From: Rhabditoides inermis
Taxonomy: Eukaryota > Nematoda > Chromadorea > Rhabditida > Rhabditidae
Direction of reading: 5' to 3'
Length of the DNA: 64,000 nt
Assembly: GCA_963966185.1 (NCBI GenBank)
Contig: CAWZYM010000337.1
Coordinates: forward strand, 164,501 to 228,500
Under the pieces are notes generated by a model. That model was given only the letters and a program-made list of their open reading frames with translations. It was not told the origin of the DNA and searched no databases. Positions 1 through 64,000 of this stretch are shown one piece after another (the first letter of the stretch is position 1; each line of letters begins with the position of its first letter). Both the position numbers and the translations under genes were made by a program.

Positions 1-500
1 GATGCCACATGGTGTGCGTTAATATAAGGAACCACTTACCCTTTCAACTATATATATAATCACTGTCCGCACTAACACAACTACGTTTCAGCTCTCCATC
101 AATACAAAGAACAAAGATTATGAATAATTACTTGTCTCATCGTCTCCAACAAGGAATAGAAGCCAATTCAAGTCCTCAACTAGAAAAAATCTCTCTCAGC
201 CACTGCCTGGGAACCGCAATCACTACCTCAGCCAGAAAGTGCTGGTAGGACCATAAGATTAATAGGCCGAGAAATTCCATGCATCGTTGGTTCCTGCGGG
301 TCTATCTATTCCATCCCGCTGAAAGCTGATCAAGTACAGCAAAGAGAAGGCGGCGCAGCCACAGCCACGTATAAATGTCAGGTAAAACTGGTGACGATCA
401 CGGTGACCCTGTGACCGTCACCGAGTTTACCATTATATACAACTGTCAGGTGAAACGCAGAAATTTGTCACATTGTGTTTTGTAGGATGTTTTTTTAACC
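1..500. other. No exon recognised at left edge
   Basis: PGAP1 should continue leftward here, but I could not place another exon with good splice sites on the minus strand. A + strand acceptor-like sequence near 90-100 leads to no convincing open frame. Confidence 0.4.
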
Positions 501-525
501 ATTTATAAAAGGAGAACACACTCAC

Positions 526-1497
526 GCGGTCTGTCCACCGGCGCCGCCAACAACAGCATCATCGCCACGCGGTCGCCGTCAAACTTGGACAGCGCTGCAA
601 GCACCAGCCAATCAATATCAATCGATACATCGATGGAAACATCATTCAACTCTCTCACAGAACTCTCTCTTTCCATTCTCCAATCATTCGGGTTGGGTAA
701 AGGTAAAGGTCCCTGATTCAAAAGCGCCGCGTAGTTTAGTGGTTAGCGATGTTTTTCGGGTGTAGGTGACAACAAATCGAGAGTACCAATAAATCAATAA
801 ATCAATAAATTCCAACCTGGCAGTGAGTAGATGACGGTGCCGCCAAAAGAGTGACCGACCAGCACTATCTGAAAGGGGACAATAATGATTCTCGAGACAG
901 ACGCGGATACTAATCACTATACTACCAAAGAATCCGTATTGTTGAAACTCGCAGTAGGTGTATGACTGTCCTTTACCGTAACCTTACCGTTTGCAAATTG
1001 CATTGTCATATGCTACTTGATTCTAGATAAATATTCTGATTCTGATTCTGATTATTACGATTATCAGGATGGTCGAATACCATTGTTTCAGTACATATTT
1101 ACGCTACACTTCCATTTTTTTTAAATTTATTATCAGTTATCAGTACATATTTACACTACACTTCCATTAGGAATTTATGCCTAGTTCAATGTCAAAGTTA
1201 TCTCGCGAAATATAAGTAACGCGGACAGTATCAATGTGGTGCGATTTCACTCAGGAGTAATACCGACATAGTAGCATGTCCAACACTCCTCATCAACATA
1301 TCACTCACACCTAGTTCGCCTTCCCCCTAATAGGTACCTAAACTTATACAAGCCCCGCCCCTCTAAGCCCCGCCCCCACCTGCTTGACTCCCACCGCGTG
1401 GTACTTGTCGAGGATGGCGTCGATGGCGCGCGTGACAAAGTCGCGCTGTCGGAGGAGAAGGGAGCCGGAGACGAACGAGAGCTCCTGGAGGGAGAGA

Positions 1498-1546
<49 letters not shown>

Positions 1547-1652
1547 CGAGAGAGAGCGAGAGAGAGCGAGAGAGAGCGAGAGAGAGGGAGAGAGAGAGAG
1601 AGCGAGAGAGAGCGAGAGAGAGCGAGAGAGAGCGAGAGAGAGGGAGAGAGTT

Positions 1653-1687
<35 letters not shown>

Positions 1688-2754
1688 AAAAAAAAGAGAG
1701 AGAGCGAGAGAGCGAGAGAGCGAGAGAGAGGGAGAAAGCGAGAGAGAGAGGGAGAGAGAGGGAGAGAGAGAGCGAGAGAGCGAGAGAGAGCGAGAGAGGG
1801 GGAGAGAGAGGGAGAGAGAGAGAGAGAGAGAGGGAGAAGGAGAGATAGACAGAGAGACAGAGACAGAGACAGATAGAGAGAAAGAGAGAGAGGGAGGGGA
1901 AGAGGGAGTGAGAGAGAGAGGGAAGGAGGGAGAGGGATAGAGAGACTGTCTGACCTCCTCGAAGTCCACGGCGTAGAAGTGCATCCTCCACTCGGCGCCG
2001 CGCATCTCCGTCTTGTTCTGCATGATGGACGCCATCGAGCGCACCTAGGCAGAGGAACATGAACGAATTGCATTGTATTGTACTTGCCCAGTGTCAATCG
2101 ATGTTAGCGCTATATTTATATTTTATACAATCAAAATACACTGCTACACACATTGACTTGGCGGAACAGTGCATTGAACACAAGCAATGTGCGTGTTGCG
2201 TCTTCCAAATCAGAATAGTCATCTCGAATCAAGTAGCCTATTACACTAGTTTCTTCATGAAACATGAAATTTGCATACGGCACGTCATACGATATTGGTT
2301 ATTGATTGATTGATTGGTTGGTTATACGGTATGTCATACGAATCATACCTGATTTGCCGATCCGCCGCTGCCGTGGACGAACAACACAGGGATCGAATTG
2401 GTCGAGGGCTCGCTGCAAGATATCGATAATCAATCGATATCCATAAATGCTTTAATAATCATTGTAACATAATAACCACACCATGTTTGTCAATTAATCA
2501 ATACCCACCAATACTTTCTCACAATCATTGTAACCTCACCAAAACTAGTCGATGCTGAACAATCAGTCAATAATCAATACCCACCCATGCTTTCTCGACC
2601 ATCATTGTAACCACACAAAAAACTAGTAATAGAAGAATCAATAATCGATCAATACTCACAGCTGTTTCATGTCGCGACCCTCGAAGTAGCGGAACAGGCG
2701 GTACTTGGGCGTCGCCGAGTGAGGCACGTCGATCGGCTGGAACAAGTTTGATAA

Positions 2755-2818
<64 letters not shown>

Positions 2819-3352
2819 CTAAATCAACAACTAAATCACAATTATGGTTTCAATCATACTCATACTGTTCACGTACAGCGTCATGAAAACCACGCACATG
2901 CATTTGAAAGCCAAATCTGCCAGCGTTTTAGTATTATAAAACATACATTAAATAAACAAATAAAAAATAGCAATGCTCCTGACCATCATGCCGATCTGCC
3001 TCCACATGAATGTCATCTCGCACGCGTTTCTGGCGTGCAGCCGGCGGTGCGTCGACGCCAGCGACCCCGCCAGCACGGACAGCACCTGCAGATTGTTTTT
3101 TTTTATAAATAATAATATTTAAAGTAATATACAAACAACAAATAATGACAACTCAACAATTTTTAGCAACAAGATACATAAACAAACAAGACTCACGATG
3201 ACCGAGACGAGTGCGCCGATGCGGAGCGGCTTGTTCGTTTCCGTCGCCGCCTTCTCGCCGACGGTGCTGCTCATGTTATCGTTATTGTCGTTTACGGCGA
3301 CCGGTGTAGACACGTCGCTCGCGGTTGGAGGACCCGTGTCGCCCGCGCTCAT
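526..3352 (-). CDS. PGAP1: GPI inositol-deacylase PGAP1, N-terminal part (partial, spliced)
   Basis: Encodes the start of PGAP1, the ER lipase that removes the acyl chain from inositol of GPI anchors. Exons in gene order: 3352-3197, 3085-2984, 2736-2660, 2412-2349, 2044-1955, 1484-1380, 868-817, 594-526; all junctions are GT-AG and keep one frame (about 240 aa). ATG is at 3352. A hydrophilic N-terminus is followed by one membrane segment spanning the exon 1/2 junction (about residues 45-62), the expected type II anchor. Then come NACEMTFMW and KYRLFRYFEG, counterparts of conserved PGAP1 N-terminal motifs, and IPVLFVHGSGGS. The nucleophile elbow GHSFGG puts the catalytic Ser near residue 205, with LAALSKFDGDRVAMMLLLAAP-type sequence after it. 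The family is usually about 900 aa or longer, so most of the gene lies beyond the left edge; no further exon was found in 1-500. The start is divergent from the + strand gene at 4350. Confidence 0.87.
690..780 (+). repeat. tRNA-like (SINE) fragment in PGAP1 intron
   Basis: An A-box-like stretch (TAGTTTAGTGGTTAGCGAT, about 733-751) follows a short GGTAAAGGTAAAGG motif that recurs near 10740. No B box or tRNA fold follows, so this looks like the head of a tRNA-derived SINE and not a gene. Confidence 0.35.
930..1180. repeat. Interspersed repeat in PGAP1 intron, plus local duplication
   Basis: The stretch around 940-1030 recurs inverted at about 9220-9310, with matching GGTAAGGTTACGGTAA and tttgcaaat/actcgcagtagg elements. 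Inside it, a TATTTAC.CTACACTTCCATT phrase is repeated about 60 bp apart (1087 and 1146). Confidence 0.5.
1498..1945. repeat. (GA)n / GAGAGC simple-repeat tract filling a PGAP1 intron
   Basis: Nearly pure GAGA with GAGAGC and GAGAGG variants for about 450 bp, occupying almost the whole intron between PGAP1 exons 2044-1955 and 1484-1380. The long Ser-Leu or Glu-Arg open frames here are artefacts of the repeat. Confidence 0.95.
2757..2821. repeat. (CAA)n microsatellite in PGAP1 intron
   Basis: About 20 CAA triplets directly upstream (gene sense) of the 2736-2660 exon. Confidence 0.9.
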
Positions 3353-3969
3353 TAGCTGATATACGAGAAAAGTAGCATTTATAAATAGAAATAGTATAGT
3401 TCAAACTTCAAATAAACAGAATAGAAAAGAAATAAAAATTTACATTTCATTGATCGACTGATAACAAAAACAGATGTTTGCTCCACGGATACGCTATGTC
3501 AACAAAGCGGGGTTGGCTGTCAATAGATGGCTGACCGATCTACTCACTCTTCGATGAGATTTCGGTACTATTGATTGAACTGCATTGTTTTGATTGTTGA
3601 TTGTCCATATTTGTTAACTCGACTCGACTTGCACCATTCATGTCACCTATTGTTCTTTGGTCAGCCACGCAATTACACAACAATCTCTCCATCCTCGCAT
3701 CCGTGAAAAGTGCATTGGTTGTGTCCGTCAATAACACATCTTACTTTCTCATGCTACGCTCACTACTGCGTTCGCATTTCAAAAATACTCCCTAGTTCTC
3801 ACTACTCTATCTCAATGTCGCCAAGCTTTTGCATGAAATCGATTTTCGGCAGCAGAGAGAGCTGGGAGAACATTCGAGAGAGAAACCCACCGCTTATTGC
3901 GGCTACATTCGATCACACGTGTCTTCTGTTGTGTCCGCCGAAATCTCCCGCTCCCTCCCTCGCACCCCT

Positions 3970-4001
<32 letters not shown>

Positions 4002-4349
4002 CCTCTCTCTCTCTCCCTCTCTCTCTCTCCCCTCTCTCTCTCTCTCCCGAAAACCCACGTGGTTGCACCCCGCCGATCTCGCCATTTTTCATTTTTAACT
4101 TGATATCGCGTCATGCCTGCTCTACTGATCTTATCAGCCTTGTGATTTCCTATAATAGTTCTCTCTATCTCTCTCTCTCTCTCTCTCTCACTTCATCTCG
4201 CACATTATCACCTTTTCGATCGCAATGTTCCAAAGGTTGGTCGCGAAATCATCTCACTTGTTTACACCTCTGGGTATGAATTGATTCGATTCATTCCAAT
4301 GTGTCATCCGCTAGCTCTGTGTATTGATTGATATCGATCGTGTTTCAGA
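3353..4349. promoter_or_regulatory. Divergent intergenic region between PGAP1 and the 4350 gene
   Basis: About 1 kb separates the ATG of PGAP1 (3352, minus) from the first coding exon of the next gene (4350, plus), so both promoters should lie here. CT-rich tracts sit at 3968-4050 and 4160-4190. I see no clear TATA box or conserved ORF; a 5' UTR exon of the + gene probably ends at an intron whose acceptor (tttcag) is at 4343-4348. Confidence 0.4.
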
Positions 4350-5124
4350 ATGAGCCGTCGTCGCACGGGTGTTCTCTACAGCTTGCAGGAGACGGGCACC
4401 GGGCGGCTCATCTTCAACGACGACACTCGAACCAGCTTCAAGGTACGTTAAACACGCAATCACACAATCAGAAAATGCGCGGCCCTCCTCCCTCTCCTAC
4501 GGTCAGAACCGCGGAGAGAGTTCTAGAAAAGAGAGAGCCAGGTCCGCGCCGCGTGACCACCATTTGCGTGCGGCCGCTGCTGGGCGCATAACCAAGGGCT
4601 AACTCGCTGATTAATGACTTTATGTTAATACTCGTTATCTTCCAGGAAACATAATGGTCATTGCTCACCAGTGAATAACTTTAGCTGTTTGTTTGTATGT
4701 TGACTTGACGTGAAACGTTCATGGAATTAGCAAATGTTTGTTCGAAGAAATGAGATAGAGCACAAAGATGGAGAGGGATGAGAGAGAGATGAGAGATGAC
4801 AGAGAGAAATTTATGTGTTCAGGGCATTCTGGAGACCAAGTGTGGTGAGGTTCTGTCCATTAGCGCCTCCATCAGCCCCAAGAACGTCTCGCCGGCACCG
4901 CCCACTCAAGCCCCGCCCATCGACGACGCGCCCTCAACCAGCTACCTCATGGAATTGTTCATAGGTGAGTGTATCTCACACTCTCTTTTTTTCTCGCTCT
5001 CGCTTTTCCCAGACGTTTTCTTATGAGTCTGGAAGAAGACTCAGCAGAGATCATTCATTTCTTATAGCACCCATGTGATCTGTGGAAATTACACCGCCTT
5101 TTCTATGATTTCCATCCTTACGTC

Positions 5125-5186
<62 letters not shown>

Positions 5187-7698
5187 CAAACGTTCAGCCA
5201 TGCAACATCAGTCCATCTTAGAACGAACGAGACGGGCATAATGTCTCATTCCAGTGACATTCTCTCCTCTATCTCTATCATTGACCCTGGAAGTACCCTA
5301 AATCAATCAATCAATCAATCCTCACTACAATAAACCAAGCATACCTTGATACTGATAATCCATTTTATCCATTGTATTTCAATATCATGCTTGAGTGGAC
5401 GCCTCGGCTGGCGACGCGTACTGCTTGGAGTCGGTGGCCGTGCACATCTCCCCCTCCGCCATCTCCATTGACCACTCCGCCGTCACGTTCGAAACGGGAG
5501 AGAAGCTCGTCGGTATGAGGTGCGTTATAGTGAACGTGCACAGAAACTGCTACTCACACAGCAGCTTCATCAAACGATGAGGGTGCTTCTCGCAGTTCCT
5601 ACCATGCGCACTTCCTTCCTAATATCGTTATCAATCAATCAATCAATCAATCGTTTATCCAGAATTGGTATTGGTAGTGATCACGTAACTGGCATTCAAT
5701 TGTACGTTTTTATTGTCCTTCTTTGCGACTAAAAAACTACGCCCTCTCACATGTATTATTATCTTTTAAAAGGACTTCCGTAAGAGAAGAGTTTGTGTTA
5801 CTCAATGTAATGCAACAAAAGCTCATGCATTTTATCAATCGAAATAGTAAACAAACCTGCTCTTTCTGCAATAAAAACTAATGCGAGCAAATGTTGTATG
5901 TCGGGAAATTGATTTCGGTATCCGATCGATTATATATAACTTGTTGAACTATTGGAGCAGGTTTGTGTACTATTTCGATTGATAAAATGCATGAGCTTTT
6001 GTTGCATTACATTGAGTAACACAAACTCTTCTCTTACGGAAGTCCTTTTAAAAGATAATGAATGTACTTTTATTGGATTTCATATAAATCTATCTACATT
6101 AACATGAACCACAAAACATTTTTTTAAAGAAATCCAACAGTTCACTCACCTTGTTCCAAATCTGTATAAAATTTGCAAAAAAGAGTTTAGGTAATGCTGA
6201 TGGGAAAATTCACATTTCCAATGTCATTTCTATGTAAAATCATATATTACAAAAGGTTTGCCGCCAGCCGGAACCGAACTCGAGCCATGTGTCTCAACGG
6301 GCGCAATCGCTAACCACAACACCACTGTGCGCACGGCAAAGCGCGCGATCTAAACGATATCAGTGCAATCCACAGGCAGTGCGGATTGTGCACCTCCTGT
6401 CTGCTGGGGGCAGCCGGTGCGCGCCACCCCCCCCCCCCTACAAAACGTTCCGTACACGGGGGATTGCCTGCCCCTCAGGGGGCGCGCGCGCGTATCTCGC
6501 TTCCTACAACAGCTAGCGTTACCAAAATCGAAACTTAACCATTTTCTAACATCCTGATAACATCTATCAGCATCACATTGTTCTCGTAAAGATTCTAAGG
6601 AACCTTTCGTTCAATCGCCTTTTGCCGTTTCTAGCGCGCGACCAGGGTTAACACAAACCAACCAGCGCTGCCGCGCTGGTTGTAATGTTCGGTGGTGGGT
6701 TGTCATACAACATGTTATCGAATAATGAATATCATTTGTTCAGTATCTGTGCATGGTGGAATATAATAGAATATCAGACAAATATATAGGTGAAGTGGAC
6801 TGATTTTTTAACGCGCAATCAGTATTGATTGCTTGAGTTTTACCACAAAACTGTTTGTGATAATTGTAAACATGAAACTTTTTGCAGAGCAGACCGCGAG
6901 ATCCAGCAGTTCCTCTCGCCCCAGCTACTCGAAGACGGGCCGCAGGTGGGAACGGCTCACTTTAATAATCTACCGTAATCCTAAGCGAGTGAAATAGCTC
7001 AAATTATTATTTTACCGTAATCCTACGCGAGTGGAGTAGGTCAAATTATTCTCCTACCGTAATCCTAAGCGAGTGAAGTAGCTCAAATTATTCTTTAACC
7101 GTAATCCTAAGCGAGTGGAGCAGGTCAAATTATTCTCCTACCGTAATCCTAAGCGAGTGGAGTAGCTCAAATTATTCTTTTACCGTAACCCTAAGCGAAT
7201 GAAATAGCTCAAATAATTCTTTTACCGTAATCCTATGCGAGTGAAATAGCTCAAATTGTTCTTTTACCGTAATCCTAAGCGAGTGGATTAGGTCAAATTA
7301 TTCTCCTACCGTAATCCTAAGCGATTGCAATAGCTCAAATTATTCTTCTACCGTAACCCTAAGCGAGTGGAGTAACTCAAATTATTCTCCTACCGTAATC
7401 CTAAGCGAGGGGAGCAGGTCAAATTATTCTCCTTCCATAACCATAAGCGAGTGGAGTAGAGATAATTATTCTCCTTCCGTAACCCTAAACAATTGGATGG
7501 GGGTGAATTATTCTCGTACCGTAATCGTAGGCGAGTGGAGTAGGTCAAACTATACTCTTTTCTCTGCAGGAGGTGTTCATGGGTCCGATGCGCGTGAACC
7601 TGCTGACCAGCCAGCGCACCGCACCCTCGCTCAGAAGGGAGTCGATCTGCGAGGACCAGTCGGTCATCATCGAGCAATCCGATGACTTCCTCGCCTAG
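4350..7698 (+). CDS. Unrecognised 181-aa protein, five coding exons
   Basis: Coding exons 4350-4442, 4823-4964, 5396-5519, 6888-6945 and 7570-7698 (TAG 7696-7698) join into one frame through GT-AG introns of phases 0, 1, 2 and 0. The ATG lies one base after a tttcag acceptor at 4348, so the upstream piece is either a cis-spliced 5' UTR or a trans-splice site; the sequence does not tell which. The protein starts MSRRRTGVLYSLQETG, has a Pro/Ala/Ser loop (about residues 55-65), two beta-rich stretches (LETKCGEVLSISASI; YCLESVAVHISPSAISI), a helical DREIQQFLSPQLLED segment and an acidic C-terminus ending SDDFLA. There is no signal peptide or membrane segment, so a soluble intracellular protein is likely. 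I do not recognise the family. Frame continuity over five exons makes it a credible gene. Confidence 0.72.
5131..5188. repeat. (CT)n microsatellite in intron
   Basis: About 58 bp of nearly perfect CT dinucleotides in intron 2 of the 181-aa gene. Confidence 0.9.
5534..5625. repeat. Imperfect hairpin repeat, copy of the 56.2 kb hairpin
   Basis: GTGCACAGAAACTGCTACTC...CACAGCAGC, then about 40 bp later GCAGTTCCTACCATGCGCAC and TTCCTTCCTA. Both arms match the perfect hairpin at 56214-56303, with extra loop sequence here. It lies just inside intron 3 of the 181-aa gene. Confidence 0.6.
5757..6105. mobile_element. Foldback element, family F (copy 1)
   Basis: Two arms of about 100 bp are almost perfect inverted copies (5757-5868 and 5958-6059). 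Outer ends read ATTATCTTTTAAAAG and inner ends run into GAGCAGGTTTGT. Beyond the right arm a one-sided tail (GTACTTTTATTGGATTTCATATAAATC) is shared in type with the copies at 28.1, 41.8 and 48.6 kb. No ORF; non-autonomous. Confidence 0.8.
6255..6345 (-). repeat. tRNA-derived SINE-like sequence
   Basis: On the minus strand an A-box-like TGTGGTTAGCGATTG is followed about 35 bp later by the B-box-like GAGTTCGGTTCC. No closed acceptor stem is visible, so this is a SINE or tRNA relic and not a functional tRNA. Confidence 0.5.
6971..7560. repeat. 42-bp tandem array, about 14 units, within an intron
   Basis: The unit begins TACCGTAATCCTAAGCGAGT and ends in TCAAATTATTCT; starts at 6971, 7013 and 7055 give a 42-bp period. 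Units differ by a few bases and decay toward the 3' end. The array fills the last intron of the 181-aa gene up to its acceptor at 7568. Confidence 0.93.
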
Positions 7699-8495
7699 TA
7701 GGCGGGGCGTAGAGGGGCGGAGCCTGTGCTACGCTGCGCTTCCTTCGTCTCGCATCGGAGCGGGATACTGTCGGCGGAGTCTGTGTGCGTTCTCCTTCTC
7801 TAGTCAAGTGGGCGGTGCTTAGAAAGGCGTGGTACTTCGATTTTCTGCGAACTTGTTCCTATTTTTTAGAAGTGCCCCTATTCTATCACTATTCCTTTTC
7901 CATTCTGCTCAAGCCTTCGCTTTCACGTGTGATTTGTGTGCATGTTCAGAGTTTGTTTATATAAATTTGCATATTCCACGTTTTATGATGAAGAGAACAC
8001 AGCTACACAGAATCAAATAAAATAGTTTTAAATTTATTCAGAATCGTCGACGTCGTAGATATCGCAATAGTTTACGGCGCTGATCCTTAGAAGGAGCTGA
8101 AGAAGAATAGGATCTGGTTGGACGGCCATATGTCAGCTACACAGGGTTAGCAATAACCATTGAATAAAAAAACAATGATCACAGTCTGGTAGAGACCGTT
8201 TTGTACCCAATTTATTTTTCGAGTTACTTGAGATTGCTCACTTCGGTTGTGGTTTCGAAAGACTAACCGCGTCGTACACTGTCAACCTATGAATTTTATA
8301 TTAACTTCCCCGGCAATGCCAATAGCCAGTTCAATGAGTTGCCGATGTTATTCTGACATTGAGTATATGAAAATGAGAATTTGATGATCGTAGCGGTAGC
8401 CCTAGCCATATAAGCTCCTCACAGAGTGCGTGTGATGGATAACGAGAGTTCGGAATGTAATTCACACGTATTGCAAATGCGAGTGGAATATGTTG
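7699..8495. other. 3' flank of the 181-aa gene; no further gene seen
   Basis: A GC-rich 3' UTR-like stretch with repeated GGGCGGGGC-type boxes, then an AATAAAA at about 8016-8022 that could be the polyadenylation signal. A single end of the GCGGTTAGTCTTTCGAAA element type lies near 8255-8275. Confidence 0.4.
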
Positions 8496-8796
8496 TGACT
8501 TCGTCCTACTCCGTAACGACATATAGTTTTATTCAGGGAGATGATTGAAGACTTTGGATTTACACTTTGCTTCGCGGCGCATCTCATGTGTCATGTGAGA
8601 AAACGAGGGATATGTTGTGGCATCGCCGGCATCGCATATAAACTGCCCATGTGTGCGGAGTCATCTCGCCAATAAAGAGACCTGTACCAGTGGTTTCCAT
8701 CGAGCTCTTATTTGTCGACTGTGTCAGAGACCCGGAGGTGACGCTTGGAAAGCGGTTATGAGTCCTACTCCGGAACGACATATATAGTTTTATTCA
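8496..8796. repeat. About 70-bp direct repeat, 262 bp apart
   Basis: GTCCTACTCCG.AACGACATATA...TTTTATTCAGGGAGAT..TTGAAGACTTTGGATT occurs at about 8499-8565 and again at 8761-8825. The second copy leads into the foldback element at 8797; the first has only its left terminus. Confidence 0.75.
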
Positions 8797-8998
8797 GGGA
8801 GATAGTTGAAGACTTTGGATTAACATTTGACTAAAGAAATGAAGATACCTTTCTGTGCGAGACCACACACCGGGCAACCGGTGAAAATGACCTACAAGAT
8901 AATTTTCGCCGACTACCCGATTTGTCGTATGTCGTACTGCGCGGAAAATGAGTATCTTCATTTGTGTATTCAAGTGCACTAGACCTCCAATTATCCCC
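8797..8998. mobile_element. Foldback MITE, family B (copy 1)
   Basis: Inverted termini GGGAGATAGTTGAAG ... CTCCAATTATCCCC with inner matching arms (GAAATGAAGATAC / GTATCTTCATTT; CGAGACCACACACCG). A better preserved copy is at 54821-55069. Confidence 0.7.
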
Positions 8999-9179
8999 CC
9001 CCCCCCCCCGAATGAAATTATACGGTTGTCAAGGTAAAACCGGGTATATTCGGAATTCGGAGCCAGAGCGTTATTCTTCCGAACTTCCTCTTTTCAAATC
9101 GGATACAGTGCTCTAACTGTCTGACTCTCTTGTGTTGTACGCTCGCGTCCAGGCTAAATCTCCGTCTTCCTTTTGATCT

Positions 9180-11070
9180 TCTGATCTGCAGGCAAATTGT
9201 CTGTGCTTATCGGAATATTTATATCGATTCAAGTAGCACATGGCAATGTAATTTACGGTAAGGTTACGGTAATGTACAGTAATACAACGCCTACTGCGAG
9301 TTCCAACAAAACGGGATTGCGGTGGTCCCGTGGAAGCGTACGTGTTGTTGGTGATGCTTGTCATCAGCTGTATGCGCTTATAATGAAATGTAGTTTATGA
9401 AACGTTGTTTGAACTGGCTTAGAGCTTAGCAGTACATGAATTCGCGACAGCTCAGCACTGATGTAGCAAGCGCATCAAATAGTTTTTTTTTGGCGGAACA
9501 CGAATTGACGTTACAGTAAGCTTTGATGTCGTGACTTTCACATGTGTATGTGTGCTATAGGCCATCCCCCATCCCTCATTCTCATCGTACGATATTATCG
9601 CCGGCCGAAGCAGACAACGAGGAAATGACGAGAAAATGATGCGCTATCAACGAAATTTTTTTGGTGTTTGTCCTGTTTTAGTGTACAATGAGCAATTTAC
9701 AAAATCGAAGGTCTTTTACACAACACATCCGACATCCGAAGGTGTGATCGGAAACCAGCGTTTGTTGGAATCACAACTGGGTAGCTACTGTGAAAAGATC
9801 AAACCAATCGAACTTTTTTTGAACGGAGTTATTTCCAAAACCGCTCTCTCTCTCTCTCTCTTTCGAATTTACCATTCGAATGAAGTCATTTTTGACGATT
9901 CGAATGATTATTTGAATCCATCAATCCATCTATGTTCTTTTTAGATTTGCACATACAACATCATCTTTGTAATCAAAAATGCATTTTTGTGTTGCTCCTC
10001 TGATGTAGAGTGGGAGCTGGCGTCCCAAGCATCCGCGACACCCACTTCAACTTCCTCGCCCAAATACGGACTCTCTGATTTGAGAATGGTTCAGTTTTTT
10101 TTTGAGATCGGCAAACTTGAAACCTCAACATAAGTTCCTAAGATTTACTCTGAATCACATGCACTTGAATATTACAATCAAGTGGATCACTTCAGGAAAA
10201 TCACCTTATTGAAAACGTTTGCAGTATTCTAGCTTTCTGGGTGGATCGGTACAATCCAGAGGTCGGATCGTTTGCTCAAGCTATAGTAGATTGATTTAAT
10301 TTCAATTTCCAATGTCAATTTGTTTGTTAATGACATAAAAACATATTTGTTTACTATTTCGATTGAAAATGCATAGTTTTTCTCTCACTACGCCGCGTGG
10401 AACAAATTCTTACGTAAGTTGTTTATAATAATAAGGATTGAACGGGATAATACGTGTCAGGTGCAAGCGATTAGTAATTGGCATCCGTATTTGTGAGAGA
10501 TGAGCTAGAAAGCTCTTTCTAGTATAGTAAACTATTTGAGCTTTCCAAGAAAATTTTTCGAAATCGTGACCGCCCCATTTCGAAAATATGTACAAACACG
10601 ATTGATGAGATGCATGTTTGCAAATTTCTTGACCGGTTTTACACTCCTGATTAGCCAGCAGCGATTTGAGGATACAATCTCGATTCTCGAAGCAAGCTTT
10701 TGATTTTTCACTTTATCACGAAAAAACGATTTTGTTCATAAAGGTAAAGGTAAAGGTACCCCCACCCCCTCAGGGGGTCGAAGGATAACTGTCATTTGGG
10801 CTTTAAAATGGTAATATAACGAGAATGCATTTCCTATTTTCAAAACGAGTTGCGCGATTCAGGATAGATTATAGGTGGACGGCAGTAACGTACAAGCTGC
10901 AAGACAAGAGAGTCAGACAGTCAGAGTTCCGTATTCGAGCTACGAACACCATGGCTCTGGCGCAGGCTTTAGTCGTACTCAGACTACTGTACTTACAGTC
11001 TTGCGGACTCAGACTGTGCACTTGTTTACTACAGTTGTCCAGCCTCTTTCTAAAGATGCCCAAAATGCAC
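9180..11070. other. Gene-poor stretch with repeat fragments
   Basis: 9220-9310 is an inverted copy of the repeat at about 930-1030. 10330-10425 resembles one arm of foldback family F (TTTGTTTACTATTTCGATTG...ATGCAT). 10740-10785 carries a GGTAAAGGTAAAGG motif with a small CCCCC..GGGGG hairpin. No coding region is convincing. Confidence 0.45.
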
Positions 11071-11144
11071 TTAAAGGAACAGTGGCGACTTATTTCTGCC
11101 ACAATCTGCCACAACTCCTCATTTTCACACGAGCAAAACGTTTG

Positions 11145-11215
11145 GCGGGAACGGGAATCCAACCAGCGAGCTCGGTGCCACAACGCAGCGCACATGCACC
11201 GAGCCATGAAGCAAG
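11145..11215 (-). repeat. tRNA-like SINE fragment
   Basis: The minus strand holds a B-box-like GGTTGGATTCCC and a structured arm GGCTCGGTGCATGTGCGC. No acceptor stem can be closed. It lies just inside the left end of the candidate 7.8-kb element. Confidence 0.35.
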
Positions 11216-11474
11216 TGAAAGGCCTTCGTTCATTTGCGCTTATGTCTCCGACCGAGTCACCATCAGCTTCCTGCTATGTGACATCAAAAAATGACGACGA
11301 ATATTCCCTGATAATACAGTACTATTAATTGTAATTGTCAGGACCATTATTACACAAAAGTAAGTCAAATAATGAGGATTATATTTAATTTTATTTTTAA
11401 TATATTTTTTCAAATTAATTTATATCACATTTATGTCAGGACATTAGTTACGTTCTATGTATACTATAATTGCA

Positions 11475-12235
11475 GGTTCCTGTGCAAGCTGTATGTAGGA
11501 GCCGGAGTTGCTGTCGATTTTCTGATTCCGGACGCGCCATAGCTGGGTGTCGACGTTCGTGCAAGCGCAACGCATTAATGATTCTCCTCCACGTCGTCTA
11601 GGAACGCGCACTCACTCGTTCTCTCTCCCTTTCCGGGTGCATCGATCAGGTGAGGAGAGAGGAAGGAATTTTGAAGAAGACGGAGAAAGTAGATAAATTG
11701 GTGACACTTCTTTTTTCAGGCCACCTCGTTCATCGATATTCTGCAGCTTATTTACAAGTGCTACGCCAACCCCACGGAGCCCTCGCGCTTCATCGGCTGC
11801 GTCTACAACCTTCTCCAGTCGTCGTCGGCTGCCGTGCGATATAAGGCTGCTGGTTAGTTCAGTGTCCTTTGGATAACTCTGCTTTTATTATTTACTAATT
11901 TCTCGTAGGAACTCGCATCACTCTGTCGTCGGCTCCCGCGATCAAGGCTGCTGCGTCTCTACGTGAAGCTGATTATGCTGGACCGGCTGATCGAGCTGCG
12001 TCGCACGCCCACGCTCGAGAAGGTGCGACGGGAGCTCGTCATGAACTTTCTCTGCGCCGGACTTGAGGTGGGATATAATTGGATTGTTCAATTGATTCTG
12101 TAAATGTATGTTTCATATTGTTTGTAAGAAAGACAATTCACACATCCAGTTCTTATCAAAAACGTTTAGATGCGCAAGAAGACGTTGAACCAGGCGCTAG
12201 AGCCGACGAGGCGGGCAAGTACCGGCAGTGCCTCG
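11475..12235 (+). pseudogene. COPB1: Broken fragment of COPB1 (coatomer subunit beta)
   Basis: Pieces of the beta-COP HEAT-repeat solenoid appear in the right order: FLIPDAP (about 11515-11540); CKRNALMILLHVV, then a stop, then ERALT and CIDQ (11560-11650); [20 protein letters not shown] and [22 protein letters not shown] (11722-11850); GTRITLSSAPAIKAAA, frame change, YVKLIMLDRLIEL and ELVMNFLCAGLE (11910-12068); then MRKKTLNQALE (12170-12200). Exon edges are kept (gtgagg at 11650, ttttttcag at 11719, ggttag..ctcgtag, gaggtggg..gtttag), so the copy came from genomic DNA and not a processed mRNA. An in-frame stop, at least one frame shift and a missing stretch equivalent to about 15 residues show that it is dead. 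It lies inside the candidate TTAA element, which suggests capture of host sequence. Confidence 0.82.
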
Positions 12236-12239
12236 TCAG

Positions 12240-13130
12240 AACGCACCACTCGGCCGGTGGGTACTATACTATGATTGATGGCGAATGCATTCAAAATCAT
12301 TGGGAATGTAAGTTTCATTGTCATTGTACAGGGCCCCCCGTTTAGAATGAGATGTGCATATATTACAGAAGAATTTGAATATGAAAACAAAAGGAGTTTA
12401 GATGATTATTTTCGACCATTAATTGGTAATTCGTATGACTGTTGACTTTGCAGGTGGGAGTGTCTGGACCGGCCGCCCGAGTGTACGATGGAGAGAAGAA
12501 ACGTGTAGTTCGAGTTGGTTCCCTCTCACGCCTTCTCCTTTTCTTTATTGACTTTCCTTCAAATGCTCTCTTATTTGTGCACGTTGGTTTTTGTTCTTCC
12601 GAAATATGCCGTGTATATTATTCGATGTGATAAAGATCTGTCATTAATATCTTGGTATGTTGGTATGGAATTGCAGAGATTTGGCAGGGTGATTCATGTC
12701 GGTTGTGAGGCGTTGAGTGGGGTGAAGGTTGTTTTGGAATATGAGAGAATGACAGAATAAACAAATTAGAGAAGGTGAAAAGTCTCGTGATAAGCTGTGG
12801 TGCGAAGCGATAGGGGGGGGGGTAGCATCCCCAGTATGATACCGTGTGTGCTATAGATCGGAACATTTCTTGATATACCTCGATCGTACAGCTATATGAC
12901 ACATCATACAGATATAGACCGTAAAACGCCGCGGCAAAAGAAGCTCATACGGCAAAAGCATTCAACAGCTGTTCTTTTCGTAGTCCCATTTACTAATGAC
13001 GGATAGGATTTTAAACTTGGCGGGATATCCATTTTGCGGAATATCAGCTCTTTTACATGTATACGCAGTGCGATACGTAGCGTTTGTCTTCTATAATTAG
13101 ATAATTAATGCTCATCTCAATCTGTTGCTG
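12240..13130. other. No gene recognised
   Basis: Sequence between the COPB1 relic and the CT-rich arrays. A poly-G run (about 12813-12822) is the only notable feature; open frames are short and without codon bias. Confidence 0.4.
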
Positions 13131-13139
13131 CCCTCTTCC

Positions 13140-13790
13140 CTAACGTGCTGTTGTGCTGTTGTCCCGCGTCCTCGCTCTTCTCCGCTGTATTCTAGGAGTT
13201 CGGATAAGCAGGCAAGTTGTTTCTTAGTTGTTTGCTTTCTGTATATCACGTTACAGGTTTTTTGCTGTCCTTCTGGCTCCCGGTGTCTTCTCGCTGCCCT
13301 GGTGCCTTTCTTGCTGCTGCTCTGCCTCTCGTTGCTGTCCTGTGGAGGTGTCGTTCTCTTTCCCGCCGGAGCTCGCTGCACTCGCTTTTTTCTTCCTCGC
13401 TATTCTCTAGGAGTTCGGATACGCAGGCAAGTTGTTTCTTAGTTGTTTGCTTTCTGTATATCACGTTACAGGTGTTTTGCTGTCCTTCTGGCTCCCGGTG
13501 TCTTCTCGCTGCCCTGGTGCCTTTCTTGCTGCTGCTCTGCCTCTCGTTGCTGCCCTGTGGAGGTGTCGTCCTCTTTCCCGCCGGAGCTCGCTGCACTCGC
13601 TTTTTTTCTTCCTCGCTATTCTCTAAGAGTTCGGATATGCAGGCAAGTTGTTTCTTAGTTGTTTGCTTTCTGTATATCACCTTACAGGTGTTTTGCTGTC
13701 CTTCTAGCTCCCGGTGTCTTCTCGCTGCCGTGGTGCCTTTCTTGCTGCTGCCTTTCTTGCTGCTGCTCTGCCTCTCCTTGCGGCCCTGTG
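13140..13790. repeat. 215-bp tandem repeat, three units
   Basis: GAGTTCGGAT..GCAGGCAAGTTGTTTC starts at 13196, 13411 and 13627 (period 215-216 bp). Each unit carries GTTTGCTTTCTGTATATCAC, TTACAGGT and then a CT/GC-rich half with GCCGGAGCTCGCTGC. The unit contains a polypyrimidine-plus-CAG/ACAG pattern that could act as splice acceptors, and it lies just 5' of the gene at 14162. Confidence 0.9.
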
Positions 13791-13965
13791 GAGGTGCCGT
13801 CCTCTTCCCAGCCGGAGCTCGCTGCCCTCGCGCTGCCCTCGCTCTACTCTGCCCTGTCGAGGTGCCGTCCTCTTCCCAGCCGGAGCTCGCTGCCCTCGCG
13901 CTGCCCTCGCTCTACTCTGCCCTGTCGAGGTGCCGTCCTCTTTCCCGCCGGAGCTCGCTGTCCTC
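13791..13965. repeat. 68-bp tandem repeat nested at the end of the 215-bp array
   Basis: GGTGCCGTCCTCTTCCCAGC / GGAGCTCGCTGCCCTCGCGC units start at 13793, 13861 and 13929 (period 68 bp). They derive from the CT-rich half of the larger unit. Confidence 0.85.
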
Positions 13966-14161
13966 GCTGTTCTCTTTCTCCGCAGTTTTTTGTTGTTGAT
14001 TGAATAAATTTTTATTTGAAAATATGCTCTTGTCTTTTGTCTTTATATAATAAAATGGTTTATGCCGGCTTTTCTTGAATTTGAGTTTGTTTCTCAAGCG
14101 TTTTTATCGCTTTGTATCTACTATATACTGTTATGCTTAATTCATTTTGTTATTTGCGGAG

Positions 14162-15710
14162 ATGAGAAACTCTCCGCAGAAAAAGAAGCGTGCGCCTAAC
14201 AAGCGCACGCGAATGAAGAGAGTGTCTCTCTCCTCTGATGAAGGCGGCATCGACACTTCCAACGAGCGCCCGTCTGTTCCGTCGAAGAACACCAGTGAGT
14301 TGTGTTATGTTTTGTTTATACTTATCTCTAGTATTACATCTATGTTTTATTTCAGACCACTCCAGGGACTTAAATGGTCTCTGGGCGCGGCTCTCCAAGA
14401 CCATATTCGACCTCAACGAGGCTGGCCAAGCAGTCGTTGCCATCGACACAGTCGGCGGTATCCGCATGCGCGGTGCCCACTGGCTGGTCTCATCTTTGGA
14501 GGATAACCAGACCATCCGCAACCTGCGTTTGTCTGCTAAGAAAAATGTCGGAAAGCGGCCCAAGGTAAAGCACGTTTCATACATTTCGTATTCAAATAAT
14601 ATTTGCAGTTTGTTTTCCACATACCCCTTTATAAAAAGAAGGATTTAACCAACCTGAACTCCGATGAACTCACCACTCGGCTGAGTAGGACAATGCGGAC
14701 ACTCTTCTACCCTATCTGCAACTACTACAACAGGAGGTAACAATATTTGATTTCGTCCGAATGGGTTCTTTTTCAGGAGCACCCCCAAGATTCGTACCCT
14801 GTCGCCGGCCAGCAAGATCCAGGCTTTGAGAAAGCCGACTCCACCATACTGGGCAGAAGGGGTGCAGTACTCTGGCTCGCTTGATGCCGTTGATTCGGCC
14901 CGGGTCTGCGACGCGATCGCAGTCTACTTCCAGGAACAGTCTATTGTGATCAGAAGGTCCGTGATATTCCTTGTTGTTGGTTCTTATATTATGTTGTTGC
15001 CAGTGATATGAGTCGCAATGAGATGTACAGACGTCTCCACTCTGATCCTCATATGCGTGAATTGCCATGGTGAGTCCTGTTTTCTGTTCAGCACGCATTC
15101 ATTTATTTTTAGGACTTTGGAGAAAATCGCTAAGGCGGCCAACAGTCAGTGTGCCGCTGAGAACGAGAATGACGCGCCTGAAGTGGACGATTCGGATGTT
15201 GACCTGGCGGATACGCCCGCTGACCTGCAAGAAGAGGATGACGATGCTGCTGTCTCGCTTTCGCCGACTATTTCGACTTCTACATCAACCCCTTCTCCTG
15301 CCCCCAGCGCGGATGTCCCCGGATCGTCGCATTCCAGAACTTCGCAGAGGTATGTATGTCACTGTTTTTTTCAACTTTGCTTATTTGTTTCATTCATTGT
15401 TCAGCTACAACTCTGTGCCGTCTCCATCAACTCGAGGCGCCTCGGCCGAAGGAGGATACAGGTATGTTTTTACTTGTCAATTTTTATTGTTCTTTTTTTT
15501 TGCAGTGGCTTCCGGCCTGCGACTCTGCAGGAGAAAATTCATCTGGTGCCCCGCCCTCTGTTCTTGCTTGAACACCGCGATGGTCAGCCAGTGAAGCGCG
15601 TTCCTATCACCAAGGACCAAGCCTACATTATGCAAAACAACAATGTTCCCATTTATTCGGGTTATAAAGCATCAAACGGTGTTTTCAAAATCTACAAAGC
15701 TAGGGTGTAA
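14162..15710 (+). CDS. Unrecognised 404-aa nuclear-type protein in candidate transposon
   Basis: Eight exons: 14162-14294, 14356-14564, 14609-14736, 14777-14956, 15004-15069, 15113-15349, 15405-15461, 15506-15710 (TAA). Introns are 40-62 bp with GT-AG ends, and the frame holds throughout, so the gene is intact. The N-terminus is very basic (KKKRAPNKRTRMKR), a likely nuclear localisation signal. Residues 45-220 form a compact region (LNGLWARLSKTIFDLNEAG ... HWLVSSLEDNQTIRNLRLSA ... LSPASKIQALRKPTPPYW). An acidic and Ser/Thr/Pro linker follows (about residues 260-320), then a basic C-terminal domain (LVPRPLFLLEHRDG ... KIYKARV). I recognise no domain. Tiny introns and the next gene only about 190 bp downstream on the same strand suggest it is the accessory protein of one mobile element. 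A nucleic-acid-binding role is inference from charge only. Confidence 0.68.
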
Positions 15711-15897
15711 TTGTTATGATTGTTTACATGATTTAATTGTTGATCGTTATGTTTTTGTTGTTTTTTGCGAGTAAAGATCGTTATTTTGAACTTTGTGGAT
15801 TTAGAATGAAGTTGCAAGAGTTATTTTTACTCATCAATCTGAATATCTTCAATCTGTTTTTGTTCATTTGTTTTTATATAGAATGGTTTATTCAGTC

Positions 15898-18303
15898 ATG
15901 GGTAAGGCGAGAACGACCTTACTGGATCCTCAAGCCTCGTCAGATGAAGAGAATGTTCAGGCGATAGAGGAGACCAGGCACAACGACACATGCACGAGTA
16001 TCCGTTCAATCGACGAAGACGTAAGTAGTTTGTATGTGTATCTATGTGACATGTTACACATTTTAGGAACATTTCGAAGAATTTGTTGAATGGCTCGCAT
16101 CAAACAAACTTGTCTTCGCGACCTCGTCCACAACACTGCTGGTGGTGGGAGGGAAGGACGCCAACTCGTGTGTCTTCTTCCCGAAACGTATAGACTGGAG
16201 CCGCGCATTCACTGTGCAGCGCGGTGATTCAATCGAATGATTCTTGATCATGATTCATATACTCTAGGAGTCGCTTACGACATATTCTTGCGACCCGTGC
16301 AGAAGTGGTACTCTGCATGTCTACGAAGAGCGGATGGCCAGAAAGGAATTCGATGAGTTCCTGGTCAATGACGACATCCCCTGTGTTCACATTCGAGCTG
16401 CTGACAGAGGTTATTTACTGTTGCTCTGAGTAATCTCACCTGTTTTGTTCAGTGCGACCGACGGTCGTAGACACCGTACCTGCTCGCGTTGGGCAGTTCT
16501 CTATAGTTGGATCTTTGGAAGTACCGTCGCTGGTAATGCATTTGGAAAAGAAGACTAAATGTTTGAGCTGCTCTAAAGAAACATGCGACCACACTACGTG
16601 AGTATACATTGATATATTGTTATTCAACTTATTTGTTTCAGTGCCCTTCGTACTCTCGTGCGTCCGACTCTTGAAGACTTTGCACCCAAGGACGAGTTCA
16701 TCAACTCCACCGACACGTTCCACCGGTTTGACTACACTGTGGCAGGCCCTGTCGACATTCGATGTGAATGCAATGAGTGTCTGGACGCAAGCACATGGAA
16801 AGGTACCGTTCACTCCACACATGTTGGCGTATTTGTTTCGTTTCAGGCTTCTACAGACATATTGGCGACCACGGTGAATGGGGCACTCTCCACATACGTC
16901 TCACGTGCCGGAAACAGTGTATGCGGTGAGTGAATGTAATACCTTTTGGCTTACCATCGGTTATGATTTTTCAGAGCTACTCTGTACAGAAATGGATTGT
17001 TTTTGCACGGAAACTCTACAGTCTGCAGCGCCACTCTCCTTTCTTCGATTTTGAACCTTCAAGTAAGTGTTATGTCATAATGGTGAGCGTTATTAAACTG
17101 CATTTAAGTTGCTCGGAACACCATTTTCTCGTATCTACGCGGGAGTGGTGAGCGGTGAGGGCATCTCTCGTCCCTCTTCCGACGAGCTAGTATCCGAGTC
17201 AACATTACAGGTAATCAATGTCGCAAATGCATACTATTTTTCGCATTATTCGAATGCATTGCAGCGAGTACACGACAACTGGGTCGATTCTCTCAAGATA
17301 ATATCGCCCCAGACAGCATGCCCTCGGTGTGGCGTGCACCCTACAGTGGTGATAGTGGATGGCAAACGCCTACCCCTCCGCGATGCTCTCCCTCTATACC
17401 CTGACGTAAAGGTTGGGGTGATTTATAGTTAACTTTAAACATTTGTTCGTATGTTTGCAGAAGTCGGCTCCTTTGCCGGTGGACTCCACACCGGATCGAC
17501 TGGCCATTCGAACACTTCAAGCTCGTCGTCAAGTCGCGTCGTACGCACAGCGCAGGATACAACTTGATGAGGTCGACAGGCGTGTTTTGAGCGACCCGGT
17601 TCGTCGTTTCCTGGATGCATCAGTCAACCCTACGACTCGATACATCAACGACATATACAGCCACATGACTCTATTTATGTGCACAGACACACAGTGCCGG
17701 GGTCTGTTCCCTCTTACATCCGACTTCAAGTGGTTGCGCGAGATGATCAAGTCGTGTGCAGAGGGAAACGCTTCCACTCCTGCCCCACTCTCCAACAGAA
17801 GCATTATTGACAAGATGCTGCAGACGAATCCTCGTCTACTGCATGCCATTGTTCCGATAATAGATGACCGTGGTGCACTCCCTGATGCTGTCTCCTCTCT
17901 GATCTTACATCTATTCGACGTGGCGGAGCTGAGCATGTCCTACGACCGAACAAAGCTCAAGAAGCCGATAACTCAACCAACAATCCCACCTGTCTCCGAC
18001 CCCTTAGAGTGTTTCCCCTATTGGACCAAGAAGCGAACGGCGCCACTGTACACGAAGGACAGCCAGAAATGCGAAGGACAGTGCAGTGATAAACTTGCAG
18101 GTAACTTCCCATCCAATTGATTCATTTTGTTCATATACACTCTTTTTTCAGACGCTGGTCATCGATTGGGCGACGGGATTCTGACGGTACAGTGCCCGCA
18201 TCTCCATCTGTACGGCTTCGTTCTACTGCGCGAACCCGAGTCTCCGCGTCAGAAAATGTTTCGAAACCAATGCATTTTGGGAAAAAAGTTGACTCCAACC
18301 TGA
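15898..18303 (+). CDS. KDZ/Zisupton-like transposase relative, truncated, 639 aa
   Basis: Eleven exons: 15898-16020, 16067-16213, 16268-16409, 16453-16597, 16642-16802, 16847-16925, 16975-17062, 17109-17210, 17265-17405, 17461-18100, 18152-18303 (TGA); introns are 36-60 bp and the total is an exact multiple of three. An upstream in-frame ATG at 15883 is possible, but an acceptor-like tattcag at 15889-15895 favours the later start. Cys/His clusters resemble zinc-binding modules: SCDPCRSG, CLSCSKETCDH, CECNECLD, HIRLTCRKQC, CPRCGVHP. Near the C-terminus CPHLHLYGFVLLREPESPRQ matches my memory of the CPHG..YGFKFLLR.ESPRD signature of KDZ/HMGXB3-type proteins. Soon after it the frame runs into sequence repeated in the downstream flank (about 18265-18300 versus 18430-18465) and stops, so the catalytic core that should follow is missing. 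It is probably a deleted, inactive transposase; a domesticated gene is possible. Confidence 0.55.
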
Positions 18304-18424
18304 AATACGAGCTGTTTTGTGTTGTGATATCCAGGTATGATGTTGTGCTGAAACTATGAAACGTGAACTGTCAAGAAACTTCACTCCAAGCTGTCAAGGA
18401 AATGTTTATTCTCACACACACATA

Positions 18425-18665
18425 TTTGGAGAAAAAATTGTTTCGAAAGCAATGAATTTTGGTGGTGATAATATTTGAAAAAGTCAAAAATTGACTTACA
18501 TATTTCATACGCTTCTTTGGAATAGGAAGTCAACTTTTGACTAGCAGTAAAGTCAATTTTTGACTTCGCTCGTGAAGTCAAAAATTGAAAAGCGAAAGTC
18601 AATACTTGAATACATTTTCTTCAACTTTTGACTTTACCGACTGAAGTCAAGAATTGACGGTGGTG
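18425..18665. repeat. Subterminal AAGTCAAAAATTGACTT repeats
   Basis: The motif AAGTCAA[AC][AT]TTGACTT or half of it occurs at least six times in both orientations between 18483 and 18658, 200-400 bp from the right end of the candidate element. Clustered palindromic subterminal motifs of this kind are typical transposase-binding sites (inference). Confidence 0.65.
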
Positions 18666-18886
18666 CTTAATGCTCCGACCCCATTTTTTGCAGTATCGAA
18701 GCGTTGGGCGGTAGGCTATTCGTGGTGGGACCAATTTTGAACTCAAGTTTTCAGCTGCATTCTTGACAGTTGCAGATTCGAAAGTAACGCAGAATCGTCG
18801 TTCTTCCGCAAATATTGCAAATGTGTTAGGTTAATATGATTTTAATAATACTCCAAGTCAAAAATAAGTCGCCACTGTTCCTTTAA

Positions 18887-20600
18887 CTTTCGAAAATGTC
18901 TGGAGACTCGACTGGATTTCTCTCTTCGCATCTGACGCAACGCCAACACTGTGTGGAAAAGTTGAAGCTCGCGGTTGTGTGTTTATGTCGCCCTGGTCCG
19001 CCTATATAAAATTTATCTTAACTCTTTTTTGAAAAAGTTATAATCATATTCGGATTCAGCGTGAAAAGTTGTGAATAGAGGATAGCTCGCGTAGGGAGTG
19101 TGGGCTTTTAGTGCGTGGGCGGATCACGTTAGTTCATATTCAGACACGAACTCAAAAACCAAACCATGTCAGAGCAAACCAGTTTAGAGGATGATCGACT
19201 ACTAAACATATATGTATTTTGCATACATGTATACGCCGTGCGAGACGTCTTATTTCAAAAACACATTTACAATGATCCGCTATGGGCCACGTTATGACAC
19301 GGATTATAGCTGTAAGTCCGTGTCACTACTACATACTTTTACAAACAAACGTGCATCGACCAAAGCCGATTCCACGCCGGTTTTTGGTCGGATAAAATAA
19401 CTGCTCGAGAGTTCAAATGCGCTGCACTGAGATTGGAGAATGCACATTCACAGGATACCTTTAAGTTGTTTCATAATCACTCGCTCGATGAAAGATCAAG
19501 GCTGCATCAGCAATAAAACGAATAAAACAAAACGAATGTCTGGAGACGTGACTGGATACCTCTCTGAACATATGTTGCAACGCCAACAGTGTGTGAGAAA
19601 GTGAATCGAATACGAACAGTTTCAAACTGTAAATGTACTATTCCATTGTTCGATGTGTGTTTAGATCTTAACTCGTAACCACGAATAAAAACTATTATAA
19701 TCTATCACAACCGATGAAATTGATTTTGATATCAGTGTCTGAGTTGGCGCATCATCTGTTGCTCAATGAGTGAAACCTCGCAACAACGAGGAACGCAAGT
19801 TGAAGCCATTATAATTCATTCATGCTAATACTGCGTTTGTCCATAACTAACGATTCTCACTTTTCCGTTTTAGTTTTCCAAAAAGTTAGGAGGTTGAAAA
19901 AGTGAGAAACTACTTGATAATATAAATTATTATTCGGTTCGCCGTATAAGCAGGTTCAAATGTTTCTCCATTCATTGTTTGGTCTAGTGTTTCTCTGTTT
20001 TTTGCAGTCAGCTTAGCCCTATCAGTCGTGTCCACAAAGACGATAAGGAAAATATTATATTTTAACTGATATGTGTCGGATTTGAACTATGTACCTTTTA
20101 GCTTCTCAGTACAAAACACAACATTAAAGACACAGTGGCCGCTTAGTTTTGAGTTTCGACTTTTGGTCATTGCTTGAGTCAAAAATACACAAAAAGAACA
20201 AAAAAAACGCGAAAAAACGGCGAATTCTCGTAACGTACACGCTTACCAAAAACTAGGTAAAGCAAAGTCAATCTCCACAATGCTTATCGAAAAGTTGAGC
20301 ATCTTGTCGATATGAGTTGCATGTCATCATAGTGTTCCGGTAAAGCTTACATGCTATGCCGGTTCGAGTTTCCATCATCTCAACCTCATCTATTGGGTAC
20401 GGTATGGCGTAAATTTATCGACCAGATTTTTGGCCGATTGACCCGCCAAATTAAAACCAATAACCGGTAATTTTCTGGTTGGCCAGAGCAACTTTGCGAA
20501 TCCAGAAATTTCTGGTTTTCAGGAAAAACAACATAAATTTCTTGTTTTGTAGATGTAGTTTATACCTCCGGTTTTCGTAGACCGGTTACTATCATTTCTC
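18887..20600. other. Repeat-rich stretch without genes
   Basis: A block of about 70 bp (ATGTCTGGAGAC..GACTGGAT....CAACGCCAAC) occurs at about 18896-18960 and again at 19535-19600. A solo TTAAAGACACAGTGGCCGCTTA end lies at 20124. No convincing gene. Confidence 0.45.
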
Positions 20601-20649
20601 GGTTCTGGAATGAGATGAACGATGATGAGGACAATTCATGGCTAAATGA

Positions 20650-20941
20650 GACTACCCATTTCTCTGACGACCGCCAGTACGGTATCAATAAGTTTCATCG
20701 CGTGTCTCTCCATTTGCGCTTCCATTCTACCGTAGTCTCAGTAGACCTAGAGTCTCTCTCCTCCTTCGCTATTCCTTCCTTTGCGGATTTCTCGAAGCTT
20801 TTTTCTGCACCATCCTCATCCCTCATGGCATCATTAAATGTCGCTATAAATCGTGATCCGACTGAATCGGGATTTCCTCAAAGGGCGGGGCTAGTCTGAC
20901 TATAAAAGGGACTTTTTGCTGTGAAAAAAATCAACGGTTCA
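20650..20941 (+). promoter_or_regulatory. Promoter of secreted-peptide gene 1
   Basis: TATAAAAG at 20901-20908 stands 34 bp before the ATG at 20942, preceded by AGGGCGGGGCTAGTCTGAC. The segment back to about 20700 (including TACCGTAGTCTCAGT and GAATCGGGATTTCC) is conserved upstream of the second gene copy at 33.7 kb. Confidence 0.8.
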
Positions 20942-21243
20942 ATGAACGCACTCTGGATTCTCGCTCTTTTCTGCCTCGTCTCTGCTACGATGGCCCGCCC
21001 CTCAAGTGAGTCGATCACTCTTGCCCCGCCCCCTCTCGCCCCGCCCCACTGACCGCGTCTGTTTTAGGAAAGCATCGGTCCTCGGGAGACGCTGCAGATG
21101 ATGACAACTACTACAGCTTTGGAGCTCTGGCGAGGACCCGCACTCGTGGTCCGATCACCATGCTGGACGACATTCCATTCGTGGAACGCTTCCAACGAGT
21201 CAAATCTCATTTGAAGAAGACGATCGAATCTCTCTTTAACTGA
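20942..21243 (+). CDS. Small secreted peptide precursor, 79 aa, copy 1
   Basis: Exon 1 is 20942-21005 and exon 2 is 21068-21243 (TGA), with a 62-bp GT-AG intron. The product starts with a clear signal peptide (MNALWILALFCLVSATMA, residues 1-18). Next come a short basic RPSRKHR stretch that could be a processing site, an acidic-aromatic segment (DADDDNYYSFGALA type, about residues 26-43), a basic TRTRG turn (about 44-48), and a C-terminal amphipathic, cationic helix rich in K/R/H with hydrophobic F/V/L/I (residues 55-79, ending SLFN). There are no cysteines in the mature part. An AATAAA lies at about 21288. A second copy is at 33409-33716 on the other strand. I do not recognise the family; a neuropeptide-like or antimicrobial-type secreted peptide fits, but function is inference. 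Confidence 0.85.
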
Positions 21244-21413
21244 GTCCTTTTCCTTCTCCACTTACTCAACCTTTGCTGCCAAGCGAATAATAAATTACTT
21301 TGTGTTTTTTGCGTTTTTGCGCTCTTGATTTTCGGGGGTTCGTTCGAGAAAATGCGAACAAGAACGGAAGTTGGTTACGAATAAATGTGTACGTATAGTC
21401 GTATAGGCGTATA

Positions 21414-21459
<46 letters not shown>
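21414..21459. repeat. (CT)n microsatellite
   Basis: A pure CT dinucleotide run of about 45 bp downstream of the peptide gene. Confidence 0.95.
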
Positions 21460-21666
21460 ACCAGTTCTCGTTTCGAAAATTAAAAAAAAAATAGGTGTAC
21501 ATCCCACAAAATGAAACTATTAAAAAAAACGGTGTGTCTTCAGCGGATTGCGTTCACAATTTTATGGAATTTGTGTTCTCTCATCATTCTCTCTATCATA
21601 ACACTCATAGACGTTTTAAAATTTGAAGAGTAGAATTGCATAAGAACTCCGGGGAATATTGAACTG

Positions 21667-21981
21667 TTAAAGGGAGTGTACCCTCTGATTTTCGAACTTG
21701 AGTTAGCATCAGGGTGTTAAAGTATACCATAAATAACGTACTTTCTGGTAGAAAAGTTTTGTTCAAGTCGCCTTGAAGTTTGTGTAATTTTCGCTTGAAT
21801 ACGCTCTTTTTAGAGAAAAGTGTGCAGAAATGTGCACAAACGTGCACTGTCGGTGATGGTTTCTCCGACTTCCCGCCATTTGCGGCATATGGTTCAATTG
21901 ACAAAAGTGTATCATTTGTGATGTATTTTCACATTCCGATGCTAACTCAATCTCGAAATCCAGAGGGTACACTCCCTTTAA
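21667..21981. mobile_element. TTAA-flanked MITE, family T (copy 1)
   Basis: TTAA-AGGGAGTGTACCCTCTGA ... GGGTACACTCCCT-TTAA gives a 315-bp unit with about 25-bp inverted ends and TTAA duplications, as in piggyBac-type MITEs. Copies at 27534-27783 and 34617-34918 share the ends and internal GTGCACAAACGTGCA-type sequence. Confidence 0.88.
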
Positions 21982-22916
21982 AGACGGAAACTCGTATGTC
22001 AGTAATCCAAATTTCAGATTCATGTTTTATTAGTGTGAACAGTAATACAAATTTAATTAATTTCGTACTCTTCCCAGCGACTACGACCTCTTAGCCATAA
22101 ACATTCTAACCGTCTACGCCTCTGCGATCGCACACTCTCTATTCACTCTTGCAGCCAGCCAGTATCTGTTTAGGGCACACGCATTCTAAATAGTTTGTTT
22201 GAGTCACATTATGTCTGATGCGGGCGAGATTCCCCGGAGTTCATGAAAATAAAAAGTTATGTTCTCGTTTCGAAAATTTTGAAGAATGGTTTTTATCACA
22301 CATCTTTGCGAGTACTACGAGCTTTACACTGCAAAAAAAGTAATTTGGGACGAGATTACAGTTTGTTAAACAGCCTATGGAAGTTATACAACCAATGACA
22401 AATAGAAAACAAATGAAAAGGGGAAGAGAGAAAGATAAAAGTGGTGAACATGGTTTCGACTCCTGTCATCAGACCATGAACACCGTCCGACAATCCGGAG
22501 TCATCATCAGTGATGAGATTGTCAGACAGTTTCGAAATGAGTGTCTATTATACACAAATAGTAACATGAAGGGTTACAAAATAACAAAAGAGTAGACTAA
22601 TACATTCACATACACATAAAAATAGAAAAGGAGCAGAAAGTGGACAATGAATGATCAGGGTGACTGAAGGTGTTGGGTGAGGGACTATCAACTGATTGGA
22701 AACGACGGCTAGACACAGAGGCTGAGAGAGCAGACAGGCAGAGTTGGTAGATCAGTGTATGAGACGCAGAGGAATTCTAGTTGGTAGATCTATCAAAATC
22801 AAATGAACGACTGCATAAATCTTGTAAAGTTGTTCTTTATGTTTAATTTATGCTTAAGATGAGCTATATTCATCAAAAAATATGATGAGCTATATTCATC
22901 AAAAAATAGCCGCCCG

Positions 22917-24515
22917 ATGCCGATGCTGCACTATGACGAGCAGATCCCAGAAGTCACTGCGTGGGAAGTGGAGAACGCTCTACGCCAGATGAAGAACAAC
23001 GTAGCGCCAGGAGAGGATAAAGTAACAAAGGAGATGCTGATACACGCGCCCAACACGGTCCCCCTACTCACAAGGACTATCAACAGGGCGTTCCAGACTG
23101 CGCAAATCCCCGATGGAATGGCTGATGGATTGGTACAACTCATCCCCAAAGCCGGCGACCCTCAGAATGTCAAAAACTACCGCCCGATAACAACCCTTCC
23201 GACACTCTACAAGCTGATGGTGCGAATAATGCTGCTACGTATTGAAAAGCAACTCGATGCTGAACAAGGAGTGAATCAATGTGGTTTTCGAAAGGGATAC
23301 AGTTCTTCGGACGCAATTGTGGCGGTCAACGACGTGATCTACAAGGCGTGTGAATATCAATTCCAAGCTGTGCTCGTCTTCGTCGACTACTCGAAAGCGT
23401 ACGACTCTCTGGAGTTCAACTACATCTGGGAGTCACTGGACAAACAGGGTGTGCCAAGCAAATACATCCTACTACTGCGACACATCTACGAGAACGTGAA
23501 CACTTCGATCCGAGTAGGAGACGAGCGAACACAGATCAAGGTGGAGCGAGGCGTTAGACAAGGCTGCATACTGTCGCCGGTACTGTTCAACTGTGTATTA
23601 GAGGAGATCACCCGAAAAGTCGACTGGGAGCAATATGGAGAGAGGAGAGGAATCAATGTCAACGGCAAACAACTGAGCAATATTCGATATGCCGATGATG
23701 TGGTGCTGTTCGCCCGAAGTGCCCAGACCGCGGAGAAGATGTTACAAGAACTCGCCGACGCGAGCAAGGAGACGGGGCTGTTGATCAACACGGAGAAAAC
23801 GGTGTGGATGAGCAACACGGAAAGGAGAAAGATCAAGTTCGAGGGAAAAGAGCTGCAGCGGGTCGACAACTTCAAGTATCTGGGACGACGGCTGTCTTTC
23901 GAGAAGGCTGCATCGCCGGAGATCGACAAAAGAATCTCGGCGGCTTGGGGCGCCTTCGAACAGAACCGACAAATGATGCGAAACAGAAACATGCCAATGC
24001 GAATGAAAAGAGCGGTCTATCACACACATGTGCTGCCGCTTTTCTTGTACGGATCGGAGTCATGGAACCTACTGAAGACCGACGAGGACAAGCTATCAGT
24101 GGCACAGCGGAAGATGGAGAGAATTATGTGCGGAATAACACTCAACCACCGCATCCGCAACGAGGAGCTGCGTAGGAGGACGAGGCTCAAGGATATCGTA
24201 GAAGAAGCAGCAAAGCGAAAATGGAAATACGCATGGAAGATGGTGCGTACGGACAAGTGGGGAACAAGGCTGATGGAGTGGAGCGGCCCACCAGACAAGA
24301 AGAGGAGACAAGGAAGGCCGTACAAGCGATGGCAAGACGAGTTCAGGGACGCGATGCCGGACAACGGAAGGTTGAAGGCGGAATGGATACGAGCGGCGAA
24401 TATGGATTATGATACTTGGATGATGAATTTACCGGCACATTGATTTCATCTTTACAGTCATTGTATATTTGTCACATTGTTGATTCCGGCAGTAATAATA
24501 AATAAATAAATAAAT
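22917..24515 (+). mobile_element. RTE-clade non-LTR retrotransposon, 5'-truncated (element 1)
   Basis: An ORF of 508 aa (22917-24443) encodes a reverse transcriptase, the enzyme that copies element RNA into the target site. RT motif A is FVDYSKAYDS (Asp at residue 157), motif B is RQGCILSPVLFN and the catalytic box is YADD at residues 258-261. The C-terminal region has the MERIMCGITL, IRNEELRRRT and GRPYKRWQDEF signatures I associate with RTE-type elements of invertebrates. The endonuclease domain is absent; the reading frame begins in the region just before the RT fingers, so the copy is 5'-truncated, as usual for such elements. The 3' end is a TAATAATAAATAAATAAATAAA tail at 24493-24515. The RT frame itself has no stop or shift. 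Confidence 0.9.
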
Positions 24516-24519
24516 TTAT

Positions 24520-25024
24520 GCTTAAATAGTAGGTTGGGGTTGGACAGAATTGACGTGGCTATTTTATTTTTAGTGACAGTTTTATCAAATCCACTTCTAC
24601 AGTAGATTAAATATAGTTGAAAAACTCTCGTTTTGAAATCTTGAAACATTGTTGAGCAACGATATATTCTAATCAATTCTCCATGAAGACAGTTCAAAGG
24701 AATGCGCGCAGATATATTGCTACTTGAATGTGGAAAACGTATAACTTCAAATTGGTAATCATCAGTTTTATTATATAATTTAGTTTTCACATTATTTTGT
24801 TCTAATTGAATGTCCAGATCTAAGAATACAGCGGTGAACGGTGTACTATTGGTTTGTTCCAAAGTGAGTGAAAAGTGGTATACATTTTGTGTTATTGCAT
24901 TTAAAATATAAGAGTTTTGTTTGTAAATCAAAAGAAGATCATCCATATAGCGCATACATTGTAAGTTACAGTTCTTTAACTCATTTTTGTATTTAATGCA
25001 GTAATCATATTCCATGTAGCTCAA
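24520..25024 (-). pseudogene. Reverse transcriptase remnant, Penelope-like
   Basis: An open frame of about 165 residues on the minus strand starts near the catalytic box (MRYMDDLLLIY). It continues with FLDLDIQLE, a LYNKTDDYQFEVIRFPH segment and ARIPLNCLHGELIRIYRCS, ending in a LYLIYCRSGFDK-type motif. The order 'YxDD, FLDL, LYxKxTD, SxxxxxRIP, LRIxRxCS, DF' is how Penelope-like RTs read after their active site. There is no upstream RT part, GIY-YIG nuclease or start context, so it is a fragment. It abuts the 3' tail of RTE element 1. A related RT class is the main alternative. Confidence 0.5.
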
Positions 25025-25260
25025 AGTGAGATCAGCAAAGCCTAGTCCCTAGCCACCGTTTCATGTTTCATTGTAGGAACACTTAGTCGTTTGAGCTGTT
25101 TTCGATTTCACAAGACCATATCTAGGTCAACATAATCGGGTGCTACTTAGAAATATTTTTTTGTGTGCGTCGTTGCTTGAGCCTTTTTTCCAAGTCTTAA
25201 TTTCGAGTCAATCCGCTATAAGATTGTCTTCTCTTCTTATAGCGGATTGACTCGAATGGC
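25025..25260. repeat. Repeat inverted at 35200-35370, ending in a perfect hairpin
   Basis: TCATTGTAGGAAC..TTAGTC.TTTGAGCT ... TCACAAGACCA ... AACATAATCGGGT matches the minus strand of 35275-35370. It is followed by a 21-bp perfect inverted repeat (TCGAGTCAATCCGCTATAAGA at 25203-25223 and its complement at 25235-25255) with a loop of about 11 nt. Confidence 0.7.
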
Positions 25261-25286
25261 ATTCGCGACCCAGCATAATCGGGTTC

Positions 25287-25573
25287 TATAGTCGGATTGG
25301 ATCCTACATGCCATCCGTGACAATTCACATGTTGTGCAGTTTTGTGCAACACATCGTGTATGTCTTCAAATATCCAGACGCGGAATTGAGAAGAAATTGA
25401 GAAGGAATAAGAAGGAATTGAACCCGTGGGCAGCTCGCAGCGATTGTGGGCCATGGGTTCGAGTCCTTCTAATGAAAGCGTTTTGGATATTTGAAGACTT
25501 ACACGTTGTGTTGCACAAAACTGCACAACTGTGAAATGTCACGGATGGCATATAGGATCCAATCCGGCTATAC
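25287..25573. mobile_element. Foldback element with tRNA-like core, family R (short copy)
   Basis: Ends TATAGTCGGATTGGATCCTA and its complement flank about 85-bp inverted arms (ATGCCATCCGTGACA..TCACATGTTGTGCAG). The centre holds B-box-like GGGTTCGAGTCC and its near-complement GAATTGAACCCG, i.e. two tRNA-derived pieces facing each other. The larger copy is at 41681-43917. Confidence 0.78.
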
Positions 25574-25599
25574 CTTAAAGAAAAATTGTGTGCGTCGTT

Positions 25600-26600
25600 A
25601 CTCGAGCCGTTTCTTCTAAATACAAGTCTCACCTAGAAAACTGTGTTGCCCGATTTCGAAGTTTCGTTTTTCTTATGATGATAGTGCTCGAAACTTTTAC
25701 TCTCCCTTTGAACTTGTGCTACAGTTCTTCAACATGTGTGTTTCAACAAGAATTTTTACCGTACTTATTTCGGAAAATAACTCCTTATAGTCTATAGCGC
25801 TTGATTTGCAAAATATTTTAAATTTTCGTCGTTCCGCCCACGTGGGAAAAAATAAAAGTTTTCAAGCAGTATCATTATAAGAAAAACGAAATTTCGAAAT
25901 TGGGCAAAACTGTTTTCTAGGTGAGACTTTAAATGACCCTTATTTTCCTTCAAAAAAAATCAGACCGCCAAGCTCGCGATTCGCGAAGAATGATATTGGA
26001 CATGAAAAGGTATATCGCAAATCAAGGTGATAGATTCTGGATCTGCGAGTGCGCTCTTGGCCATTCAGACAATTCAGACTTACTCTTGCATCTTTCTTCA
26101 TCCTCTCTCATCTGGGTGCCATTTGAAATTTCCTCATTCGCTCATTGGATTATGTTCAACGGTACATCGCATAATCAGGTATGTGTAATCAGATATATAG
26201 CATATCTATATCTGTTTCTGGCACGCCTTTAGACAGACATGTGATAAGCTGATAAGGCGATTATCACTCATGTAGACTATCTAAAAAGAGACTGACGAGC
26301 CCAATTTTCAGTCGTCACTAACGCTGGCTGTGAGCTGTAATAACGCTGTGATAGCGCTGTAATAACGCTGGCTAGGAGTTTCCTGAGAGGATCCTTGTCT
26401 ATGATTAGATTCAGAATATGTAAAAAAAACGTTTGAAAATAATTTAAAACATGAAAATGATAAAACAACAAACTAAATCTAAACCTAAACATTTATCCAG
26501 AATCGCAATATCTGGACTAAACAACCAATACATACGATACGCCACAAGGCAAAGTATTGGGAGAAACACTGTTCAGCAGTCGGAGATGGTCGAACGTCGA
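25600..26600. other. No gene recognised
   Basis: AT-rich sequence. The motif GCTTGATTTGCAAAATATTT..AAATTTTCGTCGTT (25800) recurs at 35663 in direct orientation, so part of this is interspersed repeat. Confidence 0.4.
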
Positions 26601-26602
26601 TC

Positions 26603-26790
26603 AATTTAATTCAATTCAGCACTTATCCGGTATCGCATCATGTGATCACAACTCAAACATCAATTATTCACAGAGTAGCGCCGGGAAGCGAAAGTACTCC
26701 ATCCTGTCGGTGTCCGCGGCCACGCTCTTCCTCCTCTTCCATTCCTCCTCTTCCATTTTTCCTCGAATCGAGGGCCATATTCAATCGGTC
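26603..26790 (-). mobile_element. 3' end fragment of RTE element 2 family
   Basis: The minus strand matches the last coding residues and 3' UTR found at 33124-33260 (GTGGCCGCGGACACCGAC, CTTCCCGGCGCTACTCTGTG, ATAATTGATGTTT, CGATACCGGATAA). It carries a short GGAAGAGGAGGAAT duplication exactly where the 91-bp array sits in the other copy. Confidence 0.85.
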
Positions 26791-26884
26791 AATATATAAC
26801 CGATGATCATCTCGATAGTCACTCGCTACCTTTAACCACTTATTGTTTTCAATAAAAATCATAGTGAGAAATATCAAAACTTTA

Positions 26885-27250
26885 CGCACCTCTCATGCGC
26901 ACAAAACACGCTCCGCATTTGTCACTACAAAGAGAAAACTTTGTGTGAGAAAAGCAGATTTGACTTTGCAGCTGAAGAGTGTGCTTGCTTGATCCATTAA
27001 AAAAGCACACCACTTCTAAATTTCGTACATAAACTGCGACTGTCACATGAAAAAATATCAAAACACGATAAGTTTTCATAAATGAACTATATGCTAAAAA
27101 TAACGAAACACATAGAAAACAAACCGCGAATTTTTTTTTTGTTTCGTAGTGAGAAATACCCAATCTGTAATAAGAGTATGACAATGCCGCAACCGGAATC
27201 CTTGGTCTCTCGTTGTGTGTGTTGCTCATATCTCCTAGCCTCGTAGTCTA
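26885..27250. repeat. Interspersed repeat shared with about 34000-34200
   Basis: CACCACT.CTAAATTTC.TACATAAACT.CGACT and GTGAGAAATACC phrases match 34025-34180 (GCATACCACTCTAAATTTCT..CATGAACTACGACT; GTGAGAAATACC). No coding potential. Confidence 0.5.
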
Positions 27251-27533
27251 GCCGATAGTCTTTCCGGCAATCTTATAATCGTATCACTATGATAAAGACG
27301 TACCCGATTTATGTCGGTTTATAGTGTACCCCGACCGTGTCCTCAATTTCGAAAAGTGAGTGTTTTGTTGCTGCAGCTTTGTCAGCTAATCTCCTCTAGC
27401 AACACTTGATAGAGACTTTTTGTGATGTCACAATGAATGAATACTCTAGATGTTGAATATAGATGAATACTCTAATGCAAGTTGCTCTTGATGAAAAACG
27501 GAAAGTAGTACGAGAAATGCTGTTTAAAGGGAG

Positions 27534-27783
27534 TGTACCTTCTGATTTTCAAAGTTGAGTTATGTAGCATTAGGATGTGAAAGTATGTCAAAAATAGAGT
27601 ACTTTCTCATAGAAAAGTTGTACTCAAGTTGTCTTGCAGTTTAAGTAATTTGCGATCAGATAATATGGTCCGATTGACAAAAATGCATCATTTTTGATAT
27701 ATTTTCACATTCCTCTTCAACTCGCCGAGTTCACATTCCGGTGCTAACTCAACCTAAAAATTCAGAGGGTACACCCCCTTTAA
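27534..27783. mobile_element. TTAA-flanked MITE, family T (copy 2)
   Basis: TTAA-AGGGAGTGTACCTTCTGA ... CAGAGGGTACACCCCCT-TTAA, 250 bp; shorter than copy 1 through an internal deletion after about 130 bp. Confidence 0.85.
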
Positions 27784-28059
27784 AAAGATCACGCGCCACT
27801 CTACAGTACCCTTTATCTCTCTTGCGCGATGATTACTTATCAGTTACAGCGCTATCAGCGTGTATCAGCGCTTGGAATTGGGGTGGCCCCACAAAACGTG
27901 GCTGTTAGTGATAGCGTGATAGCTGCGTCACAACACAAAATATCACCAAACGTTACTCTCTTCGATCGAAGATATATTTTCAAATAATTTGTTGATGGCT
28001 CGCTGTTTTTACATTCGAACTCCGTTCAAAGGCGGAATTTTGATTAAAAAATACAATAG

Positions 28060-28440
28060 CCTATTATCTTTCAAAAGTACTTCCAAGTAAAAGTAGTTGG
28101 TTTGTACTGTTGTCTCAGTTGAGCAAAAGGACTGACATGTTTTCAATGGAGACATGTGCCAACAGGCTCTCTCTCTCTCATACCAGTGCAAAGCGGCCAT
28201 ATTATAATGAACGCGTTTACAAAGTTATGCAGTTATTATCTAAAAACACAACTTCTGTTGTAACATAACACGTCGAATAATGCTGAGAGCCTGTTTGCAC
28301 ATGTCTCCATTGAAAACATGTCAGTCCTTTTGCTCAACTGAGACAACAGTACAAACCAACTACTTTTACTTGGAAGTACTTTTGAAAGATAATATCTGTC
28401 CTTTTCTTAAGTTTTGTTTCACAAAATTATATTTTCATAC
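28060..28440. mobile_element. Foldback element, family F (copy 3-type)
   Basis: Arms 28063-28170 and 28285-28394 are inverted copies (ATTATCTTTCAAAAGTACTT; GAGCAAAAGGACTGACATGT; GGAGACATGTGC). The right side has the family tail TGTCCTTTTCTTAAGTTTTG followed by a small TTTTG..CAAAA hairpin. A single diverged arm of this subtype is at about 55895-55965. Confidence 0.8.
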
Positions 28441-28824
28441 ACGTTCGCGATTCGCTGCGAGGATACCGACGCGCACCCGCTATTCGCCTCTCTCTCACTC
28501 ACACACAGAGGGGGCGGGGCGAAAGCGATTGTCCGACGCCCGCCCGCCCGCCCGACACCAATCTCAATCCGCACTCGAATGCGGACTCTCCGTATCTCGC
28601 TTCAAATTCAATCAAACTCAATACAACTTTCTATAACTCTATCGAATAGAGATGTGAATGCAATGTAACAGTGGAAATCACTTCAAAATGAGGAAAAGTG
28701 CTTCATCCGGGAAAAGTCGTTTTTGAGCATTCTAGCGCGCGGGGACATCCAGTACAAACGAGAGGGCGCTGGCGCGCCCTCTCTAATTCGGTTTCCCCTG
28801 CCCGCTCATCGGCCCTTTGCCGAC

Positions 28825-28950
28825 AGCACATGCGAGAGAGTGCGAGAGAGCACGCGAAGAGAAGAGAGCGCAGAGTGGAGGGAGTTAGAAAATATGCGTT
28901 CAGAGCGGTCTGCTGATCGTTTCTGATCACCGCGTGCACGTTACCTGTAT
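28825..28950. repeat. Interspersed repeat shared with 34385-34495
   Basis: GAGAGCGCAGAGTGG, TTAGAAAATA, CGTTCAGAGCGGTCTG.TGATCG and TTTCTGATCACCGCG.GCACGT occur in the same order at 34400-34492. Confidence 0.75.
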
Positions 28951-29202
28951 TTGAAGAACCGTTTCGTGACGCATAAACGACGAAATACCGTCAGAATTAG
29001 GCCCCTGTATCTTCAAACCAAAAGATGGTGTGGTTCGCTACATCTCACTGTGTAAGTTTTCTCACTAACTCAGCGTTTAACCGGAGTTTTCATTTAGTTC
29101 CTTTCATCGACACCGATGATTTCTCGACTGAAGCGAAAATGAGCTAGAAATTTTACACGAACGAACATCGCCATTTGTTTTTCATGTATTCTTCTTCCCC
29201 AC

Positions 29203-32200
29203 ATGGCACTCTACAAGAAAGGAATAGCGTCACGAAAAGCTCTACGTGGAGAGGAGGTGTCGAGGACACTGATGGGAAGCCTGCGAGCTGTCGACAACAC
29301 TATCGCCACTCGCCCCTCTGATGTCTGCAACGTCATCTGCCTCTTCTACAACACACTCTTCGGCACTGGCTGGCTGCCGTTCTCGCCGTTTGATGTGGAT
29401 GGGCCGCTGCCAGAGGAATTCACTACCGAGGAGATTCGACGAGTTCTGCTGCTGATGAAGAGGAATGTTGCACGAGGACCCGACCGGATATCGACGGAGA
29501 GTCTGCTGTACGCGCCACCGATTCTGCTGGAGTACGTTGCTGCGCTGTTCAACACCTGTCTCACTGGAGGGAGGATCGCTGACGACATGGCTGACTCCTT
29601 AGTGTCGCTGCTGTACAAGAAAGGAGACCCACTCGACGTCGGCAACTACAGGCCGATTTCTGTCTCTTCGACGCTGCTGAAGCTGCTGATGCGGACTGTA
29701 CTCGCTCGACTACAACCGTCATTGGAGGCGCAGCAGCCGCGGGAGCAGGCCGGATTTCGGAGAGGATTCAGCTGCCACGATCACATTCTGGTGACGCGCG
29801 AAGTGATATACAAGCTCTATCGCCACGGCTACCACGGCTACCTGGTCTTCGTGGACTTTGCCAAGGCCTACGACTCCATCGAACACAACGACACGTGGCT
29901 CGCGCTGAAGAAATGTGGAGTGCACCCCGCCTACATCCGACTGCTGCAGAGTATCTACAACGACGGCAAGACGAAGGTGAATGTTCGAGGGACACCGGCT
30001 GAAATCGAAGTGAAGAAAGGAGTGCGCCAAGGCTGTCCGCTGTCTCCTCATCTGTTCAACTGCGTGCTAGCCGAAATCTGTGCCAAGCTGGACTTCAATT
30101 TTGTTGGAGCCGGACTGGACATTGGAGGACAGAAGTTGACTCATCTCTGTTATGCTGACGACATCATCCTTTTCGCACGTTCGGCTTCGGCTGCAGAAAG
30201 GATGCTGGAGGAACTCGCGGAGAAGAGCAGCGACTACGGACTGTACGTGAACAGGAAGAAGACGGTGGTGATGAGCAACGGGCCGAAGAAGAGCATTCGA
30301 CTGGACGGAGGAGAAGTGGAGTACGTGGACAAATTCGTCTACCTAGGCCGCTCTCTTAGTTTCCTGACCGACGATCGAGTGGAGGTGACGAGGAGGATAC
30401 AGGCTGGCTGGGGCGCTTTCTTCCGCCATAGCCAGTTCTTGATGCTGAAGAGTGCGCCAATGCGACTGCGGAGGAAAGTATTCCGGATGGCAGTCCTACC
30501 CGCGCTCACCTACGCTGCCGAGACTTGGAGTCTTCGAAGACAAGACCTACAGAAGCTGAAGACTGTTCAAAGGAGAATGGAACGGAAGATGCTCGGGCTC
30601 ACTTTACTGGACAAAGTGCGGTGCAAGGATATACGACGACTGACGGGACTACGAGACGTGCTGTGCGAAGCGAGATCAAGGAAGTGGAGGTTCGCCCGCC
30701 GCATCATGACCTGCAACGACGACCGATGGACGCGACGCGTGATCGACTGGAACCCGACAAAGAATGGCAAGGCCGGTCGCCCCCACCTACAGTGGAGCGA
30801 CGAATTCAAGAAAACGATCCAGACCAATAGGAGGACCCTCGAGGAGGAATGGAATGGGCAAACCTGGTCGCCCTCACCTACAATGGAGTGATGAATTCAA
30901 GAAAACGATCCAGACCAATAGGAGGACCCTCGAGGAGGAATGGAATGGGCAAACCTGGTCGCCCTCACCTACAATGGAGTGATGAATTCAAGAAAACGAT
31001 CCAGACCAATAGGAGGACCCTCGAGGAGGAATGGAATGGGCAAACCTGGTCGCCCTCACCTACAATGGAGTGATGAATTCAAGAAAACGATCCAGACCAA
31101 TAGGAGGACCCTCGAGGAGGAATGGAATGGGCAAACCTGGTCGCCCTCACCTACAATGGAGTGATGAATTCAAGAAAACGATCCAGACCAATAGGAGGAC
31201 CCTCGAGGAGGAATGGAATGGGCAAACCTGGTCGCCCTCACCTACAATGGAGTGATGAATTCAAGAAAACGATCCAGACCAATAGGAGGACCCTCGAGGA
31301 GGAATGGAATGGGCAAACCTGGTCGCCCTCACCTACAATGGAGTGATGAATTCAAGAAAACGATCCAGACCAATAGGAGGACCCTCGAGGAGGAATGGAA
31401 TGGGCAAACCTGGTCGCCCTCACCTACAATGGAGTGATGAATTCAAGAAAACGATCCAGACCAATAGGAGGACCCTCGAGGAGGAATGGAATGGGCAAAC
31501 CTGGTCGCCCTCACCTACAATGGAGTGATGAATTCAAGAAAACGATCCAGACCAATAGGAGGACCCTCGAGGAGGAATGGAATGGGCAAACCTGGTCGCC
31601 CTCACCTACAATGGAGTGATGAATTCAAGAAAACGATCCAGACCAATAGGAGGACCCTCGAGGAGGAATGGAATGGGCAAACCTGGTCGCCCTCACCTAC
31701 AATGGAGTGATGAATTCAAGAAAACGATCCAGACCAATAGGAGGACCCTCGAGGAGGAATGGAATGGGCAAACCTGGTCGCCCTCACCTACAATGGAGTG
31801 ATGAATTCAAGAAAACGATCCAGACCAATAGGAGGACCCTCGAGGAGGAATGGAATGGGCAAACCTGGTCGCCCTCACCTACAATGGAGTGATGAATTCA
31901 AGAAAACGATCCAGACCAATAGGAGGACCCTCGAGGAGGAATGGAATGGGCAAACCTGGTCGCCCTCACCTACAATGGAGTGATGAATTCAAGAAAACGA
32001 TCCAGACCAATAGGAGGACCCTCGAGGAGGAATGGAATGGGCAAACCTGGTCGCCCTCACCTACAATGGAGTGATGAATTCAAGAAAACGATCCAGACCA
32101 ATAGGAGGACCCTCGAGGAGGAATGGAATGGGCAAACCTGGTCGCCCTCACCTACAATGGAGTGATGAATTCAAGAAAACGATCCAGACCAATAGGAGGA

Positions 32201-33280
32201 CCCTCGAGGAGGAATGGAATGGGCAAACCTGGTCGCCCTCACCTACAATGGAGTGATGAATTCAAGAAAACGATCCAGACCAATAGGAGGACCCTCGAGG
32301 AGGAATGGAATGGGCAAACCTGGTCGCCCTCACCTACAATGGAGTGATGAATTCAAGAAAACGATCCAGACCAATAGGAGGACCCTCGAGGAGGAATGGA
32401 ATGGGCAAACCTGGTCGCCCTCACCTACAATGGAGTGATGAATTCAAGAAAACGATCCAGACCAATAGGAGGACCCTCGAGGAGGAATGGAATGGGCAAA
32501 CCTGGTCGCCCTCACCTACAATGGAGTGATGAATTCAAGAAAACGATCCAGACCAATAGGAGGACCCTCGAGGAGGAATGGAATGGGCAAACCTGGTCGC
32601 CCTCACCTACAATGGAGTGATGAATTCAAGAAAACGATCCAGACCAATAGGAGGACCCTCGAGGAGGAATGGAATGGGCAAACCTGGTCGCCCTCACCTA
32701 CAATGGAGTGATGAATTCAAGAAAACGATCCAGACCAATAGGAGGACCCTCGAGGAGGAATGGAATGGGCAAACCTGGTCGCCCTCACCTACAATGGAGT
32801 GATGAATTCAAGAAAACGATCCAGACCAATAGGAGGACCCTCGAGGAGGAATGGAATGGGCAAACCTGGTCGCCCTCACCTACAATGGAGTGATGAATTC
32901 AAGAAAACGATCCAGACCAATAGGAGGACCCTCGAAGAGGAATGGAATGGGCAAACCTGGTCGCCCTCACCTACAATGGAGTGATGAATTCAAGAAAACG
33001 ATCCAGACCAATAGGAGGACCCTCGAGGAGGAATGGAATGGGCAAACCTGGTCGCCCTCACCTACAATGGAGTGATGAATTCAAGAAAACGATCCAGACC
33101 AATAGGAGGACCCTCGAGGAGGAATGGAAGAGTGTGGCCGCGGACACCGACGCGACAAGATGGAATACTTACGCTTCCCGGCGCTACTCTGTGAATAATT
33201 GATGTTTTGAGTTATAATCACATAATGCGATACCGGATAAATTTTGAATTGAATTGAATTGATTCTTTCCCAACTAACCA
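29203..33280 (+). mobile_element. RTE-clade non-LTR retrotransposon with 3' tandem array (element 2)
   Basis: The RT-coding frame 29203-30891 (562 aa) has motif A FVDFAKAYDS, motif B RQGCPLSPHLFN and YADD at residues 317-320, then the RTE-type tail (MERKMLGLTL, KDIRRLTGLRDV, GRPHLQWSDEF). Its homologue at 22917 shares order and spacing but is well diverged, so two families are present. The endonuclease is missing (5' truncation), although about 100 residues more N-terminal sequence remain than in element 1. The native C-terminus, readable after the array at 33124-33202, is EEEWKSVAADTDATRWNTYA..; in front of it stand 25 copies of a 91-bp unit, so the ORF instead ends early in repeat 1 at 30891. 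The 3' UTR runs to about 33275 with a GAATTGAATTGAATTGAT tail. Confidence 0.92.
30849..33123 (+). repeat. 91-bp tandem array, exactly 25 units, derived from RTE coding end
   Basis: 2,275 bp = 25 x 91. The unit covers the GRPHLQWSDEFKKTIQTNRR-coding segment through EEEW plus a short joint (GGAATGGGCAAACCTGG). Units look identical except for a single G-to-A near 32936. The unit just upstream (about 30760-30848) is the native, more diverged copy. Because 91 is not a multiple of 3, each unit is read in a different frame, and one frame meets TGATGA every turn; the repeating 74-residue open frames are therefore not genes. Confidence 0.97.
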
Positions 33281-33408
33281 ATACAAGCAAAGCACACAAA
33301 CAACAAAACAATTTATAATATATTGTGGCTATATCAAATTCGTTGCAGCGGCAGTAAGTGGAGATAGTGAGAGATGAGGTGGAGTGGGATGGAGTAAGAG
33401 AAGGGTTC

Positions 33409-33716
33409 TCAATTCCATAAGGAACTGATCAAACTTTTCAAATGAGATTTGACTCGTTGGAAGCGTTCCACGAATGGAATGTCGTCCAGCATGGTGATCG
33501 GACCACGAGTGCGGGTCCTCGCCAGAGCTCCAAAGCTGTAGTAGTTGTCATCATCTGCAGCGTCTCCCGAGGACCGATGCTTTCCTAAAACAGACGCGGT
33601 CAGTGGGGGAGGGGCGGGGCCAGAGGGGCGGGGCGGGGAGGGATCGACTCACTTAAGGGGCGTGTCATTGCGGCAGAGACCAGGCAAAAGAGAGCGAGAA
33701 TCCTGAGTACGTTCAT
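33409..33716 (-). CDS. Small secreted peptide precursor, 79 aa, copy 2
   Basis: Inverted paralogue of the 20942 gene. Exon 1 is 33716-33653 and exon 2 is 33584-33409 (TGA); the lengths (64 and 176 bp) and intron phase are identical to copy 1. An extra in-frame ATG at 33725 would add three residues. The signal peptide is MNVLRILALFCLVSAAM. The first about 50 residues of the mature part (KHRSSGDAADDDNYYSFGAL..., LDDIPFVERFQRVKSHLK) look identical to copy 1, and only the last few residues differ (SLISSLWN against KTIESLFN). The signal peptide carries substitutions while most of the mature region is unchanged, which fits recent duplication with selection on the peptide or gene conversion. TATAAAAGG is about 33 bp upstream. 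Function unknown; secreted, probably processed. Confidence 0.85.
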
Positions 33717-33920
33717 TGGACACATGGTTTCTCCAGCAAAAACGTTACCTTTTATAGTCAGGCTAGCCCCGCCCTTTTAGGAAATCCCGATTTAGTCGGA
33801 TCAAGATTTAAAGTGATTCATTAGAAATAATTAAGGATCAAGGAATGTGAGAGAGATTACGATTGACTGAGACTACGGTTACGGTAGAAGCAGAAGCGAA
33901 AGAAGCACGATGATGAAACT
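33717..33920 (-). promoter_or_regulatory. Promoter of secreted-peptide gene 2
   Basis: The minus strand has CTGACTATAAAAGG at about 33748-33761. Further upstream come a GGGCGGGG-type box, ATCCGACTAAATCGGGATTT and TACCGTAACCGTAGTCTCAGT, which align with the promoter of copy 1, so the duplication included at least 200 bp of 5' flank. Confidence 0.78.
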
Positions 33921-34384
33921 AAAGAGTTGACCTCGTCAGAGTACATACATTCATCGACACATTGTGTTTTGTTCAAAGTGCAAGTGCGCCTCTGGGCATT
34001 CTTCTATATTTGAAGGCAAGGAGCATACCACTCTAAATTTCTGGCATGAACTACGACTACCTCGCGAAAGTATGTACATAAAATACTTCGAAAAAAGTAA
34101 TTTACCCGTTAAAAATTAAAACGTGCATAAAACGTTGAAGTTTTGAAAATTGAAGTGAGAAATACCGAAATTGCTCATATGCCATAAGACTATCAATGGT
34201 AAACACTTATGTATGTAAGTCGACGACGTGTAAAGAATCATCTAATGGTGGTTTGTGTATGGAATTTTATACGCGAAGTTAATAACTTCGCGAGGCGTTT
34301 TCACATGTTATGTTAATTTTCACCAAAAACATAATGATACAGGGGCCTATTCGCTCTTCGCTGCACGCTTATCCGCCTTTTGCC

Positions 34385-34495
34385 GCGAGAGTGCACGCAA
34401 ACAGAAGAGAGCGCAGAGTGGCGGGGAATTAGAAAATAGTCGTTCAGAGCGGTCTGATGATCGTTTCTGATTTCTGATCACCGCGCGCACGTAGT
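34385..34495. repeat. Interspersed repeat (copy of 28825-28950)
   Basis: Same ordered blocks as at 28.9 kb, with a duplicated TTTCTGA. Confidence 0.7.
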
Positions 34496-34616
34496 TCATG
34501 CACAAAATTTAGAGTGTTATGCTCTTTCAAACCGATTCTTGCATTGATGGGTTGTTTTCTTGTTTTCTCTTGCTACTTCTTAGCTCCTTTTTCCTGCACG
34601 CGATTCACGCTGCGCA

Positions 34617-34918
34617 TTAAAAGGTGTGTACCCTCTGATTTTCGAAGTTGAAATATGTCATAAATAATGCACTTTATCATAGAAAAATTATGCTCAAGTC
34701 GCCTTGAAATTGGTGTAATTTGCGCTCAAATACGCTCTTTCAAGAGAAGTGTGAAGTGTGCAGAAGTGTGCACAAACGTGCACGGTTAATGATGGTTTCT
34801 CCAACTTCCCGCCATTTCCGGCATATGGTCCGATTGACAGAAGTGCATCATTTTTTTATATACTTTCACATTCCGGTGCTAACTTTACTTCGAAAATCAG
34901 AGGGTACACTCCCTTTAA
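34617..34918. mobile_element. TTAA-flanked MITE, family T (copy 3)
   Basis: TTAA-AAGGTGTGTACCCTCTGA ... GGGTACACTCCCT-TTAA, 302 bp; the interior (GTGCACAAACGTGCAC, CTTCCCGCCATTT) closely matches copy 1. Confidence 0.87.
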
Positions 34919-35199
34919 CAAACGACGTGAGTTGTGTTGTATGCGAAGAGAGGATGTCAGTCACGTCTTCGGATATTGGTCTGCTCATCAGAGACTATGC
35001 GGCTTTGATCCATCTACGAGCGTGTGAGTCTTATTGACCACTATTTCCGGTCAACTGCATACTTGTTTCCGGTCGGTCCGTTTGTTACCATTATGTTGCG
35101 ATAAATAATAACTACCTAGAATACGTTGTGGTAGTTGCGGTAGCACTTGAGCTGTCGAGTAGTCGTGTATCAAAGATTCGAGGCTATAAGCCGTGTTGT

Positions 35200-35700
35200 G
35201 GCCATCTTATAGCGGATTGACTCGAAAGTTAGACTTAGAAAAAAACGGCTCAAGCAACGACACACACACAAAACCCGATTATGTTGACCTGGACATGGTT
35301 TGGTCTTGTGAGTTGTGAGATTGAAAGTACATAGCTCAAATGACTAATCGTTCCTACAATGAAAGCATGCATAGCGAAATCTGGAAGGTCCCTCAGTCGA
35401 ATGGCAGCTCTCGCGCACGTTTCGATAATTTTATATAATTTTATGGTATTCCTCCCGGTTACGGTACATCTCATATTTTCTAGACATCATTTCGTCGTTG
35501 TGATATAGTTTCGCTGTTGCTCCGAGCAAGATCATCCTTCGACTGCGTTCTGATTTTTCGGAAATGAGGGTCATTTGTAAGTCAAATGAAAGGAAATTGA
35601 GGGTCGTTTGAAAGTTAAATGATTTCTTTGGTTTAACCGTATTTCATTTAAAAAACTTTCTATAGAGCTTGATTTGCAAAATATTTAAATTTTCGTCGTT
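35200..35700. repeat. Interspersed repeats paired with the 25.0-25.8 kb region
   Basis: 35208-35370 is the inverted counterpart of 25060-25220 (CTTATAGCGGATTGACTCGA, CGGCTCAAGCAACGAC, AACCCGATTATGTTGACCT). 35660-35700 repeats 25800-25840 in direct orientation. Confidence 0.65.
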
Positions 35701-36726
35701 TCACCGTCGTCCGACCGATTTTCCATACGCGTACCGTGAGAAAGGGAGATACCCTATATAAGCATTCGTTTTCAAAAGTAGATTAGTTCAATTGGATCAA
35801 ATGCGATTTATGCAAATACTTTTTTTTCGGACATTATTATGTAATCTGGATAAGAATAAGCCAATGCATACGTGACTATTTCAAGTTCAAATGTATTATG
35901 TGATTTGTGTTTGCAGGAAAAAAAAGAATTCTTCAAACAACCCGGCAGATGAAGAATATGAATATCGTATTGCACATACGTTTCGGTGATCTTGAAATTT
36001 GCCCAAGAGTCAAAACCCGACAGTTCTGTGAGTTGTTTTTTTCGCCACCTTTCCCAACAACACTTGATACCTCTTCAAGCTCTGTAATCTTTTTTTTTTT
36101 ACCAGAAATGCTAGGTTGCATCGATGATGCGGGGAAATCGGAAGACGTCAACTGCGATACCTTATCGACATTCGAGACATCGCGATTCGAGAAGACACTA
36201 GGAATACTCATCATTGGATAGTAAGCTCAGGCGTGTGGACCTGTGGACGAAATAATTCAAAGTGGGCGGCGAGACACAGATAAAAAGATTTCGGATTTGA
36301 GCTAATTCATCTTTCTATAAACGCGCATATCAAAGAAAGAAAAAACAGTGTGACAAAGCATACATCATCAACTCAATACTACACACAATATCATAACAAT
36401 CCTTTATCATTCACAAACACTCTCGCCGTTCGAAACCCCTAGCATTTCAATCACTCCTCCTCCTCTGTCAAACTTGCCAACAAATTTAACAAACACATAT
36501 CTTTTCCAACAACCAACATAAACAACACTGGATAAGCAACAAAACATTATACGGTAAGTATGGCGTATTAGTAACAACACTATAGACATGAGCAAGGGTT
36601 TAGTGAGGTCAGTATGTAACTCGTTGTGAATAAAGATCGAAGTTACTAAACTAGTGGGTAACAGACAAACAAGGGGAAGAAAGTAGAAAATGGCAAAGTG
36701 ATCTTCTCTCTTCTTCTCTCCTCGCC
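35700..36726. other. Flank downstream of the long minus gene; no gene recognised
   Basis: Contains a block (36360-36445: ACTCAATACT.CAC.CAA.ATCATAA..ATCCTTTATCAT, GTTCGAAACCCCTAGCAT) repeated at 56350-56440, just past the 3' end of the TMED gene. Open frames at 35907-36221 look like chance. Confidence 0.4.
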
Positions 36727-39700
36727 TCAAAAAAAGAAGTCGTACGACAGCATCTGAAACACAATGACTATACAGCTATACACATATGCATAAACGTGAA
36801 CACTCACCTCCAACTTTCCCTCCACAGTGACTCGATCTCTCTTCCTCTCCTTCTGCTCCTTCTCCTCCTTCTCCAACTTCTCCTCCTGATCCTCCTCCTC
36901 CACCACCCTCCTCCGCCGCTCCTCCTCCCTCCGCATTCTCCACTCTGTCCTATCGACGGGTCTCTTGAACACGCACCCATACCCGCTCCCCTTCCACGCC
37001 AATTCTCCTGCTTGCATCGGGCGCTGGAAAGAAGGCAATTTGAATAAGACACCATTTACAAGACACACATAGTACCATGACTCTTTGGGTAAACACTATC
37101 CACTACGACACCTGGTATCGACAACACGATATACCAAGATGGATAACAGTGGTGTGGTGTTTTGTGAGCAAGGCGGTGTCGTGTTATCAAATGTCATTTC
37201 CCACCTGGAACACATATCTCGCCGATCCCTGTACAGACGCCGGCAGACTCTCCTCCTGGTAGCGGCTCGGGCGGGGGAATCGCGATCGCGACTTGTGGTA
37301 GAACTCCAGGTCGTCTCGCGCCTTCTTCCTCCTCTTCCTATCCACTCCCTCCTTCTCCTCCCCCTCCTCCTTCTCCTTCTCCTCTTCTTCCTCCTCGTCT
37401 TCATATCCCACCTCGTCCTTCACCTGCTCCAACCACTTGATCATCTCCAGTTCCGCCACTTCAGCTGGGCTGCGATAGCGACGCTGAAAACACAGAAAGG
37501 ATGTCTGGTCAGTCTCTTCGAAACGGCCCCTTCAAAACGCCTTCGGAACGCGACAAAACATTGTTTCGAAGGATTGAAAAGAGGCACTAGCCCCATGAGA
37601 GAGAGAGAGGGAGGGAGAGAGAGAGGGAGGGAAAGAGAGAGGGAGAGAAAGAGAGAGGAAGGGAGAGAGAGGGAGGGAGAGAGGGAGGGAGAGAGAGAGG
37701 GAGGGAGGGAGAGAGAGAGAGAGGGAGGGAGAGATCGGCCACGCATTTCGGAAGGGATTTAACCATTCACCTTGTACCGCGTCACGAAAATGTCCCCGTC
37801 TTCGGCAGTCTCAACCTTCACTGCCCCGGCCTGAATAAGAGAAATACAGTAATCCACGTTAGTTACAGTAATCCACACATCGCTACAGTAGCCCACCTCA
37901 GTCACCTCCTACCATGTTACAGTAATCTACATACAGTCACCCACCGTAGTCCTACGTTTGTTACAGTAATCTCCATACAGTAACCCATCGTAGTCCTACG
38001 TCTGTTACAGTAATCTACATACAGTCACTCACCGTAGCCAACTGCCGTTCCGCCTCTGTCTGAACCGCTTCCTCAGATCCGAGCTGATGACTGCCCTACA
38101 ATGTAGATACAGTAAGACAAGCCGAGACGAGTTGCCCGTCACCGTGTTTCGACCATTTTTTTATGCCCCACCGGATGGTAGTGAAATTCGGCAGAACAAT
38201 TGCCCGCGAAGGGAATCGAACCACCAACCGTGCGCTTAGCAGGTTTCGACCATATTGTACCGTATTGTCGTATTGATTCGAAACCCGTGTTATTGGAACT
38301 CGCGTACCGTATTACCATAAATGTGTACTCGAAAATTATCAATATCATTCCAAAAGTGCGAGAGCCAACGCACAGTGTACCGCGTGACATAAATGTCAGC
38401 GTCGCCATCCGCCGTCTCCTCCTTCACTTCCTTGGCCTGAAATGAGCTTTACAGTAACCCTTTTTTACAGTAACCCTTTTTCAGTAAATACTTTAATCAA
38501 ATAAGTTCTTTCGTAAAGTTGCACAATTCAGTATTATTGGAAAAAAGTGAGGAAAATATAGTTAAATTACCAGAAGGGCGCGCGCGCTCTCTCCTTTCTT
38601 TTGCAAACTTTCACGGTCTGATACTGTTTGCTCTATTTTAATACTGTTTTATCTAGCGCGCAGCGCGCTAGTCCTTGTCCTGAAAATGATGTAAGTTACT
38701 GTAACCCCGCGATAATTACGACATTACTACATCACATTGTACAAATTACAGACCTTACAGACTTATACGTTACAGGTACATACGTTTCAGCTAGACCAGA
38801 TACGTTACCGTTACAGGTACATACGTTTCAGCTAGACCAGATACGTCACCCACCTGCGTCTGCCCGCAGCAAGGCTCCTGTCCATAGTCATCCGGCGGTT
38901 CCGCTTTCACTATCAGCCACTTCTGAAGTGGCAGCGGTCAAGTCTCTTTCCTACTCACAGAATGTTTTCAAACTACCTGAGGTTCGAAACCCATTTCAAC
39001 TGCTTCAAACTATTTGCGAACTCTCGAAATGATTTCATCTGTCCTCCCAACTACCTCAAATTACTTCCGAATAGTCCTAACCCCTGCCCCATCTAACCGA
39101 TTCCGAGTTCAATGATTTCCACATATTGACCACGACTAGTAACAGCAGCATCAACCGGTCAACAGCACCACATCTCTCCCACCCCCCCCCCCTCTCTCTC
39201 TTTCGCTCTCTCTTCGCCGCAAATTTACTCGATTAATATATGCATGCTTATCGCTAGCAACGGTGCTATACTCTGCGCCAGAGCGATAGTTTTCGATCTA
39301 CCTCGCTTGCAGTTCGGAATACGGTGCCATAACCGTCTGCCTCTCTTGTTTTGCGCGCTATTGCCGTAATCTGACTCTCCGTCTGCCATCGATCTACCCC
39401 ACAGCGCGCAACTTATTGCGAGAATAGAACCATATGTAGCCTACCACCACCTCTTCCGGTTCTCCGACCAGCGCGCGCGACACAGGCAGACACTCGTCCG
39501 ACTGCCGTGTCAGAACATCACAGACACTCTCCACTTCCACAGCAGTCACCCTGCTGCCGTCGTCCGAAACATCATAGCCCAGAGCATCCTACAAGCAATG
39601 GGTAAAGAGATCCTCACAACAACAACAACAACAACAACAAACAACAAACAAACAAACAAACAAACAAACAAGAACAACAACAAGGATTTCACCTCATCCA

Positions 39701-40632
39701 TGAGCCCTCCGAACAGTTCGTCGACAGCCGCGTCTTCCATACGCTCCTCATCTTCCAGCGACACATCGAGATCGAGCAGCTTCTGAAAACTCTCTCCCCC
39801 TCTCTCTCCCTCCCTCCCTCCCTCTCTCTCTTTCTCTTCCTTTTCCCTCTTCCTCTCTCCTCCCTCTCTTTCTCTCTGTCTCCCTCCCTCTCTCTCACCT
39901 TCTCTGTCTGTCCCTCGCTCCCCTCTCTCTCTCTTCCTTTTCCCTCCTCCTCCTCTCTCTCTCTCCCTCCCTCTCTTTCTCCCCCCTCTCTCTCCCTCGC
40001 TCCCCTCTCTCTCTTCCTTTTCCCTCCTCCTCCTCTCTCTCTCCCTCCCTCCCTCCCTCTCTTTCTCCCTCCCTCTCTCTCCCTCGCTCCCCTCTCTCTC
40101 CCTCGCTCCCCTCTCTCTCTTCCTTTTCCCTCCTCCTCCTCTCTCCCTCCTCTCCCCCTCTCTCTCTCCCCTTGTCTGTCTGTCCCTCCTCCCTCTCCAC
40201 CTCCACACTCTCCTTCTCCTTTCCCTCCCCAGTCGCACAGATCCTGCTCATACAGCGTATCGCAGCCTGTCTCCGCGTCCTTTTCACGTTCCCATCACTC
40301 AGCACCGGAGTCTTCTGCAACTAGTTTCGCAAATCATAATACAATATGCCGTTTAACAACAATAAAATGAAACATGATATGAAGATGTACCGATGTGCTT
40401 CAATTACTACACCCACCTGTGACACAGTCTCCTCCTTCAGCCCCACTTCCCCCTGCTCCTTCTCCGTCTCCCTCTTCTCCATCCTCCTCCTCCTCGACTC
40501 GAGGTCCCTCTGCCTCTTCCTCTCCCTCCTCCGCTCCCGTTCCTCCTTCCTTCTCCTCCTGTACTCGCCGTCTCTCTGTCGCTTCCTCTCACGACGAGCA
40601 ATGTCCTCCAACGACATCTCCTACAAATCAGC

Positions 40633-40683
<51 letters not shown>

Positions 40684-42590
40684 TAATAATGATAATATTT
40701 ACTACCGTGTATACTTAAAAGAGAATTAACGTCATAAATAGAGTGATTACGGCAAATGCGATTGGGATCGGAAAACAAATAAACACAAAACATAAAATCA
40801 CACATTTATCCAGAATCATTTATCCCAGCTTCATAGCGAGACGTTTATGTTCTGTGTAATGAGATTATGGATAAAGTTTCCGATTTTATTGTTTTTTGGA
40901 TCCAGAATCGCTTATTCCTGTGCATATTGCACACAAGGTTTGGTTAGCTTATCGTATCACATCAATCCCTCCTCTCTCCCCTCCCCTCCTCCCTCTCAAT
41001 CTTTATGTCTCCCTATCTCTCTCTTTCCCCCTCCCTCCCTCCCTCCTTCCGCCTCCCACCTTCTCTGCATTCCTCTTCCTCTCCCGATATGCCATATCCT
41101 TTGCCCTCTGTTTCTCCCTCCACTCTGCCGCCGCCGCCGGATTCCTTTCTCGCTCCTCCTTCTTCCGCAGACGGTACGCCTACAAATACAGTATCCATAC
41201 AGTAAGAACTGTTAGAAGAAGTAAATTGATGAAGTGATTCTCAAGTTGCGGTCAGTCTCTTCGGAACACCACCGGAAGGCCTTCGAAACACTTCGGAAAT
41301 GCTTTTCGGACCGCCCACATAACACTCCCGGTTTGCCTTCGGAATACTACATTTTGGAATGCAATGCTATTCCTTCTAAACACTTCGAAATCACTTTCGA
41401 AGAGACTGACCGCATATTTAACTTTTATCTGGAATCTCATTATCATACAACGTACATTACACACAAATTCACGAACCCTGCAACGCTCATTGTGCTGTTC
41501 CTTCCGATTAGGTCGCACCGCATTCGGGCGGACTTCCGGCGGTGTCACCACCGACTCGATAGAAGCCGTCTCGTCACCAGCTCCAGCGGTGATCTAAAGG
41601 TGTGGCCAGTGAGCATCCAGTTCATTCGAAACGCAGCCTTCAAAACGCTTTGCGAAGGGAGTTTCAAAGAGACGGACTACTATAGTCGGATTGGATCCTA
41701 TATGCCATCCGTGACATTTCACATGTTGTGCAGTTTCGTGCAACACAACGTGTATTCTCTTTCGAAAAGTACAGGAGTAAAAAGGAGTGGTTTGTTTTGA
41801 TCTAATTCAACAAAAGCACATGCATATTTTTTTCTTCGCAGCTGACTAAAATTTCAAAACAAACCTGCTCTTTCAAACGATGTACTATGAAATGTTTCAT
41901 AACTATGAAATGTTTTTGATCAGATATACGCATGCAAATGCATAAAAATTTAACAACAAAAAGGTCTTTTATTTTAAATTATTATAGTACATATTACAAT
42001 TACATATGTTCGCTTTTTTCATCGATTAGAAAGAGCAGGTTTGTTTTGAAATTTTAGTCAGCTGCGAAGAAAAAAATATGCATGTGCTTTTGTTGAATTA
42101 GATCAAAACAAACCACTCCTTTTTACTCCTGTACTTTTCGAAAGAGAATGGATGTCCTTTTCTCAAATTTCGAAGAAATTTTGTACATTAGATAACGAAA
42201 ATACATATTACAAACTCACTAGTCAGAATATCATGCTATAAAGATACAAATAACTTACAATTTACAATACTCACAATTAACAATTCACAAATACACAGAC
42301 ATAGTAACAGTCACTGATAACAGTCACGTCAGTAACTTGAAAATCTTCGAAAACTAGTACACTGACGTATCCAAACTAGAGAGTCTTCGAAAACGTAGTC
42401 AGAATCAGGAAACGAACAGCCTGGTCGGATCGCTCATTGACGATTGATGCGCTCTATTTCGCTTATCTAATAGCCCTCTCTCTCACTCTTTCCCCCCTCT
42501 CTCTCTTTCTCTCTCTTTCTCTATCACTCGCCCTTCTCTTTTTCTTTCCTCTCTCTATCACTCCCTAACTCTCATTATCTCTCCTTCTCC

Positions 42591-42630
<40 letters not shown>

Positions 42631-45600
42631 TTTCTATCTCTCTCTTTCTCAATCTCTTTCTCTCTCCTCTCTATCACTTTTTCTTTCTCTCTCTCGTTCT
42701 CTCTCTCAGAGCATATCGTGTTTTATTCTCCGCTTGAACACTCTCTTTTTCTACCCTCACTGTTCTCTCTAGACACAGAAAGACAATCTTCAGATTTTGA
42801 GCTAATGAACCTTCGGTCATGAATAGCCGGACTGGGTGCGTTGAACTGAACTCAGCTAGCTTTCTTATACGGTTATTTTCCTGTGTTTCTGGTATTACTG
42901 TTCGAACTGAGGAGTTGCACAGAGAACAAAACAGCGTCATCCGGCCTGCTTTCTGCAATTCGCACGTTTTCTAACCGGCAAGTCGGTAAGAGAACATGCG
43001 CTCTCTCACTCTCACACTCTCTCTCGCCGAGATCGTTCGATCAGATAACAGGCCGGCTGCCCAGTCACTCGCCAGTGGACATGAGAGAGTGCGCAGAGAG
43101 TGTGCGCTCGCAAGAGACGCCAGAGACGGCGCGCGATCGATCCGACACGAGAGTGGGTGAGCGAAGGGCGGGGCATGCGCTCGGCCAATCAGTTTTCACC
43201 GGCAAGAGGCCGAGAGACCAATAAGCGCAGAGTGCAGTGGGCGGAGCTTACGTGATGCACACCGTCGTCGCCGCCGCCGCCGTCGTAAACACGTTTAGTG
43301 GCAAAGCGGGAGAGAGCGAGAGAGAGGCTGTTCTGGGCGCCGCAACCGATATTTATTCAACAAATCATACTCATAGGTCTTACAAAATGATACCCTAACA
43401 CATAACACACTCTAATGAAGTATATTGTATTATGATAGCCAAATAGCGTGTGGATTGGGAGTGGCGCGCTGCGCGCGCCACTGATCATAACAAACGGGCG
43501 GCGCTGGCGCGCCGCCCCTAATGTCTTCAAATATCCAAAACGCTTTGTGAGAGGGAATCGAACCCGTGGGCAGCTCGAACGGATCGCGCGCTGGCGGCGC
43601 GCTCTACCACTGCGCCATTGAGGCTCATGCAGAGAGGTCATTGAGTTTCGCAGATATGTTTGCTCGTTATCTCTCATCATTGTACACTGAAAAGGCCAGT
43701 GGAGCTAGATGGGCTCTCTCTTCGATCTCTTAACCACTTCCTCTATGGAGCAGTGGCAGTGCGCGCCGCTAGCGCACAATCGCCGCGACCTGTCCACGGG
43801 TTCGATTCCTACTCATGGAAGCGTTTTGGATATTTGATGACATGCATGTTGTGTTGCACAAAACTGCACAACATGTGAAATGTCACGGATGGCATATAGG
43901 ATCCAATCCGACTATAGTGAAACAGAAATGTGAGAATAGAATAGCATACATAATACATAACCAGCTTACGAACTCTCACCTCTTCTCGCAACTCCACTCG
44001 CTGTTCCTTCTGCACTTCAGCTCCAGTCGACATCTCCTCGCTCTGAGATACGGCACTCTCCTTCTTCTCCATCTCCCGCTCCTGCACGTGCTCCGGCTCC
44101 ATCTCCTCCACCCTCTCCTCCTCCTGTTCCCTCTCCATCTCCTCATCCATCTCCTGTCCCTTGAGTTCCTCCTCCTCCTCCTCCCTCTCCTTCTCTCTCG
44201 CCTGCTCCTTCTCCTGTTCATTTGCCAACTCCGAGGCATTCGGAGACGGACACGGGGTGGCGTCACGCTAAACCAGTCAGTAGCTACACACCAACCCGTC
44301 CACTTACCTCCAAGTCATTCACTGGTGATCCCGGCGAATCCACATTCTCGTCCTCTACCTCTCCCCCTCCACCCATCTGAAAGCACCAAATACTTCCAGT
44401 CAATAGTGATACCATTCAAATTACTAACCCGTCCACTTACCTCCAAGTCATTCACTGGTGATCCCGGCGAATCCACATTCTCGTCCTCTACCTCTCCCCC
44501 TCCACCCATCTGAAAGCACCAAATACTTCCAGTCAATAGTGATACCATTCAAATTACTAACCCGTCCACTTACCTCCAAGTCATCCACTGGTGATCTCGG
44601 CGAATCGACTGCCACATTCAGGTTATCTAGACGGTCCTCCTTCGTCTCTCTCTCTCCAACCTAAAAGCACCAAATCATTCAGGGATGTTTGTTTGTTGAG
44701 TGAGTGAGTGAGTGATTTGTTTATCAGCGACATACAATGTTAAAGGATGTATCCGGACAATGTATTGTTCCCTGATTATCAGGATGAGGTCGCTTCCGTT
44801 CTCTACAATGAAGACGTGTTTGGAGGAAAAAATTAGTAAAATACAAACAATTTTTCACGTTCATACAGTTTCAAAAGAAGGTTTCATTGACGAGAACAAA
44901 AGCAACCCCAACCTGAAGATCAGGCAAGGGGAATCATTCCAGTCCATACTGCCACCCACACCCACCTCTCCTCCACTTGGCAGCTCAGCATGCAGCTCCA
45001 CGGCCGGATCCTTCTCCTGCTCATTCTCCTCCTCCATCTCCAAATGTGTATCTTCCTCTTTCTTCTTCTCCTCCTCCTCCCCCTTCCCCTCCACAATCTT
45101 CGCAGGACGCTTCCTCTTGCGCCGAGCAGTGTCTTCCACCCTCACAACCAGCTCGTCATCAATCGAACTCGCACTCTGAACAACACCTTACACATCACTC
45201 TTCCAACTCGTTTCAGTTTCGATTCGCCGATTGAATCCGGGATCCAGCTTGTCGACCACAAGATACACCACATCTACTATGACTATAGGAAGCAAGTGAC
45301 TAGACACGGGAGGAACTGTTCGGATTCCTCCCTACTATCAGTTGCAACGCACCGGCAGCGTCTGTTTCCTTTGACGAAAGCCGCGAGTCGACCGAGCGGG
45401 GACAGCGGCAGGACGGGGGCGCCCCGCCCATCCTCCTCCATCTCCTCCGCCGTCCACCTTCTGCTCGTCCGTCTGCCCTTCTTGGACAGCCCCACCCTCC
45501 TTGACCGTCTCAGCGGCCGCACGATGCTGCTGCTGCAAAGTTTCGTACAACACGTGCTTCACTCAATCCGCACATTTCTATTTTTTCATTTCATTGAACA

Positions 45601-48600
45601 ATTTTCGTGTTTTTTCGCGTCTTCGCGATATGTGCGCCCATCTACCATCAACCATCCATCAGCAATCAGGACCTGCGCCGCACTGTTCCAGATTCAACTT
45701 CCCACCGTAGAATATTGTGTGTCGTACCGAATCATCAAGCCAACATTGTCGGAATCGGACTAATAAACAACAAACAAACAACAACAACAACTTCAGCCTA
45801 CCCACAATGGTTCGGAGGTGTTGTCTGCTGGGGCGGTGGGGCACGCGACTAGGCACCACCGGCTGCGAGAAGACTACTCTATCGGGGAGAGCAGAAGAAA
45901 CCGCATCCGCGTCGCTAGCCTAAACACAGCACCATGAGAAATGGACAAAACAGAGCGCAACCAAGCGACTACTGTCGAGGGACTATCGACGGGAGCGGCC
46001 GGACCACACCCACCCCACATCAACGCATCCCCCGAACAAGAGAAAAATTTGAAAATGAATCTCTTCTAACAACTAAACGAGAAACACAATTAGAGAGGGC
46101 GCGCAGCGCCCTCTCTCTTGGGTTAAAATAAGGCTCGCGCCAGAATTTTCAAGTAGCGATATCCAAAGGACATGTTAGCAACAATGTGAAGTCTTCCAAT
46201 TTATGTTAGTTAGATTCGCACGGTTCCATAGGGCAGATCACTAATTGACGGCATCTTTGTATCTTTTCTCCGAAAGAAGTTATGAGCGATCTCGCACTCG
46301 CACTAGGCGAAAGGCCAGCGTGTGGGTGGGTGGGTGGGTGGGTGGGTGTCGTTTCCAGTCACGCTAGCTGATAGCTAGCCCTCTGCTGGCGGGCGAGCGC
46401 GAGAGCACGCGAGAGAGCACGCTGTTTGGAGAGAGACAGATGTACTTTGGTGGCTGCGATCAGTAGGAATTTAGTAAGGGGAGAGAGAAAGAGAGAACGA
46501 GAGAACGAGAGAACGAGAGAACGAGAGAACGAGAGAACGAGAGAACGATATAACGAGAGAAAAGGAGAAAAAGAGAGGAGGGAAGGAGGGAAGGAGAGAC
46601 GGAGAGAACGAGAGAACGAGAGAACGAGAGAAGGATAGAAAGAGAGAACGAGAGAACGAGAGAACCAGAGAAAGAGAGAAAGATATAAAAAGAGAACGAG
46701 AGAGCTAGAGAACGAGAGAAAGAGAGAAAGGGAGAAGGAGGGAAGGAGGGATGGAGAGAAGAAGAGAAGGATAGAAAGAGAGAACGAGAGAACTAGAGAA
46801 CGAAAGAAAGAGAGAAAGAGAGAAAGAGATAAAGAGAGAACGAGAGAAAGCGAGAACGATATAACGAGAGAATTAGAGAACGAGAGAAAGAGAGAATGGG
46901 AGGAGAAGGGAAGGAGGGAAGGAGAGAAAGAGAGAAAGAGAGAACGAGAAAACGAGAAAACGAGAGAAAGAGAAAACGAGAGAAAGAGAGAACGATATAA
47001 CGAGAGAGCTAGAGAACGAGAGAAAGAGAGAAAGGGAGAAGGAGGGAAGGAGGGATGGAGAGAAGAAGAGAAGGAGAGAAGGAGAGAACTAGAGAAAAAA
47101 GAGAAAGAGAGAAAGAGAGAAAGAGAGAAAGAGAGAAAGAGAGAAAGAGAGAAAGAGAGAAAGAGATAATGAGAGAAAGAGATAATGAGAGAACGAGAGA
47201 AAGAGAAACCGATAGAAAGAGAAAACGAGTGAAAGAGAGAACGATATAACGAGAGAACTAGAGAACGAGAGAAAGAGAGAAAGTGAGAAGGCGGGAAGGA
47301 GGGAAGGAAAGAAGGAGAGAACGAGACAACGAGAGAACGAGACAACGAGACAACGAGACAACGAGAGAACGAGAGAACGAGAAAACGAGAGCACGAGAGA
47401 ACGAGAGAAAGAGAGAACGATATAACGATATAACGAGAGAAATAGAGAACGAGAGAAAGAGAGAAAGAGAGAAGGAGAGAAGGAGGGAAGAAGAGAAGGA
47501 GAGACGGAGAGAACGAGAGAACGAGAGAACGAGAGAACGAGAGAAGGATAGAAAGAGAGAACGAGATAAAGAGAGAACGAGAGAACGAGAGAACGAGAGA
47601 ACGAGAGAACGAGAAAACGAGAGAAAGAGAGAACAAGAGAAAGAGAGAACGAAAGAAAGAGAGAACGATATAACTAGAGAACGAGAGAACGAGAGAAAGA
47701 GAGAAGGAGGGTGGTAGGAGGGAAGGAGGGAAGAAGAGAAGGAGAGACGGAGAGACGGAGAAAACGAGAGAACGAGAGAACGAGAAACGAGAGAACGAGA
47801 GAACGAGAGAACGAGAGAACGAGAGAAAGAGAGAAAGAGAGAAAGAGAGAACGAGAGAACGAGAGAAAGAGAGAACTGGAGAACTAGAGAAAAAGAGAAA
47901 GGGAGAAGGAGGGAAGGAGGAAAGGAGAGAAGAAGAGAAGGAGACACGCGAGAACGAGAGAACGAGAGAACGAGAGAACGAGAGAACGAGAGAACGAGAG
48001 AACGAGAGAAAGAGAAAACGAAATAACGAGAGAACTAGATAACGAGAGAACGAGAGAACGAGAGAAAGAGAGAAAGGGAGAAGGGGGGAAGGAGGGAAGG
48101 AGAGAAGGAGAGACGGAGAGACGGAGAGAACGAGAGAACGAGAGAACGAGAGAACGAGAGAAAGAGAGAAAAGAGAGAAAAGAGAGAACGAGAGAAAGAG
48201 AGAAAAGAGAGAAAGGGAGAAAGAGAGAACGAGAGAACGAGAGAACGAGAGAACTAGAGAACGAGAGAAAGAGAGAAAGGGATAACGAGAGAACGAGAGA
48301 AAGAGAGAACGAGAGAAAGAGAGAACGAGAGAAAGAGAGAAGGAAAGAAGGAGGGAAGGAAGGAAGGAGGGAAGGAGAGGAGGAGAGGAGGAGAGAAGGG
48401 GAGAAGGAGAGAAGGAGGGAAGGAATGGGAGGAGAGAAGGAGGAAAGGAGAGGAGGAGAGAAGGAAAGAAGGAGAGAAGGAGGGAAGGAATGGAAGGAGA
48501 GAACGAGAGAACGAGAAAATATCGAATAAATTTGAAATGAAATTGATGAAATAATGAGAGAAGAACATGTTACATGTATGAAGACGAGAGAGAAAATTTC

Positions 48601-50257
48601 TATGAAATTCAACAAAAGGACATATATTATCTTTTAAAAGTACTTCCGTAAAAAGTGTTGTTTGTGTTAACCTGATTCAAGAAAAGCGCATGCATATATT
48701 ATTAATTTTCGAAAAATCAAATCGTAAACACCTGAACATGAAAACTAACACAAACTTGCTCTTTCAAAACGTTGAATAATTTTTGAATAATTAATGTTGA
48801 ATAATTCCATGTTTTATTTTTTTGACATTTTTATACCTGAAACATTGAGTCAAACAACATCACGAATAACATTTTATTTTACTGATAAACCATAAATAAT
48901 AAACCGCAAAAAACACTAAATAAACAAAACAATCGTATTATTCTGAATGTTACGTGTAACTATTCTATATTCGTTTGAAAGAGCAAGTTTGTGTTAGTTT
49001 TCATGTTCAGGTGTTTACGATTTGATTTTTCGAAAATTAATAATATATGCATGCGCTTTTCTTGAATCAGGTTAACACAAACAACACTTTTTACGGAAGT
49101 ACTTTTAAAAGATAATCCCTGTTTCGGTCCATTATCCTGCACACAGGCTACATCAACGTATGTAGCACATATACAACGTACTATGCGCTACAAACAACAA
49201 CTTGACAAAGGAACCAACCACGTGCGGCGGCAGCGGTGGCGGCGGCGGCGGGGCCAAGAGCCGGCTGCCGTTAGACTTGATGGGCTGCTGCTGCAGCAAA
49301 TCACAGTCAATTACACATAGTAGTAGAAACACTGAATATTTCAGTCGTTGTATAATCGAGTTCACGATCATCCGAAAACAAGACTCTGTCTTGTTTTCGG
49401 CTGATGAGAACAATTGGCGAATAGGAAATCACACCATCACACCACCACACCATCATATCACTCACACAACCCACACCTCCACTCCTGTACACCAACACAC
49501 CACCCACACCACATATAGGAAATAACACCACCACACCGTCACACCACCACACCACTCACACAACCCACACCACCATAATACCACACCATCAACATCATCA
49601 ATCGTAGAAAATAGTGTGGTTGTGTTAAGTTGTGGTGGTGTGATGGTGTTATGTTGTGGTGGTGTGGTGGTGTGGTGGTGTGATGGTGTGGTGGTGTGAT
49701 TGTGTGATGGTGTGAACTCCATATTGCCAGAACAATTGGTAGGTATACATTCTCTTTTTAATCTTTACGAATAGTGTTAGTGAGAGTGAGAATGAGATGA
49801 ACGCAATATCAACAATGAAAACCACCAACTTCGACCCTACCCGTAGCTAAACTGTGCTTCTCCCAGCGCTTAGCCCTTGTGGCGTACCGTATGCACTTGT
49901 TGTATAGTCAGGAATCGGGATATAGCAATTTTGGATGATTGATTGATTGATCGATTGAACACCACCAACGCACCGCATAGGACGTGGGCGGCGCGACGTG
50001 GAGTGGGAAGCGGACCCTTCGAATGGTGGGCCGGTGGGTGGACTGGAAGGGCTGGTGACAGCGAGCGTAGCTGGCAGGGCGGAGAGGCTGCGGCTCCACC
50101 AGGCGGGACAACTGGAGGAGGGGGTAGAGGGGGAGAGGGAGAGGAGAGAGGAAGAGAGAGAGAGGGAAGGAGAGAGGTGAAAAGGAGAGGAGAGAGAGCG
50201 AGGGAGAGAGAGAGGGAGAAGAGAGAGAAAGAGAGAGAGAGAGAGGGGGGTGGGAAG

Positions 50258-50301
<44 letters not shown>

Positions 50302-53181
50302 TCCTCCCACCTGCATCTGTCCACTCCTTATATCGTCGCAGCAGCTCTTGAGTGCGTTGAACTGCTGCTGCCGCCACACTGAGATCTCCCTCACATTGAA
50401 GTGCTTCCAAGCCTGCAACAATGAATGCAACCATGAGTGAATTAGACAAAATTATACAGGAAAGAGTACATGTAATTAGCAAGACACACATCCGGTTTCG
50501 GTCCCTTTCACCAGACCGAATGTGTGATCCTACAATTTTGTTTTATTCATTTATTATTACTGCCGGTATCAGCAATATAAGATTTTCCGACTTCCGACTT
50601 TTGTCCATGTTTTTTCAACGCAGAAAACGGAAAGAGTGGAGAATATAGTGATAGAAACAGCAAATTTCGCCAACTTATTAGACTTAGTAGCTCATTTTGT
50701 TTTACCATTTCCACTTTTTCACACAATCGTATTATCACTCATTTCGCCAGTGTGTATCCACAATTCTTGCATACTCTATTAAACATACATGCGATAAACT
50801 TATCAATAATCAATCAATAACTCAATAGTCTCCCACCGCGATCTCGAGTTGGTCGAGTTGTAGTACCCACAGGCCCAGACGCGACGACACCCCCGCAATG
50901 CCAGGCTGCAAACAGAAATATGTGGAATAATAAAAATAATTTTGCATATTCTATTAAAATACATGCGATAAACTTGTTTACATATCAAAGAAGAGGTAAA
51001 AAGATAGACATGATCGGCTTACCAGTAAGTTCTTTTTCAAGGAGCTGATATAATCATAGAATCTGTCCGCCCAGTCGTCTCGGGAAGTATCTCGCATCCA
51101 GTGGAGTATCTCGCGCACATACTGAAAGAAAGCGATTTCATAAAGGTAAGGTAAAAGTAGCCCCCGATCGAGAAGAAGACTAAGGCACGACAACATGGCT
51201 CAGCGATTTTTCGCTCAGTAAAATATCCAAATCTTCTCACTACAGAATAGACAGGCGCAATGCATTACACATATACTAACTACCCAAAACCCAAGTTCGA
51301 GGAAACGTCGAAGTAAACATTTCTCTCACGCTAAATCGGCTGATTCGAACACAGAACACAGGCTTGCGACTCTCGGAAACGAGTCAGTCAGAATACCTAC
51401 TTCACCCACCCACCTAGGACGAAGAGTGTGTCCCAAGCCTTTCAAGATCTTGGCCTACGTAAACGTATGCTTACTTTCACATTGTTGTGATTGTGATGTC
51501 ATGTTCAGGAATAAAGATTCCGGATGAATCTCTGACTTTAACGCCCACCCATACCTTCAAAGGCTGCGTGTGGATGAGCTCAGAGTTCCACTCGCGAATC
51601 GGGCCGTCTCGCGGTGCCTGAGACAGAAATGTATGATCATGTGTGAATCAGTGAAATCGTACCTCCTAGATAACCCTCATTTGTTCCCTCCGTCCTAAAT
51701 TAGATGAGTGCTCATTTGGGAACTTGTGTTATATGTTTTATCATGTTTTGTGTTTATTTGTTTTCCGATTCCGATCACATTTGCCGTAATCACACTACTT
51801 ATGACGTTAATTCTCTTCTATAAAGTATACACGGTAATAAATATTATTATTATTATATCCACAAGTATAGTCAGAATCAGCGAGTGCGCCCTTGACCACG
51901 CGCAGCCGCCGCCGCAGCGCGCGGATGGTGGACACGCGACGCGGCCTGCACCCTCGCACTCTCGTGAGCCGATGAGCGGACAGCGGGTAGTGGATAGTCC
52001 CCTGTATCTGTTTAACCACTTACCATGTGGTGATGGTCCGAGTGAGGCGGCGCCTGCCTGCGCACCGTCCTGCTCACACATACGTGTGCAGAGTGAGCAT
52101 CGCGCGAACCGCGTGCGTCTCCGTCTCTAGTAGCCACGTCTCGTCTCAGCCACGTCTCCACGACGTCCGCTGGCGGCGAGTCGCTCTGGCGCGCCTGCAA
52201 ACCACTCATCTGAAGCTCACAGCGACAAAGGAAGGACAAAACGAAGCCTGACCAAGGTATAACACATGACACACGGTGACTAACGAGGCCTTACCTGACT
52301 GATCTGACCGATCTCACCGCTCTGACTGCGGCCTGGCTGCGCCGACCGTGCAGTTGTAGCCAGCTTCCTCGCCGGTGGCGCCGCGACATTGTCGCTCTGA
52401 AGAAGCGGTCAGTCTCTTCAAACGACTTCGAATTGCCTTCAAATGACTTCCAACGACTTCGTATTACTTGCGATGCGATTACCTTGCAACCTGCAACGTC
52501 TTCGAACTACTTCGGATTACTGATGATGTGTTTAAAGAGACTAACCGCGCATTGAAGAGCCGCGGATCCTCTCCCTCCCGCCACCGAGCATCCCACATCC
52601 GCTGGTGGAGAGTCGCTCTGGCGCGCCTGAACTCGTTATTCCCACCATCTATCACAATATGCGATCCAATGCGATTCTGGATGAACCTTTGACCAAACCC
52701 TTCTGGACACACCGTGTTTGGGCTGTTTTGACCCTGGCCATTCTACCTTTACCTACCTGCCCCCACTGTGCTCTATGTTTCTACCTTGTGATGTACCGTA
52801 CGCACTTGTTGTATAGTAAGGATATATCGATTTTGGATAACTGATTGATTGAATGATAAATGATACCTGTCCATCTCTCGTCGTCTCCTGTTCGACAGTG
52901 GGCAGGGACGGCGGGCGGGCCGGGCGGGTCGCACTCTTCACGGGCAAGGCAGGCAGCGAGGGTGCGGATGACATGACGGGAACAGAAGAGGGGTGATCAT
53001 CGCCTTGCATACTCGCCTTAACATCTTTATCTCTCCTCCTCTTTCTCTTTTTCTCTCATTATCCCTTACTCCCTCCCTCTCTCCCTCCCTCCCTCCCTCC
53101 CCTCTCTCTCCTTCTCCCTCCCTCCCTCCCTCTCCTCTCCCTCCCTCTCTCTCTCTCTCTCTCTCCCCTCTCCCTCCCCTC

Positions 53182-53232
<51 letters not shown>

Positions 53233-56146
53233 ACCTCCTCCCCCTCCACCTCCTCGATCCTCACTCTCACCATCTTCCTCTCTCCTCCCTCTCCCTCTCC
53301 TCTCACCTCCTCTCTCCCCCTCTCCCTCCCCCTCCCCCCTCTCTCCCCCTCCCCTCTCTCTCTCACCTCCTCCCCCTCCACCTCCTCGTTCCTCACTCTC
53401 ACCATCTTCCTCTCTCCTCCCTCTCCCTCTCCTCCCCTCTCACCTCCTCCCTCTCTCCTCCCCCTCTCCCTCCACCTCCTCCCTCTCCTCCCTCCCTCTC
53501 CCATCTCTCTCTCTCCCCTCCCCCTCTCTCTCCCCCTCCCTCTCCTCTCACCTCCTCCTCCTCCCCCTCCACCTCCTCGATCCTCCTCCTCAGCTTCTCG
53601 CACTGCTTGTCCCATCGCAGCACCCTCACCATGTCGTCTCCACTCGGGCTCGGCAGCTCGTAGATAGCGCTCATCTGAAAATAAAGTACGAGAGTGGCAT
53701 TGTACATTATACAAATACAATAATAGTAATGGAATCTATCTGCTGTGTTGTGTGCATCAGTCAATCAGTCAATCAGTCAATCAGTCAATCAGTCAATCAG
53801 TCAATCCGTCAATCAGTCAATCAATTGGAATAATATTGATTGAACCGATCTCAATCTCAATAAGAGAACCATAGCAATCAACCAATCAATCAAGTCAGAC
53901 AGTCAATCGTCAATCAGTCAGTGAATCATTGAATCAATATTCAGAATAAGATAGCAATTAGAAACAATTGTAAAAAGAAATGTGTCTCGCAATATGGTGG
54001 ATCAAAATGGAGATGGATGTAAAAACAAGAATGAAGAAAACGAACCATAGCTTGGCGGGCGGCAATCTCTGCGCGCAGACGGCTCAGCGAGTTCGAGGAC
54101 AGCACCTGAAAAAGCACACCTGGCTGGTAGGTACACACATTCGGTCTGGTGGTAGGGACCGAAAACCGGATGCGTGCTATGATTTTTTTATAGAACTTCT
54201 TTTGATTTTCTTGGAATCTAACCGCGCTGAAGGCACCACAGAACAGGCTACAGGCTTGTGTGGAGATGTAGTTGCCGTCAGTCTCTTTGAATAACTCCCG
54301 AATACCCCCCACCCCCCCCCCCCCCCCCCCCCCGAACACTTCAGGATGCCTAATTATGCCTTCGAAACACTCCCGACCCCAATGGCTTTCGAAGAGACTG
54401 ACCGCACCTTGATCAGAGGTACCGCGAGATAGACTAGTTTATTACGAGGCATTTCGCAAGTAGTTTGAAGTGGTTGGAAGGCATTTCGGCAGCACTTACA
54501 CTGGTACTAAGTCTGGTACCAAGTCTGGTGCCAACACCAAGTCGACCCACCTGCTTCCACTGGTTCAGCGGCTGGCAGATGGCGACACGACGCTGACGCG
54601 ACACTGCCACCTGAGTGTGACTGGTTATCGATTGATTATTGATTGTTGATTATATCGACACCATATAGTGGCTGATCAACAACAGACAACATCATTCACT
54701 GTAATATGACCAATTAGCCTAGGGCCAGCTCCACATTTGCGATAGTTCGCTATTTTTTCACATATTCGTGTATGTTACAGTCACGGTAGATAAATACTAA
54801 TATTATTATGGTTTTATTCTGGGGATTAGTTGGGAGCCTTGTACATTTGACTACAGAAATGAAGATACTCATTTTCCGTGCGGGACCACACACCGGACAG
54901 TCGGCGAAAATGATCTCGCAGGTTGCATTCTCGAAAGCGCTTGGTCATTTTTCGCTGGCATTGGATAGATCCGACATCATTTTCACCGACTGCACGGTGT
55001 GTGGTCCCGCACGGAAAATGAGTATCTTCATTTCTGTAGTCGAATGCACAACGCCTCCAACTATCCCCCTGAACATTACTATATCAGCCCTTGCAGTGTA
55101 CCGTATGCACAATGCAACCATACCGTCTCGCCGGTGACCACTTTGTCTGCTGTGCCAGTCGGGAGAGACTGCGGCGACGACGCCGGCGCGCGCACCAATC
55201 CAACCACCTTCACCGGCAACTTGAGCGTGTGGGGGATGCGATGCGGCGGCGGCGGAGGCGGCTGGCTCACCGACACCGACTCCACCTGCATAAAACCGAT
55301 ATGGGGTTACGCAGTCTAAACCCCTAGTGTTGTATACCCGCTGTTGTATTACTGATCATTATATCATTTCAATCTACAGTAACTCGGTCACCCACCGTAT
55401 TCTCCCGCAGCGCTCGCTTCTTGGCAGGTGGCGGCGGTATTTGGGCTGGGCGAATCGGTGGCAGGAGAGGGGCAGCGATAGGCTGTGGCGGGAAGGCCAC
55501 ATGCGGCAGCCACTGAACGCGCGCTCAGTCTCTTCGAAAACCGTTTCCGAAGTACATAGTTCGAATTAGTTGGAGGGTATTCGCAAGTAGTGTAAAGTGG
55601 TTGGGGGCATTTCGGGGGTAGTTGGGAGTAGTTGCAAGGCAAGTTGAAAGGCGTTTTGCAAGGCATTTCGGAGGTAGTTGGGAGATATTTTGGCAGTAGT
55701 TTAAAGAGACTGACCGCTACTTGAGGCACTGAGACCACCGAACCAGCAGGCAGTACAGACCAGTCTTCAACACACTCCACACCGGCGCCATCCGATCCCA
55801 CCTGCACAAACAGGCATGATGAATGGTTTCCACTTATTTATATAGTTCATGGTTTAGATATGATTCAACTTCTCCAATCTCCATTGTCATAGTTCACAGG
55901 CCTGTTTGCTCATACCTCCAATGAAATAATTTCAGTCATTTTGCTCAAGTGAGATTACTATTGAATGATAATTTCATGTGTGCCGCATCCTTGTGGAGTA
56001 ACACAAAACATTTCAACTTCTACATCACATTTTACATCTACCGTAATCCATCGACCCACCGAATCCTCATCTGCCTCTTCCACCACCGGCACTTCTCGCA
56101 TGCGCTTCAGCATCTCAGCCTTGGTTCGAACTTGTCTCGGTTCCAT
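36727..56146 (-). CDS. Very long unrecognised gene, at least 37 exons, Glu/Arg/Pro-rich protein
   Basis: Exons in gene order: 56146-56060, 55801-55721 (or 55715), 55512-55396, 55285-55124, 54610-54551, 54105-54046, 53674-53552, 53016-52867, 52626-52546, 52396-52295, 52194-52024, 51617-51555, 51121-51023, 50905-50837, 50412-50311, 50111-49974, 49290-49219, 45919-45806, 45532-45353, 45175-44966, 44660-44574, 44509-44441, 44376-44308, 44267-43980, 41593-41519, 41179-41060, 40620-40417, 40314-40201, 39782-39693, 39588-39445, 38922-38854, 38436-38374, 38095-38033, 37830-37771, 37483-37205, 37023-36808, 36753-36727 (TGA). Every one is 3n with phase-0 GT-AG borders; total about 1,430 aa. The N-terminus is MEPRQVRTKAEMLKRMREVP. 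Notable parts: a Pro-rich PPPPPPHRIPHTLKLP region; RWDKQCEKLRRRIEEVE coiled coil; a folded-looking block (YVREILHWMRDTSRDDWADR ... SSRLGLWVLQLDQLEIA ... AWKHFNVREISVWRQQQF); RRKRKRPAKI basic patch; long Glu/Arg coiled coil; RRERKRQRDGEYRRRRKEE; C-terminus MLSYDFFF. Exons near 51.9 kb are unresolved. I cannot name the family; a nuclear scaffold is a guess. It could also be two adjacent genes. Confidence 0.68.
37592..37735. repeat. (GA)n/GAGGGA simple repeat in intron
   Basis: About 140 bp of GAGA/GGGA repeat in the intron between exons 37830-37771 and 37483-37205; it inflates open frames on both strands. Confidence 0.9.
37830..38436 (-). repeat. Internally duplicated exon module (ETA-D-DI-VTRY)
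   Basis: Exon 38436-38374 (AKEVKEETADGDADIYVTRY) and exon 37830-37771 (AGAVKVETAEDGDIFVTRYK) are clear duplicates. Short repeated TACAGTAATC.ACAT phrases fill 37850-38040 between them. Confidence 0.8.
38195..38260 (-). repeat. tRNA-like fragment inside intron
   Basis: The minus strand has GCTAAGCGCACGG and B-box-like GGTTCGATTCCC; no full cloverleaf. Confidence 0.4.
39608..39675. repeat. (CAA)n/(CAAA)n microsatellite in intron
   Basis: CAA triplets pass into CAAA quadruplets directly next to exon 39782-39693. Confidence 0.9.
39783..40200. repeat. CT-rich simple repeat filling an intron
   Basis: About 415 bp of CTCTCTCCCTCC with a repeated CCTTTTCCCTCCTCC phrase (five times) between exons 40314-40201 and 39782-39693. 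Confidence 0.92.
40637..40805. repeat. Short interspersed element with (ATA/TAA)n end, copy 1
   Basis: (ATA)n at 40637-40684, then ATTTACTACCGTGTATAC, GAGAATTAACGTCATAA, GTGATTACGGCAAATG and TCGGAAAACAAATAAACACA. The same sequence lies inverted at 51735-51868, including the triplet-repeat end. Confidence 0.8.
41248..41413. mobile_element. MITE family C, full copy in an intron of the long gene
   Basis: Ends GCGGTCAGTCTCTTCGGAA and TTTCGAAGAGACTGACCGC, 166 bp. The interior is a run of degenerate CTTCGGAA / CTTCGAAA repeats. It lies in the intron between exons 41593-41519 and 41179-41060. Confidence 0.85.
41754..42185. mobile_element. Foldback element, family F (copy 2)
   Basis: Arms 41754-41880 and 42020-42149 are inverted copies (ATTCTCTTTCGAAAAGTACA; AACAAAAGCACATGCATAT). 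The right side has the family tail GATGTCCTTTTCTCAAATTTC, then GAAGAAATTT, a small hairpin. Confidence 0.82.
42470..42710. repeat. CT-rich simple repeat in intron
   Basis: About 240 bp of CTCTCT/TTTCTC sequence. Confidence 0.9.
43040..43300 (+). promoter_or_regulatory. Possible promoter-like island inside an intron
   Basis: A CpG-rich block unlike the AT-rich intron around it, with GCCAATCAG (about 43182), GACCAATAAG (about 43216), GGGCGGAGC and TTACGTGATG, i.e. two CCAAT boxes, a GC box and a CRE-like site in about 80 bp. No transcript start is visible. It may be an internal promoter or simply part of the surrounding repeat. Confidence 0.3.
44301..44660 (-). repeat. 133-bp exon-plus-intron tandem duplication, three units
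   Basis: Starts at 44301, 44434 and 44567. Exons 44376-44308 and 44509-44441 are identical (MGGGGEVEDENVDSPGSPVN...). Exon 44660-44574 is a diverged third copy (...VAVDSPRSPVDDLE). Each unit carries its own GTAAGT donor and TTTCAG-type acceptor. Confidence 0.9.
46321..46350 (+). other. G-quadruplex-forming run
   Basis: Six consecutive GGGT blocks (TGTGGGTGGGTGGGTGGGTG...) meet the classic four-G-tract rule on the + strand. The location is within an intron of the long gene, next to the GA minisatellite. Confidence 0.7.
46470..48530. repeat. 2-kb GAGAACGAGAGAA minisatellite in an intron
   Basis: About 2 kb built from GAGAACGA / GAGAAAGA octamers with recurring GGAGGGAAGGAGGGA blocks every 100-200 bp, suggesting a higher-order unit. 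It lies in the intron between exons 49290-49219 and 45919-45806. The long Ser/Leu- or Arg/Glu-rich open frames here are repeat artefacts. Confidence 0.95.
48580..49116. mobile_element. Foldback element, family F (copy 4, reversed tail)
   Basis: Arms 48625-48760 and 48980-49116 are inverted copies (TATTATCTTTTAAAAGTACT; GTGTTAACCTGATTCAAGAA). Here the one-sided tail is on the left: the minus strand reads ATGTCCTTTTGTTGAATTTC, then ATAGAAATTTT. Confidence 0.82.
49365..49405. repeat. Perfect 13-bp stem hairpin
   Basis: CCGAAAACAAGAC, a TCT loop, then GTCTTGTTTTCGG at 49372-49400, in an intron next to the CACCACA inverted region. Confidence 0.7.
49430..49720. repeat. CACCACA / TGTGGTG inverted simple-repeat region
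   Basis: About 140 bp of ACCACACCATCACACC-type sequence is followed by about 110 bp of its reverse-complement type (GTGGTGTGATGGTGT), so the two halves can pair into one long imperfect hairpin. Confidence 0.85.
50112..50306. repeat. GA-rich simple repeat filling an intron
   Basis: GAGAGAGAGG repeat spans almost the whole intron between exons 50412-50311 and 50111-49974. Confidence 0.9.
51735..51868. repeat. Short interspersed element with triplet-repeat end, copy 2
   Basis: Inverted copy of 40637-40805 (TTTGTGTTTATTTGTTTTCC, CATTTGCCGTAATCAC, TATGACGTTAATTCTC, GTATACACGGTAATAAAT, then ATTATTATTAT). Confidence 0.8.
52024..52626 (-). repeat. Duplicated exon start (ARQSDSPPADV)
   Basis: Exons 52626-52546 and 52194-52024 of the long gene begin with the same 11 residues and nearly the same DNA; further downstream they diverge. 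The intervening DNA includes the MITE-filled intron at 52397. Confidence 0.82.
52405..52548. mobile_element. MITE family C that makes up an intron
   Basis: Ends GCGGTCAGTCTCTTCAAA and TTTAAAGAGACTAACCGC, 144 bp. The intron is 52545-52397 in gene sense. The exon ends ...GCG and the intron starts GTTAGTCTC, so the 5' splice site lies three bases inside the element's terminal repeat, and the acceptor CTTCTTCAG lies just beyond the other end. Nothing else is in the intron. Confidence 0.82.
53035..53551. repeat. CT-rich simple repeat in intron, with duplicated exon pieces
   Basis: About 500 bp of CTCTCC repeat. The minus strand includes two copies (about 53235-53275 and 53362-53405) of the GAGGAGGTGGAGGGGGAGGA-type end of exon 53674-53552, each with a following GTGAGA, so decoy 5' splice sites exist. 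Confidence 0.8.
53757..53830. repeat. (CAGTCAAT)n tandem repeat
   Basis: About nine octamers, with looser CAATCAAT-type repeats continuing to about 53930. Confidence 0.92.
54274..54405. mobile_element. MITE family C with long poly-C
   Basis: Ends GCCGTCAGTCTCTTTGAA and TTTCGAAGAGACTGACCGC. The interior has a C-rich run of about 30 (54305-54334) in place of some CTTCGAA units. It lies in the intron between exons 54610-54551 and 54105-54046. Confidence 0.8.
54821..55069. mobile_element. Foldback MITE, family B (copy 2)
   Basis: Terminal arms of about 60 bp (GGGGATTAGTTGGGAGC ... GCCTCCAACTATCCCC) with GAAATGAAGATACTCATTTT and GGGACCACACACCG inside; matches 8797-8998. It lies in an intron of the long gene. 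Confidence 0.85.
55521..55717. mobile_element. MITE family C that makes up an intron
   Basis: Ends GCGCTCAGTCTCTTCGAAA and TTTAAAGAGACTGACCGC, about 197 bp. The intron is 55720 (or 55714) to 55513 in gene sense. If the donor is placed as GCG/GTCAGT inside the element end, as in the 52.4 kb copy, frame is still kept (two extra codons). The acceptor GCGCGTTCAG abuts the other end. Confidence 0.8.
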
Positions 56147-56213
56147 TGTCTCTCTCTCTCTCTCTCTCTCTCTGATAGACCGATCACATCGGTGAGACAA
56201 GAGACAACCCTAG

Positions 56214-56303
56214 AAGATAGTAGGAAGGACGTGCACATGGTAGGAACTGCTATTCACACAGCAGCTAGCAGTTCCTACCATGTGCACTTCATTCCTATCT
56301 CAT
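56214..56303. repeat. Perfect 22-bp stem hairpin, pre-miRNA-like
   Basis: GTGCACATGGTAGGAACTGC+TA (56232-56253) pairs with its exact complement (about 56266-56287) across a loop of about 12 nt. Pairing extends outward through AGATAG..AGGAA with few mismatches to a stem of about 35 bp. It lies between the 5' end of the long gene and the 3' end of the TMED gene. A diverged copy at 5534-5625 shows that it is a repeat family, which argues for a mini-MITE at least as much as for a microRNA. Confidence 0.6.
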
Positions 56304-56588
56304 AGACATTAGCCAACCACCATGCTCTTTCATGCAGATATCGGAAAGTTGCAGACTTCATCACTTCAATACTCCACGCAACATCATAAAAATCCTTTAT
56401 CATCCACAAACATCTCGTTCGAAACCCCTAGCATATCACATATTGAGAGAGCATAAATACAAAACAGAGAGACGAGACAGAAGACTGATTGTAGACAAGT
56501 TGCATGTTCAAATATTATACCAGTCAAAGGCAACAAGAATAAATTACGACGACAATCTACCAACAGAGGCCAGCGATGTCGGTCTTTC

Positions 56589-59083
56589 TTAGACGAGCTT
56601 CTTGGCCTCGAAGAATCCCTTGAGATGGCGCATCTGCCAGGCGCCAGTGACAACGAGGACCAGAGTCTGTCCCACCGACCACCACAGCACGCGCTGGTTC
56701 GTAGACTCAGACGTCTGACGGAAACGCTCCTCCCTACAATCCACACACATTACGCACATTCACGCCATATTCCACTTGTCAATTCATTACGCTCACATAA
56801 ACCTTTCAAGTCACAATATTGCATAAAATAGAACTACAGAACATCTGCCTGCATACTACGACCGTCCTCGTCTCTATTCTCAGTGTTCTCTATTCTCAAC
56901 ACGCTTGGATGAATGCAATCGCAGTCGCTCGCAACTCTACCTTCTTTCCATACCACACCCATATCGTTGGTCCGCCGGTTCCAATCACATACCCCTCTCC
57001 CCCCCTGCCCACCTGTATCTCTGGTAGTTCTGCTCCTTTGTGATCTGGTCCACCTGGTCGAGCAGCTGTCGGATGCGCAGCTGCAGCTCGTTCAGCTTGT
57101 CCTTGGTGGCGATCTGGGAAAAGAGAATGAATGCAATACCCAATACTAAAGAACCTAAGACACTTTGTTTTCGCTTTTGTACGTGCCAACGTGCCATGAT
57201 CATGTTTGCAACTCCGAATGAACCTTTGACATTTGTAAATATAAAACAATGTTATACAAAAACAGTTTCAAAGTTACAAATTAGTCTTAAATTTTTTTTA
57301 AAAAAAACAATTGGAAGATACGCGGACACAGTAAACTCCACAATTACACTCTCGCACTCGCCACTCGAGTAATGCCGCCTCTCTCCCACCTCCTGTCCAC
57401 TGTTTCATCAGCACATAACTAGTACTAGCTCTAGCACTCTCCCCCTTCTTTTCTGTCTCTCTCCCTCTCTCCCCTTCTCTTCTCTCTCTCCCTCTCCCTC
57501 TATCTCTCCCCCCTCCCCTCACCTCCTGGTAGTCCTGTGCGTGTTCTCCGGCCTGAATGTCTAGATGGACGCGCAGCTGGGCGCCCGAGAACCACGCGGT
57601 CGAGTTCGAGTACAGACAGATCACGTGCTCTCCTGTAATGAATATAGAATAAGAGCGATTACGATTAGTCAGAAAAATCAGATATTTGAATTTCACAATT
57701 TTCATAAATTAAAGTTCGAGTACAGACAGATCACGTGCTCTCCTGAAAGAGGGAAGTACATATGAGAAATTGTATACAACACAACTCTTTTGACCCGATG
57801 GGAAGGCACACCGTACACAAACACAACTTCGTAGCACATCACTATTAGCCCTAAAAATATGCATCACACTACGTTTACATTTAACCTACACTGCCAATGG
57901 TTAATACGAGACCAGGATAAACTTTATAATAACTCACAATCACAGAGCCATTCCATACATTATTCTCACTCACTAAATCATATAAAGTGTAACCAAATGC
58001 AAATAACATGTCCGAGTGCTGTCCGACGTCACCCTAATTGTTAGACCAAGCACACCACTCCTTTTTCACGTCGGGTCTCGACAAGAAGGAACCACCGAGA
58101 GATACTTAACCCTGTGTGTTTCAATTCCGTTGTTGTTTTTGATATCAGCAGTAAATCAATTCGAAAAAAAGACTGCCAGCCGAATGATCGGGCGTGTGCG
58201 AAGTTGTATAATGCATTTTACCTTATCCATACATTACATAATTTGCATAATTGCCATAATGTGACCGGGGCGCACTGACCGGGAGTGTGCGAGGTGAACG
58301 TGAAGCGGCCCTCCGACGTGTACAGCTTCGACAGAATCACCTGCAAACAACCACAATGGAATGAAGACAATTCAAATGTATTCTCGATGTACCTAATCTC
58401 AAGACGATTGAACGAATCGAGACAAGACTCGAACATACGCGCTCGGTAGATCAAATTCGACAAACATCAAGTGAATCTCGATAGCAACAGATATCGAAAT
58501 CAGATTCCAAATGACGTCACAAAAGAAGACATCGCGCACCTTCTCCTCGGGGTCCTTGACCTCGACGTGCATGCCAATGTTGGGGTAGTCTCCGTAGCCC
58601 TTCGTGTTCGGGTCGTACAGCTGCACCTTGTAGTTTCCAGTCACCTGAAAAACAGAAACAAAATACACAAATTAAGTTTCACCGCATCTTCTTCATAAGA
58701 TGCTAGGGCTACCGGTAAAAGCGGAATAGTCGCCTAGACAAAGACAAATCAAAACGCTTATTCAAAAATCAATACGTCAATATCACGTCAAAAATATTTC
58801 AAAATCAAGTTTCACAGTAACTCCAAATTACCACTACCATTATTCTTACAATATGGTTTCCATCAGTTGAACAACCCAATTCACCATATAAATCAAATCG
58901 CTAAGCTAATGAATAGCCTACCAACAGAGGCCAGCGATGTTGTATAAAATAAATCAATAACCTTACCATGGTCTCGTCGGGGATCTCCTCGATGAAGCAC
59001 TTCCTCTCCGTCTCGGCAATGTGGAAGTAGAGGGCGTGCGAGACGGCAGCCAGCGCCGCCAGCACAACCACACCGCGCAACAT
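56589..59083 (-). CDS. TMED9: p24 cargo receptor, TMED4/TMED9 type
   Basis: Complete 212-aa p24 protein of the early secretory pathway, which packages cargo (including GPI-anchored proteins) into COPII/COPI vesicles. Exons: 59083-58967, 58644-58540, 58340-58280, 57632-57523, 57113-57013, 56733-56589 (TAA); GT-AG, frame kept. Signal peptide [17 protein letters not shown]. The GOLD domain has the two expected cysteines ([13 protein letters not shown]), and [13 protein letters not shown] and [11 protein letters not shown] segments are as in TMED4/9. Then come a coiled coil ([20 protein letters not shown]), a membrane segment ([17 protein letters not shown]) and a cytosolic tail with FF and a KKLV end, the COPI-binding KKxx retrieval signal. 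The short cytosolic tail and AKKLV end favour the alpha subfamily (TMED4/9/11). The 3' end faces away from the long gene's 5' end, about 440 bp apart. Confidence 0.95.
57602..57746. repeat. 32-bp direct repeat covering an exon start
   Basis: GTTCGAGTACAGACAGATCA and CGTGCTCTCCTG occur at 57602-57634, where they are the first bases of a TMED exon plus its acceptor, and again at 57715-57746 within the intron. The second copy is a decoy acceptor. Confidence 0.8.
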
Positions 59084-59462
59084 CTAATCGATAAATCAAT
59101 AACACACAAAACACGTCACAACATTCAGATATCGCATGGTCGTCGAACCAAGTGCACGTGGAATAGATCAGCGCCAAACTTATTTTTTTTAAACTTTATT
59201 ACAAACATTGACTAGAAATCTTGCGCATATAAAACTGTGCATGGAGTGATGGCAAGGCAAGTAGTGCAAAATGAAAATGAACATGGCAATATGAAGAATA
59301 CAAAACTGGCAACTTGCTGGTAAAGCAAAACATACGAGGTGCACTGGCGGAAGACAAAATGCAAAACAATCAACAATATTGCACTTAGGGTACTCGCACT
59401 CGAGAGAATGATAAGTTATATCAATAAGGCAAGATAAGAAAATGTCATAAATACCACGCCGT

Positions 59463-62400
59463 CTATTGCGATTCGCCGAAACCGGGACTGCGCTCGAAGA
59501 TCCACTTCTGCTGGATGTCGTTGTTGTCGCACGGCATCGGCACGATAGACGGCAGCGCGCCGTTCGACTGCAATTTTATATTATGAATAATATACATTTA
59601 AAAAAGAAGATATTGAATATTAACAAAACACTCACGTTCTCGACCATTGCGGCACATCTTCCGCCCTGCGCGATCCATCCGGTGCTCCTGTCGAGCCGCA
59701 GACGCTCCGTCACCTAAATCACGAATTATAATATAAACAAACCCGATAAAATAATTAATATTAAAAAAAACCACCTCATTGCACGGCCGCAGCAGCACGC
59801 TGCCCATCTCAACCGACAGACACAGCTTGGATATCGTTCCGACGAGCTTTCCGCTGGTAGAATCGTACCGCCATTCCTGCAACAAGTAACACGTATGAAT
59901 CGAAAACAACAACAAACAATCAAAAGTAACAAACAAAATCACTTCAAACCGCGCAAAAACAGCGAAAAGCGAGTGCTTACGTGTAACATATCGATCAGAG
60001 AAGCTTGGACCCGCCCACTTTTGACCGCAATTTCTCACTGCGCACTACGCGACACTGATACGTTTTTCGCAGTTTTTGTATAAAAAATCAATTTAAAAAA
60101 AACCGTTTCCCGTGATAAACAAACAGGTAAACAAACAAGTAAACAACCCGCTCACCTGGTTTCCTCCTGTTCCGTGGCACTGGTAGACTCCCACCGTCTC
60201 TCCGGCTTTGTGGCCCAGTCCGTCCAGGCACTGAATGCCGTTCTTGATGTGGTAGAGCTCGCCCTTGTCGCGCGCCGGCACCCTGCAAACCCCGATCGAT
60301 AATTAATCGATAAATCGATACTCAATCAATCGATACGCACTTGAGCTCGGGGTAGACCTCGCTGAGGTACCAGTCAAAGTCCTTGCACTGAAGGCGATCG
60401 CGAAGCTCCAGGCGCTCAGAGATGCTCAAATGGATGGATGAATAGAAAAAAGAACGTGAACAAATAAATACTGCAAACTGAAAAGGTACAACAATATATT
60501 CCTTCACACAGTCCGTCTTTGATTGATCGCAAGTCAACTAGCTCCTTCAATGCTAGCAAATTGCACTCGTCGCTTCTATGGCGCAGGCGGTAATTCGCCT
60601 CTCAAATTGTTAGGCTGGTTCATGTCGCGGGTTCGAATCCACTCTACGACTGGTGTGTTGCTAAAGCTCTGCTACCGTAGCAATCTGCCTGCGAATCATA
60701 ACTCGTGTAAGATTCAGTCAATCATTTGGGATTTTTGTCCACTTTACTAGATTCGAGATAAACATTCTGAATCGAAAGCAGTTCTGATAGTGAACTCACT
60801 CTCCGAACTTGACGTATCTGGCCGACGGGACGTTCTTCAAGTAGAGCTGCTTGTAATCGTCCATCCACACCTCGGCCGCGCGACGCGTGTTCCTGAGTAA
60901 AATCAGGTGATAGTAAAAAGTTTTCAGACATTTAATTAAGAAAAAAACAAGAAGAAAAACATAATGTTGGAGACCATTGATTATTTAATAATTATTATTC
61001 AACAATTCAATAATCTAGAGAACAAGCTTACCACTTCTAGAACACATTACAGCGAGAAAGCCGAAACCCAAACACGTGACTCACTTCTGGAACACGTTGC
61101 CGCTGCCGCCGGGGAAGGTGTAGGGGTGCTGCTTGCGGAACACGTGGCCGACGCGAGAGCAGGGGATGATCTCCAGCACGCCACCGCACTGCCACACGCG
61201 GAACGACATCTCTGAAAAGAGAAGGTCAGTATGTACCCCCTCCTTCCTATCTCCCGCCCTCTCCCTTTCCCCCTCTCTCTCCCCTCCCCCCTCACCCAGA
61301 TTCTCCCCTCCCCACACGTCCATCTGCATATCATACGTGCCGAGCTCCTCGAACCAGTCCTTCCGGATCATAAACAGCCCGCCCGCCATCGTCGGAGACC
61401 TGACAACAACCCGAGTATAATCCATCATTCTCAAGCGCTCACTCGATTCGCATCAATTACATTCAAATGTGTGTGAAGCAATTACGGCGCAAGTCTCATC
61501 AGTTGCACAGCCCCCAGACCTCCCTCCCACCCACCTGACCGGCGCGGTGGGGTTGCTGTGCCGCTGCTCCTTCAGCTTCCCAGTCAGGAACTCCCACCGG
61601 AACACCAGGTTCCAGTCGAAACCTGCACAAGACGAAAGGGTTCAAGGCAATTTGATATGGAATTTGCTAATGCAAGTTTTTCCTAGGTCTATATCTATAA
61701 GTATCCCACTTTGATCTAGCTTATTGATTGTATTTATTGTAGATTGAAACAATATCAATAAATAAGCAGAGTAATATGCTCATATGATTTCACGCGTACT
61801 AGATTTCGAGTTACCAACCAACTCACATTAATTACCTTTTACAAAACGCTAAAATCATCTGGGTGTGAAACATACAATGTCAAAAATTCTAAATCAAGGT
61901 TCAGTCACACAATAAATCGAAACGCACCTCTTTTGAGGTAAAATATACTATCCGAACTCTTTTGAATCAATACATCGATAAAACAATAAATCAATACCCA
62001 CCTCCCCTGAGATCGGCGCTGGCGGCGACGTAGTGGAACGAGTCCATGTTGATGACGTCGATGATCGGAGCGACGACGGCCTTCGGATTCTGAAAAGAGA
62101 TCTCTCTCTCTCATATTGAGAACACAAATCTTTGAAAAGACACAAACACTGCGTTTCACATTCACAACAAACTGTGTTCTTCAAGAAATTACACAATAGA
62201 CGCTAGGTTTTGAATTGCCACCAATGTCATACAACGCTCACCGGCTCACCCGGAAATTACTTTCGCCTCTTTTTTTCTCCGTACACCACTCCACAAATCG
62301 CAGCACATTCACAAGAACATAATCAATGAAAATAACTTCATGTGTCTTCCTTTCTCCCTCCCCCTTTCCCTCCTTCTCTCCTCACCCTCTCAACTCTCAA

Positions 62401-63769
62401 TTCTCTCTCTCCCTCTCCTCCCCCTCCCTCCCTCTCCCCTCCTTCCTCTCCCCCCACCTGCTTGACCCTGTCCAGCATGGGCTCCAGCCACCCGGCATTG
62501 CACTCCACATGCGAGTCGAGAAACGTCAGCACGGGAGCCGTGGCTATGGCCGCGCCCTTCACGCGCGAGCGAATCAGACCTGCAAACGGAAGCGAGTGTG
62601 GGATCAATATATGATAATATGAAGTGTGTCCACACACTCGCCTTTGGACCCGCCCATGAAGAAATCAAATGTTTCCTAACTCTCACTGCTCTCACACCTA
62701 ACATAAAACCTCAAACTCTTCGCTCGCGAGCGGATCAGACCTGCAACGGTGGCGAGTTCATAATAACTGAGGGAGTCTATAATATAATACCATAGTATGA
62801 TCCAATGGATGGGAATTCCCATGCATTTTGCTGGCTCCTTCACTCGCAAGAGCGGATCAGACCAGTTGACCAGTAAACGAGCGGCGTCCACGGGGATCCA
62901 TCAAACTGTGGCGACACATGTGTATGCGACCACCAAACACCAACACATCTCACACTTATTTTGCAAATTCTTTTCACACAAGACGACGATTGTTTGAACC
63001 CACTACCAACCTCATTTATACACATCTTGAAACATACATCTCGAAAAACCGAGAACGTTACGCAAAAACATTCATCTTCCTCTTTCTCTGCACGATCTTC
63101 TTTCGAAATGCAACTTATTAGTAATTAGTAACTACTAGTAACTTACTAGTAACTACTAGTAGCATTACTAGTAACTCATACCCGAACCCACCCTCCCTCT
63201 GCGTGTTCCGCAGCACAATCACATCCGCCATCTCGGCAATATCGCGGCCGATCGACTCGTCCTGAAAGAGTGACAAGGTGACAGAGTGACAGATGACAGG
63301 GTGACAGTGACAGTGACAAGGTGACAGAGTGACAGGGGGACAGGATGGAATAGTGAAAAGATGAGTATGAGAGGATGACAGGATGACAGAAGGAGAGGAG
63401 TCAGGACTACAGACCGGCTGGATGACAGACTGTCACTGACAGCGACAGAGATAGGATATAACAGAGTGAAAATGTAGAAAGGTGACAGTGTGACAGGATG
63501 ACAGGACTACAGACAGGCAGGATGACAACGGCAGGGACAGGATGACAGAGGTGACGGGATGATATGATGACAAATTGCACAGTGGCAGTGACTGGGTGAG
63601 AGAAGATGGAATAGTGATAGGATAAGAATGACAGGATGACAGAAAGACGGCCATTGACAGAGTGACAGACGGATGGACAAAGAGTGACAGACAGCCCCAC
63701 CTTGCTCCAGTCGTCTACCAGAATGATCTCCTTCACTTTCCCGGGCGGCGACCGCAGAAAAGCAGTCAC
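59463..63769 (-). CDS. GALNT2: Polypeptide N-acetylgalactosaminyltransferase, GALNT2-like (partial)
   Basis: Golgi enzyme that adds the first GalNAc to Ser/Thr in mucin-type O-glycosylation (GT27). Thirteen exons in gene order: 63769-63701, 63261-63192, 62579-62458, 62089-62002, 61622-61535, 61399-61296, 61211-61085, 60892-60800, 60424-60341, 60282-60156, 59876-59775, 59713-59636, 59567-59463 (TAG). The sequence enters at EIILVDDWS, so the cytoplasmic tail, anchor and stem lie beyond the right edge. Catalytic hallmarks: LTFLDSHVE with the metal-binding [73 protein letters not shown]-terminal ricin-type lectin domain follows ([42 protein letters not shown]). The [22 protein letters not shown] stretch is closest to GALNT2 among those I know. 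Intron phases vary, unlike the neighbouring long gene. Confidence 0.95.
60573..60650 (+). repeat. tRNA-like sequence in GALNT intron
   Basis: A box (TGGCGCAGGCGGTAATTCGCC) and B box (GGGTTCGAATCC) are about 35 bp apart, and the ends GTCG/CGAC pair for only four bases. The acceptor and T stems do not close properly, so this looks like a tRNA pseudogene or SINE head. Confidence 0.5.
62700..62895 (-). repeat. Duplicated start of a GALNT exon (two decoys)
   Basis: The acceptor plus GGTCTGATTCGCTCG start of exon 62579-62458 recurs at about 62722-62752 (with GTTGCAG in front, reading GLIRSRAKS before a stop) and at about 62845-62875 (CTGGTCTGATCCGCTC). Both are partial and not usable as exons. Confidence 0.75.
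63120..63180. repeat. ACTAGTAACT short repeats
   Basis: Overlapping ACTAGTAACT / TAGTAATTAG units over 60 bp, self-complementary around ACTAGT. Confidence 0.75.
63262..63700. repeat. GTGACAG / GGATGACAG minisatellite in GALNT intron
   Basis: Degenerate 8-10 bp GTGACAG(A/G) units cover most of the intron between exons 63769-63701 and 63261-63192. Confidence 0.88.
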
Positions 63770-64000
63770 CTGAACACAGTATTTGAAAACCAGAAATCTA
63801 AGCTACAGACTTTTTTGTATGCGACTTCGTTCCTATTATAATACAATACAAATACATTTCTAGAAAGTGATTTCTTGTCAGCACATCATCTGACATATAA
63901 AAAAATCTTTTGAAGAAATCAATTGAATTATCACACTACTTTTCTCCATGTCACCAATACCACCCTCCATCCCTCTTCCTTCTTCCTCTCATCCCTCTCT
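63770..64000. other. Right edge: GALNT intron sequence
   Basis: Upstream (gene sense) of the first visible GALNT exon; AT-rich then CT-rich, with no exon recognised. Confidence 0.5.

Follow-up and report, generated by a model that had tools for sequence, protein, structure and literature searches.

We consider it somewhat probable, at roughly 60%, that a general MITE of Rhabditoides inermis, which inserts at TNA, occasionally makes frame-preserving introns when it lands in exons. Outside the window (the whole 64,000-nucleotide stretch of DNA analysed, C337:164501-228500), copies of this element were found in predicted coding exons at three loci, with frames open on both sides, and two of these loci have intron-less or empty relatives. 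From the preserved frame and the splice-like positions we infer that the spliceosome would use the sites described below.

Ends, target site and empty sites of the element family

The genome searched was an assembly of 172.6 Mb in 599 contigs. Wnt genes mark it as that of an animal: PF00110 had 12 exon-level matches here and none in 14 control genomes. In the window, the 14-mer GCGGTCAGTCTCTT was present 17 times when up to three mismatches were allowed, compared with a mean of 5.67 in shuffled sequence, and 0 of 100 shuffles reached 17. Facing pairs of ends were located at 41248-41413, 52405-52548, 54274-54405 and 55521-55717, with one further, unpaired end at 37505. The preliminary description had reported terminal-repeat pairs at or near these positions; their exact sequence was confirmed, giving a total of four full copies and one partial copy (Table 1). 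Genome-wide, the exact end GCGGTYAGTCTCTT occurred in 642 + 689 copies, against 1 + 0 for the reversed control pattern, and the window repeat is a real, genuine element family. The element can be written AGKWGYGGTCAGTCTCTTCGAAAC...CT, empty sites elsewhere in this genome having fixed its boundaries. When 139 of the 161 ends from the first loci were tallied, they gave the longer terminus AG(G/T)(T/A)G(C/T)GGTCAGTCTCTTCGAAAC immediately after TNA. The terminal inverted repeat (TIR) is 24 bp, and perfect 24-mers of two TIR types were present in 160 and 154 copies genome-wide. The 100 elements sampled were 61-318 bp in length, clustering at 112-113, 123 and 188 bp, and their commonest end pairings were AGGT with AGTA (27/100) and AGGT with AGTT (16/100); lone unpaired ends were frequent among the matches.

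Insertion of the element leaves a 3-bp TNA duplication. Equal flanking triplets were observed in 32 of 100 elements (12.6 expected from shuffling) and, in an earlier subset of pairs with TNA at both ends, in 16 of 37 (8.5 expected, p=0.0025). TCAG-flanked right ends were sampled at 47 places, a set that includes the related copies L064/L068 and L101/L102; the left end was recognisable in 37, and TCA was also found on the left in 19 of these 37. Copy L100 on contig C264 has three relatives on C266 with 97% identity and without the element. One of these empty sites was aligned and reads ...CCCTGACC TGA ACCTGAC..., whereas the filled C264 sequence is TGA-[AGGTGCGG...CGCTACT]-TGA. Copy L083 (C112) has an empty counterpart on C111 with 100% identity over 100 nt. 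Empty sites were searched for with the joined 50 + 50 nt flanks of the 32 equal-triplet elements; among the 40 of 376 candidates scored, the three relatives of L100 were recovered again, L038 and L044 gave partial, less similar repeats, and no empty site was found for L064 or for the two window copies W1 and W2. At least one insertion is recent, because the empty place on C111 is 100% identical to the flanks of L083. An 8-bp target site duplication (TSD), suggested by the first flanks, was dropped, as the pairs and the empty sites both give 3 bp. Recent gene duplications were noticed at C10 (605 kb and 613 kb) and C266 (95, 101 and 107 kb), where copies with and without the MITE act as natural empty-site controls.

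The family is short, TIR-bounded and dispersed in many copies, and its target site duplication is proven by empty sites; it is a non-autonomous TIR DNA transposon (MITE). The preliminary description had called the element a DNA transposon, and this was borne out because TIRs occur together with a 3-bp duplication demonstrated by empty sites. A vector or other outside source was rejected: the 20-bp end had no exact match in viral contigs, and its single exact match, in a Thiocapsa contig, is about what chance predicts in 257 billion bases. Three forms of the end sequence had no occurrence in the open-licence literature, where no report describing this MITE family was found either.

PIF/Harbinger (Tourist-like) MITEs are short, have TIRs and leave a 3-bp TSD, TWA. 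The present family is alike in its short TIRs and 3-bp TSD, but its TSD is TNA rather than TWA. The transposase domain DDE_Tnp_4 (PF13359) had 41 matches genome-wide. Of these, the 26 on contigs as far as C317 were compared by eye with perfect ends, 100 of 160 (to C283) and 100 of 154 (to C317) being listed, and no match lay within 6 kb of a listed end. The 3-bp TSD would fit a PIF/Harbinger partner, and no linkage to one was seen among these 26 of 41 matches. No transposase was seen within TIR-bounded stretches of 0.7-7 kb, considering the longest ORF only at sampled loci of more than 5 kb. Identical score (78.4 bits) and span were shared by 14 of the 41 PIF/Harbinger-type matches (e.g. C10:757121-757582), which suggests a recent burst of another transposon.

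Copies within predicted coding exons

In the mechanism proposed here, the MITE would land in an exon at TNA and leave the 3-bp duplication. The upstream TIR would then provide a GT donor, which follows the first 2 nt of the element for one TIR type (AG^GTGCGG) and the first 7 nt for the other types (GCG^GTYAGT). The acceptor AG would be composed of the second TSD copy and one or two host bases after it. An AGGT end would leave 2 nt of the element in the mRNA, and a TNAAG target would return the mRNA to its original length (0 nt); the GCG^GT donor would leave 7 nt, and a TNAG target would result in +6 nt. Once the GT...AG stretch was removed, the mRNA would thus differ in length by 0 or +6 nt, the frame would survive and a new intron would be born. 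A more far-reaching version, which we hold only tentatively, would make the element a two-way intron maker with GT at both of its palindromic ends, working in either orientation at exonic TNAAG or TNAG targets and adding exactly 0 or 6 nt. This general-purpose, recently active transposon would then have produced tens of new introns genome-wide, an extrapolation from the three exonic loci outside the window and about 100 sampled copies.

Coding character was scored with a codon model trained on 724 codons from 20 stretches judged coding by eye, including the flanks of L064 and L072 and parts of the window gene, and then extended to 20,780 codons over the sampled loci; the model recovered, as judged by eye, Mn-SOD, an NSUN-like methyltransferase and a DEAD-box helicase. 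At the first locus, on C10, two copies 8.8 kb apart (L072 and L073) are both filled and show two differences over 651 bp. The joined L072 sequence would be ...EREMVVVL AAG^GTGCGG...CAACTTGAAG^GAG CGC..., with junction LK^ER and a net change of 0 nt, and its flanks scored 22.4 and 13.4 bits, values that are partly circular since the stretch seeded the codon model. The right end of L072 carries 2 extra nt; its plain flanking triplets are TGA and CTT, and a TGA duplication would be read across a 2-nt insertion. The intron-less paralog L111 (C229) aligns without a gap at the junction, with 41% identity (MSVRLIERNDKLTVEC against MVVVLK/ERTGRLTVEC, the slash marking the site; protein across the site, ...MSVRLIERNDKLTVECY against ...MVVVLK/ERTGRLTVECF in L072). 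Just upstream, L072 and L111 have an intron at the same place (FEK^, by eye), and both of these introns are very short, 43 nt (36-78) in L072 and about 47 nt (72-118) in L111, also by eye; this genome probably splices tiny introns. Two places on C104 that span the L072 site as well, at E=1.1 and 3.0, were given no evidential weight. The L072 piece produced only a match at E=0.4 against PDB, and only BTB (L009) exceeded the cut-off among the host-gene pieces scanned against Pfam.

At the second locus, L064/L068 (C8 and C10), the sequence reads ...VERL AAG^GTGCGG...CTTGAAG^GGC.... In L064 the frame is coding to the left and right of the junction, with scores of 18.2 and 19.8 that are likewise partly circular (seed stretch). 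One extra base after the TGAAG acceptor gives L068 an in-frame stop; this copy would either be broken or use a different AG. No empty relative of L064 or L068 was found in sequence searches, including the flank search with its 40 of 376 candidates scored. At the third locus, L100, the joined sequence ...GTT CAA GTA GCG^GTCAGT...CTTCAG^GTC AGG... would have +6 nt (scores 10.3 and 6.5), and 3 of 3 differences between its exon and the empty copy are synonymous (codons by eye); one of them precedes the insertion and two follow it. Insertion into a predicted coding exon that is uninterrupted in a relative was thus observed at two loci, L072 against L111 and L100 against C266.

The exonic copies could instead be recent disruptive insertions in null alleles or pseudogenes, undecayed and unspliced. 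The recent activity indicated by the 100%-identical empty place, the three empty copies of the C264 sequence on C266 and the stop in L068 are all compatible with this, yet we regard it as unlikely: L072 and L073 are both filled and near-identical with coding sequence conserved on either side, and the differences at L100 are all synonymous. The L072 element, moreover, departs from the TIR consensus at both ends, and this divergence suggests that it is not brand new.

Frame-preserving GT and AG were present at 5 of 5 exonic loci considered (W1 and W2 included; L068 is the exception inside one), the sites being weak. Because W1 and W2 came with the preliminary description and L072 and L100 were obtained via the TCAG search, this is a selected set for which no p-value is claimed, and the 5/5 is suggestive. 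Simulated insertion at 870 exonic TNA sites gave the frame-preserving arrangement by chance in 26-41% of cases, depending on the end. The junctions are of phase 0 in the chosen frames, those of W1 and W2 being uncertain. ORF listings across the candidate junctions looked mostly non-coding and were excluded as evidence.

The strength of the putative donors was compared with donors at coding ends. A tally of 89 donors that required A/G at +3 and G at +5 consisted of GTGAGT (17), GTGAGC (11), GTGGGT (11), GTGCGT (8) and GTGCGG (4), among others. In an unfiltered tally, which is biased because loci were picked by an end containing GTCAGT, observed and expected counts were 33 and 2.2 for GTGAGT, 23 and 20.5 for GTC with G at +5, 7 and 3.4 for GTCAGT, 1 and 0.3 for GTTAGT, and 4 and 2.7 for GTGCGG. 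Coding ends show no clear enrichment of GTC or GTT donors, and GTCAGT, which is without the A/G at +3 of the local GTGAGT type, is a poor donor in this genome. The TIR variant AAG^GTGCGG fits more donor positions than GCG^GTCAGT, but GTGCGG itself was seen only 4 times for 2.7 expected. Non-canonical AG-AC splicing is known from Fritillaria; such splicing was set aside here, as GTGAGT is strongly enriched at coding ends.

The window gene and its two candidate introns

Features of the window are listed in Table 1. For the predicted host gene, no relatives were found at E<=0.001 (residues 1-330 of the 1037-aa model; 7988 candidates scored), and three pieces of it (227, 54 and 165 aa) had no Pfam match above the cut-off.

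Table 1. MITE copies, putative splice signals and host gene in the window (coordinates of the window)
Feature	Position	Strand	Evidence or remark
MITE W1, 152 bp	52401..52552	-	TIRs, TGA/TGA duplication; inside predicted gene; candidate intron 52397-52545
W1 TSD, downstream copy (TCA, gene strand)	52398..52400	-	sequence; with next host G, putative acceptor CTTCAG^
W1 TSD, donor-side (upstream) copy	52553..52555	-	flanking triplet
W1 putative donor GCG^GTTAGT inside TIR	52540..52548	-	2.3 bits, PWM; first intron base 52545
MITE W2, 205 bp	55517..55721	-	TIRs, TGA/TGA duplication; flank coding support weak
W2 candidate intron	55513-55714 (GCG^GTCAGT) or 55513-55720 (CAA^GTAGCG)	-	sequence
W2 TSD, downstream copy (TCA)	55514..55516	-	sequence; with next host G, putative acceptor GTTCAG^
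W2 TSD, donor-side copy	55722..55724	-	flanking triplet
MITE copy, 174 bp, in predicted intron	41244..41417		flanking triplets TCA/TTA
MITE copy, 140 bp, with poly-C tract	54270..54409		flanking triplets TGT/TGA; in an intron according to the preliminary description
Single TIR end CTGGTCAGTCTCTT, partial copy	37505..37518	+	14-mer match
Coding stretch QARQSDSPPAD adjoining W1	52595..52629	-	repeated at 52163-52197, 3 differences, all synonymous in preferred frame
Predicted multi-exon host gene, start 56146	36808..56146	-	crude gene finder; low-complexity E/R-rich protein

The TGA/TGA duplication at W1 and W2 corresponds to TCA on the gene strand. For W1, the joined sequence would be CTT CA(A TGC GCG^GTTAGT...CTTCTTCAG^)AGC, which adds 6 nt while the flanks stay open. 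The codon scores were 4.0 and 8.6 in the chosen frame and 8.7 and 4.0 in an alternative frame, and the first frame was preferred because the QARQSDSPPAD repeat differs only synonymously there (3/3). For W2, the joined sequence would be CCT CA(A GTA GCG^GTCAGT...GCGTTCAG^)TGG with +6 nt, or alternatively CAA^GTAGCG...TCAG^ with 0 nt; its flanks scored -5.2 and -3.2 in the frame continuing into the exon model, and 7.3 and 4.7 in the other open frame. W1 is a probable and W2 a possible intron of the MITE-made kind, the exonic status of W2 being weak.

The preliminary description had presented both stretches as introns, with donors in the terminal repeat and a CAG beyond its other end. The signals are there on the minus strand, GCG^GTTAGT...CTTCTTCAG^ from 52545 to 52397 and GCG^GTCAGT...GCGTTCAG^ from 55714 to 55513, and the frames are open. 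The end given as 55720, however, belongs to CAA^GTAGCG, where a second GT begins 6 nt away from the donor named, and of the splice sites said to be encoded in the TIR only the donor can be there, the acceptor consisting of duplicated target and host bases. A crude gene finder run on the minus strand drew neither intron, and coding support is moderate for W1 and weak for W2. The gene finder used the acceptor at 52396 but joined it to a donor near 53070, placed W2 within a longer intron, and put a doubtful 26-nt exon in the poly-C part of the 140-bp copy. For W2 the test was unfair, since the acceptor cut-off of -2 excluded its acceptor at 55512 (-2.2). The signal models also penalise C/T at +3, and the CAA^GTAGCG donor (-3.0) was below the cut-off too. 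The W1 acceptor likewise had a low score in the gene finder PWM (2.0).

This gene model would suit an ordinary MITE with no intron-making role, whose window copies lie inside longer, older introns and whose donors and acceptors are chance features of TIR and target; the weakness of the donors points the same way, as does the genomic distribution described below. We nevertheless consider this rather unlikely, as it is a misfit with L072, L064 and L100; at each of these a single open frame of coding character takes in the two flanks, and two of the three have intron-less or empty relatives.

Several other features were observed in the window. An inverted repeat at 48626-48768 / 48974-49116, with 143-nt arms that are 100% complementary and a 205-nt spacer, is a candidate for a recent foldback element or another MITE family. 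Inverted repeats at 41754-41877 / 42026-42149 (124 nt, 99%) and 54807-54918 / 54972-55083 (112 nt, 86%), both in the same gene region, are candidate foldback elements. Two reverse transcriptase ORFs on the plus strand, 22863-24440 and 29143-30888 (PF00078, 2.6e-35 and 4.7e-39), are probably non-LTR retrotransposons. At about 46490-48570, a purine-rich unit of 8 bp (GAGAGAAC-like) is repeated in a long array with several frames open by composition only, and a 133-bp tandem duplication (99%) at 44290-44555 adjoins a predicted exon. An ORF on the minus strand at 61084-61452 with a galactosyltransferase-type match (PF02709, 1.8e-06) is part of a neighbouring gene.

Genome-wide distribution and comparison with introners

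Outside the window, 71 usable elements were obtained from places selected solely through the 14-mer, together with their neighbours. Both flanks were coding in 2 of these 71, namely L064 and L068, which are two copies of a single locus, compared with 132 of 2686 control TNA sites (p=0.58); by this measure, copies that would amount to introns end to end were no more frequent than chance. A coding edge was present at 14 of 71 elements against 304 of 2686 control TNA sites (one-sided p=0.029). With a score-6 threshold, elements were depleted between coding flanks relative to random positions (5/99 against 13.9% of 4000), the 99 elements including the window and the TCAG-selected loci. A non-coding upstream and a coding downstream flank were found for 6 of 32 TCAG-flanked elements (L045, L074, L075, L076, L082 and L094) and for 118 of 1154 random TCAG sites. 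As this is no clear excess, a preference of the element for older 3' splice sites was rejected; copies at such sites would be in keeping with an ordinary MITE.

The family is a general MITE located mainly outside exons and not a dedicated introner, because most sampled copies have non-coding flanks and no excess was found between coding flanks; the same distribution would also be expected of a MITE without any part in intron creation. The preliminary description had made an excess at exon borders its test; this excess proved at best slight at coding edges and absent between two coding flanks. Its proposal that the MITE creates introns is supported in so far as some other copies lie in predicted coding exons with a frame-preserving GT...AG, and is not supported as regards a dedicated introner family. 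Such a family, selected to create introns and the main source of recent introns here, would account for the TIR-borne donors at both ends, the frame-preserving geometry and the slight coding-edge excess, but is very improbable given that only one locus in two copies outside the window lies between coding flanks, a share not above that of random TNA sites, and that unpaired single ends are common. It was rejected as the main reading for lack of enrichment between coding flanks.

If the preferred reading is true, namely that a general MITE occasionally makes introns in exons, then intron creation could arise as a side effect of an ordinary MITE and would not call for a specialised element. Since this recently active animal MITE has empty relatives within one genome, intron birth would become observable and testable step by step, and the simple target rule would predict which exonic insertions keep the frame.

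Introners are intron-making elements that are mostly consistent with DNA transposons, and Gozashti et al. (2022, PNAS; PMC9860276) counted 27,563 of them in 175 of 3,325 genomes. In the passages of that survey drawn on here, animal introners are rare, with only two groups named among animals and land plants, both of them animals; in some families the element brings one splice site with it and recruits the second from the TSD, and in Aureococcus codons are added in frame (+12 nt). The present element is like these introners, which are short, many with TIRs and/or TSDs, in carrying one site and taking the other from the TSD. Introners, however, form sets of similar introns, whereas only a small share of the copies here lies between coding flanks, and the MITE was not filed as a dedicated introner because it fails this family-level test of copies coinciding with introns. 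Relative to the surveyed introners, its proposed particulars are a TNA duplication, a donor in the TIR at either end, an acceptor from TSD plus host bases, and a change of 0 or +6 nt.

The introners of Symbiodinium and Chrysochromulina have a 4-bp TSD, with one site carried and one co-opted, in contrast to the 3-bp TSD here (PMC9860276). Those of Symbiodinium have TIRs as here but carry the 3' site instead of the 5' site, and those of Chrysochromulina carry the 5' site and co-opt the 3' site, as proposed here, but have no TIR (PMC9860276). The introners of Amoebophrya are similar in being inverted-repeat introns with short direct repeats at their borders, but their splice sites are diverse and non-canonical and they lack inverted repeats specific to a family, whereas the present case concerns one family and GT-AG (PMC7789003). 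By analogy, this MITE would resemble the class of introners in which the 5' site is part of the element and the 3' site is co-opted, with TIRs and a TNA duplication in the present case.
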